Positions 1-37,957 of a stretch of 37,957 nucleotides of DNA are shown piece by piece (within the stretch, counting starts at the first letter, position 1; every line of letters begins with the position of its first letter). The translations under genes were made by a program, and so were the position numbers. The stretch spans positions 1 to 37,957 of the IMG/VR virus record IMGVR_UViG_3300044712_000518. One strand, written 5' to 3'. The notes under the pieces were generated by a model. That model did no database searches, was not told the origin of the DNA, and saw only the letters and a program-made list of their open reading frames with translations. This stretch comes from a virus.

Positions 1-127
1 GGTTTGGGCTGGCTTTCCTTCGGCTAACTCTTGGCTTCTTGCTGGCTTTTTTCGCCGCTGGCTTCTTCATTTGGTACACTCTCTTCATGCTCAAACATCG
101 GAGTACTCAGGAACGCGATCCGCATCT
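1..127. repeat. Terminal direct repeat, copy 1 (circularisation overlap)
   Basis: The first 127 bases are identical to bases 37831-37957. An odd exact length of 127 is what a de Bruijn assembler with k=127 leaves when a contig closes on itself, so I read this as proof of a circular map of about 37,830 bp and not as real terminal repeats. The repeat contains the 3' end of the gene at 24-365 and, in copy 2, the 5' end of the gene at 37565-37900. Confidence 0.9.
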
Positions 128-365
128 CGATCAATTCGATCTGCTCACGCCGCGAACTTGTGGGCGGGATCTGCGTGTCATCGTCCCACCACTCATAGAA
201 AGACGACTCACCCTCCAGCGCCACGCACCTTCTCACCGCGTCGTTCAGGTCTTGCAGTTCGCTTGCCACTCGCGCCAGCCAGTTGTCTTCCAACCGCTCC
301 CGCAGATCGCGCCGCTCGTCCACCGCCGCCTTTCCTCTCAGGTTTCCTTTTGTTGTTCTTGCCAT
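24..365 (-). CDS. Small acidic/helical hypothetical early protein
   Basis: A 113-residue protein of unknown function. The ATG at 365 follows a good Shine-Dalgarno (AAGGAG, about 8 nt upstream). The sequence is charged and mostly helical: a basic N-terminus, an Arg/Glu-rich segment (residues 18-30), a WWDDD motif near residue 60 and an acidic, disordered tail rich in Glu and Ser. No cysteines, signal peptide or membrane segment. It lies in the leftward early operon behind the RHH gene and its last codons lie in the terminal repeat, so a partial second copy is present at the right end of the window. On the circle its 3' end overlaps the Lys-rich gene that continues at 37900. Confidence 0.7.
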   Translation of the reverse strand: MARTTKGNLRGKAAVDERRDLRERLEDNWLARVASELQDLNDAVRRCVALEGESSFYEWWDDDTQIPPTSSRREQIELIEMRIAFLSTPMFEHEESVPNEEASGEKSQQEAKS

Positions 366-453
366 CTTCCTGCTCCTTCCAGTACTTCACTCGTTCCATC
401 AAATCCCAATACGCTCGGCTCGTCGCCGCGTCCAGCAGTACCGGGGTGGTCAT
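208..453 (-). CDS. Possible overlapping small ORF
   Basis: An 81-codon ORF whose ATG overlaps the stop of the RHH gene by 4 bases (ATGA at 450-453), the arrangement used by many genes here. Residues 1-40 look protein-like (a helix containing AYWDLMERVKYW). The rest is Gly/Arg-rich and overlaps the better supported gene at 24-365 by 158 bases in another frame, as expected of a non-coding shadow. The Shine-Dalgarno is weak. It may be a real coupled gene with a short functional N-terminus, or an ORF whose original end was lost. An A-rich stretch near 345-365 would permit slippage into the next frame, but nothing proves it. Confidence 0.35.
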   Translation of the reverse strand: MTTPVLLDAATSRAYWDLMERVKYWKEQEDGKNNKRKPERKGGGGRAARSAGAVGRQLAGASGKRTARPERRGEKVRGAGG

Positions 454-683
454 GCCGTCGCCCTACGCGGACTCCCCAGCCCCGCCTTCCGATGCGCCTC
501 TTCCTGCGCTTCATCCGCCCGCTCTTGCTTCTCGCGTATGCCAGTCAGCAGACGATCCAAATACTCGCTTGCGCTGATCCGCGAACTGTGCGCCCGTGCC
601 TTCAAGAATTCAATGTTCTCAGGGTTCAAGCTATACCCATTTGAGACCTTCGTGACTATGCCCCTCGTTTTGATTTTGCCCAT
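450..683 (-). CDS. Ribbon-helix-helix (CopG/Arc-like) small DNA-binding protein
   Basis: A 77-residue protein. Residues 8-55 have the ribbon-helix-helix pattern: a short beta strand (GIVTKVSNGYSLN), a helix beginning ENIEFLKARA, a turn (SSRIS) and a second helix (SEYLDRLLTGIREKQ). The tail is charged. Such proteins dimerise and bind short palindromes, so it may be an early regulator, a Cro-like antagonist of the repressor or an excision factor. The ATG at 683 has an AGGAG Shine-Dalgarno. It is the second gene behind the leftward promoter, just after the 59-residue gene at 698-877. The family call rests on pattern and size only. Confidence 0.6.
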   Translation of the reverse strand: MGKIKTRGIVTKVSNGYSLNPENIEFLKARAHSSRISASEYLDRLLTGIREKQERADEAQEEAHRKAGLGSPRRATA

Positions 684-697
684 GCTTCACTCTCCTG

Positions 698-877
698 TTA
701 CTTTATTGGGTTTACGACTACTGTCAAAATTCCTGGGTTCGGTGATCCGTCTTGCGTATGGTCGAAAACCATTACCATTTCTCCAGCCAATGCGCGTTCC
801 CACCACTCAGTCGCGTATTCCTTTCCCTTGCCTATTGTTGTCTTTTCGGTCACGTTGTAATTCATGAATGCACTCAT
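698..877 (-). CDS. First leftward early gene, 59-residue hypothetical protein
   Basis: A 59-codon ORF beginning MSAFMNYNVTEKTTIGKGKE and ending VVNPIK before TAA at 698-700. The ATG at 877 has a strong Shine-Dalgarno (AGGAGA, 7 nt spacing). The next gene starts 15 bases downstream of its stop, with its own AGGAG. It is the first gene behind the consensus promoter at 932-959, the position where phages place cro, excisionase or other immediate-early regulators. The sequence shows alternating strands and a central WWERALAGE helix. No family is recognised. It could be a Cro-type regulator without a canonical HTH, an antirepressor or a recombination directionality factor. All of these are inference from position. 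Confidence 0.75.
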   Translation of the reverse strand: MSAFMNYNVTEKTTIGKGKEYATEWWERALAGEMVMVFDHTQDGSPNPGILTVVVNPIK

Positions 878-906
878 CGCTTTATCTCCTGTTTCTGTTT
901 GCTGTG

Positions 907-925
907 TGTCAGCAGATTGCTGACA
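907..925. promoter_or_regulatory. Operator O1, perfect 19-bp palindrome
   Basis: TGTCAGCAGATTGCTGACA has two perfect 8-bp arms around GAT. It lies at the predicted start site of the leftward early promoter (about 7 bases downstream of its -10), so a bound repressor would block initiation. The half-site recurs in the palindrome at 997-1017. Confidence 0.75.
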
Positions 926-931
926 AGCCTG

Positions 932-959
932 ATTATATGCAAACCTGTAATCTTGTCAA
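932..959 (-). promoter_or_regulatory. Leftward early promoter with consensus -35 and -10
   Basis: On the minus strand TTGACA (959-954) and TATAAT (937-932) are both perfect consensus hexamers separated by 16 bases. Transcription would begin near 925, inside operator O1, and run into the 59-residue gene, the RHH gene and the rest of the leftward operon. This is the strongest promoter visible in the window. Confidence 0.85.
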
Positions 960-989
960 GGTTTTGCTAACAACTCATCCGCCACTGCT

Positions 990-995
990 TACAAT
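990..995 (+). promoter_or_regulatory. Possible -10 box for the repressor operon
   Basis: TACAAT would place the start site near 1002, giving a nearly leaderless mRNA for the repressor ATG at 1008 and lying inside operator O2. The only -35-like hexamer nearby, TTGCTA at 964-969, is 20 bases away, which is too far for a good sigma70 promoter. This is a weak call. Confidence 0.3.
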
Positions 996-996
996 C

Positions 997-1017
997 TTGA
1001 TGACATAATGTCAGCAA
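997..1017. promoter_or_regulatory. Operator O2 overlapping the repressor start
   Basis: A 21-bp imperfect palindrome: TTGATGACA, spacer TAA, TGTCAGCAA. The arms are complementary except for one position, and the inner 13 bases TGACATAATGTCA are a perfect palindrome. It uses the same half-site as O1 but in the opposite relative order. It covers the repressor ATG at 1008, which suggests autoregulation. Confidence 0.6.
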
Positions 1018-1379
1018 ATATGGACACTATTGATAATTGGTTATTGACTGAATTGAAGATCAGGGATTGGTCACAAGCAGATTTAGCCCGCCATGCTGGG
1101 GTAAGTCGAACCGCTATCAGTGACATTATTTCTGGCAAAAGAAAGATCGGCAGGGACCTGGCTGTGTCCATTGCCGAAGTATTCAAACTCCCCCTTGAAG
1201 AAGTCTATCGTCGTGCTGGCATCCTCCCCCCTCAACCCGCCCAGGATGAAACTCTCTACCGCATTTCCCACCTATATCACACCCTCAAAGATGAAGCCAG
1301 TAAAATCCGCGCTCTCGAATTTTTAGAATTCCTGTCTGAACAAGAGGATAAGAATGATCGAAAAGGTAAAGGCTCTTAG
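1008..1379 (+). CDS. XRE/CI-like transcriptional repressor
   Basis: A 123-residue cytoplasmic DNA-binding protein. Residues 22-45 form a clear HTH (WSQADLARHAGVSRTAISDI then SGKRKIGRD), followed by the LAVSIAEVFKLPLEEVYRRAGIL helices typical of XRE/lambda-repressor-like domains. Residues 80-123 are helical, acidic and then basic. There is no LexA/CI S24 peptidase domain, so induction cannot work by RecA-stimulated self-cleavage. Either ATG 1008 or ATG 1020 may be used, and neither has a good Shine-Dalgarno. It is divergent from the leftward operon, with operators O1 and O2 between and over the starts, which fits a lysogeny repressor. It heads a tightly coupled four-gene operon ending in the integrase. 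Confidence 0.85.
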   Translation: MSANMDTIDNWLLTELKIRDWSQADLARHAGVSRTAISDIISGKRKIGRDLAVSIAEVFKLPLEEVYRRAGILPPQPAQDETLYRISHLYHTLKDEASKIRALEFLEFLSEQEDKNDRKGKGS

Positions 1380-1572
1380 TAAGGGGTATCAGGAAATCTT
1401 CCTCGCCTACCTCCATTTTCTCCACATGCTCGAACATCTCGACCCCGCCCACCACGACCCACAAAACAATTACCGCAACTATCAATACCACTGGGTCAGA
1501 ACTCCGCTCCCCTCCCCATCGGGAGAGCGCCGATGGGGAGGGGCTGGGGGTGGGGCCCATTGGGTGCGCTAA
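1354..1572 (+). CDS. Small coupled ORF with repeat-derived C-terminus
   Basis: A 72-codon ORF that starts inside the end of the repressor gene (ATG 1354, AGAGG 6 nt upstream) and ends TAATG, sharing one base with the ATG of the next gene. This spacing suggests translational coupling through the operon. Residues 1-47 are helical and aromatic (GYQEIFLAYLHFLHMLEHLD). Residues from about 50 onward are encoded by the G/C-rich hairpin repeat at 1509-1557, so the repeat seems to have entered the gene and supplied a new end. Function unknown. Confidence 0.5.
   Translation: MIEKVKALSKGYQEIFLAYLHFLHMLEHLDPAHHDPQNNYRNYQYHWVRTPLPSPSGERRWGGAGGGAHWVR
1509..1557 (+). repeat. G/C hairpin repeat R1
   Basis: A perfect 14-bp stem (CCCCTCCCCATCGG, 1509-1522, with its complement at 1530-1543) followed by CTGGGGGTGGGG. 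It belongs to the same family as the repeats near 6030, 13779, 14494, 30604, 32996, 35369 and 37797, all in the same orientation. It encodes the C-terminus of the ORF at 1354-1572. Confidence 0.85.
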
Positions 1573-2252
1573 TGACCGAAGATATAAAATGGATCGATGC
1601 CCTCGATGAACTCCCCGTCGCCTATGTCGCTGTAAAGTTGAACCTCGATCCTCTCATCGCCCGCCAGGTCATAGCCACCGCCATCAAAGACGAACTCCTA
1701 AGCCCCCGCCTTCCTCAAACTGAATTCATTGAATACGTCGATGCCGTTCTTGCTGCCCGCTTCCAGCCTGCGCCACCCCAAAAGAAAAGGAAAATTACAG
1801 TCGGCTCCGTCCTCGGCCTCATCGTCTCCTGCATTCTCTTCCTTCTGGTCTACGGCTTCATCAAAGATACCGCCTTTGTTCCAGCAGTCCCCACTCCCCA
1901 GCCCGGCCCCACACTGCCCCGCCACACACCTACAGTCAACACACCCTTCACCACCTATAGCCGTCCAACCATCGCGGCTACTCCCTCCTGCCTGCCCTGG
2001 TCAGAAGTCACACCGCAAATGGAAGGGAGTAAAGTCTGTGTCTATGGCACAGTCTCTTATTTGCGTGAATACTCTGGCGCTTCTCAAATTCGCTTCGGCA
2101 CTGACTCAGACTTCTTCTTCTCCAGCGGCACCATCTATTACCCGGGTGTCAAAAAAGGTGCTTGTGTCACTGCCACTGGTGAAGTCCTGCTCTCCTCCGA
2201 GAATGTCCCCTACATCAAAGTGGATGAAAATAAAATTCATCTCTGTGAATAA
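1572..2252 (+). CDS. Single-pass membrane protein with an extracytoplasmic OB-like domain
   Basis: The ATG at 1572 is chosen because it overlaps the upstream stop (TAATG). The product has 226 residues. Residues 1-70 are a cytoplasmic helical domain, then a KKRK stop-transfer-like cluster, a membrane segment at about 76-97, a Pro/Thr-rich linker (about 103-135) and a compact beta-rich domain (about 138-226). That domain contains VCVYGTVSYL and ACVTATGEVLL followed by PYIKVDENKIH, resembling OB-fold or tRNA_anti-like domains fused to membrane anchors in Chloroflexota and other monoderms. Four cysteines lie in the outer part and could form disulfides. Placed between repressor and integrase genes it should be expressed in the lysogen, so superinfection exclusion or another conversion role is plausible but unproven. 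Confidence 0.7.
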   Translation: MTEDIKWIDALDELPVAYVAVKLNLDPLIARQVIATAIKDELLSPRLPQTEFIEYVDAVLAARFQPAPPQKKRKITVGSVLGLIVSCILFLLVYGFIKDTAFVPAVPTPQPGPTLPRHTPTVNTPFTTYSRPTIAATPSCLPWSEVTPQMEGSKVCVYGTVSYLREYSGASQIRFGTDSDFFFSSGTIYYPGVKKGACVTATGEVLLSSENVPYIKVDENKIHLCE

Positions 2253-2255
2253 GCC

Positions 2256-3713
2256 ATGAACTTCTCCATCTGGACCGCCGTCTCTTCCGCCGCCCAAGCC
2301 GAAGACGACAAAGAATCTCTGCCTGAGCAGGAACGTAAATGCCGCGCTGCTGGTCTCGCCCGGGGCTGGGTTGAAACCGTCCCGCCCTACATCATCCCTG
2401 GCGAATCCCGCACCCGCTGGGTCAACCTCCGCGATGCCGAAGACTCCATCCCCCCGCTGCGTGCCATGCTCGAAGATGCCAAGGCGGGCAAGTTCCACAT
2501 CCTCATCCTCTACGATTACAACCGCCTGCGTGACCTGCTTGATCCCGTTGCCAAAACCCTCGCGTCCTATGGCGTCCAGTTGTATTCTGTCAACCAGCCC
2601 ACCGAACCCCTCCCGCCCGAAGACTTCAACCCCTACGCATCCGACTCCGAGTCGATGATGCGCGGCATGTCTCAGATCATCTCCCGCTGGCAGATCGCAG
2701 ACCTGCGCCGCAAGTATCGCTTTGGTGTGCGTGGACGTGTCGAAAGCGGGCTGCCCTCCCTCAAAATTCCCTACGGCTACACCAAACCCCCAGGCAGGGA
2801 AACAGACCGCAAGGTCATCCCCATTCCCCACCCCGTCCATTCTCAGATCGTCATTGATATGAAGGAACGCTTTCTTGCTGGTATGCCCATCCACGACCTC
2901 GCCGATTACCTCACCGAACGTTACCCCACCCCCAGCGGCATTCCAGCCTGGTCACGCACCTCCATCCAGCACATGATCCGCAATCCATTCTATGCGGGCA
3001 AGGTATCCTTCGGCGCTCGTCTCACTGTCCACGATCCCCGCCTCAATAAGAAGAAGCTGGTCAGCAACCCCGACCCCCTCACCCATGACGGCAGGCATAC
3101 ACCGCTCTGGTCTTACGAAGATCACCTTGCCATTCAAGTCGAACTTGCCCGCCGCTCCAGCCTCCCCACCACCGCGCGCTACCCGTGGTCTGGTCTGCTC
3201 TCCTGCGCCGAATGTGATCACAACCTCCGCCGTAAGGTACAACGCTACTCCTGCATCCACTGTCACACCGTCACCATTTGGGATCACGAACTCCCCGAGA
3301 TCATCCCCCCCGCCATTCAGTCGGCACTTCGCAACGTCCAACCCCTCGACCTCACACCTGGCACCACGCCCCCGAACTCCGCCGCCATCCTCGAAGACCT
3401 CGACCGCAAGCGCAAGAAAATTCAACAAGGCTATGAAGCCGAACTCTACACCATCACCGAAGCCAACGAAAAGCTAAAGGAAATTGAAAGCAAAGTATCC
3501 GCCCTCAAAAATACCGGTGTCCAATCCGCCCGTGCCCAGGCTGAACGCCTCGCCTTCAATCACGCCATCGAAGACATTGCCCCCCTGCTAGACTCCCTCC
3601 CCCAATGGATAATAAAAGACGACCCGAAGGTCGTCTCGTCTTTGCTTCTGCGCCTGTTCAAAACCGTCAAGATCACCCACGAAAGAAAAGCAATCCCAGT
3701 ACTCAGGGGATGA
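2256..3713 (+). CDS. int: Large serine recombinase (phage integrase)
   Basis: A 485-residue site-specific recombinase expected to catalyse attP x attB integration through a covalent phosphoserine intermediate. The N-terminal resolvase domain carries AVSSAAQ with the candidate nucleophile Ser10 or Ser11, SLPEQ at 21-25, and YDYNRLRD with R90 and R92, matching the catalytic arginine motif of the family. The recombinase domain spans about 155-300 (IPYGYTKP and IRNPFYAGKV are typical). A zinc ribbon follows with C317, C320, C333 and C336, then a coiled-coil segment (about 365-425). The size fits large serine integrases. The usual V-S-x-x-x-Q start motif is slightly altered (VSSAAQ). It lies 3 bases after the membrane-protein gene and closes the lysogeny operon. 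Confidence 0.93.
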   Translation: MNFSIWTAVSSAAQAEDDKESLPEQERKCRAAGLARGWVETVPPYIIPGESRTRWVNLRDAEDSIPPLRAMLEDAKAGKFHILILYDYNRLRDLLDPVAKTLASYGVQLYSVNQPTEPLPPEDFNPYASDSESMMRGMSQIISRWQIADLRRKYRFGVRGRVESGLPSLKIPYGYTKPPGRETDRKVIPIPHPVHSQIVIDMKERFLAGMPIHDLADYLTERYPTPSGIPAWSRTSIQHMIRNPFYAGKVSFGARLTVHDPRLNKKKLVSNPDPLTHDGRHTPLWSYEDHLAIQVELARRSSLPTTARYPWSGLLSCAECDHNLRRKVQRYSCIHCHTVTIWDHELPEIIPPAIQSALRNVQPLDLTPGTTPPNSAAILEDLDRKRKKIQQGYEAELYTITEANEKLKEIESKVSALKNTGVQSARAQAERLAFNHAIEDIAPLLDSLPQWIIKDDPKVVSSLLLRLFKTVKITHERKAIPVLRG

Positions 3714-3718
3714 ATCGC

Positions 3719-3752
3719 GGACTCCCATGGAGCGGTACCGTCATGGGAGTCC
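3719..3752. other. Perfect inverted repeat, candidate attP core or terminator stem
   Basis: GGACTCCCATG (3719-3729) is perfectly complementary to CATGGGAGTCC (3742-3752), around a 12-base centre that contains the palindrome CGGTACCG. No T-run follows on either strand, so it is not a standard intrinsic terminator. A dyad of this size just after a serine integrase gene fits an attP site. Confidence 0.45.
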
Positions 3753-3972
3753 TAATCAAAAATATGGGTTATAAAAATCAGCGGGCGGCACTTGGCGGAT
3801 AAACTAGAATGTCTTTCCATCGTCATCGGCTTGTATGGTCAAGCCTCGCTACCTCTCGTCCTATTGCACCAGTTGGACTTCGACAGGTTCCATAAACTTC
3901 TTGGGGTGCGTCCCATTTCCAATGTTTCATTTATCCGTTGCTGCCGCCCATATGGGAAATCCTTTGTAAAAT

Positions 3973-4007
3973 GCGGGAGAAGGGTGAGGGGGGCACCCTC
4001 GTCCCGC
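3973..4007. terminator. Large imperfect hairpin between convergent operons
   Basis: GCGGGAGAAGGGTG pairs with CACCCTCGTCCCGC with two mismatches around a G-rich loop. It sits where rightward and leftward transcription meet, and could act as a bidirectional transcript end. No clear U-tract is present. Confidence 0.35.
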
Positions 4008-4083
4008 GAGGAATATTCTACCACAACATGGGGTACACGTGAACATCACTTCGTCAATTGATATTCAAGTGTACCTCTCAGAA

Positions 4084-5028
4084 TCACGACTCCCACAACT
4101 CTTCCCAGCCGAACGTGTACCAGTACCCTGCGTTGCTGTTCACATAATACTTCAATTGTGAACTCACATTGCTATAAACCATAATATAGCCCGTGCTTGA
4201 CGATCCAGCCGTGTAATAAACAGAAGTCGTTGTCGAATCAGGATCAAACACAACAATGAAAGAAGCCGCGTTGTTTGCCTGGGCTGCCCCAATAACTGCC
4301 ACCTTTACCCCTAGCGGAACCGATACAGTGAATGCGGTGGCGCTGGTTTGTGTGCCAGCCGATAAATCTCCCACTACCGTCTTCCACATGAACCGATTCC
4401 CATGCTGGTAAAATGCCAGAATATTTCCACTCCCGTCAGTCTTCACCGCCCCTACCCTGCGCTTGTAGGTGTACCCTGTCGGCATGGTCGGCGCGGTGGC
4501 ACTGGTTGAAAATAGTGCATCCAGTGTACCATCTGTATTTTTTCGGATGATCCACACGTGGTACCAGGTGCTGTTCGCCTTGCTGCCAGTATCCAACCCG
4601 CCCTGATTGGTGCCTGCCGCCCATGCCGCATCCAGCCGCTTCGTGACTCCAGTTGTCAGTCGGAAGTTGAACACATCCGCGCTGTCTCTGCATGTCCCTG
4701 TTCCGATGTCGATGTCATTGTTCGCATCACTCGCATTGTTTGAAAGTTTGAACCCCTGCTTGAAAAGTGGAGGGAATGCCCCTTCCAGTGTTGACGATGA
4801 AAATCCGCTGGCGCTGGAAGCATTGTAAACCAGTGCCTTTCCGTCTTCGGCTGGTGGTAATTCGACGAATGTTCCCGGTCCCGTCCCCACCAACAGAGTC
4901 CCCTTCGCCGTGAAGTTGTTCGTCAGAATTCCAGCAGGGATATTGAACTGGGCGATCTTCACCCTGAGCACCGCCTGCTTCTTTACAGATACAGAATTGC
5001 CTTGTTTGGTCACCATAATAATGGTCAT
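4084..5028 (-). CDS. Tail fibre / receptor-binding protein
   Basis: A 314-residue virion protein. The N-terminal part (1-80) is beta-rich and probably attaches to the particle (VKIAQFNIPAGIL, LVGTGPGTFVELPP). Residues about 90-240 match the C-terminal pattern of many tail-fibre and tail-collar proteins: an NNDIDIGTG-type element, KRLDAAWAAGTNQGGLDTG, STWYHVWIIRKNTDGTLDALF, then APTMPTGYTYKRRVGAVKTD. The rest is beta-rich and aromatic and would form the distal tip. It is the last gene of the leftward late programme and its start overlaps the stop of the 117-residue gene by 4 bases, as expected for a host-recognition module at the 3' end. The receptor cannot be predicted. Confidence 0.75.
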   Translation of the reverse strand: MTIIMVTKQGNSVSVKKQAVLRVKIAQFNIPAGILTNNFTAKGTLLVGTGPGTFVELPPAEDGKALVYNASSASGFSSSTLEGAFPPLFKQGFKLSNNASDANNDIDIGTGTCRDSADVFNFRLTTGVTKRLDAAWAAGTNQGGLDTGSKANSTWYHVWIIRKNTDGTLDALFSTSATAPTMPTGYTYKRRVGAVKTDGSGNILAFYQHGNRFMWKTVVGDLSAGTQTSATAFTVSVPLGVKVAVIGAAQANNAASFIVVFDPDSTTTSVYYTAGSSSTGYIMVYSNVSSQLKYYVNSNAGYWYTFGWEELWES

Positions 5029-5378
5029 GAGTCCACCACCTTTATGGTTCCCAATCTCCAGGTTTGTTTGTTCCCATCCCCATAGTCCAGCACGATCCGA
5101 TACCCAGCAGATTTGAATTCATAGGCGCTGATCTCCGCCTCGGTCAGGTTCAAGTTGAATTGTCCGCTGGCTGGGGTGTGAATGATCTTGCCATTTGCCA
5201 CGGTCAGGATGTCGTACACTTCCCCGTTGGATGCGTGGAAGATTGTCATTGTCATTGTGTACCCAGTGGTATCCTGCGGGGTCACTTCGTCGTCTTCAAA
5301 GAAATTCACAGTCTCATGCCAGTCCCCGCCCAGCACCAGTTCAATATCATCTCTTAGGTATGGAGCCAATTCAGTCAT
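5025..5378 (-). CDS. Tail-associated beta-rich accessory protein
   Basis: A 117-residue protein with the layout of small baseplate or fibre-attachment proteins: LVLGGDWHETVNFFEDDE near the start, the strand pattern DTTGYTMTMTIF, then a second half ending QTWRLGTIKVVDS. Proteins of this type often sit just before fibre genes. The ATG at 5378 has AAGGAG 6-7 nt upstream, and its end overlaps the fibre gene start. It could be a fibre adaptor or an Ig-like decoration domain. The exact family is not recognised. Confidence 0.6.
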   Translation of the reverse strand: MTELAPYLRDDIELVLGGDWHETVNFFEDDEVTPQDTTGYTMTMTIFHASNGEVYDILTVANGKIIHTPASGQFNLNLTEAEISAYEFKSAGYRIVLDYGDGNKQTWRLGTIKVVDS

Positions 5379-5391
5379 TGTCTTCTCCTTG

Positions 5392-5853
5392 TTACACGTT
5401 CAACTTATCGCGCAGGAAGGTGTATGTTATTTCCCGCGTTGGGGTTTCGTCTGTGAACCATGCGATCAGCTTCCAGTGCTTGCGTCTCGCCACGTGGATC
5501 ATCTCGCTTTGGTCTTCGTTTTTTCCAGTGTGCCAATACCTGCCCATCGGGTCGAGGATCGTCTTCTGCCCCGGCGTATCGATCAGGAAGTCCACCACAT
5601 TCCCGCCCGCCCTGCTGCGCCCGCCGAACACGCCCACCTGGTAATCCCATGTCCAGCCTGTCTCTTCCTGAATGCGGTCCAGCGCCAGGCTGCACCACCA
5701 TTCTTCCTTCGAGTCTGCCAGCATCCCACGGATATAGTAAGGCGGAAGGTCTGCCACGTTCGGGATCTTCTTCGCCCGTGTAGACCCCTCCTTCGGCTTC
5801 ATCACCGACTCCGTGCGGTTGGCAAACTTGAACAGTTTCTTCGTTGATGTCAC
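5392..5853 (-). CDS. Vsr/DUF559-like PD-(D/E)XK nuclease-fold protein
   Basis: A 153-residue protein. After a basic N-terminus there is a helix with SKEEWWCSLALDRIQEETGW (residues 48-67), then a strand with GGNVVDFLID (D88) and ILDPMGRYWHTG (D101, H108), then a helical part with RRKHWKLIAWF. The acidic helix, VDF strand and G-x-Y-W-H order resembles Vsr-type and DUF559 nucleases, which use E, D and H residues in the same places (G-x-F-W-H in Vsr). Cutting or nicking DNA is therefore possible. Its position between tail genes is unusual. It could also be a structural protein that kept the fold. The start overlaps the stop of the preceding gene by 4 bases. There is no ExK motif, so activity is uncertain. 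Confidence 0.55.
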   Translation of the reverse strand: MTSTKKLFKFANRTESVMKPKEGSTRAKKIPNVADLPPYYIRGMLADSKEEWWCSLALDRIQEETGWTWDYQVGVFGGRSRAGGNVVDFLIDTPGQKTILDPMGRYWHTGKNEDQSEMIHVARRKHWKLIAWFTDETPTREITYTFLRDKLNV

Positions 5854-6017
5854 TTGTCTTTTTCCTGGACAGCTTCCGTCTCTGATAGAACCTGCCTTGC
5901 CTCAATGACAGCCGCATAAACAACCATCTGCACTTCCCTATTCTTGGACTGGCACGCTTTCATTACCAGCCTGCGGATCGTGTTCGCGTCTTCGATTGCC
6001 TCTACAAGTTCATCCAT
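5850..6017 (-). CDS. Small helical protein in the tail module
   Basis: A 55-residue protein. ATG 6017 is preferred over 6044 because it has a GGAG-type Shine-Dalgarno, while residues encoded upstream come from the G/C repeat. It is one long amphipathic helix pair (VEAIEDANTIRRLVMKAC, then VVYAAVIEARQVLSETEAVQ). No family is recognised. Small helical proteins here may be tail chaperones. Confidence 0.6.
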   Translation of the reverse strand: MDELVEAIEDANTIRRLVMKACQSKNREVQMVVYAAVIEARQVLSETEAVQEKDK

Positions 6018-6029
6018 CTTCTTTCTCCT

Positions 6030-6076
6030 CCCCTCTCCAAACATGCTCTCCGTTTGGGGAGGGGCTGGGGGTGGGG
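6030..6076 (+). repeat. G/C hairpin repeat R2
   Basis: CCCCTCTCCAAAC and its partner GTTTGGGGAGGGG surround ATGCTCTCC, followed by CTGGGGGTGGGG. It lies just upstream of the 55-residue gene and supplies its Shine-Dalgarno flank. Confidence 0.85.
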
Positions 6077-6079
6077 CTG

Positions 6080-8749
6080 CTATGCCTCTTGGAAACTCAC
6101 GCTCACCACATAGGTGTCACTGGTAAACTCGCTGCCGTTCTGGTTCTTGAACCCTACCTGGCGCATCGTTCCCATATTCATGAAGACCATCTTTTCATCA
6201 CACAGGGGAGAGATTGAATTCAGCATCAGCATTGAGTCGTTCGATGCGTCCCCCCAGTCCTGCAATATCTTCAACTTCTCCGCTGCGGTGTGAGGGTCGC
6301 CCTCCTCCCTCAATCCCTGCGCCTTCTCGTCATCCACCAACACAAAGGTAAATGGTCCATACATGCTCTTCACGTCCACACGGGTCACGGCGCTGACGAT
6401 GATCGCCAGCAGTGCGGGGGTCTTGCTCTTGTCTCGTGTGTATCCACGCACCCGAAACTTCAACCGCTTGGCTGCGATTCCGTAGATGTCGGTGAAGTCC
6501 ATTTCCTGGGTGGGTGATGTGGTGAACAGGTCGTCAAGGCTGGTCCACTCTGTACTCTCATTCAATCGGTAATCCATCTCGAACCAGCAAATGGGTCTTC
6601 CGTTGTCCGCGTCTGTTTCAAGGTTCTCGGTTTGCAGTTTGATCTTCTTGATAAGTTTCTGCACGTCGAACATTCCCGCGTGCATCCGCGAAAGTTCAAG
6701 GGCAAATTCCCAGGCAAATTCATAATTCTCGTCCTGGAATTCGTTGGTGCTGTTCGATGGGAAAGGTAACCAGATCAGGTCATTCCCCTGAAACATCCAC
6801 AACCTATCAAGTCCTGCGCCTGGTGTCACCTGAAAAGCAAGCGCCTGAATCCGTTGTCCCTTTGGCGCTCGGTAGCGTTCATGCCACCCGCCCGAATCCA
6901 GCACCGATGAATAGCCAGTCGTGCCCGCGTCCACTGAGATGAAGAACTTCCCAGGGTATCCCTGCATCGATGAGATTGCCCCGCGCCTGTTGATCGGTAA
7001 CCCGTCGCCCAGGTTCGGTCCCATGTCGTCAACGCTTCCCGCGTAGTATCGTTCCAGTCCCTGCAACATGGGGAAGTAAAGGTAAACATTATTCCGCATT
7101 GGGTTGCTGCCATTGAACTGGCTGCGGACTGTCTTCATCTCTTCGATGTCCATCGGGTAGGGGCTGGTCGTCGCCTCGGGTACCCAAAAAGGAAGATCGG
7201 TTTTGAATACCAGGGCTTGTTCCGCTCCAGTCAGGTCAGGATAAACCACCAGCCCGTTGATGCGCCTGTACTTGCTGTCCACGTTGATGGCTGTGGCGAA
7301 GGTATGGGCTGCGGTTGCCCAGTCTACGGGTGCGCCGAATGCCACCGACACATTCCCGCTGGCGTCCGAGTTGTTCGCTTTCACGATCTTCTGTGCCTGT
7401 GGTTTGTATGCCAGGTACACCGCCTTGTTCGTTCCATCGTCTGCGAATGTTGGAGTCCACACGCCCGCCGATGTCTCGAACTTTGCCCGCCGAATGTTCA
7501 CGCTGTCGCCCATTGCAAACAGGATGATGCCCTTCGTCGTCACCAGCACCGATGTCACGGGGGCGGTCAGTCCGTGCGTTGCCTGCGGGATCTCCGTCAG
7601 TTTTTCGCCCAGCAATACGTACTCCGTGGTCGTGTCGTGTGTGATGGTCAGGTCTGAGTCCAGGGTCAGTTCCGTGCCTGTGTTCGAGACCACCGTGCGC
7701 CAGGGTTGCGGTTCCAGTTTCCCCAGCCCATCGGTGATCATCACCACACTGCCTGCCCATTCGTTCGTTGCCCATGTCTTCGTTGCATCGATCAGCTTGC
7801 CCAACTGCCCCGTGTTGGCGTCGGCTGTTCCCCTGTCGCCCGCCATGTATAACTTCGGCGCGCCCGTGCTGGGGCTGACAACAAAGTACTGTTGTTCCTT
7901 ATATTCAAATGCGATGCAGGTCTTGGCTGTGTCGGCTTCGGTCAGGCGGAAGTATAGGTCAATCGCTGCGGGGGTCGGGGTGCTGTCGAATTCCTCCGAG
8001 ATGTAGGATGTCCCCGCCGCTTCCTTCACCCCAACCATCCAGTGCTTCTTGTCGTTGTCTGTGCTGGCTCCGTACACCACAAGCCAGTATGATGACCCGC
8101 TGCTCAATACCTGGCTGATTGTTTCATTCAGCCATTCGCTCATCACGTCCACCATTCTGGTATTCGCCACGGTGATGCTGGTTTGAAGCGTCCCAACGTT
8201 CCCGCTGTTGTCCGAGTAGATGGCAACTGTCAGCACGCCAGGCAGTCCCCGGCGTCTCACCAATAGCCAAACCTTTCCTGCTGTATACGATGCGCTTGCC
8301 ACAAACTTCTTATAAATGTAACGGGTTGATCCCAATAACTGCGTGAAGCCAACACTGCCGGGCATGTTCTGGTCCTGCGATCGTAGCCCGCTGGCATATT
8401 TCTCCAGCGGTCCAGCACAGGCAATGTTCGGGCGTCCGCTCAAACATCGGAATGAGTCGTAGTATTTGGTACTGTCCCGCTCGAAGTCCTTGCCCGCCCG
8501 TCCTCCGCTCCAGTCGTCTTGAACAATCGGGGAGTAGGGATAGTCAAAGATGTCATAAGAGGATGACCCGCTGGTCTGCTTGTTTGCCGTGGTTTCCACT
8601 GGGATCTTCACAAATACACTGGGGTCATACAGCGGTCTGGGTTTTCCTGTCTGGTCGCAAGCCATCAAGCCCAGCACTTCTCCCTTGCGATTCTTTAGGG
8701 AAAAGTGGTGGGTCGGGTTCGGCAGGTTGGGAGATACACGTATAGGCAT
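6080..8749 (-). CDS. Large tail hub/tail-tube-like structural protein
   Basis: An 889-residue virion protein with no clear catalytic motif. Residues 1-140 are an irregular N-terminal part. Residues about 145-275 look like a jelly-roll carbohydrate-binding-type domain (KVWLLVRRRG, GVLTVAIYSDNSGN, SSGSSYWLVVYGAS). The following 600 residues are strand-rich with repeated short beta motifs, suggesting a beta-propeller or tubular tail domain, ending in a helix-poor C-terminus. The ATG at 8749 has a GGAGG Shine-Dalgarno. It lies directly after the adaptor-like gene and before fibre-related genes, matching the large tail protein of short-tailed phages. A tail-tip role and sugar binding are inferred. 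Confidence 0.65.
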   Translation of the reverse strand: MPIRVSPNLPNPTHHFSLKNRKGEVLGLMACDQTGKPRPLYDPSVFVKIPVETTANKQTSGSSSYDIFDYPYSPIVQDDWSGGRAGKDFERDSTKYYDSFRCLSGRPNIACAGPLEKYASGLRSQDQNMPGSVGFTQLLGSTRYIYKKFVASASYTAGKVWLLVRRRGLPGVLTVAIYSDNSGNVGTLQTSITVANTRMVDVMSEWLNETISQVLSSGSSYWLVVYGASTDNDKKHWMVGVKEAAGTSYISEEFDSTPTPAAIDLYFRLTEADTAKTCIAFEYKEQQYFVVSPSTGAPKLYMAGDRGTADANTGQLGKLIDATKTWATNEWAGSVVMITDGLGKLEPQPWRTVVSNTGTELTLDSDLTITHDTTTEYVLLGEKLTEIPQATHGLTAPVTSVLVTTKGIILFAMGDSVNIRRAKFETSAGVWTPTFADDGTNKAVYLAYKPQAQKIVKANNSDASGNVSVAFGAPVDWATAAHTFATAINVDSKYRRINGLVVYPDLTGAEQALVFKTDLPFWVPEATTSPYPMDIEEMKTVRSQFNGSNPMRNNVYLYFPMLQGLERYYAGSVDDMGPNLGDGLPINRRGAISSMQGYPGKFFISVDAGTTGYSSVLDSGGWHERYRAPKGQRIQALAFQVTPGAGLDRLWMFQGNDLIWLPFPSNSTNEFQDENYEFAWEFALELSRMHAGMFDVQKLIKKIKLQTENLETDADNGRPICWFEMDYRLNESTEWTSLDDLFTTSPTQEMDFTDIYGIAAKRLKFRVRGYTRDKSKTPALLAIIVSAVTRVDVKSMYGPFTFVLVDDEKAQGLREEGDPHTAAEKLKILQDWGDASNDSMLMLNSISPLCDEKMVFMNMGTMRQVGFKNQNGSEFTSDTYVVSVSFQEA

Positions 8750-8752
8750 GGG

Positions 8753-9874
8753 TTATCCTCCAGCCGATTTGATTCTAATGTCAGGCCCACCGATGCGGGG
8801 CTGCTTGCCTTTCAGTGCGGTCAGTACCTTGTTCAGTCTTTCCTCGATCATATACTCCGCGTTCTTCTGATATTGCGAGGCTCCCCAAAATAACAACTCC
8901 CTGGCGGTGGATAGTGCCAGCCAGTCGCGGTTGATCTCTGCGTTGATCTCGTCGCCGTAGGCAATCAGGTCAGGGTGCTGAATGCGGGTGATGATGTGGA
9001 TCGTGTCGCCGCTGCGGGGTGCGTGCCCATAATCGAAGACCAGCTTCCCGCCGCGTTCCCGCCAGTGAGTGCATTTCAATCTGTCTTCATAGCCCGCCCG
9101 CTCATACTCCACCCGCTTCACATTGTAGACTCCAGCGGGCAGGGTAAACTCCAGCGTCTCGCCGTCGCCTTCCAGCGTGTCGTCGTCGCTTTCCACGTAT
9201 GCCTTCTCATCATCCAGCGCGCCATTCATGCAGGAGAGTATCTGTTCCCAGGGGTAGGCTCCCCGTGCCACTGTGTAACGCGGTCCTGCAACTCCCGCCG
9301 TGGTGGGTGTGCTGGTCGGGGCTGCGGTCAGTCCTGTGCAGGTTCCGTTTGCGATGCTCATGTTCAGGGTGATGTCGTTGCCTGCCGCTGTCTTTGTGGT
9401 CAGGGTGATGTCTGCCCCGCTTCCGCCGATGGTAAAGAAGTTGTTGATCTCTGTGTTCGCTGCCAATGCGGTGCGGATTTTCCCCGCCACTGCCGAAGCC
9501 GAATCAAGGTTCAACACTGCCACACTGAGAGTCTTCGGGCTGTTGGGCAGGTTCGCCGCGGTCACGATCACACCGGCATTCCCGCTTCCCGTCACGGTTC
9601 CCAACACGGTGGCGGTGATGACCTGCTGCACACATGGCACGGCTGTCAACGGGTTGAACGTCACCTTGCTGTTGGCGTAGCCCTTGATCTTCAATGCCTT
9701 GCCCGCATGGGTTCCACTGTGTATCCACAAGGTTCCCCGGTCCCAGTACTGGTTCTGCTGCGTCAGGTTCTCGCTGTCCTTCAGGTAGTTCGTCCCGCCG
9801 TCAGTCGCCTGCCCTGGCATCAGGTCGATCACCTGCTTCATCGCTTGAAGTGAGATTTCGGAAACTGTTGTCAT
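8753..9874 (-). CDS. Head-tail adaptor-like protein with an inserted phage Ig-like domain
   Basis: A 373-residue virion protein. ATG 9874 is chosen because it has GAGGA upstream and overlaps the preceding stop (ATGA). Residues 1-80 form the first part of the core. Residues about 82-196 are an insertion with the recognisable repeat pattern of phage structural proteins: TATVLGTVTG, LNLDSASAVAGKIRTALAAN, FTIGGSGADITLTTKTAAGN and GLTAAPTSTPTTAGVAG. The core resumes at PRYTVARGAYPWEQIL and ends in a helical segment (INRDWLALSTARELLFWGAS, then a basic C-terminus), as in connector or tail-tube subunits. Insertion of this domain into a connector is a known decoration theme, and the exact connector family is not certain. 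Confidence 0.6.
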   Translation of the reverse strand: MTTVSEISLQAMKQVIDLMPGQATDGGTNYLKDSENLTQQNQYWDRGTLWIHSGTHAGKALKIKGYANSKVTFNPLTAVPCVQQVITATVLGTVTGSGNAGVIVTAANLPNSPKTLSVAVLNLDSASAVAGKIRTALAANTEINNFFTIGGSGADITLTTKTAAGNDITLNMSIANGTCTGLTAAPTSTPTTAGVAGPRYTVARGAYPWEQILSCMNGALDDEKAYVESDDDTLEGDGETLEFTLPAGVYNVKRVEYERAGYEDRLKCTHWRERGGKLVFDYGHAPRSGDTIHIITRIQHPDLIAYGDEINAEINRDWLALSTARELLFWGASQYQKNAEYMIEERLNKVLTALKGKQPRIGGPDIRIKSAGG

Positions 9875-10431
9875 GCTTTCCTCGCCAATACCACCACCAT
9901 GTCCACCGAGTGATCCACCTTCCATTCTGCATGATGATAGATAAAGTCTTCCACTGCCTGGCGCACGGTTGCCCAGGCTGGGTTATCCCAATCGTGCAGG
10001 GCAATTACCTGCGCGTGCGGTCCGAAGTTTTCGAGGTCGGCACGGACAAATTCATAGCTGTGCCCGCCGTCTATCCATAACAGGTCTATCGGCTGCTTCC
10101 ACGTCTTCCCGATCACGCGGCTGTCCCCTTCCAGCACTGTCACACTATGGACTCCGCATGACCTGGTGTTCTTCAATAGTTCTTCCTGGCTGGCTGGGCG
10201 TTCGGCAATGGGACTCCATGAGAAGTTATCCACCACTATGATCTGCGCCGATGGGTTGGCAAGTCCCAGCACTGCGGTCATTGCCCCATACAGTCCGCCG
10301 ATCTCCACGATCAGCCCGCCTTCTCTCACCTGGCTGGCAAGGTCAAGCAATTCAGCGCGCTCCAGCATGGATGTCCACGCGGGGATGACTTGAGTCGTCG
10401 AAAGTATTTTGATTGCATCTGATAGTTTCAT
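9871..10431 (-). CDS. Class I SAM-dependent methyltransferase (Methyltransf_24-like)
   Basis: A 186-residue protein with a complete Rossmann methyltransferase core: motif I VEIGGLYGA at 42-50, the acidic end of strand beta2 IVVDNF (D68), SVTVLEGDSR at 96-105, IDGGHSYE at 120-127 and ALHDWDN at 144-150. The IDGGH-HDW pattern is typical of methyltransferases acting on sugars or small molecules next to glycosyltransferases. It overlaps the glycosyltransferase stop by 4 bases, so the two are translated together. It sits between the capsid genes and the adaptor, an unusual place, so a role in modifying a virion glycan is a reasonable inference. Confidence 0.85.
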   Translation of the reverse strand: MKLSDAIKILSTTQVIPAWTSMLERAELLDLASQVREGGLIVEIGGLYGAMTAVLGLANPSAQIIVVDNFSWSPIAERPASQEELLKNTRSCGVHSVTVLEGDSRVIGKTWKQPIDLLWIDGGHSYEFVRADLENFGPHAQVIALHDWDNPAWATVRQAVEDFIYHHAEWKVDHSVDMVVVLARKA

Positions 10432-11525
10432 GTGATATTGCTCCTTGCCACTCCACGCCCATAGTTGTGGAATATGATCTTTGCCTGCTCACGGTGCGGG
10501 TGGTTCCAATCCACGCTCAGGGCTTTGTAACTTCCCTGGCATTTGGTCATTGCACGCATCAGCGCAAGTTGTTCATCCCATTGCTGGTATCTCATCCACT
10601 GCTTTCCCCATTCAGTGAATGTCTTTGCCGTGCTCTTGCTCTTGCGGAAGAAGATCACCCCGCTGTTGATGAACTTCTGCCTGGCGTCCCCTCCCAGTTC
10701 TTCGATGGTCGCATCCCGTTCCACCAGGTTGATCTCCCAGCCCGCCAGTTTCTTGTTGTAAAGCTGCCCCAGCGTCAGGGTTTCCTCGGTCACTGCCATG
10801 TCGAAGCTATCCAACATCTCGAACCCAGGCAGAATGTCGCCCATGAATTCAGTGTCGGCGTCGATGTAAAGGGTGCGCTGGTATGGACTGAGTTTGTACA
10901 GGTGCGGTTTGATCCTGCCCGCCCTGAATTGGAAGTTCTTCGCCTGCTCTGCATCGAACGGACTCTCTCCCTTCCACTCAATGAACTCCACCGCTTTGAG
11001 CGAAGTCGAAAGGCAATTGCCCACCACGGTCACGGGAATATCCAGCCCGATTTCATGCAGTGATTCCACGCTCTTGGCTACCTCACGCGCTGCCTTCTCA
11101 CCGAAGCACATGTACACGATCCCGATGGTCTCACCGTTCACCTTATCCACCTTGCGCATGGGAGGGTTCTTGCTTTGCAGAAATTCCTCCAGTCGCTTGG
11201 CGGCTGTCTCGGGGCTGTCATATTCAAGGATGGCCTCCACTCCCTCTTCGCTGGTAATGCGGATCACTCCGTCCTTCATCAGGATTGTCGGGCGTGTTCC
11301 ATTCCGCTGTCTGGCATAGTGCAGGTCGGCATCTGTGCAGACCATGATCGGGTTCTCTCGTACTCCCAGTGATGTCATGGAGTCACATTCAATATTCAGA
11401 CTGCTGGGTAGAATAAATTTCCCTCTATATTGAACAGGTACTTTTGTCAACGCAGGAAATAATACTTCAAGCGCTTCCTGTGTTCTGGCAAATAAGTCTA
11501 CGGTCTTCCAGATGTTTTTATTCAT
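10428..11525 (-). CDS. GT-A fold glycosyltransferase (GT8-like) with an extra N-terminal domain
   Basis: A 365-residue protein. Residues 1-125 are a separate domain of unknown function (VQYRGKFILPSSLN, ILMKDGVIRI). Residues 130-365 have the nucleotide-sugar transferase layout: GIVYMCFGEKAAREVAKS, VTVVGN, KPHLYKLSPYQRTLYIDADT with the metal-binding DxD (D222, D224), then FINSGVIFFRKS and a C-terminal WNHPHREQAKIIFHNYG. This resembles GT8-type glycosyltransferases that use a UDP-sugar and Mn2+. It is coupled to the following methyltransferase. The start at 11525 has no clear Shine-Dalgarno. A substrate on the capsid, tail or cell envelope is possible. Confidence 0.8.
   Translation of the reverse strand: MNKNIWKTVDLFARTQEALEVLFPALTKVPVQYRGKFILPSSLNIECDSMTSLGVRENPIMVCTDADLHYARQRNGTRPTILMKDGVIRITSEEGVEAILEYDSPETAAKRLEEFLQSKNPPMRKVDKVNGETIGIVYMCFGEKAAREVAKSVESLHEIGLDIPVTVVGNCLSTSLKAVEFIEWKGESPFDAEQAKNFQFRAGRIKPHLYKLSPYQRTLYIDADTEFMGDILPGFEMLDSFDMAVTEETLTLGQLYNKKLAGWEINLVERDATIEELGGDARQKFINSGVIFFRKSKSTAKTFTEWGKQWMRYQQWDEQLALMRAMTKCQGSYKALSVDWNHPHREQAKIIFHNYGRGVARSNIT
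10995..11013 (+). repeat. CCTGAGCG-CGAAGGG family repeat, copy 1 (diverged)
   Basis: TTTGAGCGAAGTCGAAAGG inside the glycosyltransferase gene. It resembles the copies at 25641, 30763 and 37390 and is oriented in the same direction. The match is imperfect and could be chance coding sequence. Confidence 0.4.
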
Positions 11526-11540
11526 GGGGTTTTATGGAAT

Positions 11541-11566
11541 GACCCGTCCCTGATTTGGGACGGGTC
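11541..11566 (+). terminator. Hairpin with U-rich tail on the plus strand
   Basis: GACCCGTCCC and GGGACGGGTC form a perfect 10-bp stem with a 6-base loop. TGTTTTCTGTTT follows on the plus strand, although the neighbouring genes run on the minus strand. On the minus strand there is no U-tract, so for those genes it may be an RNA-processing or stability hairpin between the cement-like and glycosyltransferase genes. Confidence 0.5.
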
Positions 11567-11586
11567 TGTTTTCTGTTTGCTGTTTC

Positions 11587-11916
11587 TTACTCGTTCGCCA
11601 CGGCGTCGCTGCCGATTGTTGGACCCGCCACCAGGGTGATGTTCGTCCCAGGGGTTACGGTCATGCGCAGGTATTCAAGCCGTGTCTGAACCTTGCGGTG
11701 GTACACGCCCACCTTGGTGATGGGTTTGAATGTGGCAAGCGCCACGTAGGTGCTGTCGTCCGCAGACTCCAACACGGTGATGGCTGCATTGCCAGTCAAT
11801 GCGCTGACGTTGGCGGTCAGGTTGTATGTGCCAGGACCCACTTGCAGGTCTACACTGGTCGGGCTGGATACGGCAGAACTACCGTCGAAGAAAAGCTGAT
11901 CTTTATGGAAACTCAT
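11587..11916 (-). CDS. Capsid decoration / cement-like protein
   Basis: A 109-residue, beta-rich protein starting at an ATG with AGAGG upstream, immediately after the major capsid gene. Its pattern (FFDGSSAVSSPTSVDL, YNLTANVSALTGNAAITVLE, YLRMTVTPGTNITLVAGP) recalls the Bbp16-type and other small capsid cement proteins that bind threefold or quasi-threefold sites. There are no cysteines or membrane segments. Direct placement behind the capsid gene supports this role, but the family assignment is by shape only. Confidence 0.6.
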   Translation of the reverse strand: MSFHKDQLFFDGSSAVSSPTSVDLQVGPGTYNLTANVSALTGNAAITVLESADDSTYVALATFKPITKVGVYHRKVQTRLEYLRMTVTPGTNITLVAGPTIGSDAVANE

Positions 11917-11951
11917 TTCACACCTCTTATGTGAGATTTCTTGGGCGACTC

Positions 11952-12953
11952 TTACGAGCCACTTGCCTGGGCGGTGATGCCATACACGCGGGCAATACAG
12001 CGCGGGCGGACGGTGTAGATGCCGAGAGGCCAGTCGATCACGTCGCGGTAGGTCACGCCGTCATTGAGCAAGCCCATATCCTTCACGTCCATGGCGTATT
12101 CCTGCGCGCCACCCAGTTGATCCTTGCCAAATTTCGCGGCGTAAATGCTGGTGCATCCATCGCCACCAGTCAGGGCGCTGCCGTCTGCGGCTTCGTCATG
12201 CCCGATGACTTTGGTACCAGGATCTTCGTCGGTCTCGTCGCGGTTGTAGCCCATCGGGACAAGAAGCACATTTCCATACTTCTTGTACTTCTTTCCGAGA
12301 TGGTCTTCCGTGGTCAGGTCAAGGCCGGAGAAGGTGAAGATGCTGTTGTATTTCATCATGGTCACGCGGTCCATCATCAGCGCGTCACAGTCGCCTTCAT
12401 TGCAGGCGTCCACCAATTCGTCGAGCAGGGTGATGGCTTTCACACGGGTGGCATTCACTGAGAGATCACCAGTCAGGTCGAGACCGTTGGCGTCGATGCT
12501 CTGGCTGGCGGGGTGCGCGTTCACAAGGCGGTAGTGCAAGCCAGTGAATCCGTCTTCATCGGTGGCGGGGTTGCCGTTGATGAAGTAATTGCGGAAGGTG
12601 CGCTTCATGGCAAGCAAATTCATTTCGCGTTCCCATGTGCGGCGATCCACGGGCTGGTTCTTGAGTTTCACAAGAGCCTTGTCCACGTCGATGTTCTGCC
12701 CCAAATGGAAGATGCGATCTTCCACGGTGCGGGTGTCGCCCTTGCTGGATAAATACGGGTTGCCCAGCTTGCGGAAGGATGGCTGGGGCATACTCTTGGC
12801 GCGGGTGAAGGTGATCTTCAAGTCGCCAGTGTCGGTCCACGGAAGTTTGTCCATCAGCGGGTCTTCACGAAACGCCTGGACAAATCCGAGTTTCAAACTG
12901 TCTTTCGATTCGACTGCGTTCTTTGCGTAGTCGGTAAGATATAGGGATGCCAT
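11952..12953 (-). CDS. Major capsid protein, HK97 fold
   Basis: A 333-residue protein in the position just after scaffold. It starts at an ATG with AAGAGG upstream. Features typical of HK97-type coat proteins in short-tailed phages include an N-terminal helical arm, DLKITFTRAKSMPQ, RRTWEREMNLLAMKRTFRNY (the long spine helix), FTGLHYRLVNAHPASQS, DALMMDRVTMMKYN and KKYKKYGNVLLVPMG. The C-terminus is VYGITAQASGS. It forms the icosahedral shell, and no cross-link motif is obvious. Confidence is high from gene order and pattern together. Confidence 0.85.
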   Translation of the reverse strand: MASLYLTDYAKNAVESKDSLKLGFVQAFREDPLMDKLPWTDTGDLKITFTRAKSMPQPSFRKLGNPYLSSKGDTRTVEDRIFHLGQNIDVDKALVKLKNQPVDRRTWEREMNLLAMKRTFRNYFINGNPATDEDGFTGLHYRLVNAHPASQSIDANGLDLTGDLSVNATRVKAITLLDELVDACNEGDCDALMMDRVTMMKYNSIFTFSGLDLTTEDHLGKKYKKYGNVLLVPMGYNRDETDEDPGTKVIGHDEAADGSALTGGDGCTSIYAAKFGKDQLGGAQEYAMDVKDMGLLNDGVTYRDVIDWPLGIYTVRPRCIARVYGITAQASGS

Positions 12954-12968
12954 TGGTTACCTCTTGGG

Positions 12969-13670
12969 TTATTGATCCTTCTTCGCTGCTTGTTCCAGGT
13001 AGAAGGATGCTGGTTTGGTTGGGTCATATCCTTGTACTGCGGTTGCTGCCCCTGCCGCTCCTGCGAGTCTGCCTGGGGCTTTCTTCTGCTGTGCTTGAAG
13101 GCGCTGCGCTTTCGCTCGGCTGGCGTCGATGGAGGCAAGGACAAACAGATCGGGGTTCCCGTTCGGGTCGTCCAGTATTGCTTGCATCCCTGCCCACTCC
13201 TTATCATTCGGAGTGACCTCGGTGCCGCCTGCCAATTTGAAGGCGTTGGTTTTGAGTGTTTCAATGAACTGCCCAGGGTCGAAGGGTTCTGTCGAAGGTG
13301 GTTGTGCCTGTCCGCTTTGCGCTTGCGGGGTCGGCTTGGCAAAGGCATTCATCTGTTCGTCTTCGATGATCGCCTTCTGCGCCTGCTTCACCTGGTCGTC
13401 AGTGAGATTCAGCACGCCCTTGTTGGTGTCGAGGGCTGCGAACCGTTCCGCGATTCTCTGGTTGATTCGGTTCTCACTCTTCGCCGTCTGTGACTGCGCG
13501 ACTCTCATGGCCTCTTCACGGGCAATCTGTCTGAAGTCTTCGGCGGTTAGGGGTTTTGCTTCCGTCTGCGGTTGCGCCTGAGTACTGCCCTGGTCGGGAG
13601 TGGTCTCTGCAACTTCGTCCGCCTGAGTGATCGGCTCGGCGACTGCTTGGGAATTGGTTTCGTCTTGCAT
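12969..13670 (-). CDS. Capsid scaffolding protein
   Basis: A 233-residue acidic, Gln/Ala-rich protein. ATG 13670 is preferred over upstream codons because it has GAGGAGG 8 nt before it. Residues 1-40 are acidic and disordered (DETNSQAVAEPITQADE, TTPDQGSTQ), residues 45-85 and 130-200 are helical, and the C-terminus is Lys/Gln-rich (ASIDASRAKAQRLQAQQKKA). This composition and the place immediately before the major capsid gene fit the assembly scaffold that is removed during maturation. No protease is encoded in the fusion. Confidence 0.75.
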   Translation of the reverse strand: MQDETNSQAVAEPITQADEVAETTPDQGSTQAQPQTEAKPLTAEDFRQIAREEAMRVAQSQTAKSENRINQRIAERFAALDTNKGVLNLTDDQVKQAQKAIIEDEQMNAFAKPTPQAQSGQAQPPSTEPFDPGQFIETLKTNAFKLAGGTEVTPNDKEWAGMQAILDDPNGNPDLFVLASIDASRAKAQRLQAQQKKAPGRLAGAAGAATAVQGYDPTKPASFYLEQAAKKDQ

Positions 13671-13699
13671 TTTTTGTGCCTCCTCTAGCACTTGGCAAA

Positions 13700-13743
13700 C
13701 AAAAAGAGCGGGTCACACACCTTCAAGGTGTGCGACCCGCTCT
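13700..13743 (-). terminator. Strong intrinsic terminator before the scaffold/capsid genes
   Basis: A 17-bp stem with one mismatch (13705-13721 against 13727-13743, loop TTCAA) followed on the minus strand by TTTTT from 13704 to 13700. It would stop transcripts coming from the giant gene. It is the 3' part of a cassette shared with 30535-30677. Confidence 0.85.
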
Positions 13744-14040
13744 ATGTCTGTCGGTCAATTTGGTATTTTCCTTCCGCTCCCCTCTCCCTCTTAGGAGAGG
13801 GGCTGGGGGTGAGGGTCGGTTTGTTGTAAAAATTATAGCACCATTTTTCTTCCTCGGTCCTTTCAGTGTCAGGTCTTGAACCATGTTCGTCAGGTCTTCC
13901 CTGCACCTTTCCAGCCGCTCGATCCTGACATATAACTCTCGTATCTTCGCCCTGGCTGACATCAATTCACCGAGTAGTTCATACTGACCATCCACGTCCA
14001 GCGGGATTCCTCTCTGTGTGTTCTGCAACTTATATGCCAT
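13723..14040 (-). CDS. Small coiled-coil protein, C-terminus replaced by repeat cassette
   Basis: A 105-residue ORF starting just after the stop of the giant gene (ATG 14040). Residues 10-60 form a helical, coiled-coil-like stretch (YELLGELMSARAKIRELYVR, then RIERLERCREDLTNMVQD). From about residue 62 onward the ORF runs through the -10-like box, the G/C repeat and into the terminator hairpin, so this part is repeat-derived. The core could be a small head-assembly factor. No family is recognised. Confidence 0.5.
   Translation of the reverse strand: MAYKLQNTQRGIPLDVDGQYELLGELMSARAKIRELYVRIERLERCREDLTNMVQDLTLKGPRKKNGAIIFTTNRPSPPAPLLRGRGERKENTKLTDRHRAGRTP
13779..13815 (+). repeat. G/C hairpin repeat R3
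   Basis: CCCCTCTCCCTCTTAGGAGAGGGG then CTGGGGGTGAGGG, part of the cassette between the terminator at 13700-13743 and the -10-like box at 13832-13837. Confidence 0.8.
13831..13843 (-). promoter_or_regulatory. Extended -10-like box of cassette A
   Basis: On the minus strand TGGTGCTATAATT contains an extended -10 (TGCTATAAT). The same 13 bases recur at 30665-30677. A transcript would run about 125 nt and end at the terminator at 13700-13743. No good -35 is present, as is usual for extended -10 promoters. It overlaps the end of the coiled-coil ORF. Confidence 0.45.
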
Positions 14041-14043
14041 AGG

Positions 14044-17000
14044 CTACTTCCCGTACATCATCCCAGGCACAACCTCCGAAGTCAGCCAACTCTTGAAGTC
14101 GCCCATCGGCATCCCCTCGTTGATCCAGACCTGCTCCAGCGCCTTCGATGCTCCGCTCGGTAGCTTGCCGCCTGTGAATGCGTAAGTCCTCACATAGTCT
14201 TCCAGCATGGGAGGCCACCCGCTGGTATCCACCTGCTTGAAGACCTGCCCGCCAAAGATCGGCTTATATTCTGGGTAGGCTTCGTACCATCCGTCCTTCC
14301 AGTCCCAATACTTTTTCAGGTCTGGATGTTCCGCCAAATAGCGCGCCTTCTCACCCTTCGTTGCCAGGTTGTAGTATCCCTGCTGGGTTTCGTAATAGTT
14401 CGGGAATAGCCGCGTGCGGTCCTCGAAGAACTTGTCGGTCACCTGTGTGATTGCAGGATCATACAAGTCCAGCTTCGGCGTCGTCGGCTTGTTCCCCTCT
14501 CCTCTCAGGGGAGGGGCCAGGGGTGGGGTCTTGCTGGGGGCCTTCGGCGTCATCTGCCCCAACATCTGCGCCCACTGGGTCAGGGTGTCGATGTCCAGCG
14601 TCTCATAACTGCGCGTCTCTTTGTCGAGAAACGACTGCTTGAACATCTCGCCCATCTGCGCCGATGCTTCCTTCTTGTTGGTTGTCCCCAATTCCATGTA
14701 TCCGTCCCATATCTGACCGATCAGGAATGACTTCAATCTCTCTTCTGGTTCCTTGCCCTTCGCCAGGTACGCTTCATACTCGGGGTGCATCTCGAAGAAG
14801 TTGTTGATGGCTTCCTTATCGCCCGCGTCGCGTCTCTTCCAGGCTTCGTTCCATTCCTCTTTCAAGCCTCGGTATTCCAGTTCACCCGCAGGCAATAGGC
14901 TTGCCCCAAAGAGACTCGGCAATGCTGCTGCCGCCCCTGCCATTGCGCCTTTGTTCAATCCAGCATACAGCGCCCCAGCCGTTGGCACACGCAAGGCCAG
15001 TTCCATCTTCACCCGCTCCTCGGCTTCGGTAAAGATGTCACCCTGCCGTTCGATCATGGCGATCTGCGCCTGCTCCGAGTCGATCTTTCCTTCTGCCACC
15101 ATGTTGGCGATCTGTCGGTCGATGTAATAATCTCCATACTCGCCGAACTCAGGGATGCCCAGCTTCTTCTTCAACATTTCTTCTGGCTTTCCGATCAGCC
15201 CAATCAGGTCGCCCACGGGTTGCGCCCATGTGCCTTGTGTCACGGTGTCAATTGCCCGTGCTGTGTTCGCCAGTGGGGTGCTGGTGACCTCGTTTGCCTT
15301 GCCGCTTGCCAGTTTGTAGGGGGTGGTCAAATACCAGGCTGGTCCGAACATGGTATTCATGAAGTCCACGGGGTTGTTCACTTCGCTCTCGCGTCTCTGT
15401 TGTGCTTCGGCGAAGGCGCGTTCGTAGATGGTCCCGCTTCTTGTCTGTGCGGCTTTTATGATGTCGGCTTCCGAGTACTTCCCGTCTGCCGTCCATTCCT
15501 GCAAGATGCGTTCGGCTTCGATCTGCTGATAGGTGTGCTGCTGGGTCATGCGATCAAAGGGCTTCAACAGGCTGGCGGGTGGGAACAGACTCCCAATCGG
15601 GTCAATGTACAATCCGTCACCCATCCAATCGGGTAACCAGGGGGCGTTGATCTTGATCTTGCCGCGCAGTCTCTCGGGGATGTCCCGTTCATAGCGGTTC
15701 TGTTGGTTGTGCAGGCGGGCGTAGTTCGAGAAGATGGCGGGCTTATCCAGTGCGCGCATCGCCCAGTTGACCATCGTCCTGGTTTGGTAGAACTGGTAGG
15801 GGTAAACGGTCTCTGCCACTCGGTCGAACCCGTACCGCTTGCTGTAGTTGAGCATGGCAAAGTCGCGCTTCTGTTCTGCGTGTCGGATGGTCGCCAGTTT
15901 GGTGGTCGCCATTTCGCCCTGCACCTTCTTCATGTATTGCCTGAGTGCCTTCTGCCCTTCTGGACCTATGTCTCGGCTGGCTCCATCCAGTGGCTTCTCG
16001 CCCAGTTGGTTGATCGCTGCTTCTTCCATGTTCTTCAAGAGCGGTTCCACACTCTGCGCCCAGCCCTGATCCATTACCTCGCTTTGCGGTTGGAACTGAC
16101 TGGCGGCATCATACGATCCGTGCTGCTGGTCGGCTTCCTGGAAGAGGGTATCCACCTTCGGCGCTTCGTACATTCCTGCCTTCATCCGCTGGAGTTTGTT
16201 CATGGTCTGGTCTGGACGAGACTCATAGGCTGCCCTGTATTGGTCAGCCTGTGCCCTTGTCACTGGCTGCATGAGTTTCTCCACCTGCCCTTCGTAGGGT
16301 GTGCCTCCCTTGCGTGTGATCTCCGCTTCCACTGCCGCCCGCACGTTGGGGTTTCTGTACTGTGCGTATTCCGCAAGCAGGGCATCGTTCTCCATCAATG
16401 CCTTCATGATCTTGGGCTTCGTGTACTCTTCTTTGCTCATGCCAAAGGGCTGACCATATTTACTATAGGCGTAATCCTCGAAGGACATCTTCGGGATCTC
16501 CACCTGTGTCAATGCCGATGGGGCTGGCTGCTCTCCTGGCTTGACCACGTGGCTGACCTTCTCGCCGCTCTTCATCTTCTTCCCCAACTGGCGCAGTCTT
16601 TCGGTGTCTATGGCTGCGGCTGTCTGCTGGCTTTTCTCTGCGTCCACCTTTATTTCAAGGTCGCCGCGTTTCAGAATGTCGCCATAGTCCCCGATGTAAT
16701 ATTCCTTCGGGTCGTAGCCCATGCCTTCCATCAGGCTGTTCAAGTCCACCTTTAGGTTGTCGGCTCCCAGCATTCGGTCGAAGACTCTCCGCACATCGTC
16801 ACTGACTTTCACGTCGATGGCGCTGCCCGTGATGGCTTTGTACACGTCCAACATCCACGTGCGGATCATCTCGAAGGCTTTGTTCAGTTTCGGCAGGGGG
16901 GCTTTGCCCGTGGTGACGTAGTTCTCGAACCCGCGTGCAAACTTCTCCTCCGCCGCCCGATCCCAGCTTCCATCCTTCACACCCGCCCATTCTTCCACGG

Positions 17001-20000
17001 TCCGCAGGTCGTGCTTGATCTGCATGTTCCCCGTCCGCTCTGCCACATCCTCCAGCACACGGCGGAACACATGCCCATTCTCATGGACAAGGGTCGTAAA
17101 GTCTGCCGATTCAAAGGCGGTAATGCTGGCTTTGATCCCGTCTGCCCCAAACTTCACCATCCCCTTAGCGGTTCCGCTTGTCTGGTAAAGTGCCCCGCGT
17201 TCGTTTGTCTTCGCTGTGTCAAACAAACCACTGAACGCTTCCACCACTGGCTGCATTTCATTCTCCAGCAAATACGGATACCGCCCAGGGTCACGCGAGA
17301 ATTCTTCAATGCCTGCCACGTTTGCAAGGTAATCATTCTGATAGCCTTCCTGTGCCATCTTGAAGATCGTATAGTTCTCGAACGAACGTGCCGCCCGCTC
17401 TATCACCCTGCTCCAGTACCCGTCACCCTTGCCCTTGTCGATCAATGCTGCCCGCTTTGCCATTGGTGAGTCATCCAGCGCCTTCACCAGTTTCGTGAAA
17501 GCCTCTGCCATTTCTGGACGCACCCCCTCCACCTTTGCCCAGTCTGCCGGGTTGCGGATTCCGTTCTTCTCTTTGAGATAATTGAAGCGGGTTTCAGATA
17601 GCCGCTCTCCCTTCGGGCTTTGGTAATAGGTCTCAGGTTGGTAGGTAATGTAACTGCCTTCACGCCCAACGGCTGCCCCGCGTTTCCGTTGGAAGTAATT
17701 GTCCAGCGCATGGAACCATTCATGTGCAAGAGATCCCGCCCCGCGTGTCTTGGTCAGGTTGATGACGATGTTGTCTGTCTCGTAGTGTGCCGCTGCGTTT
17801 CCGCTTCCGCGTGATCCGAGTCCCAGTCCAAGAGTCCCATCCAGTGAGATCGCCTTGGGGGGAATGTTCGTAATATCCGCCAGGTCCATCAGTGCGTCAT
17901 AGGCGGCGTTCAACATTCCCTGTCTCTCCTTCATGTTCCCGCCCTGTGAAACCCAGTTGCCGAACTCCACACCCCTGAACCCAAAGGAGTCCATGAACAT
18001 TTCAGGCGTCGCTTCCTTTCCCTTTCGGTAATCCTTTCCAGTCCTTGGCGCATTCTCCGCCCGTCTAACGTCAGTTTCTTTTACGTTGTCGCTTTCCTTC
18101 ACACCTTCCCATGCCTGCACCAGGTCGGCGCGGTTCTCTTTGATAAACGCGAACGCTTCCTTCTCGTTGTCAAATTCCTTCAATCTCCGATAAAGCGGGT
18201 CGCCTGCTTTGTTGATAAACATCTTCCCGTCGCGTCCCACTCTCACTTCAAACTTCATGGTGGCGGTGGCGGGCTTCACTTCTCCGCCTAATTTCTCCAG
18301 CACTGCGCTGGTCAATTCGTCGAAGTTTGTGGTGTGAATGGTTTTCCCGTCCACCTCTGCCACGGCATAAGGCTTGGCAACTTTCTGCCCGTCCTTGTAG
18401 GTATATGCTTCTGGATAGTAGCGCACTTCCCCAACCCTGCCCCACTTCTCACGTGGTAGCTGGCTCAGTAATTCAGTCTTTGATACGAACCCTTCCAGTC
18501 CCACCCTTGCCCGTGCGCCTGATAGAACTGCACCCACACCCTTTTCATTGGCTACCTTGATTAGCCCCTGCACTTGCTTTACCTGCTCCACCCATCGCTT
18601 CAACTTCCAACTATCTCGCGGTTTGGTCGGGATCGAATCGCGGATGGCTTGGGTCATCGCTGCCAGGCTCACATCTTCGATGTTATCCACAATAGACTTG
18701 GGGAATATCTCAGACAGCTTCATCCGTGCAATGTCGCCATCACTATACTCCACCATCTGCACCGCTGCCTTATCCTTCCGTGCTCCCCCAAGTTTCTCAC
18801 CGAAGTCAGTCAGTTTTCCCGTTGTGTTAGGTGTGGTTTGCACCTTCAACAATTCCTGCTGCTGTGGGGCTGTGTCTACTTTTGGTGCTTCAACCAATTC
18901 GGGCTGTTGTGGTGCTGTCGCTGCCTCTTGTTTTACTTCCTCGATCTTGCTGAATAAATCCAATTGGCGCGCTCCAACAGGCGCAAACATATCAAGCTGC
19001 GCCTCCTGGAACAATATATCCATCTCCCCGCGTGCCACTCCCTCCGCCATTTTCGCATCAAGTTTGTGGGCTTCGTCAAGTATGGCAATGCGGTCTGCCT
19101 TGTTCGCCTCGTTGCGGATCGCGTTTCTCAGTTCCCCTTCCCCGCCCCTCACCAGCATCCGCGCATAGTTCTCCGCGTCTGCCGGGGTCATGGTTCTTTC
19201 CGCTACTTCGATGCGGTTGTACGATTGCTTGAGTCCCTCTATCGGGTTGGTGTCGCCGCTGTCCGCCCGTTCCACATCCGCATAGTATCTTGTGTAGAAC
19301 TCGTCGGGGTTCTCTCCCGTCTGCCTGCTCACCCATCCAGCCAGTGAGTCGCTCAGTTCCATGTAGGCGTCGGCTTGCTGGTCGTTGAGTTTGAAGGCTT
19401 CCTGAAACTTCTCACGCATCAACTGGCGGGTGGTCACTGCTTCGGCGCGTGTCTGCTGCTGGGCAATGGCTTGCTCTGCGCGTGTGGCGTTCTCTGCCGC
19501 CTTCTGGTATAAGGTGCTCTCCTCCACCTTGGCGGCTGTCTCGTCTGCCATGCGACTCATGTAGGCGTCCCACTCTTCTCCGCTGGGTGCCAGGGTCTTG
19601 TTCAGTTCCTCGGGAAAGTCACCGATCAGTTCATACATGCGGTTCAGGTCGCCGCCCTGGGTGGCTGCTGTAAAATCGTCCTGCCATTTGAGCATGTCGA
19701 TGTTCTGGAAGTCGAACGAGTCGTCGAAGGCTCTCACCGCTGCCTCGGTCTGCGCTTTGGCAAGGGAGGCTTCATAGTCATGGGCAACTGGGTACACCTT
19801 GTCCCCGGTGCGGGCGCGGTTTATCAGGGCGGTGGTCTGTGCCACTCCGCCTATATCGTTCGGGTCGTTTAGGTCAATCGGATATCCTTCGTCTGTCAAT
19901 AGGCGGGCGATCTCATCGATGCCCCTGCCCTTGCGCGTGAACACTCCAGGCGCGGTCTTCGGTCTTGCCTCGCCCGTGATGTCCTTTGCCATGCCCAACT

Positions 20001-23000
20001 GTAGCCCGCCCAGTTCTGAGATGGCTTTCAGGATGGTGGTGTTCTCGTTGATCCTCGGTGCCTTGGCGTTGGCTGCTGCCTGGTCTGCCCGTATCACTGC
20101 GGACTCCACCTGCTGTACTGCCGCTTGTTCTTTCACTGCCTGTCTGCGGTCGAGGATTTCCTTCACCAGTTCAGGTGTCAGGCGCGGATCGCTCAGTCCT
20201 GAAAGGTCTTCCACTCCACCGTATTCGGTTTTACGCAGGGCATTCATCAGGGCAAACTTATCCTGTAGGATGGTGCGGTCATACGCCAGCCCTTCGCGTG
20301 CGTAACTCTCCGCCACATCCCACACAGATTTCATTCGATCCGCTGCCCCCTTTGCCTCTTCCGCCTTCCGCTGCTCTGCCGCTTTCATCATGGCGTTGAA
20401 CTCTTCCACGCGGTCAAGCTGCTGCTGTTTCTTCTTCGCCTCGGCACTGGCAATCGTGCGCGCACTCTGCTGGTCAGGCGTCACTTCTCCCCCCAAATTG
20501 CTCTCTATTTGGGGGGATGTCTGCGAAGCAGACAGGGGGGCTGGGCTTGGGTTTGGTGACTGTGGACTCCCACCCTGTCCTTCGTTACTCGTCCCGCCGC
20601 CCTTCTTGATGACCCGCTCCAGCCGTGCGATTCCCTCGCCATTGATGCGGTCGGCTTCCACGATCATCCCCACCTTGTCCTTGCTGTAATACTCCTGTTT
20701 GGCAATGTCGCGCTGATCCTTGGTCATTCCTTCCAGGCTGTTACGGAAGTCACGCTCACGCTGAACGATCTCATCATTGAACCTGGTCACTTCCTCGAAC
20801 CATTGGCGCGCTGCCTCCCCTGCTGCTGGGCTGTACATCTTCTCATAAATTCCAGCCAATGCTTCACCCTGCCGCACTTCTGCCGCGTGTTTGTCTTTGA
20901 ATGCCTTCTTGAACAGGGCGTCGATCTTGTTATTGTTCGCGTCCCATTCGTCCCAGCGGGCGGGGTTGTCGAAGTCGTCCCGCCACTTGTCAAAGAATCC
21001 CCTGCGGATCTCGCGCATCTGTGTATATGCCCCGCTCATGGATGTGTCCACGTCGCCGATGGCTGCCAGCATTTTGATGGCGTCGGGGTTTTGGCTCATG
21101 CCCCATGCTTCAAAGATACCCTGATAGTTTGCGGCATGGCGGGCGTACACCCTGCGGAATTCCTCGTCGCTCTGTTGGTAGTTCAGTTCAATGGCTTTGC
21201 TGCGCTGGGCGGGGTCGTCCAATAATTGCAGGTCGTTCATCACTTCGCCGAAGCGTGCATAATGGTCAAGCCAGGTGTCGGTGAATGCGGCATTGGCTTT
21301 CTGTGCCACGTCCAGGGCGGTGGTGGCTCCCTCCAGTCCCACCTTCTGCTTGACTGATTCGGCAATGGCTTTCAGGTCTTCGCCCGTCTGCATGTCTGCC
21401 CAATCCTGCGCCTGCTTTCGTGCCTTCTGGAATGCTGCCCGTACCCCGTCCGCGTCTGTCCTGCCTTTCAGATGGTTATCCAACACATCGAGGATGCCGA
21501 TCTGGTCCAGCATGGTAGCCGCCTGTCCTGCGCTCATGCCTGTCTTCTGTGCCGCATCGTTCACAAGACTCCGCGCCTGCACTCCTTCAAACCGTCCGAA
21601 GAGTGCGCGTTCGATCTCGCCCTGGTTCATGCCTGCTTCAATGGCTGCATAGATTCGGTCTGGTTTTACGCCTAGCGCATTGATCGCCTGTGTTAGTTCG
21701 GGTGTCATCTTCGAGAAGCCCACTCCCCGCCGCCAACTCTCTGACCAGAATTGTTTCATGCCGATGGCGAATGCCTGTTTGCTTTCGCTTGCCTCGAACC
21801 AACTGGATAGCTTGCTGAATGGCATCCCCTTCGAGAGTTTGCCCAGTGCGTTCTTCGCATTGGTCAACGCTCCCTTGCCCTTCATTGCCTCGTCCATTGC
21901 GCTGGTCACCACCCCACTCTTGCCCGCTGCCATTTCAACCTGTCCGCCAATACCCACCCCTTCTTCCAGACGTGCAGGTGCTACGCCCATGCGGTCCATG
22001 AAGCTGTTGATCTGGTTCGGTGTCAGGTAGCCATAGATACCCGTGGCTGCGCGGTGGACCATGTTGCTCAGTCCGTTGGTGATGGCGTACCCAGGACTCC
22101 CACCCAAGAGTAGGATGGATTGTGCCTGCTTCATCAGTGCGGTGGTGCGGAAGAATGCGCTGGTGGCTTCGGGGCTTTTGTCGAGCATCAATCTCTTGGT
22201 CACCCACTCATCGAAGTGTGTGCCCAAAGTATCCAACATCTGCGCCTTCCACTGTGCTGGGTGCCAGGGTAGCGCGCCGTCACCAGTAAAAACGTCAACT
22301 GTCTGCTTCAAGGTGTCGGCTGTGAACTTGCCAGCTTCAATGTCTGCCAGCATTCCCTTTGCTTGTGGGTCTGTGCTCTGTCGTAGGCGTTCCACGATGC
22401 GGGCATAGTCCTGTTGTGCGGTTCCGTTCTTTGCCAGGTCGTCGAGCAGGCGGGCGGGTTCCTCTCCTAAAATGTTGGAGAGGGTGGTCAGCATGTCGCG
22501 GTTGGTGGCGCTGATCTCCCATGCCTGTGTGATGCCTTGTAGCTTCTCGGTAGCAAAGTCTTTCAGGGCTGGGAGGATGGTATAAAACTCGGGGCTGTCG
22601 GCAAACTTGCTGCCCAATGCGCTCCAGGTTTCGTTGTCACCTTTGGCAATGGCGTTCAGGTATTTGCCCGCGTCTTCGGGGGTGTCGAACATGGTCAGCA
22701 TTGCCCCGATGTTTTCATAGAACATGCCCGCCCCAGTCTGTGCCCTGCTGTGTGGGGTTTGGCTGGTCATGTTTTCGAGGAAGCCTGTCTTGTTCTTCAC
22801 GGAGTCGAGTAGTCCCATGTTGCTGGGGATGAGACTCCCCGCCCTTACTGCTCCGTTGCTGTTGATCCCTGCAATAAAGCGCGAGAATGCACCCATCTGA
22901 TCCACCTTGAACTTCGGGTCGATGGTCATGGCTTGCCCTGTCTGCACCAGGGTCTTGTATGTTTTCGCGGCTTCGAGTGGCGACTCAGATAACTTGAAGG

Positions 23001-24402
23001 CTTCGGCTGCCACGTTGTGCCCCGTTGCCTCTGCGACCTTTGCCCCGATGGTGGTCTCTGCTTTGGGTAGCACGTTCAACGGGTCGGCAATACCCTGCCC
23101 TGCCATGTCTCCGATCTGTGCCATGATGCCCGTCTGCATTTCAGACATGACCTCACGTTCGTTTCTGCCGTTCTTGATTTCGTTCCTTGCCTGGTCCAGT
23201 CTTTCGACCCACGTCTTTTCAAGTTCTGCGGGCATCGATGCGCCAAGGTAGATTTCCTCTCCCTTGTATTGTTCTGGATTGCGGACGATATCCAGCAACA
23301 CGTCACCATAGAACAGGGTCGGTAGCAATCGCTTGGCATCGTTCCAGTCCAGCCGTCCCTTTCCTTCCTGCATCCTCGCCTGAATTGCAGGCGCGATCAC
23401 TTCAAAGAAACTGGCTCCAGCGTTCCATGTTGCCTTCGTGGTTTGCTTATCCTTGAACAGGTCAGCTACATTTTTGTTTGGGTCAACCGCCGCATTCGCC
23501 GCTTGTGCTGCTGTGCCGATGGTCTTCTCTGCCTGCTCTGCTGCCCAGTTCATCAAGCCCATGCCAGCGTTGACAGTATCCTTCACCTGCTGCTTGTCCC
23601 AGGTCAACTTCTTGTCGCCCTGCTGCCACCATTCCTTATTCTGGTCGTAGCCCCCCCATCCTGCTGCTGCTCCAAGTGCTGCCCCTAATACTGCCCCGCC
23701 TGGATTTCCTCCTCCCATGATTCCGCCTTGGATTGCTCCCATTACAGCGGGTCGGCTGCTTGCGTTGAAGTATGCTTGTTGCCAGTTGATGCCCGTGTCT
23801 ATCCCCGCCACTTTTAGATTCGGAAGTTTATCCCATTGGAAGTTCGGGTCGGCAAGTATCTGCTGCTGTATCTCTGGCGAGTACTTGGTGATCTGGTTGT
23901 TCTTGTAGAAGTTCGGGTCGGCAAGCATCGCTTCCCTGTCACTCACTGACTGGTCAGTCCATAATGCTTGCCCACCCGTCACATCTTCATTCGTGGCGAA
24001 CTTCGGGGTCTGCACCACCACGGGGGCTTCGTTCACATCCCTGCGTCCGATGCTCATCCCTGCTAAATTTCCAGTCTGCGCCGTCATTCCCTGCTGGGGT
24101 GCGCGTGCAGGGGTGAACTGTTTTACCAGTAATCCGTTGTCGTTGATGGCATATCCAGACGGCACCCCTCGGTTTTTCTGTAGCCGCTGTTGAAGTTGAA
24201 ACGACTCCATAGATCGCTGATCCTGCTGACGGAATGCCTGCTGTGGGGTGAATCCAGGCGGCAGTGTATTCACAGTCACCCCCCTCGACTGCATGTTGTT
24301 CACTGTCGGCATGTTCTGGTTCGGTTGCCCTTGCTGCTGCTGGTCACGTTGTTGTCGTTGTCGTCTTACTTCTTCCGCGAGACTGGCTTGATTTAGACTC
24401 AT
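14044..24402 (-). CDS. Giant polyvalent protein with two zincin metalloprotease modules (LPD1-like, MuF-slot)
   Basis: A 3452-residue protein, 27% of the genome, starting at ATG 24402 with GAGGA upstream. Order: a Gln-rich disordered N-terminus; a glycine-zipper, membrane-active segment (about 219-255, IQGGIMGGGNPGGAVLGAALG); a second hydrophobic stretch near 760 (SILLLGGSPGYAITNGLS); long helical regions; a repeat-derived insert near 1285; two clamp-like motifs, QLDMF (1802-1806) and QLDLF (1813-1817); an LPD1-like module (FGFRGVEFGNW at about 2137, with SLDGTLGLGLGSRGSGNAAAH) ending in zincin HEWFHALD (HExxH 2227-2231); a second zincin, HENGH (2440-2444); further helical domains; and a C-terminal segment near 3006 (NPVDFMNTMFGPAWYLTTPY) like polyvalent-protein C-termini. 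It follows the portal operon where MuF head-morphogenesis genes usually lie, so ejection with the DNA and proteolysis in the host are likely. There is no tape-measure pattern. Confidence 0.85.
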   Translation of the reverse strand: MSLNQASLAEEVRRQRQQRDQQQQGQPNQNMPTVNNMQSRGVTVNTLPPGFTPQQAFRQQDQRSMESFQLQQRLQKNRGVPSGYAINDNGLLVKQFTPARAPQQGMTAQTGNLAGMSIGRRDVNEAPVVVQTPKFATNEDVTGGQALWTDQSVSDREAMLADPNFYKNNQITKYSPEIQQQILADPNFQWDKLPNLKVAGIDTGINWQQAYFNASSRPAVMGAIQGGIMGGGNPGGAVLGAALGAAAGWGGYDQNKEWWQQGDKKLTWDKQQVKDTVNAGMGLMNWAAEQAEKTIGTAAQAANAAVDPNKNVADLFKDKQTTKATWNAGASFFEVIAPAIQARMQEGKGRLDWNDAKRLLPTLFYGDVLLDIVRNPEQYKGEEIYLGASMPAELEKTWVERLDQARNEIKNGRNEREVMSEMQTGIMAQIGDMAGQGIADPLNVLPKAETTIGAKVAEATGHNVAAEAFKLSESPLEAAKTYKTLVQTGQAMTIDPKFKVDQMGAFSRFIAGINSNGAVRAGSLIPSNMGLLDSVKNKTGFLENMTSQTPHSRAQTGAGMFYENIGAMLTMFDTPEDAGKYLNAIAKGDNETWSALGSKFADSPEFYTILPALKDFATEKLQGITQAWEISATNRDMLTTLSNILGEEPARLLDDLAKNGTAQQDYARIVERLRQSTDPQAKGMLADIEAGKFTADTLKQTVDVFTGDGALPWHPAQWKAQMLDTLGTHFDEWVTKRLMLDKSPEATSAFFRTTALMKQAQSILLLGGSPGYAITNGLSNMVHRAATGIYGYLTPNQINSFMDRMGVAPARLEEGVGIGGQVEMAAGKSGVVTSAMDEAMKGKGALTNAKNALGKLSKGMPFSKLSSWFEASESKQAFAIGMKQFWSESWRRGVGFSKMTPELTQAINALGVKPDRIYAAIEAGMNQGEIERALFGRFEGVQARSLVNDAAQKTGMSAGQAATMLDQIGILDVLDNHLKGRTDADGVRAAFQKARKQAQDWADMQTGEDLKAIAESVKQKVGLEGATTALDVAQKANAAFTDTWLDHYARFGEVMNDLQLLDDPAQRSKAIELNYQQSDEEFRRVYARHAANYQGIFEAWGMSQNPDAIKMLAAIGDVDTSMSGAYTQMREIRRGFFDKWRDDFDNPARWDEWDANNNKIDALFKKAFKDKHAAEVRQGEALAGIYEKMYSPAAGEAARQWFEEVTRFNDEIVQRERDFRNSLEGMTKDQRDIAKQEYYSKDKVGMIVEADRINGEGIARLERVIKKGGGTSNEGQGGSPQSPNPSPAPLSASQTSPQIESNLGGEVTPDQQSARTIASAEAKKKQQQLDRVEEFNAMMKAAEQRKAEEAKGAADRMKSVWDVAESYAREGLAYDRTILQDKFALMNALRKTEYGGVEDLSGLSDPRLTPELVKEILDRRQAVKEQAAVQQVESAVIRADQAAANAKAPRINENTTILKAISELGGLQLGMAKDITGEARPKTAPGVFTRKGRGIDEIARLLTDEGYPIDLNDPNDIGGVAQTTALINRARTGDKVYPVAHDYEASLAKAQTEAAVRAFDDSFDFQNIDMLKWQDDFTAATQGGDLNRMYELIGDFPEELNKTLAPSGEEWDAYMSRMADETAAKVEESTLYQKAAENATRAEQAIAQQQTRAEAVTTRQLMREKFQEAFKLNDQQADAYMELSDSLAGWVSRQTGENPDEFYTRYYADVERADSGDTNPIEGLKQSYNRIEVAERTMTPADAENYARMLVRGGEGELRNAIRNEANKADRIAILDEAHKLDAKMAEGVARGEMDILFQEAQLDMFAPVGARQLDLFSKIEEVKQEAATAPQQPELVEAPKVDTAPQQQELLKVQTTPNTTGKLTDFGEKLGGARKDKAAVQMVEYSDGDIARMKLSEIFPKSIVDNIEDVSLAAMTQAIRDSIPTKPRDSWKLKRWVEQVKQVQGLIKVANEKGVGAVLSGARARVGLEGFVSKTELLSQLPREKWGRVGEVRYYPEAYTYKDGQKVAKPYAVAEVDGKTIHTTNFDELTSAVLEKLGGEVKPATATMKFEVRVGRDGKMFINKAGDPLYRRLKEFDNEKEAFAFIKENRADLVQAWEGVKESDNVKETDVRRAENAPRTGKDYRKGKEATPEMFMDSFGFRGVEFGNWVSQGGNMKERQGMLNAAYDALMDLADITNIPPKAISLDGTLGLGLGSRGSGNAAAHYETDNIVINLTKTRGAGSLAHEWFHALDNYFQRKRGAAVGREGSYITYQPETYYQSPKGERLSETRFNYLKEKNGIRNPADWAKVEGVRPEMAEAFTKLVKALDDSPMAKRAALIDKGKGDGYWSRVIERAARSFENYTIFKMAQEGYQNDYLANVAGIEEFSRDPGRYPYLLENEMQPVVEAFSGLFDTAKTNERGALYQTSGTAKGMVKFGADGIKASITAFESADFTTLVHENGHVFRRVLEDVAERTGNMQIKHDLRTVEEWAGVKDGSWDRAAEEKFARGFENYVTTGKAPLPKLNKAFEMIRTWMLDVYKAITGSAIDVKVSDDVRRVFDRMLGADNLKVDLNSLMEGMGYDPKEYYIGDYGDILKRGDLEIKVDAEKSQQTAAAIDTERLRQLGKKMKSGEKVSHVVKPGEQPAPSALTQVEIPKMSFEDYAYSKYGQPFGMSKEEYTKPKIMKALMENDALLAEYAQYRNPNVRAAVEAEITRKGGTPYEGQVEKLMQPVTRAQADQYRAAYESRPDQTMNKLQRMKAGMYEAPKVDTLFQEADQQHGSYDAASQFQPQSEVMDQGWAQSVEPLLKNMEEAAINQLGEKPLDGASRDIGPEGQKALRQYMKKVQGEMATTKLATIRHAEQKRDFAMLNYSKRYGFDRVAETVYPYQFYQTRTMVNWAMRALDKPAIFSNYARLHNQQNRYERDIPERLRGKIKINAPWLPDWMGDGLYIDPIGSLFPPASLLKPFDRMTQQHTYQQIEAERILQEWTADGKYSEADIIKAAQTRSGTIYERAFAEAQQRRESEVNNPVDFMNTMFGPAWYLTTPYKLASGKANEVTSTPLANTARAIDTVTQGTWAQPVGDLIGLIGKPEEMLKKKLGIPEFGEYGDYYIDRQIANMVAEGKIDSEQAQIAMIERQGDIFTEAEERVKMELALRVPTAGALYAGLNKGAMAGAAAALPSLFGASLLPAGELEYRGLKEEWNEAWKRRDAGDKEAINNFFEMHPEYEAYLAKGKEPEERLKSFLIGQIWDGYMELGTTNKKEASAQMGEMFKQSFLDKETRSYETLDIDTLTQWAQMLGQMTPKAPSKTPPLAPPLRGEGNKPTTPKLDLYDPAITQVTDKFFEDRTRLFPNYYETQQGYYNLATKGEKARYLAEHPDLKKYWDWKDGWYEAYPEYKPIFGGQVFKQVDTSGWPPMLEDYVRTYAFTGGKLPSGASKALEQVWINEGMPMGDFKSWLTSEVVPGMMYGK
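14494..14529 (+). repeat. G/C hairpin repeat R4, inside the giant gene
   Basis: CCCCTCTCCTCTCAGGGGAGGGG then CCAGGGGTGGGG. It is in frame and encodes PPLAPPLRGEG in a linker near residue 3290, so the element can insert into coding sequence without a stop. Confidence 0.8.
18952..18999 (-). other. Region encoding tandem beta-clamp-like motifs QLDMF and QLDLF
   Basis: QLDMF is encoded at 18985-18999 and QLDLF at 18952-18966, 6 residues apart in the giant protein. Both fit the beta sliding clamp consensus QL[SD]LF and sit in a linker between domains, where such motifs act. Confidence 0.6.
20488..20550 (+). repeat. Variant G/C hairpin repeat R5, in frame in the giant gene
   Basis: CTCCCCCCAAAT pairs with ATTTGGGGGGAT, followed by the mini hairpin GTCTGCGAAGCAGAC and CAGGGGGG. 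It encodes a Ser/Pro/Gln-rich linker near residue 1285. It is related to but different from the R1-R4 type. Confidence 0.7.
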
Positions 24403-24425
24403 AGTTCCTCACAAATGCGAATTGA

Positions 24426-25244
24426 CTATCCCTTCCAGTTCAATTGAAACAGTCCCATGTCGGCGGGATATGCTGTTTGGGTGTATTGCCTGGGCTGGTA
24501 ATCGGCGTTGTCCCAGCCGTAGTTCGTGCCAAACCCACCACCGCCACCACCGCGCCAGTATTTGCCATATCCGCCGCCATTGTTGACAGGTTGGTTCAAT
24601 GCTTTCCAGCGGTCAAAGTACCCGCCTGCTCCACCCGCAGATTGAAGGTTGCCATAGTTATACGCATCCATCACTCCCGAAGCATTTGCCGCGGCGATAC
24701 CGGGATCGGTGTAATTGTCGTAGATGCTTCCACCAAATCCGCCTGTGGCTGGCTGCTGTGTTGTGGTCGGTATGGTGGTCGGCTGTTCACTTGGACGGTA
24801 TCCGCCCGGGTTCCAGCGTGATGCGGGTTGGAGCGGGCTGCTGATTGGCTGGGTGATGTTGTTTACGCTCCACAAAGACGGTGACGATACATTGGGAGAT
24901 GAAGCCTGCCCTGGTCTCGCCCAGTTCGGGAGGTTTCCCTGTATGTTATTTACCCATGCAGGGCGGGGTGTTTCCTGTCCACTCGTGATGCTGGCGGGGG
25001 TGTTGAAGTTTGGCACGGCTGCATTCCCACCGCCAATTCCAGAAGGAGTCAGTGAGAAGTTGTCTTCATAGGTGCTGTTCCGCCTGCCCGCTGTGCCCGT
25101 GCCCGAGGCTCCCAGTGCATTCCCCAGGTTGGTGTTTGTATTGGTTACGGGTGTGCTGGCTCCCGCTCCTCTGCCTCTGCCTGCTTCTGCCCATGCTGGG
25201 GTTGTTGCTGGTCTTCGTATCGATCCATTATTATTTGCTTGCAT
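24426..25244 (-). CDS. Asn/Gly/Pro-rich disordered internal protein
   Basis: A 272-residue protein of low complexity. ATG 25244 is chosen because it has AAAGGAG 5 nt upstream. A longer reading from a GTG at 25307 would add a hydrophobic 21-residue leader (MKQLLFIALIMWMGV) and cannot be excluded. The sequence has blocks of Gly, Asn and Pro, with Trp and Tyr scattered (for example NNGGGYGKYWRGGGGGGFG). No domain is recognised. It sits between the portal block and the giant gene, a place for internal or ejection-associated virion proteins, and may help pack or fold the giant protein. Confidence 0.65.
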   Translation of the reverse strand: MQANNNGSIRRPATTPAWAEAGRGRGAGASTPVTNTNTNLGNALGASGTGTAGRRNSTYEDNFSLTPSGIGGGNAAVPNFNTPASITSGQETPRPAWVNNIQGNLPNWARPGQASSPNVSSPSLWSVNNITQPISSPLQPASRWNPGGYRPSEQPTTIPTTTQQPATGGFGGSIYDNYTDPGIAAANASGVMDAYNYGNLQSAGGAGGYFDRWKALNQPVNNGGGYGKYWRGGGGGGFGTNYGWDNADYQPRQYTQTAYPADMGLFQLNWKG

Positions 25245-25303
25245 ATTGTTCTCCTTTGGTTGCACGCCCATCCACATGATGAGCGCAATAAATAAGAGTT
25301 GTT

Positions 25304-25522
25304 TCACTTCATCATCTCCATGAGCATCTTGTACTCGTCGGGTCGCTCACGTTGAAATTGTTCCTTCATCGCTGGCGGCATCTGTGCCCATTGCATCTTG
25401 AACCTGTCCATCATTTGCGGCAGGGCAATCTCCTGCAATATCTCGCGCATCACCACTTGAACATCCGCCTGCGCTTCAAGCATCACATCCCGCAGGTCAA
25501 AGGATTTACCAGTCAGGTTCAT
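25304..25522 (-). CDS. Small helical protein behind portal
   Basis: A 72-residue protein. ATG 25522 has GAGGAG upstream and follows the portal stop by two bases. It is one long helix (RDVMLEAQADVQVVMREILQ, then MMDRFKMQWAQMPPAMKEQF), Met- and Gln-rich, with no cysteines. It may be a portal or head-assembly accessory protein. No family is recognised. Confidence 0.65.
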   Translation of the reverse strand: MNLTGKSFDLRDVMLEAQADVQVVMREILQEIALPQMMDRFKMQWAQMPPAMKEQFQRERPDEYKMLMEMMK

Positions 25523-25524
25523 GG

Positions 25525-27315
25525 CTATCTCCTCTGGCTTGTCGGGATCATGGCGTCAGTCTTCGGTTGTGTCTCCATTCCTGGCTGCCCCTGCATCTGT
25601 GCCATTTGTTCCATCATCGCGGGGTCTGGCATTCCTCCGCCCTGAGCGATAGCCGAAGGGTCAGGCGGCATCCCATTTTGGGAAGGCATCCCCTCGGGCA
25701 TCACATCTTGGGAAGGTGGACTCGCTGGGGCTGGGGCTGGGGGTGGTGTCGGCTTCTGTCCCATCGCTGCCATCAGCATCGGCTTCATCAGTTCAGGGTT
25801 CGCAAGTATCTGCTGCACAATCGCGGCACGGAAGTCTTCCTTCGTCTTGGCTTTGAACATCTCCTCGCTGTTGGGGATCTTCAAGATGTGCGTGTTCATC
25901 CATTCGTTGCTGATGTTGGTGTTCGCGGCTTTGAGGTTGGTCACTACCTGGGCATTGCGTAGATCGTCCTGTGTCAGGTTCGGCTCCAGCGTGACTTCCA
26001 GTTCAATGTCATCGGGGATGTCGTTCGGGGAGATCAGTGTATTATCGATGCCCTCCGCCTTGATCCGTTTCAGGATGTACAGCATGGCGTCCCTGAATGC
26101 CATGGCAATCCCTTCCTTCGGGTCTTCGGCTGGCAACTTGCTGGCGTTCATGCTGGTCACGTACCCGCTGAATGTGCTGTTGTCGGCTCCCGCTCCAAAG
26201 GCTTCGGGCTTGATCGTGCTGCTGCTGTTGGTGGTATCCATCAACTGTTTCAACTGCAACACGTCGCCGTCGATCACCTGAATGTTTTCCAGCTTGCCTT
26301 TTGCCGTGATGATCTTCACGCCCTGGTCATACTTTACGGTCAATTCGCTGGTGTCTTCGGGGTCTTTCACCAGTGTCGGTCCAGGTAATCCCTGCATGAA
26401 GATGGCAGTGAACAGGTAAGTCCAGAACAGGTTCTCGCGTTTGTCCCATTCGCCTTTCGCCTTGGCATACAGGAAGGGATGAAGCTGGCGTTCGGGTTCG
26501 TACCATAGGCTGCTGCCGCCACCGAAGCGCACGAATACGGGCAACTGCGCCACATCGTCGCTGTCCAGGTCAACCCAGGTATCAGCAAACAGTTCACCAG
26601 TCACACCTTCCGCCCAGGTCAGGCGCTTGTCGTAGTGGAAGAAGTCATAAACGGTATATTTTCCGTCCGTCTTCACGTTTGCATCCTGGCATCCCCATCG
26701 TTCTTTCAGCACGTTGCCCCTCACTTCGTACTTGCGCAGGTGTCCGATCAGTCCGAGTTCTCCCCATTCGGGATAGCTTTGGGCGGGGTTCACAGTGCCG
26801 ATCAGGAAGGGCGTGCGTTTCTTCAAGTCTTCCAGCTGGCGCACCACGAACTTGTTGACGTTCTCTTTGTCGTTGCCTTCGCCGTCCTTTGTCTTGGCGG
26901 TGATCAGATCGTCCACGCTTTCCACGGTCAGCACGCTCATGCCATACAGCACAGAAGCCAGGTTCTCATCCTTCTCCACGCTGGCAATCCGCCGCTCATT
27001 GCTCACTCTCAGGATGGTCTTCAATGCGGCTTCGATATCGTTTGCTTTGGGTACGTTGTCCTTGTCCTTGATCTTGATCTGTATCTCGCCCGTGTCCAGA
27101 ATGCGCTTGAGTCCAGTCACGTCATTCCTGCCTTGCGGGGAGATGGTGATCTTCATGTCGTTCGGGTCAACGTCCAGCCCCTTCGGTTTCTCTGCATTGT
27201 CCATGAAGTAGATTTCTTCATAGCGTTTGCACATCTCTTTGTAGGGTCCGTACATGGTCACCAGCCCAGTCGCCAGGGCTTTCATGTCACTGATTTCTTG
27301 GGGGGTTAGGGTCAT
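25525..27315 (-). CDS. Portal protein
   Basis: A 596-residue protein in the order TerS-TerL-portal. Its start overlaps the TerL stop by 4 bases. The N-terminal domain (about 1-200) and wing/clip region (about 200-430, including WYEPERQLHPFLYAKAKGEW and NLFWTYLFTAIFMQGL) follow the portal layout, with a long helix (FRDAMLYILKRIKAEGI) before the crown. The C-terminus (about 520-596) is Pro/Met/Gln-rich and disordered and contains a diverged copy of the second repeat family. It forms the dodecameric DNA channel. Family pattern plus gene order give good confidence. Confidence 0.85.
   Translation of the reverse strand: MTLTPQEISDMKALATGLVTMYGPYKEMCKRYEEIYFMDNAEKPKGLDVDPNDMKITISPQGRNDVTGLKRILDTGEIQIKIKDKDNVPKANDIEAALKTILRVSNERRIASVEKDENLASVLYGMSVLTVESVDDLITAKTKDGEGNDKENVNKFVVRQLEDLKKRTPFLIGTVNPAQSYPEWGELGLIGHLRKYEVRGNVLKERWGCQDANVKTDGKYTVYDFFHYDKRLTWAEGVTGELFADTWVDLDSDDVAQLPVFVRFGGGSSLWYEPERQLHPFLYAKAKGEWDKRENLFWTYLFTAIFMQGLPGPTLVKDPEDTSELTVKYDQGVKIITAKGKLENIQVIDGDVLQLKQLMDTTNSSSTIKPEAFGAGADNSTFSGYVTSMNASKLPAEDPKEGIAMAFRDAMLYILKRIKAEGIDNTLISPNDIPDDIELEVTLEPNLTQDDLRNAQVVTNLKAANTNISNEWMNTHILKIPNSEEMFKAKTKEDFRAAIVQQILANPELMKPMLMAAMGQKPTPPPAPAPASPPSQDVMPEGMPSQNGMPPDPSAIAQGGGMPDPAMMEQMAQMQGQPGMETQPKTDAMIPTSQRR
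25641..25660 (+). repeat. CCTGAGCG-CGAAGGG family repeat, copy 2
   Basis: CCTGAGCGATAGCCGAAGGG in the Pro/Met-rich tail of the portal gene, in the same orientation as the copy at 37390. Confidence 0.65.
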
Positions 27316-28877
27316 ATCGCTCTTCTTCCTTGCGCGGGGTGGGTTGCTGCCTTACCCTGCGGCTTGTTCTCTGGTTGTTTGAGGTTGGTCAGTAGATACT
27401 TCAACATGTCAAAGGCATCATCACCTTCGACCTTCTTCACATCTTCGGCATCCTTGCCCATCATTGCATCTTCACAGACCAGGGTTTCCATGCACTCGAA
27501 CACGTCATAATATTGCTCGAAGACTTGTAGCATGGGTTTTGTTTCCCCTCCCTGGTTTGGGTCGGGTCCTTCTTCGGCTAGCAGTCTGTCTATCTTGCGG
27601 ATGCCGTTGATGCGGTCGTTGTCGGCGAGGGTCAGAATGATTCCGTGTTCTTTGTATTCGTCCACGCTGGTCTGAACTTTCGCGCTTTTCTTTGCGGTCT
27701 TTGCCCACATGTCGGGGCTGGCAAATGTGACCGTGATCCTTTCGTCGGGCGGGGTCATGTCGCCGATCATCTCTGCCTGGGCTGCGTCGTATAGTTCCTG
27801 TGCTTCCACTGCTCGGTATATGTAAACCCGTCCTGTGCCTGGGTCTTTGGTTGCCCACCCCACAACCATCGGATGCTTATACCCATAGTCCAATGCCCGC
27901 CACTTTGCCCAATGGCTGGGGATGGGGAAGGGCTTGCAGGTCATCCGCTCTTTGATCCATGTCGGGAATCTCTGCCCAGCAAACACGCTCCAGTCGCCAT
28001 ATCTCAATGCCTTTGCCACGGCTTGGCTGCGCTTCATCAGTCGGCTTTCATACTCGGGGTCTGCTGCGTTGCCGATGCCGTTGTCTTCGAGGAAGGCGGG
28101 AATGAAGTAAACCTTCTCTCTCTGACCGTTCTTGTTCATCACTTCCTTGACCGTGTTGTGATCCCCCAGCTTCTTCTCCATGTCGAATTCCTGGCTATAC
28201 CATTGGTGTCCGATGTTGCCGGGGTTGGTCAGTAACAGGGTGAACGGTTTGAATCCCTGCTCTTTGATCTCGCCGCTGGCACGGTTACGGGTTTGCAAAT
28301 AGTCAACGATGAACCAGGTAAAACTTGTAGCTTCATCTACGATCAGGATGTCGGGCTGGCTGCCCTGATAACTGTACACATCGGCTTCACGCTGGCAATG
28401 GCGAAGGTAGAAGGTGCTGCCGTTCGGGAAGTTCCATTCCTTGCCGCCATCCCTGTCTCTGGCAATCCCTCCAAATATTCCCCTTGCCTTTGGGATGATC
28501 GCGCCTGCCCCTCCCAATTCTGAGTAAGTGCGACGGTAGAAAACAGACTGGCATCCCGGCCACAATTGGCTTGCAATGTTGACCAGTGTCAGCGCGCCGT
28601 AACTCTTGCCACCATAAGCCGCGCCACCATAGCCTATGATCCCTGCTGCTGCTGCCCGCTTCTCTCCCGTTGCCCGCCACATCGGTACCATCTGCCCATA
28701 AAACTCGTGTTCCCCTGCTGGCTGGCAGGGGAATCCACATGCTTCAAGTAACCTGGCTTGCTTCTCCTGCACCAGCGGGAAGGCTTGCGGGTTCGTCTCT
28801 TCTGGCATCAATCCGCTGAGGAATAATTCCAGTGAGTTCACGGATAAAATTCCTTCGGGTGTTTGTATCAGGGACAT
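27312..28877 (-). CDS. terL: Large terminase subunit (ATPase/nuclease)
   Basis: A 521-residue packaging motor. Walker A is GYGGAAYGGKS (82-92, K91), Walker B is DILIVDEAT (D181, E182) and coupling motif LLLTNPG follows. The C-terminal RNase H-like nuclease has conserved acidic residues in RALDYGYK, FASPDMW and DDAFDMLKYLL. The start overlaps the small terminase gene by 134 bases. ATG 28877 has a GGAG-type site, while ATG 28808 would leave an overlap of only 65. Both motif sets are complete, so it should be active. The packaging mode cannot be read from the sequence. Confidence 0.95.
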   Translation of the reverse strand: MSLIQTPEGILSVNSLELFLSGLMPEETNPQAFPLVQEKQARLLEACGFPCQPAGEHEFYGQMVPMWRATGEKRAAAAGIIGYGGAAYGGKSYGALTLVNIASQLWPGCQSVFYRRTYSELGGAGAIIPKARGIFGGIARDRDGGKEWNFPNGSTFYLRHCQREADVYSYQGSQPDILIVDEATSFTWFIVDYLQTRNRASGEIKEQGFKPFTLLLTNPGNIGHQWYSQEFDMEKKLGDHNTVKEVMNKNGQREKVYFIPAFLEDNGIGNAADPEYESRLMKRSQAVAKALRYGDWSVFAGQRFPTWIKERMTCKPFPIPSHWAKWRALDYGYKHPMVVGWATKDPGTGRVYIYRAVEAQELYDAAQAEMIGDMTPPDERITVTFASPDMWAKTAKKSAKVQTSVDEYKEHGIILTLADNDRINGIRKIDRLLAEEGPDPNQGGETKPMLQVFEQYYDVFECMETLVCEDAMMGKDAEDVKKVEGDDAFDMLKYLLTNLKQPENKPQGKAATHPAQGRRAI

Positions 28878-29313
28878 ACTTCTCCAGTAATCTTAGGACT
28901 GCCGCTTGAAAAAACCTTATCTCATTCGCGGTCAGGGCTTCGTCGTTCCGCATCTTGGCGATCTTCACCGCTGTGTTCACCACGTCCGTGGTCAGTGCGT
29001 TGACGTTTGCCAGTGCTCCAGCTGTGAGTTTCGTCTTGGCGTTGATGATCTCCAGGTATTGTTCCAGTACTGCGCGTTGTGTTGCCAGTTCTGGAAGCAG
29101 GTCCAGCGGGGCGGTGTCGGCGCTGGCTCTGTCGAACTTGGCTGCCAGTTGGTTCTTGAATGCGGATGCGTATCGCCCGTGTCTAAAGTTCGCGCTGTCG
29201 GGTCCGCTTGGGGTCTTGCCACCGTGAAGTCGGCATCGACCGTTTGCCATGGGGGACTTCTGGCAATGCGCATTCTTGCCTCGAAGTTTCGCCCCGCAAA
29301 CTTTCTTTTCCAT
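28744..29313 (-). CDS. terS: Small terminase subunit
   Basis: A 189-residue DNA-binding protein with the motif CQKSPMANGRCRLHGGKTP near residues 17-35, a hallmark of a common terminase small-subunit family (HGG with upstream Cys), followed by SANFRHGRYASAFKN. The middle is helical, for oligomerisation (RAVLEQYLEIINAKTKLTAG), and the C-terminus is basic then acidic. ATG 29313 has GAGGA upstream. It directly precedes and overlaps terL, as expected. It should recognise the packaging site of the concatemer. Confidence 0.85.
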   Translation of the reverse strand: MEKKVCGAKLRGKNAHCQKSPMANGRCRLHGGKTPSGPDSANFRHGRYASAFKNQLAAKFDRASADTAPLDLLPELATQRAVLEQYLEIINAKTKLTAGALANVNALTTDVVNTAVKIAKMRNDEALTANEIRFFQAAVLRLLEKYVPDTNTRRNFIRELTGIIPQRIDARRDEPASLPAGAGEASQVT

Positions 29314-29352
29314 AGGGTGTCCTCAACTTACGAATGTCCATAGGGTTTCCTT

Positions 29353-29682
29353 CTAGCCTGGGTAACCCATCGTCCGCGCCCAGGCTTCCAGTTTCTCGAT
29401 CCGCTCCAGCATTGTTTCGCTTTCCGAACTGGTTTCCTGAACGGCAAAGATCATGTTATTGCCTATACTCAGGCAGGTATATTCCTGCCGTCTGTCGCCC
29501 GGGTTGTCGCTCACCCGTCCCCATTTCTGGAGTCCCGTGGAGCCTTTCACCTGGTAGGTTTCGTACACTGTGAAGCCTTCGCCCTTGCTCATCTGGCGGA
29601 CGATGTTCTTGGGTTGGGTGCTGTCCATCTGTGAGCGGACGTTCAACCCTTTGCCGTTGGTTACAATCCATTTCTCTGTCAT
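29353..29682 (-). CDS. Bacterial SH3-like domain protein, lysis/tail region
   Basis: A 109-residue protein. Residues 1-78 have the SH3b pattern WIVTNGKGLNVRSQMDSTQP, GEGFTVYETYQ, LQKWGRVS and EYTCLSIGNNMIFAV. The C-terminal helix is charged (SESETMLERIEKLEAWARTM). SH3b domains bind peptidoglycan or proteins. It has no catalytic part and no signal peptide. It lies between the spanin-like gene and the terminase genes, so a lysis accessory or peptidoglycan-binding role is possible. ATG 29682 has GAGGAG upstream. Confidence 0.65.
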   Translation of the reverse strand: MTEKWIVTNGKGLNVRSQMDSTQPKNIVRQMSKGEGFTVYETYQVKGSTGLQKWGRVSDNPGDRRQEYTCLSIGNNMIFAVQETSSESETMLERIEKLEAWARTMGYPG

Positions 29683-29685
29683 GTT

Positions 29686-30147
29686 TTACTCCTCGGTATG
29701 TGCCCAGGTTTGGAGTTTGATGGGGTGGCGGATGAATGAGGCGGGCTGGATGTTGGGCAGGTGGCTGCTGAATTGGGCGGAGAGTCGTTCTGCCCAGTCT
29801 TTCAGGTCCGCGTTTTCCTGTCGGTATTCCTCGTTCTCGCGCCGTACCTGGTTGATGTCCAGCCGCAGTCCTTTGATTTCTTCCTTGTCCTTTTCGTGCT
29901 TTTCTTCAAGTCCGCGTACCCTGTCCATCAGTTCGTTCACGTGTTCAGCCCAGCGATCTGCTACCTGTGCATGAATGGACTCGGTCTCTGCCTTTGCCTT
30001 CTCAGTTTCAACCGCCACTTTTTCGGTCTCGGTTTTTACCTTCTCGGTCTCGGCTTCGTTTTTTTTTCGACCCTGATATAGGGCGACCAATCCAGGCAAG
30101 CCCATGATGATCGCCACAACAATCGGGATTAGGTCGCCCCAGTCCAT
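29686..30147 (-). CDS. Membrane-anchored coiled coil, spanin-like
   Basis: A 153-residue protein with an N-terminal membrane segment (residues about 6-25, LIPIVVAIIMGLPGLVALY) followed by about 95 residues of highly charged coiled coil, starting with tandem seven-residue repeats TEKVKTETEKVAVETEKAK. This layout is that of an inner-membrane spanin or a lysis accessory protein. In a monoderm host a spanin would not be needed, so it may instead anchor another lysis component. It lies between the holin-like gene and the SH3 gene with near-zero spacing. The exact role is inferred. Confidence 0.6.
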   Translation of the reverse strand: MDWGDLIPIVVAIIMGLPGLVALYQGRKKNEAETEKVKTETEKVAVETEKAKAETESIHAQVADRWAEHVNELMDRVRGLEEKHEKDKEEIKGLRLDINQVRRENEEYRQENADLKDWAERLSAQFSSHLPNIQPASFIRHPIKLQTWAHTEE

Positions 30148-30150
30148 ACG

Positions 30151-30504
30151 TTAGCCTGCCTGTGGGATGGTCTCGGGTGACTTGAATAATGTGTCGTGTG
30201 TCACGTTCGAGAAGAACATTATGATTAGTGACGTGACGATCTTCACCAGGCTGGGATCAAACCCATCGAGCAGGGTAAGGTATTGGGTCAGGTCAACCTT
30301 GAAAAAGTATGTCACTCCCACCGCCACCACTGCCGCCAGGAAGAAACTGCGTCGGTCTTTGAAGTTGAAGATGGGGAATTTTTCGCCGACTGCGCGCAGG
30401 AATTCCTTGAACAACTGCGTGCCGCGTTCGGTGCCAATGCCCAACACGATCAGGGCAAGAAGCAATTTCAGTACTCCGACAAGAATGGTAATAATTGGGG
30501 TCAT
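30151..30504 (-). CDS. Putative holin
   Basis: A 117-residue membrane protein with hydrophobic segments at about 4-22 (ITILVGVLKLLLALIVLGIG), 52-70 (FFLAAVVAVGVTYFF) and possibly 90-105 (IVTSLIIMFFSN), separated by a charged loop (KEFLRAVGEKF). The size and topology fit a holin that forms lysis pores. It heads a lysis-like group, just after a strong terminator, with AAGGAG upstream of ATG 30504. No specific holin family is assigned. Confidence 0.65.
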   Translation of the reverse strand: MTPIITILVGVLKLLLALIVLGIGTERGTQLFKEFLRAVGEKFPIFNFKDRRSFFLAAVVAVGVTYFFKVDLTQYLTLLDGFDPSLVKIVTSLIIMFFSNVTHDTLFKSPETIPQAG

Positions 30505-30534
30505 GCCTATCTCCTTTTTGAATATGCCCGAATC

Positions 30535-30575
30535 AAAAAAGACGGGGCAGTCCCATTGCTGGGACTGCCCCGTCT
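30535..30575 (-). terminator. Strong intrinsic terminator before the lysis/packaging genes
   Basis: A perfect 16-bp stem (30540-30555 with 30560-30575, loop TTGC) followed on the minus strand by TTTTTT. It would end early transcription, or the cassette transcript starting near 30660. It shares 15 flanking bases (CTCTATGTCTGTCGG, 30574-30588) with the terminator at 13700-13743. Confidence 0.9.
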
Positions 30576-30603
30576 CTATGTCTGTCGGGCTTGGTTATGT
30601 TTT

Positions 30604-30650
30604 CCCCTCCCTAAACGTGCCCTCCGTTTGGGGAGGGGTCAGGGGTGGGG
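30604..30650 (+). repeat. G/C hairpin repeat R6
   Basis: CCCCTCCCTAAAC pairs with GTTTGGGGAGGGG (one mismatch), followed by TCAGGGGTGGGG. It lies between the terminator and the -10-like box in cassette B. Confidence 0.85.
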
Positions 30651-30664
30651 CTGTTGTCGCTTGA

Positions 30665-30677
30665 AATTATAGCACCA
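30665..30677 (-). promoter_or_regulatory. Extended -10-like box of cassette B
   Basis: TGGTGCTATAATT on the minus strand, identical to 13831-13843 over 13 bases. A start near 30659 would give an RNA of about 125 nt that ends at 30535. It overlaps the stop of the 125-residue gene. Confidence 0.45.
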
Positions 30678-31044
30678 CTCTGCCCCTGACGTTGTGCCTC
30701 TTCCCCTTGTCACTGCGGGTCTTGACTCTCCGCACCTTCTCCTTTTCCTTCTTCTCCTTCGCCCTGAACACAGTCGAAGGGCGGACGACTACCGCCCCAT
30801 GTTCCACCGCTTCCTTGCGGATCACACCCGCCATGTTCGGCATGTGCTTCTCTTCGTACTCGTCTGCCAGTTTCGCCAGGCTTTCCCAATCTCCAGCCAC
30901 TTTGTACATCTCGCGCCTGTCGTTCAGCTTGCCCAGCATCTCGATCCGCTTCAATACCGCAGGCTTCACCGCGTCCAGTCTCACCCGCTCCCCGTCCACA
31001 TTGCGGATAAGGATCATCCCTGAGCGATAAGGTTCCACATTCAT
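30667..31044 (-). CDS. Hypothetical basic protein behind the DNA methyltransferase
   Basis: A 125-residue protein, start ATG 31044 overlapping the methyltransferase stop (ATGA). Residues 1-60 contain MILIRNVDGERVRLDAVKPA and a helical stretch. Residues 75-125 are strongly basic and include AKEKKEKEKVRRVKTRSDKG, which is partly encoded by a repeat copy at 30763-30781. Basic composition suggests nucleic-acid binding. It ends inside the -10-like box of cassette B. No family is recognised. Confidence 0.6.
   Translation of the reverse strand: MNVEPYRSGMILIRNVDGERVRLDAVKPAVLKRIEMLGKLNDRREMYKVAGDWESLAKLADEYEEKHMPNMAGVIRKEAVEHGAVVVRPSTVFRAKEKKEKEKVRRVKTRSDKGKRHNVRGRVVL
30763..30781 (+). repeat. CCTGAGCG-CGAAGGG family repeat, copy 3
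   Basis: CCTGAACACAGTCGAAGGG inside the basic gene at 30667-31044. It is oriented as the others. Confidence 0.6.
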
Positions 31045-32765
31045 GGCTTCACCATACACAGCACCACTTCAAAATCAATGCGCGGACTCCCGTTCTTCTC
31101 TGCGATTCTGCGGAAGAAACTCTTGCTTTCCTTCACGTGGACTCCGCCTTCGAGTGTCATCTGCTTGCCGTGTACCAGCATGGCGTGATGTTCGTGCAAC
31201 GTCTCGAACCCTACCGCCTCGCACAACTGCCGCCACTGGTCACAGAATGGCACCACCTTCTTGCTCTTCACGTAATCCTTCACCACCCAGCAGGCATGTC
31301 CGCCAGGGGTAAGACTCTGATACACCTGCTCCACGATCTCACGCGCTGCCAGCCAGAAGTCGTCTCCGCTTTCTTCAGCCAGTTGCCCTGCAGTTGCACC
31401 GTAGGTCTGGTCACGCTTCCCGATCTTTTCCATGTCTATCGCCGAGATGTGTTCTGCATTTGATATACCCATCTCACGCGCAAGTTCCCGCCTGCTGCTT
31501 GCATCCACTCGGTCACGCGAGAGACTGGACTCGAAGGGCGGACTGGTCACCGCCGCATCAAATCCTTTGGCTTCCATGTTCGCCAGCTGCCCGTCTGTCT
31601 CGCCTTGTTCCTGATATCCAAATCCTTGCGCAGATCTCGCCGCGTTCTTTGTTCTTTGCAATGCAGAATTGGTCAATGGATAGTCAGATTTTCCAGTCAT
31701 ACTATCAGCAATTCCATGCCCTTCTGCTTGCTGGGCAAATGGCGGACTGCTTACCACCGCCTCGAACCCTCCCCCCTGCATGTGGTGAAGCTGCCCGTCC
31801 GTGCGACCATACCCGCCAGCCTTGTGATTCCCTGCCGCGTGCCGTTCGTACATGGCGCGGTCGATCACTCCGCCAGGCTTCGGCTCAGGCGTCCCTCCGT
31901 CCGATTGCAGGAAGGGCGGGCTGCTGATCGCGGCTGTAAATCCGTCGCCTTTCATCATGCCCAGTTGACCCACTGCCCGGCCGTAGCCCGTGGCTATCGC
32001 TTCCCGTCCAGCCGTGCGTCCCTTGCCGCCTGTCTTGCTCTTGCTGTAATCAATGCCGCTGCCCTTCTCGCTGGTCTGGATCGACTCCGCATATGGCGGG
32101 GATGTCACCACACTTGACACTTGACACTGGAGCACTTCCCCCAGCTTCCGCGAGTCCCCTTGCCTCAACTCCGCCGTGCCCCACGTGGGCATTGTCCCAT
32201 AGCGTTCACCCCAAAGGTGAATATTTTCCTGCCCGATCTTGTGGAACCGTTCCTCCAGTTCCACCCCATGCCAATGCAATCCCAGCCGCATCGCATCGTA
32301 AGCGCCCAGCGCCACCCCTCCGAACGGATCGATCACAGAATCCCCAGCCTTCACCCAGCCCTCGTCCACCAGGTGCGCGTAAATCCTGCGGATCAATCGG
32401 CTCGAAAACTTGGCGGGATGCGCCATCGCCTCTTCCACGATCACGCCCTTCCAGTTCGACGGGTAGCACCCCATCCAATCGTCAACAATTCGTTGATTAG
32501 CCCCCCTTCGTCTCGCTGCCTTAGCCTTTGGGGGATAGGTGTACCCGTAATAGGTGTGCTTCGCTTTACACTGACACAGCTTTCCGCCTCCAGCCAGTGA
32601 CCACAAGTAGGCAAGAGTCTCTGCTCCGCAGAATGGGCAAGTGATATAGACTTCACTTCTCCCAACTGTTGATCTGCCATACCTGACGGTATGCTCTCTT
32701 GCTCCTTCCCGCACTGGATGTACTTGGCTTATGTCTATCAACTCACTCCTGACTTGTTCGTTCAT
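31041..32765 (-). CDS. DNA methyltransferase with four SPPY/F motifs (N4-C or N6-A type)
   Basis: A 574-residue protein. Residues 43-66 form a Cys-rich zinc-ribbon-like start (C43, C46, C64, C66). HPAKFSSRLIRRI near 115-127 and IDPFGGVALGA (D146) are motifs X and I of amino-methyltransferases. Then four catalytic-type motifs follow: TSPPY (S222), SSPPF (S282), SSPPF (S340) and TSPPF (S408), spaced 60, 58 and 68 residues. Each is preceded by a repeated block resembling G-Y-G-R-x-x-G-Q-L-x-x-M-x-x-x-G-F-x-A. The rest (VVKDYVKSK, ESKSFFRRIAEKNGS) matches family C-termini. The order motif X, I, then IV is gamma-like. ATG 32765 has AAAGGA upstream. It may protect phage DNA from restriction or methylate it for regulation. 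Confidence 0.85.
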   Translation of the reverse strand: MNEQVRSELIDISQVHPVREGAREHTVRYGRSTVGRSEVYITCPFCGAETLAYLWSLAGGGKLCQCKAKHTYYGYTYPPKAKAARRRGANQRIVDDWMGCYPSNWKGVIVEEAMAHPAKFSSRLIRRIYAHLVDEGWVKAGDSVIDPFGGVALGAYDAMRLGLHWHGVELEERFHKIGQENIHLWGERYGTMPTWGTAELRQGDSRKLGEVLQCQVSSVVTSPPYAESIQTSEKGSGIDYSKSKTGGKGRTAGREAIATGYGRAVGQLGMMKGDGFTAAISSPPFLQSDGGTPEPKPGGVIDRAMYERHAAGNHKAGGYGRTDGQLHHMQGGGFEAVVSSPPFAQQAEGHGIADSMTGKSDYPLTNSALQRTKNAARSAQGFGYQEQGETDGQLANMEAKGFDAAVTSPPFESSLSRDRVDASSRRELAREMGISNAEHISAIDMEKIGKRDQTYGATAGQLAEESGDDFWLAAREIVEQVYQSLTPGGHACWVVKDYVKSKKVVPFCDQWRQLCEAVGFETLHEHHAMLVHGKQMTLEGGVHVKESKSFFRRIAEKNGSPRIDFEVVLCMVKP

Positions 32766-33049
32766 GGTTGATCCTTTATCGCCACTGGCTTGATCGCCGC
32801 CACATTATCCGAGGCATGGAAGAAACGCACATACCCCTTGTCATTGATCTCCACGCTCAACGTTTGGCTGCACTGTCGCAAAATGGCGCGGTCCTTCACC
32901 AGCAGAAGCAACTCCGCTACCTGCCTGTATTGCTCAGGCGTCAGGGTCATCATCATCTGCAACGTCGCCAGCTTCACCACTTCGATCTCGCTCTTCCCCT
33001 CTCCAAATGTACTCATTTGGGGAGGGGTCAGGGGTGGGGTCTTATTCAT
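32762..33049 (-). CDS. Small early protein with repeat-derived N-terminus
   Basis: A 95-residue protein. ATG 33049 is chosen because AGGAGG lies 6 nt upstream. Residues 1-15 (MNKTPPLTPPQMSTFG) come from the repeat R7. The rest is a helix (TLTPEQYRQVAELLLLVKDR) plus a beta part (LSVEINDKGYVRFFHASD). Its end overlaps the methyltransferase start by 4 bases. It may be an adaptor for the methyltransferase. No family is recognised. Confidence 0.6.
   Translation of the reverse strand: MNKTPPLTPPQMSTFGEGKSEIEVVKLATLQMMMTLTPEQYRQVAELLLLVKDRAILRQCSQTLSVEINDKGYVRFFHASDNVAAIKPVAIKDQP
32996..33039 (+). repeat. G/C hairpin repeat R7, in frame
   Basis: CCCCTCTCCAAATG pairs with CATTTGGGGAGGGG (one mismatch), followed by TCAGGGGTGGGG. 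It encodes the N-terminus of the 95-residue gene. Confidence 0.85.
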
Positions 33050-33482
33050 CGTCATCCTCCTCATCATCGCTCATCGGCTTATAGTAGGGGCTGGGTTTCA
33101 CCTTCTTGCCCACCCGATACAACTCTGCATTCATGGCGGTATGTGCGTACACGTAGCGCTTCATCGTCTCGGGGCTGACCTTCAACAGGAACGCCCCTTC
33201 CTGGTACACCGTGCTCAGGTCCACCGCCTCGCCGCCGTTCTGAATAGCCAGGTACTTCACCAGTTCGATGGTGATCTGCTCTGCCGTGGTCTTGAATTCT
33301 GTCGGGCGTTCCTCCTTCAACCACTCCATCCGCTGGCGGATTTCCTTCTTTACTCGTAACGGCTTCGCTTCCCGCTGCACCAGGTACATCCCCTCCCATG
33401 TCTGCTTCGCTGGGTCGAATACCAACGCATTCCCATTGTCTTGAAACGTCTTGCCTTTCCTGTGAAAGTTGATTGCTGACAT
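33042..33482 (-). CDS. Hypothetical acidic-tailed protein with a possible HTH
   Basis: A 146-residue protein. ATG 33482 has AAGGA upstream. A longer reading toward 33845 is a shadow of the ASCH gene on the same strand. Residues 1-45 are beta-rich, residues 45-75 contain KKEIRQRMEWLKEERPTEFK, and residues 85-125 include VYQEGAFLLKVSPETMKRYV, a possible helix-turn-helix. The tail DDEEDDDE is strongly acidic. It may bind DNA or mimic it. No family is recognised. Confidence 0.6.
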   Translation of the reverse strand: MSAINFHRKGKTFQDNGNALVFDPAKQTWEGMYLVQREAKPLRVKKEIRQRMEWLKEERPTEFKTTAEQITIELVKYLAIQNGGEAVDLSTVYQEGAFLLKVSPETMKRYVYAHTAMNAELYRVGKKVKPSPYYKPMSDDEEDDDE

Positions 33483-33543
33483 CGCTTTTTTCCTTTTCAA
33501 AAAAACACACACATCACACGACTCATATATTCTTAAGTAGAAG

Positions 33544-33571
33544 GGACCGCAAAAATATAGTGCGGCATCCC
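33544..33571. other. Imperfect hairpin between the ASCH and acidic-tail genes
   Basis: GGGACCGCA pairs with TGCGGCATCCC around AAAATATAG, with a two-base bulge. On the minus strand the loop is T-rich. It lies in a 95-base gap that also holds a CA-rich stretch near 33500-33520. It may be an mRNA processing or weak termination site. Confidence 0.35.
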
Positions 33572-33577
33572 GTGAAC

Positions 33578-34144
33578 TTATGGGGTGGCGGAGAATGTAA
33601 CCACCCACACCCACGGGTTCACATCCCAGCCGAATCCGCGCTTTTCGTTGATGGAATCCCACAATGCGCCGAACATACCTACCGGCGTATCGTCCCCCGA
33701 CATCCACACATCGAGACTGTTTTCGTCGACTCCTTCTGCCTTTGCGTCTGTCTCGCTGATATCTTGCACCCGTTCCACCCGCACATCCATAACCTTCAAT
33801 GTGATGCGGCTTGCCCAACGCGGCATGAAGATAGAAGGCTTCCACTTGTAATATCCACCATTCGGATATTTTTCAGAAGCACGGTAGACAATATCAATTC
33901 CGTGGTGTGGCAGGTCAGAAATTTTTACCCCATCCCAATTTCCAGAAACTGCCCATGTCTCGCGCACCCACAGATGATCTCCTGGCTGACCGTACTTGCT
34001 ATTCTGAATAAACCATTCAGGTTCATCTTCTGGACTACGGCACAATTGCAACTTAGATGGGATCACTCTCCGCGTCTGTGTCTTGCGTCCTTCGAGGATC
34101 GCCCGCACCATCGGCGCGGAAAATAATATTGGATGCGTGTTCAT
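33578..34144 (-). CDS. ASCH domain protein
   Basis: A 188-residue protein. Residues 4-30 (ILFSAPMVRAILEGRKTQTR) and GDHLWVRETWAV, then YKWKPSIFMPRWASRITLKV and VERVQDISETDAKAEGVDEN follow the phage ASCH pattern. ASCH domains adopt a PUA-like fold and bind or hydrolyse nucleic acid or modified nucleotides. Its start overlaps the stop of the DUF5131 gene by 4 bases, a pairing seen in other phages. A nucleic-acid-related role is likely but the target is unknown. Confidence 0.85.
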   Translation of the reverse strand: MNTHPILFSAPMVRAILEGRKTQTRRVIPSKLQLCRSPEDEPEWFIQNSKYGQPGDHLWVRETWAVSGNWDGVKISDLPHHGIDIVYRASEKYPNGGYYKWKPSIFMPRWASRITLKVMDVRVERVQDISETDAKAEGVDENSLDVWMSGDDTPVGMFGALWDSINEKRGFGWDVNPWVWVVTFSATP

Positions 34145-35058
34145 TTTGGAAACTCCCTGATCCGTAGATCATAGGGGATGTCTTCCAGCTTATCCCGCTT
34201 GTTGGGATGCCCACCGCCCTGCTTCATGAAGAACATCACGCCATACGCCCGGCACTCTTCGTATATTTTGCGCGCCCAGTCCCACTCGAACGGTCGGCAG
34301 TTCGGACCACTCTCGCCCTCCACGATCACCATGTCCCACTTCTTGATGTCGGGAATGGTGATCTCTTCAAGCAACGGACCCGCTGAAAGGAAACGAATAC
34401 ACGGCCCTACATTCAGCAGTGCCTTCGTCCTCTTGTCGGCTTCCGCCTGGGTCTCAATGGACGTTCCGATCCATACGTTCTTATGAGTTACCAGCCAATG
34501 GTTGAACGGTTGCACCACTGCCAACGCTCCCAGTTCCCGTATCTTCTCGGGTCGCTTCGTCAACAACAACCAGTCAAGGTTCGGGGTCGCCTCGATCATC
34601 TCGAACAACTCCGCCCGCCAGTCCATCACCTGCGGATTGTCCTCGAACACATCCGCCATCGATGCGCAGAATACCCGCTGACGGGTCGGCTCGACCTGCC
34701 TCTCCTTCGCCCGTTCCTCCAGGCAAACAGGGCAGAACCGCCTTCCATCCTTCACCAACTCAGGCGGATAGTGAAAGTCTTCCTGGTAGCATTCGCCATC
34801 TGGAATCATGGTCAAATCCTTCGATCCCCTCCACCCGCATTCTGTACACTGGAACCACTCGTCCCTGTTCCACTTCAAAGGCTGCTTCCAATACGCCGCG
34901 CTCGTCTTCACCCGCTGCGCGCTCGGACCCCACTCCACCTTCCCGAAGTGATGCGATATGGACTCCGCATAACAATGCTTGCATCCCTGGCTCACCTTCG
35001 TACACCCCTGCCACGGGTTGAACGTGTGATCCGTCCACTCGATCTTCGAGTTATCCAT
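34141..35058 (-). CDS. Phage Gp37/Gp68 (DUF5131) three-Cys protein
   Basis: A 305-residue protein, ATG 35058 with GGAGG 6 nt upstream. The start IEWTDHTFNPWQGC has C19, C26 and C29 (GCTKVSQGCKHCYAE), the three-Cys motif of the family. A zinc-ribbon-like insert follows (FQCTECGWRG, then FCPVCLEERA). Other conserved elements include VFCASMADVFEDN, PNLDWLLLTKRPEKIRELGA, VWIGTSIETQAEADKRTKAL and FLSAGPLLEEITIPDI, ending FMKQGGGHP. The fold is TIM-barrel and radical-SAM-like, and the reaction is unknown. The usual partner TcmP was not found here. Confidence 0.9.
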   Translation of the reverse strand: MDNSKIEWTDHTFNPWQGCTKVSQGCKHCYAESISHHFGKVEWGPSAQRVKTSAAYWKQPLKWNRDEWFQCTECGWRGSKDLTMIPDGECYQEDFHYPPELVKDGRRFCPVCLEERAKERQVEPTRQRVFCASMADVFEDNPQVMDWRAELFEMIEATPNLDWLLLTKRPEKIRELGALAVVQPFNHWLVTHKNVWIGTSIETQAEADKRTKALLNVGPCIRFLSAGPLLEEITIPDIKKWDMVIVEGESGPNCRPFEWDWARKIYEECRAYGVMFFMKQGGGHPNKRDKLEDIPYDLRIREFPK

Positions 35059-35347
35059 GCCAAACCTCCAGCGGTTCCCTAACCCATACACCACCAGTGG
35101 CAAAGACCTTTCCTTCTTTGGCTTCGATGTGTATCCCGCATGAACATGTTTTTCCCATGCCTTCCTCAACATAGACTTTCTCCGTGCAAATACAATTGAC
35201 CTGGTATTCATCTGCCCCCATTGCGATCATCGCCTCGATTGCCTCGCGCACTTCTGGAGTTTCGTAGGTGTCATAGATAAACGCAATCTGTTCCACGTTC
35301 ATCGGTAGCATGTCTTCAAATACATTGCTTGTAATATCATTGCTCAT
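35051..35347 (-). CDS. Small CxC-containing protein
   Basis: A 98-residue protein, ATG 35347 with GGAGA upstream. Residues 55-80 contain NCICTEKVYVEEGMGKTCSCG, two CxC pairs that could bind a metal. An N-terminal helix (NVEQIAFIYDTYETPEVREA) precedes it. Its end overlaps the DUF5131 start by 8 bases. No family is recognised, and the Cys pattern suggests a small redox or zinc protein. Confidence 0.6.
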   Translation of the reverse strand: MSNDITSNVFEDMLPMNVEQIAFIYDTYETPEVREAIEAMIAMGADEYQVNCICTEKVYVEEGMGKTCSCGIHIEAKEGKVFATGGVWVREPLEVWHG

Positions 35348-35368
35348 CTTGGGTCTCCGTTTCTTTTC

Positions 35369-35400
35369 CTCCCCCACTTTGGGGGAGGGTAGGGTGGGGG
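35369..35400 (+). repeat. G/C hairpin repeat R8
   Basis: CTCCCCCACTTTGGGGGAGGGTAGGGTGGGGG, in the spacer before the 98-residue gene. Confidence 0.75.
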
Positions 35401-35402
35401 TC

Positions 35403-35429
35403 GGGACAGGACGATGGAAGCGCCCTGTC
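35403..35429. other. Perfect short hairpin in the spacer
   Basis: GGGACAGG and CCTGTCCC pair around ACGATGGAAGCGC. No U-tract is present on either strand. It lies next to repeat R8 and may be an mRNA stability or processing element. Confidence 0.4.
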
Positions 35430-35457
35430 CCTCTAAGAAGGAGGCTATCAAGTGTGG

Positions 35458-35509
35458 CGCTGGAAGCGACTCACACCTGTAATAGCTAACTAAAACGCTG
35501 GAAGTGACT
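35458..35509 (-). repeat. Two direct copies of CGCTGGAAGYGACT
   Basis: CGCTGGAAGCGACT (35458-35471) and CGCTGGAAGTGACT (35496-35509) differ at one base. The second covers the end of the 114-residue gene. They could be a duplicated regulator-binding or processing site, or chance. Confidence 0.4.
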
Positions 35510-35834
35510 GTTCCATGAATGGCGTTTCCACCAACTCCACAGACTCACTTCTCGGACTCTCTCGGTAGCCGTATTTGTCCACGGCTTTTATCTCTTCCCG
35601 CGCTGGCTTGTTGTACGTCTGCTCCAGCCAGGCATCCAGCAACTCGTCAGGCTCCAGCGCATCCAGCGCATGGACCTGCACGAACTTGGCAAAGTCCACC
35701 ATCAGCCGACGCCAGTGATTCTCCGACAGTCTCAAAAGCAGACCACTGCGCCCACGTGTCGGCCAGTCCATCGGGATGTTGTCCTTCTCCCCCTCCAATG
35801 GTTGGATGGTCGGCAGGTCTGGCTCATCACTCAT
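35490..35834 (-). CDS. Hypothetical acidic early protein
   Basis: A 114-residue protein, ATG 35834 overlapping the ATPase stop. An acidic N-terminus (SDEPDLPTIQPLEGEKD) leads to a helical core (LLLRLSENHWRRLMVDFAKF, then EPDELLDAWLEQTYN) and an acidic tail. No cysteines or membrane segment. It may help the ATPase encoded just upstream. No family is recognised. Confidence 0.6.
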   Translation of the reverse strand: MSDEPDLPTIQPLEGEKDNIPMDWPTRGRSGLLLRLSENHWRRLMVDFAKFVQVHALDALEPDELLDAWLEQTYNKPAREEIKAVDKYGYRESPRSESVELVETPFMEQSLPAF

Positions 35835-36691
35835 GCCATCACCGCCACCGCCCATTCCTTGAACTCATCCTTCGGCAGGAACGCGCTGACCGCCTCCGCC
35901 TTCACTGCCTTCTCGATCTTGTCCTTCGCCTCGTCCTTGTGTATCCCCCACTTCTCCGCCGCGAAACTGACAGCCCGTTCACTCGTCGCCTCGATCCACT
36001 CCGCTCCACGCATCCACGTGGTCAGCATTCTGGCAGTAGCTTCCCCTGGCTTCGGGATCACCATCCCCACGGGCAGGGTCTTACAGCGGCTCTTCGTCAC
36101 CGTCGCCTTGTTGTCCAGCCCCATGTCGAACACAAGGTCAAACTCGAACTCGAAGTCTTCCCGCTGAATGGGGCGCACACCCACCCGCGTCAGCTTGTTC
36201 TTGTTGGTCTTCTCGTCAAGTTCCATCACGTGCTTCTGCTTGCTGCGGATCGTCCCGATGATGTTGATCTTGCTGTGGATGATCGCATCGATCAGCTTCT
36301 CATAAAGCGGATCGCCCGCATCATTCCAGGCAATCGCCGAATTCCCGCTGCGGCTGGATGCTGTTATCCCGTTCACGATGGACAGGATTCCGCCCTCGCC
36401 TTTCCAGACATGGGTCAGGCTGTCGATGATGAGCGTGCCATACCCCGCCCGCTCCGCCTCATGGATCGCATCGATGTACTTCTGCGGGTGGTAGGGCGCT
36501 TCCATCACATCGCTATCGAACTTGAAGTCGTTGGCGTATAGGCTGGCGCTGTCGTTCTCGGTATCCAGCACCGCAATCTTCCCGCCCAACCATGTGGCAA
36601 TCGCCAGGCTGGTGTACGTCTTCCCGCTCGAACTGATCCCCGTGATCGCTAATCTCAAAAGTCCTTCTTTTTTCTTCGCTGGAGTAAACAT
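35831..36691 (-). CDS. RecA-like ATPase of the Sak4/AAA_24 type
   Basis: A 286-residue ATP-binding protein, ATG 36691 with AAAGGAG upstream. Walker A is GISSSGKT (18-25, K24), followed by VLDTENDSAS and Walker B LIIDS (D90). The middle has IHSKINIIGTIRSKQKHVME and VRPIQREDFEFEFDLVFDMG, typical of the Sak4/AAA_24 phage ATPases that assist homologous recombination or single-strand annealing. The C-terminal 60 residues are helical. It is the only recognised nucleic-acid ATPase in the early block. No single-strand-binding protein was recognised beside it, although Sak4 often works with one. Confidence 0.85.
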   Translation of the reverse strand: MFTPAKKKEGLLRLAITGISSSGKTYTSLAIATWLGGKIAVLDTENDSASLYANDFKFDSDVMEAPYHPQKYIDAIHEAERAGYGTLIIDSLTHVWKGEGGILSIVNGITASSRSGNSAIAWNDAGDPLYEKLIDAIIHSKINIIGTIRSKQKHVMELDEKTNKNKLTRVGVRPIQREDFEFEFDLVFDMGLDNKATVTKSRCKTLPVGMVIPKPGEATARMLTTWMRGAEWIEATSERAVSFAAEKWGIHKDEAKDKIEKAVKAEAVSAFLPKDEFKEWAVAVMA

Positions 36692-36714
36692 TTTTCCATT
36701 CTCCTTTTACTAAA

Positions 36715-36936
36715 CTACTTCTCAATCGGCAGATGATCGAACGGTCCAGGCAATGGAAGCGCCTGCTGCTGCGGATTCACCACCACGGTCAGCGGTCCCT
36801 TCCCAATGTAGAACGCCAGGTCTTCCGCTTTTCGTCGGCTCTCATCGTCCAACATCATCACCAGCGTGATCGTCACTTCCTTCTTGTGCAGGTTGATGTT
36901 CGCGCTTTTCGCATGGGCATGGTTCAGGGTTATCAT
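36715..36936 (-). CDS. Small protein preceding the ATPase
   Basis: A 73-residue protein between two early genes. It starts MITLNHAHAKSANINLHKKE, has a helix (DDESRRKAEDLAFYIG) and a Pro-rich end (LPLPGPFDHLP). No family recognised. It may be a partner of the Sak4-like ATPase, from order only. Confidence 0.6.
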   Translation of the reverse strand: MITLNHAHAKSANINLHKKEVTITLVMMLDDESRRKAEDLAFYIGKGPLTVVVNPQQQALPLPGPFDHLPIEK

Positions 36937-36937
36937 C

Positions 36938-37363
36938 TTAGTTCGCCATCATCCTTTCGCCGTGTACCCTTCTGGCTACACGCTTTACTTTTCGCTTTAG
37001 TAAATCCATCTGCACTTCTTCCGCCGTCACATCCTGCTGGGGATGGGCTACTGGCTTCGTCACCTTCGCACCCAACGCTTCCAACCCACTCAGTAACCCG
37101 CTCATGTTGATTACCCCAGTACTGCGGTCCACGCATGAAGCCATCACCGCCATCATCTTGTCGTCGTCGTCCATGCGTACCGGGCGGATGTCCACGATGG
37201 GACAGTTCACCTTCGGCATCGGTACGAACTTATCAAGTCCATGGCATCGGTAGGGAATTGGCGCAAGCAAATGCCACCCGTTATCTGTCACAATCGCCAC
37301 CTGTGCCCGCTGAATGCACTCTTCGGGTACTTCCGTTGAAACAAAAACTAATTTTCCTGCCAT
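36938..37363 (-). CDS. Hypothetical early protein
   Basis: A 141-residue protein, ATG 37363 with AAGGAG upstream. Residues 1-70 are beta-rich (KLVFVSTEVPEECIQRAQVA, then GWHLLAPIPYR), with CHGLDKFVPMP and CPIVDIRP. The middle is helical (DDDDKMMAVMASCVD, SGLLSGLEALGAKVTKP). The C-terminus is basic (LLKRKVKRVARRVHG). No family recognised, and it could be a DNA-binding or replication-related protein. Confidence 0.65.
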   Translation of the reverse strand: MAGKLVFVSTEVPEECIQRAQVAIVTDNGWHLLAPIPYRCHGLDKFVPMPKVNCPIVDIRPVRMDDDDKMMAVMASCVDRSTGVINMSGLLSGLEALGAKVTKPVAHPQQDVTAEEVQMDLLKRKVKRVARRVHGERMMAN

Positions 37364-37475
37364 CGCTTTTCTCCTTTTCCTTCCTCCGTCCTGAGCGTAG
37401 CCGAAGGGCGGGGGTGGTGATATACTTGCGACCGAGGGTTATTCATTCCCTCACATCGCTTTGAGAAGTCGCCCC
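37364..37475. other. Spacer with a second-family repeat and a small hairpin
   Basis: A 112-base gap. It holds CCTGAGCGTAGCCGAAGGG at 37390-37408 and a short hairpin at 37470-37486 (CGCCC with GGGCG), after which TTTTCGCTTTT follows on the plus strand. No gene was seen. Confidence 0.5.
37390..37408 (+). repeat. CCTGAGCG-CGAAGGG family repeat, copy 4
   Basis: CCTGAGCGTAGCCGAAGGG, the clearest copy of the family, lying in a spacer. The others are at 10995, 25641 and 30763. Confidence 0.7.
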
Positions 37476-37568
37476 TCACATGGGCGGCTTTTCGCTTTTA
37501 GCGGTCGTAATCAAGATCACGACAATCAACGTACAGATCAAAAAGAAGGCACCGCATAAGTAGATCAT
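37476..37568 (-). CDS. 30-residue single-pass membrane peptide
   Basis: A 30-residue peptide from ATG 37568, whose start overlaps the stop of the upstream gene by four bases. It is MIYLCGAFF followed by a continuous hydrophobic stretch (LICTLIVVILI) and a charged end (TTAKSEKPPM). It could be a small membrane protein acting in early infection, such as a superinfection-exclusion or toxin-like peptide. It is too short to assign. A longer ORF covering it has an unlikely Arg-rich start. Confidence 0.55.
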   Translation of the reverse strand: MIYLCGAFFLICTLIVVILITTAKSEKPPM

Positions 37569-37900
37569 TGTGGTCTCGTCTTCGCGCCCTGGCTTTCCAT
37601 GTGTCTCAGGATAGTGTTCGCGCTTGCCAGTATTCTTCCCAGCTTCTTCAAAACTCCTGGGTCGTTTGTCATCTCCAGCGCATCTTCGGCTTGCCGTGCA
37701 ATTACCTGGGCTTCCTCTGCGCTTCGGTCTCTCGCCTCTGCCGCCTTCGACGGCCACGGTTTCGGTTTGTCTGTCATGCGTTTCTTCTTTGCTTTCCCCC
37801 CTCTCCTCTTAGGAGAGGGGACGGGGGTGAGGTTTGGGCTGGCTTTCCTTCGGCTAACTCTTGGCTTCTTGCTGGCTTTTTTCGCCGCTGGCTTCTTCAT
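37565..37900 (-). CDS. Lys/Ala-rich basic early protein
   Basis: A 111-residue protein. ATG 37900 has an AGAGAG-type site. ATG 37918 or TTG 37924 upstream, and ATG 37777 downstream, are alternatives. Residues 1-22 (KKPAAKKASKKPRVSRRKAS) resemble histone-H1-like tails. Residues 23-36 (NLTPVPSPKRRGG) are encoded by repeat R9. Residues 45-111 are helical (SKAAEARDRSAEEAQVIARQ, then GRILASANTILRHMESQG). It may bind DNA. The start lies in the terminal repeat and overlaps the 113-residue gene on the circle. Confidence 0.55.
   Translation of the reverse strand: MKKPAAKKASKKPRVSRRKASPNLTPVPSPKRRGGKAKKKRMTDKPKPWPSKAAEARDRSAEEAQVIARQAEDALEMTNDPGVLKKLGRILASANTILRHMESQGAKTRPQ
37797..37832 (+). repeat. 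G/C hairpin repeat R9, in frame
   Basis: CCCCTCTCCTCTTAGGAGAGGGG then ACGGGGGTGAGG. It encodes NLTPVPSPKRRGG in the Lys-rich gene at 37565-37900. Confidence 0.85.
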
Positions 37901-37957
37901 TTGGTACACTCTCTTCATGCTCAAACATCGGAGTACTCAGGAACGCGATCCGCATCT
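37831..37957. repeat. Terminal direct repeat, copy 2
   Basis: Identical to bases 1-127. It contains the 5' end of the Lys-rich gene and a duplicate of the 3' end of the gene at 24-365. Confidence 0.9.

Follow-up and report, generated by a model that had tools for sequence, protein, structure and literature searches.

We judge it rather probable, from comparison with related sequences, that the 3452-residue giant protein encoded in the window (the whole stretch of 37,957 nucleotides analysed here) is a self-processing polyprotein, in which the second of two predicted zincin metalloproteases, zincin 2, cuts at L[FY]Q junctions and frees the cargo. The protein has a modular architecture, its gene lies in a conserved synteny, LFQ is associated with zincin 2 among polyvalent proteins, and two of the giant's own sites fall in linkers.

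Results

The Giant Gene Lies in a Conserved Head Module

The two ends of the record (1-127 and 37831-37957) are identical over 127 bp, which probably reflects circular closure of the assembly with a unit of 37,830 bp; the record is therefore probably a complete 37.8-kb genome. The giant is encoded by a single unbroken ORF on the minus strand (start 24402, end 14044), with a Shine-Dalgarno sequence, GAGGAA, 5' of its ATG. Strand, ribosome-binding site and homologues establish the ORF as genuine, and at 10,359 of 37,957 bases (27.3%) it agrees with the preliminary description of one 3452-residue gene filling 27% of a 38-kb genome. The minus-strand order is terminase, portal-like gene, a 72-aa gene, a Gly-rich 293-aa gene, the giant, a 105-aa gene, a scaffold-like 240-aa gene and capsid; 390-aa and 889-aa genes lie further along on the same strand. 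The main genes are:

27312..28877, minus strand: terminase large subunit (phrog_979, 2.6e-35)
25525..27315, minus strand: portal protein, from a weak Pfam match (SPP1_portal, E 0.015) and its conserved place (synteny)
24426..25307, minus strand: Gly-rich 293-aa gene between portal and giant, position conserved (sequence and positional equivalents)
14044..24402, minus strand: giant polyvalent protein gene, 3452 aa (single ORF, Shine-Dalgarno, core homologues)
12969..13691, minus strand: scaffold-like 240-aa gene (composition and place only; synteny)
11952..12953, minus strand: major capsid protein (phrog_212, 2.6e-40; PF20911)

Terminase and portal precede the giant, in agreement with its first description as lying after the portal block. 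More than 25 related contigs show this gene order around the giant, wholly or largely, and MW202608 shows it in outline, which makes the head-module position a property of the family. The conserved synteny is consistent with, rather than proof of, a virion-internal, packaged protein; the giant may be packaged and act early, as was first proposed. Residues 2398-3452 gave no PDB sequence or fold match that would indicate kinship to a proven ejection protein, the 889-aa gene had no match in the PDB, and no tape-measure-like gene was recognised among the genes of the record.

Several other features of the record were observed. A serine recombinase gene (2256-3713, plus strand) suggests a temperate phage. 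The region 4084-5028 weakly matches the second domain of Mtd (PF21916, 3.1e-4, below the cut-off), and its product is possibly a receptor-binding protein; a search of 1-6200 for a diversity-generating element near this gene found no repeats. A DUF5131 protein (1.7e-64; phrog_2045) is encoded at 34141-35211. The Gly-rich 293-aa protein has a C-terminal ending (L..WN-like) that recurs in its positional equivalents; an LFQ near this end was considered as a trans site and rejected, being part of a C-terminal motif found with or without LFQ. A dispersed GC-rich repeat, CCCCTCYCC..GGGGAGGGG..GGGGTGGGG, is present in several copies (14487-14529, 30603-30653, 6029-6079, 1508-1558, 33016-33039, 37791-37833 and others), one of them in frame within the giant at about residues 3292-3306 (PLAPPLRGEG) and another in the 105-aa gene. 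All three matches to the C-terminal core (C-core) in bacterial genomes come from Chloroflexota MAGs (L211, L212 and L213), two of them on contigs of 130 and 248 kb, far above the length of a phage genome, and the hosts are likely Chloroflexota.

A Conserved Frame Surrounds a Variable Bay

Comparison of the giant with 46 homologues divided it into a conserved frame (residues ~77-1650 and 2756-3452), whose genes are typically located between portal and capsid genes, and a variable bay between the two frame parts. The features of the protein, from N to C terminus, are:

23638..23748, minus strand: glycine-zipper-like segment, residues 219-255 (GxxxG runs)
19441..24174, minus strand: N-terminal conserved frame, residues 77-1654 (core homologue coverage)
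19006..19014, minus strand: LFQ junction 1 (LFQE), residues 1797-1799 (site also in cassette-less L009)
17191..18999, minus strand: cargo cassette LPD5 + zincin 1 + LPD1, residues ~1802-2404 (between the first two L[FY]Q sites)
17989..18423, minus strand: LPD5, residues 1994-2138 (PF18799, 1.6e-16 on the whole protein, 6.2e-18 on a piece)
17710..17724, minus strand: zincin 1 motif HEWFH, residues 2227-2231 (invariant motif residues; predicted helix)
17203..17439, minus strand: LPD1, residues 2322-2400, with E..AR.FE (PF18796, 1.3e-10 on the whole protein, 7.9e-14 on a piece)
17182..17190, minus strand: LYQ junction 2, residues 2405-2407 (AlphaFold2 pLDDT <50 over 2398-2409)
16753..17172, minus strand: predicted zincin 2 domain, residues 2411-2550, with HENGH at 2440-2444 and FARGFE at 2488-2493 (HMM of relatives)
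16138..16146, minus strand: LFQ junction 3 (LFQE), residues 2753-2755 (in a pLDDT <50 stretch, 2728-2770)
14047..16137, minus strand: C-terminal conserved frame, residues 2756-3452, all-helical (core coverage; AlphaFold2)

The N-terminal frame is covered by up to 33 core homologues per bin before residue ~1250 and by ~8-13 thereafter, with essentially no foreign homologues over residues 77-1654, and most bins of the C-terminal frame are covered by 30-45. The cassette region (~1800-2405) was matched by none of the core homologues first retrieved versus 86 foreign phage polyvalent homologues. One core member, L020, was retrieved via the cassette rather than via the C-core; it carries a 60%-identical cassette after zincin 2, not before it, followed by LFQ. 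The closest relatives, L008 and L009, are more than 50% identical along the frame and lack residues ~1800-2405, and in L009 the cassette is cleanly missing with LFQE kept in place. In L196, whose two frame parts are 51% and 62% identical to those of the giant and whose ORF is cut at the contig end, only 27 residues separate the positions equivalent to 1654 and 2753, and both zincins are absent; the frame is therefore independent of both zincins and the bay is optional. Zincin 2 is also missing from L181, L197 and L014.

Among named phages, a search with the N-terminal 1800 aa gave no match. The C terminus had been likened to that of other polyvalent proteins, which was not borne out: the last 700 aa are without a Pfam match, and their named-phage matches are five records only, all Manatee Spring, at 29% identity, the rest being the giant's own family. 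The glycine zipper noted at ~219-255 was recovered as overlapping GxxxG runs at 222-248, and L101 and L205 also have a Gly/Ala-rich hydrophobic segment at a similar position.

Two Predicted Zincins Differ in Their Setting

Pfam searches with the whole giant and with pieces of it found LPD5 and LPD1 and nothing further above the cut-off; no MuF domain was detected by Pfam and PHROGs on the whole protein or by Pfam on pieces. Both HExxH motifs are exactly where they had been reported. HEWFH had been assigned to an LPD1-like module together with FGFRGVEFGNW; the former in fact lies between the LPD5 and LPD1 matches, as does the latter (~2140-2150). With LPD5, LPD1 and two zincin motifs, the giant unites several unrelated domains in a single large chain whose gene is linked to the portal and terminase packaging genes, and its description as a polyvalent protein is supported.

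In zincin 1, the two His and the Glu of HExxH, the Asp three residues past it, a strand-ending His upstream and the downstream E2335 and E2342 are invariant across 48 sequences (alignment positions H222, H243, E244, H247, D250, E351 and E358). As E2335 and E2342 fall in a predicted helix inside LPD1, we propose that the E..AR.FE of LPD1 supplies the third zinc ligand and that LPD1 probably completes the zincin-1 active site instead of forming a separate module. The cassette has relatives in Stx phages and also in plasmid proteins, among which are short ones (L019, 484 aa); zincin 1 therefore needs no phage frame.

The zincin-2 HMM, built from relatives including the giant itself, matches the giant at 8e-52. 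H38, E39, H42, E84 and E91 are invariant in A3 (zincin-2 rows), with the pattern E..FARGFE as in zincin 1. Because both HExxH motifs are invariant in diverse homologues with a downstream E..AR.FE motif, they are more than chance occurrences. We predict from these comparisons that zincin 2 is the resident protease of the frame. In L188, the zincin-2 domain (~1411-1534) reads HELGY, the second zinc His apparently missing, and the LFQ sites are retained.

A joint alignment placed all rows of both zincins on the zincin-2 columns, and the two were modelled separately. The AlphaFold2 model of zincin 1 is confident (pLDDT 89.9, pTM 0.81) and places HExxH and E..AR.FE on a pair of helices with short strands next to them. 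The model of zincin 2 with the C-core is of moderate confidence (pLDDT 74.3, pTM 0.49), is near 90 in its zincin-2 part and shows an all-helical C-core. Foldseek found no PDB match for either model at E<=0.001, and among viral models its significant matches were mainly other polyvalent-type or unnamed proteins; a PDB sequence search with both zincin profiles returned nothing convincing. Motif and secondary structure are what suggest a zincin fold for both domains.

LFQ Is Enriched in Proteins with Zincin 2

In the giant, LFQE precedes both the cassette and the C-core, and LYQ follows the cassette; these module borders led us to test the motif on polyvalent proteins. The set comprised 114 non-redundant proteins, 44 with zincin 2 and 54 with zincin 1 only; a threshold of 50% identity was used for redundancy and alignment, and some related rows remain. 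With zincin 2 ± 60 aa left out of the count, no tripeptide is more over-represented in the 44 zincin-2 proteins than LFQ, which occurs 49 times against 14.6 expected from a Markov model and 14.4 ± 3.7 (maximum 25 in 200) from local shuffling. LFQ is not enriched in the 54 zincin-1-only proteins (9 observed versus 17.5 expected), a comparison between groups that differ in phage lineage and length, the zincin-2 proteins being longer and linker-richer, with density and shuffling giving a partial length correction. The reverse holds for [RML][FY]SR, seen 37 times versus 6.0 ± 2.2 expected in zincin-1-only proteins and 5 times versus 3.7 in zincin-2 proteins.

Varying single positions gave the 7.6-fold enrichment only for Q after LF and only for F in LxQ; before FQ, L is enriched (7.6), as are F and M on small counts. 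The 64 sites are spread over 50 upstream and 41 downstream sequence clusters, and their flanks score as more prone to disorder than permuted controls do (p 4e-8). Many zincin-2 core members have LFQ at the position of junction 3; in BPP-1-like proteins, some of the LFQ sites appear to lie inside domains. The motif idea arose in the same family in which it was later tested; more independent are the comparisons with the proteins that have zincin 1 only and with the BPP-1-like set, and the [FY]SR contrast. A search of open-access papers for a published LFQ site found none, a weak search given that 'LFQ' also denotes label-free quantification.

LFQ Follows Zincin 2 in Controlled Comparisons

Within the core family, L[FY]Q is present in 18 of 19 zincin-2 proteins versus one of nine full-length members without zincin 2, where the single site lies within the helical C-core. 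Zincin 2 undergoes six or more changes on the C-core tree, and its presence agrees with that of LFQ in 34 of 35 rows; LFQ follows in all four supported independent pairs, which is non-significant (p 0.125) because there are just four. Homologous tails point the same way. The ART tail (..GTFDPxNPxI-) runs into LxQ in eight of nine zincin-2 cases (LFQ, LMQ, LNQ, LHQ, LKQ), whereas outside zincin-2 proteins it mostly ends in RFS or RYS. The LPD1 tail ends in [FY]Q in both zincin-2 proteins that have it, while the other 67 have [FY]S in 45 cases and Q in one; at the junction-2 position, the homologous tail of zincin-1-only proteins is mostly [LM][FY]S. The ART domains of L009 and L180 are bordered by LFQ, suggesting protein-modifying cargo in relatives.

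There are four exceptions: L192 has zincin 2 (HEVTH) and no L[FY]Q, L188 keeps LFQ despite its HELGY, L181 has IFQ at the C-core junction without zincin 2, and L096, also without zincin 2, has an ART tail ending in MYQ.

Discussion

In the mechanism that we propose, the N-core and C-core form a frame that holds the bay, in which zincin 2 and exchangeable cargo would be strung on flexible linkers. Zincin 2 would recognise L-[FY]-Q in unstructured linkers and cut in cis or between copies, giving pieces of ~198, 68 (the LPD5-zincin1-LPD1 cargo), 39 (zincin 2) and 79 kDa. The cargo might be freed while the head is being assembled or once the protein has been delivered to the cell; cutting could precede packaging, as inferred for P1 DdrB, or follow delivery, as is possible for N4 RNAP-like proteins. 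We infer cleavage, zincin 2 as the enzyme, its timing, packaging and the action of the cargo from the patterns described above.

It is improbable, in our judgement, that the two zincins are effectors injected to cleave host (defence) proteins, with LFQ simply marking flexible linkers. Such a role would suit the zincin-1 cassette, given its relatives in plasmid proteins, and effector use is listed as one possibility in PMC5512222, but generic linkers leave the zincin-2-specific LFQ unexplained, and the homologous ART and LPD1 tails elsewhere have [FY]S. The preliminary description had both zincins cutting host proteins; zincin 1, as part of the cargo cassette, may indeed act on the host, but zincin 2 is better read otherwise, since it tracks the L[FY]Q of its own junctions.

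LFQ and [FY]SR might instead be lineage-specific linker or recombination signatures of domain shuffling and no protease sites at all, which we also hold to be unlikely. The two classes of protein, those with zincin 1 only and those with zincin 2, stem for the most part from different groups of phages, and the DNA encoding LFQ is slightly more alike than codon usage predicts (nucleotide identity 0.820 versus 0.793 ± 0.010). Against this, LFQ tracks zincin 2 within one family, in every independent tree pair, and it is encoded by 14 different 9-mers with five Leu codons, so that the constraint is mainly on the protein; DNA-level microhomology as the source of LFQ is mostly rejected on the same grounds.

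Short motifs mark the sites at which T4-type head proteases process internal proteins. PMC9024508 discusses how HK97 gp4 and T4 gp21 process the head, and a phage prohead or host enzyme could likewise cut L[FY]Q, with zincin 2 being cargo in need of release. We consider this decidedly unlikely, as giants without zincin 2 are nearly LFQ-free although they retain this head module and no head-protease family was recognised next to the capsid gene. A role for the giant as a tail tape measure or another structural protein, with vestigial zincins, is hardly credible: the C-frame is helical and zincin-2-less members exist, but diverse proteins share invariant motif residues in each zincin, and the gene lies between portal and capsid, not among the tail genes.

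Returning to self-processing by zincin 2, a broader and more tentative proposal, which we find quite possible, is that junction codes are matched to proteases: L[FY]Q in zincin-2 proteins and [RML][FY]SR in zincin-1 (LPD1-type) proteins. Entering cargo (ART or LPD5-zincin1-LPD1) would adopt the tail code of the protein that receives it, and the giant would be a slot carrier with a built-in sequence-specific cutter. Should zincin 2 indeed cut at L[FY]Q, self-processing could be tested simply at the bench. The sequence would then show where cargo begins and ends in many phage proteins that lack annotation, and a new metalloprotease with sequence specificity would be gained. The frame-plus-cargo view would also apply to effector swapping in phages likely infecting Chloroflexota.

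Zincin self-processing of phage-type polyvalent proteins was proposed by Iyer et al. (2017; PMC5512222), who found more than one zincin in ~8% of zincin-bearing polyvalent proteins. The L[FY]Q reading extends that proposal, whose main text, when searched for cleavage sites, names none. The same paper notes that the N4 virion RNAP, which bears such a domain, is packaged unprocessed, which counts against our reading. Like the proteins described there, the giant is very large and multi-domain, combines LPD domains with zincin-like peptidases and is encoded near portal and terminase genes; what sets it apart is a frame that holds a cargo bay, together with a junction motif that goes with the type of zincin.

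The cassette is homologous (27-46% identical) to LPD5-zincin-LPD1 proteins (PHROG 616; Stx phage P27 gp51; Shewanella phage Y11; Moraxella, Alistipes and Vibrio plasmid proteins), with which it shares the strand-ending His and the Asp three past HExxH, as in the widespread clade of PMC5512222. Their cassette tail is usually [LM][FY]S, whereas that of the giant, in a frame with zincin 2, is LYQ. The giants Bbp10 of Bordetella BPP-1, gp16 of Pseudomonas AF and gp32 of Cobetia Carin1 have only the zincin-2 domain in common with ours, at 33-35% identity, and their genes come after those for the tail nozzle, the internal virion protein and the transglycosylase instead of after the portal gene. Podoviridae sp. 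ctptF532 (MW202608), in contrast, has a C-core homologue in the order terminase, portal-like gene, LysM gene, giant and capsid; at 2156 aa, with no zincin and no L[FY]Q, this protein corresponds to the frame without the bay.

Follow-up and report, generated by a model that had tools for sequence, protein, structure and literature searches.

This locus raises the question of why a giant phage protein should carry, within a single linker, two short peptides resembling the motifs that dock on the bacterial beta sliding clamp, DnaN. The window, by which we mean the whole 37,957-nucleotide stretch analysed (IMG/VR virus record IMGVR_UViG_3300044712_000518), encodes this protein on its minus strand. 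The original prediction had described two such motifs six residues apart, and we recovered both, at residues 1802-1806 and 1813-1817. The linker and its motifs are as follows:

14044..24402, minus strand: giant polyvalent protein of 3452 aa (ORF; Pfam LPD5 and LPD1; PHROG 616 and others)
18817..19005, minus strand: linker from the upstream helical part to the cassette, residues 1800-1862 (low pLDDT)
18985..18999, minus strand: QLDMF, clamp-binding-like motif 1, residues 1802-1806 (sequence match)
18952..18966, minus strand: QLDLF, clamp-binding-like motif 2, residues 1813-1817 (fits QL[SD]LF)
18847..18861, minus strand: QQELL, a weaker third candidate in the same linker as the pair, residues 1848-1852

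According to the available part of PMC12309361, the beta-clamp consensus is QL[S/D]LF or, more generally, QxxLF, and its most important positions are 1, 4 and 5; the consensus is also found in the available part of PMC9690074. Both peptides have Q at position 1, an aliphatic residue at position 4, F at position 5 where F or L is expected, and D at position 3, where S or D is preferred. The earlier statement that both fit QL[SD]LF holds strictly for QLDLF alone; QLDMF, with Met at position 4, belongs to the looser QxxLF class, as does QADMF of E. coli Pol III alpha. They are the only matches to Q..[LM]F in the 3452-aa protein, and permitting I at position 4 adds just one more, QGDIF at 3120. 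The spacer between them is APVGAR (six residues), and their codons (CAG CTT GAT ATG TTT for QLDMF, CAA TTG GAT TTA TTC for QLDLF) differ synonymously at Q, the first L and F, so that the pair does not resemble a recent duplication at the DNA level. When residues 1777-1862, a region picked post hoc, were shuffled, a pair of Q.[DSN][LMI]F copies no more than 20 residues apart arose once in 200,000 trials and a Q..[LMI]F pair 60 times in 200,000. Under local shuffling of the whole protein a Q.[DSN][LMI]F pair arose in 4 of 20,000 trials and a single copy in 15%. A 117-aa linker query (residues 1735-1851) found no credible relative among phage records (best E 3).

Downstream of the linker lies a cassette of recognizable domains, followed by a second zincin-like site:

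17191..18816, minus strand: LPD5 / HExxH peptidase / LPD1 cassette, residues 1863-2404
17989..18423, minus strand: LPD5 (PF18799), residues 1994-2138 (Pfam E 1.6e-16)
17710..17724, minus strand: HEWFH, zinc metallopeptidase signature, residues 2227-2231
17203..17439, minus strand: LPD1 (PF18796), residues 2322-2400 (Pfam E 1.3e-10)
17071..17085, minus strand: HENGH, second zincin-like site, residues 2440-2444

With LPD5 and LPD1 both scoring above the Pfam cut-offs and two HExxH sites in one large protein, this is a polyvalent protein of the LPD type, a class of large effectors from phages and plasmids in which most LPD domains have no known function or target. It resembles the LPD polyvalent proteins of Iyer et al. 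2017 (PMC5512222) in being a multi-domain giant with LPD5, LPD1 and HExxH, encoded among virion genes; its gene lies between those for the terminase (27312-28877) and the major head protein (11952-12953), which we note as context only. Homology to LPD5 proteins of phages and plasmids begins at about residues 1833-1863, immediately after the motif pair. HEWFH sits between LPD5 and LPD1; among 109 nonredundant blocks of at least 450 aa drawn from the lists of the best 80 relatives, 106 share the form HE[WYF][FWY]H. A single-sequence scan of residues 1635-2501 against viral contigs returned no relative, and a profile search of solved structures no credible match.

To place the motifs relative to folded domains, we used a structure model of residues 1690-2420 (30-row alignment, mean pLDDT 80.2). 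The pair, residues 113-117 and 124-128 of the model, falls among its least certain parts: mean pLDDT is 46 for model block 111-120 and 44 for block 121-130, against more than 85 for most of the cassette, and the stretch is placed midway along a low-confidence helix (105-139). The alignment has almost no depth at the motif columns, so disorder is no more than weakly indicated by these values. In the model the pair is outside the confidently folded cassette, and nothing points to burial in a predicted domain, which the original prediction had named as a finding that would count against it. As for the cassette itself, Foldseek alone gave no match at E <= 0.001. When its matches were realigned with VIA-align, model residues ~418-719 aligned with gluzincin-type metalloproteases at middling scores (Z of at most 9.7; thermolysin, 5.9). 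The peptidase call therefore rests on the HExxH motif together with these middling Z values, and we describe the cassette as a predicted HExxH metallopeptidase with a gluzincin-like fold, metallopeptidase-like in the model.

Next, we looked for relatives of the whole protein and found eight IMG/VR contigs. The N-terminal part of the protein recovered L009, with 57% identity over the best segment, and the C-terminal part recovered L010-L016, with 39-61% over theirs; two of these seven, L011 and L014, have ORFs truncated at the 5' end. The QLDMF/QLDLF pair was absent from all eight. A cassette profile of 28 blocks matched the window and a further contig, L017, and at E 10 it had no match in any of the eight relatives. 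Absence from close homologues had been named in advance as a result that would tell against the motifs, and the pair is indeed missing from these eight; they are, however, proteins without the cassette, so the comparison covers cassette-less proteins, and where the cassette is present the motif class is enriched (see below). The HENGH region is common to cassette-less relatives such as L009, and the sequence ahead of it varies. In L009 and L015 just a short stretch bridges the slot that separates a domain ending in AHKL from the HExGH region, in L010, L011 and L013 a different sequence precedes HExGH, and no HExGH was seen in L012, L014 or L016. From this comparison we infer that the motifs may have arrived with the cassette, or arisen beside it, in a variable slot. 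Two of the relatives have other peptides of this general form: QESLF and QTTLF twelve residues apart in a different linker of L015, and QMGLF at 476 in L009.

We then asked whether similar motifs recur ahead of the cassette in other proteins. A search with a six-block alignment (A1) provided the best 80 of 471 viral relatives and the best 80 of 420 genome relatives, and these 160 loci were reduced to 111 nonredundant ones (less than 10% shared 6-mers), 109 of them with a linker of at least 40 aa. Here the linker is the sequence of up to 200 aa upstream of the LPD5 block; a ddrB-like domain was masked in it and the window was excluded from the counts. Inspection of these linkers by eye showed many Q.[DS][LMI]F peptides, and at that point Q.[DSN][LMI]F was adopted as the pattern to count. 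In the 109 linkers (21,310 aa) it occurred 21 times, in 18 linkers, against 0.69 +- 0.78 in 300 shuffles (maximum 3). Replacing the first residue by N, E, A or G gave 2, 1, 1 and 0 matches, respectively. For replication with the pattern fixed beforehand, a different alignment (A6) was used, some of whose query blocks came from motif-bearing proteins but which contains no linker; once relatives of the first set had been taken out, the best 80 of at least 554 relatives left 24 new loci, 23 of them with a linker. Six copies were found in six of these 23 linkers (4,600 aa), against 0.10 expected (maximum 2 in 1000), and five in the 70,008 aa of the same proteins outside the linker. Pooled over these best-80 lists, 24 of 132 linkers hold 27 copies against ~0.8 expected. 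The motif class thus recurs beyond chance at the linker position and its distribution there is non-random.

The copies are not all independent. By the rough pattern GQx[DSN][LMI]F, 13 of the 27 lie in what we call a GQ-tail, a class that accounts for four of the six replication matches and is also common in the first set; the remaining 14 lie elsewhere and are partly related to one another (L119 with L122, L083 with L195). Our judgement is that the linker motif had about ten independent origins. Position 2 is L in only one of the 27 copies, so that the linker copies fit QxxLF rather than QLxLF.

Counts were also made on a wider scale. Whole proteins of the first set (111; 327,358 aa) contain 38 copies, against 11.9 +- 3.6 in 100 local shuffles (maximum 23), which corresponds to 11.6 per 100k residues in the polyvalent proteins against 3.05 in 512 neighbouring predicted proteins (5 copies in 163,843 aa); versions beginning with E, K, N, R or T were about equally frequent in the two groups. 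With position 3 left unconstrained, the residues most often found there in whole proteins were D (19), S (10), G (10) and N (9). In disorder-like stretches there were 30 matches with Q first, or 3.61 per 1000 Q, and values of 0-1.8 for other first residues except F (4.6); 28 of the 35 F.[DSN][LMI]F matches in whole proteins come from the end of LPD1. A gap of 1 from Q to [DSN][LMI]F is the favoured spacing in these stretches, with 30 matches against 10, 6 and 7 for gaps of 0, 2 and 3. Pairs of Q.[DSNEG][LMI]F no more than 30 residues apart occur in four of the 111 proteins (L119, L120, L122 and L147), against 0.09 expected (maximum 2 of 200). The protein most alike in its cassette, that of L017 (65%), has QESMF 9 aa before the block and QGNMF at -102. 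We also observed clamp-like motifs in a row before the LPD5 block of L119, L120 and L122, contigs titled Elusimicrobium or Elusimicrobiales, which read QENLFDMQQSLF, QGGLFDNQLELF and QENLFNLQRGLF.

The motif is far from universal. In the best-80 lists, 108 of 132 linkers lack Q.[DSN][LMI]F, and among the proteins most alike in the cassette, L018, L019, L020 and L023 have no copy anywhere in the available ORF. Of eight named records that were inspected but kept out of the counts (L001-L008), none shows Q[LMIV].[LMI]F within 120 aa upstream of the block, and three of these proteins start at the block itself. QKKLF lies 16 aa upstream of the block in L002, which also has QVDIF in another part, and QADLL occurs in the linker of L003. 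Partial loss can be followed in the LTGS tails, where 24 of 34 distinct tails carry Q.[DSNGE][LMIV][FL] and the other ten comprise eight with Q.ELA (a single lineage in which F was lost), one with QQDLM and one that is cut off. Nine further loci were picked by a motif-independent DNA pattern, and seven of their eight distinct tails have the motif, the eighth being cut off; L187 contributes no separate tail, and L180 and L186 lie on the same contigs as L047 and L090, so this evidence is not wholly new.

A second home of such peptides is the ddrB-like domain, in which Q is retained in 23 of 25 distinct matches and the position-5 F in 12 of 25. Phage P1 DdrB, described in the available parts of the sources as a head protein (PMC9024508) that is cleaved prior to packaging (PMC5512222), has QGDMF at residues 355-359 (L179:4543-7530, minus strand) and QNAIF at 257, and in a model of L060 the equivalent of the former, QTDLF, is found in a loop after a helix. 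Since the P1 peptide lies in a conserved domain and its Q is kept more widely than its F, it is a candidate only; it would make an easy E. coli case if the loop is exposed. P1 DarB was dropped as an E. coli test case because the motif is absent from it. Two other ideas about the motif's surroundings were rejected: L[FY]Q as a mark of module borders (65 occurrences against 65.9 in shuffles), and membership in a methylase-helicase module, neither domain of which is among the Pfam domains of the tail-bearing L125 (ddrB-ParB, LPD5, LPD1 and LPD38).

What, then, might the pair in the window do? We think it reasonably probable that it is a docking tag for the host's beta sliding clamp, a putative function read from sequence. 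The clamp is near universal in bacteria. An identical 127-base direct repeat at both ends of the record (1-127 and 37831-37957) suggests that the record is a complete genome, though it could be an assembly overlap; no DnaN domain and no family A polymerase, the two replication functions searched for, were found in it, and the phage therefore probably relies on the host replisome. The pentapeptides would dock in the peptide cleft of host DnaN, presumably including the clamp of this phage's own host. The protein would enter the cell with the DNA, as its polyvalent family suggests, and a flexible tether directly upstream of the cassette that the sampled relatives lack would carry both motifs and hold the cassette, or the whole protein, on DNA-loaded clamps, i.e. 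on replicating DNA. Two copies six residues apart could raise affinity through rebinding; they are, we assume from clamp geometry, too close together to occupy both sites of one ring.

Reported affinities are in keeping with such docking but vary with the host. For peptides of the Pol III alpha motif and its variants, the available text of PMC12309361 cites KD values on E. coli DnaN of 0.8 uM (QADMF) and ~6.9 nM (QLDLF); the same text puts the tightest E. coli motifs generally at 200-400 nM, at odds with the value for QLDLF, and QLSLF on B. subtilis DnaN at 3.8 uM. QLDLF of the window is identical to the tight variant, while QLDMF is one change from QLDLF and one from QADMF. Like bacterial clamp motifs, the pair lies, in the shallow-alignment model, outside a confidently folded domain; unlike them, it belongs to a polyvalent protein of a phage and not to an enzyme of replication or repair, and consists of two copies six residues apart that are internal, not C-terminal. 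Overall, the clamp reading of the original prediction draws partial support from the position outside the confidently folded cassette, from the enrichment of the class in cassette linkers and from the tight binding cited for QLDLF (PMC12309361, available part), and is weakened by the absence of the pair from all eight whole-protein relatives, which also lack the cassette.

A more ambitious version is that the docking peptide brings an injected HExxH protease to clamps, where it cuts host proteins at or near forks. We consider such a clamp-tethered phage metallopeptidase improbable, and the same low weight attaches to the targets that it might have near the fork (defence nucleases, repair proteins or blocking proteins). 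It would be, in logic, a viral counterpart of SPRTN, which combines HEXXH with a PIP box (PMC9240642, available part), an analogy that we likewise offer as a speculative and improbable one. The resemblance to that protein, a HExxH protease plus a clamp-docking peptide, is one of logic, with no claim of membership in a family characterised by an SprT-like domain, a PIP box and UBZ, and SPRTN is eukaryotic and its PIP box binds a different clamp, PCNA.

Binding to the clamp could instead serve to occupy it, sequestering DnaN and thereby slowing host replication or displacing clamp clients. The available parts of the literature hold precedents, since the toxin SocB employs the usual clamp-binding motif (PMC9690074) and Twort gp168 and G1 gp240 target DnaN and stop host replication (PMC3594737), the latter two being precedents in outcome; two copies, one of them in the tight form QLDLF (PMC12309361, in the part cited above), would also suit competition for the clamp. 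The window motif shares with these three a prospective target in host DnaN, but they apparently have no enzyme cassette, as far as the cited text goes, whereas the window motif is appended to one and is no stand-alone inhibitor. The few copies borne by a virion also seem insufficient to titrate the clamp, and we regard sequestration as unlikely. Equally unlikely, in our estimate, is recognition of Q.[DSN][LMI]F by another partner altogether, such as a capsid protein, the terminase or a different host protein. The statistics establish a recurrent motif and not the identity of its partner, and the first 30 residues of P1 DarB send a reporter to the capsid (PMC9024508, available part), so short packaging signals do exist in the polyvalent class. 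Yet the general clamp consensus accommodates the motif, which, going by record titles, occurs in contigs of Bacteroidales (L142), Elusimicrobium or Elusimicrobiales (L119, L122), Burkholderiaceae (L125), Gastranaerophilales (L132) and the Parcubacteria group (L134), and there is no need for the phages of such different bacteria to have a capsid protein in common.

Finally, part of the signal may be structural or inherited, reflecting a conserved Q.D[LMI] that ends helical tails, namely the GQ-tail and that of the ddrB-like domain, without clamp function, with the window pair a chance product of a linker rich in Q, D and L. The wider retention of Q than of F in the ddrB-like domain (23 against 12 of 25), the Q.ELA lineage of tails and the ddrB-like segment of L125, where QLDM and LDLF are spaced much as in the window, all point this way. 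The ddrB-like domain was masked in the linker counts, however, and 14 of the 27 copies lie outside the GQ-tail; in the window itself, the regional shuffles produced such a pair once in 200,000 and the giant protein has no match to the ddrB profile at E 0.01. This we hold to be the least probable of the explanations considered, and docking on host DnaN remains our preferred reading.

What is new here is a known motif in a protein class for which we found no such report, placed upstream of a metallopeptidase-like cassette. A literature search (titles and abstract openings, with subscription journals mostly outside its reach) returned no report of clamp motifs in polyvalent proteins, and the main text of PMC5512222 does not contain the word 'clamp'. 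The closest parallel among mobile elements is with IS transposases, which also carry a clamp-docking peptide in varying context and whose motifs bind clamps from distant species (PMC4549789, available part); the window protein is no transposase, and its motif precedes a peptidase cassette instead of standing at the C-terminus as theirs does. If docking on DnaN is correct, polyvalent proteins would be another class of mobile-element protein, after transposases, to converge on the host clamp. It would also give one polyvalent class a cellular site of action, and the LPD5 / peptidase cassette its first address, and is testable by a standard peptide assay.

Several other features of the window deserve mention. 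Five dispersed G+C-rich repeats are present (1508-1558, 6029-6079, 13767-13817, 25689-25739 and 30603-30653), four of which are 61-86% identical to the reference copy. The relative L009 has LTPTLSQRERG and SPSPQPSP stretches, one of them in the slot held in the window by the LPD5 cassette, and these resemble what translated copies of window-type G+C-rich repeats would look like. At 4084-5028 (minus strand) there is a weak match, below the cut-off, to the second domain of Mtd (PF21916, E 3.1e-4), the major tropism determinant of phage BPP-1 according to that Pfam family; no reverse transcriptase was found among the subset of window ORFs that was scanned with Pfam. The window also encodes a DUF5131 / PHROG 2045 protein at 34141-35211 (minus strand; E 1.7e-64 and 3.5e-72) and a serine recombinase (PF07508, PF00239) at 2256-3713 (plus strand).
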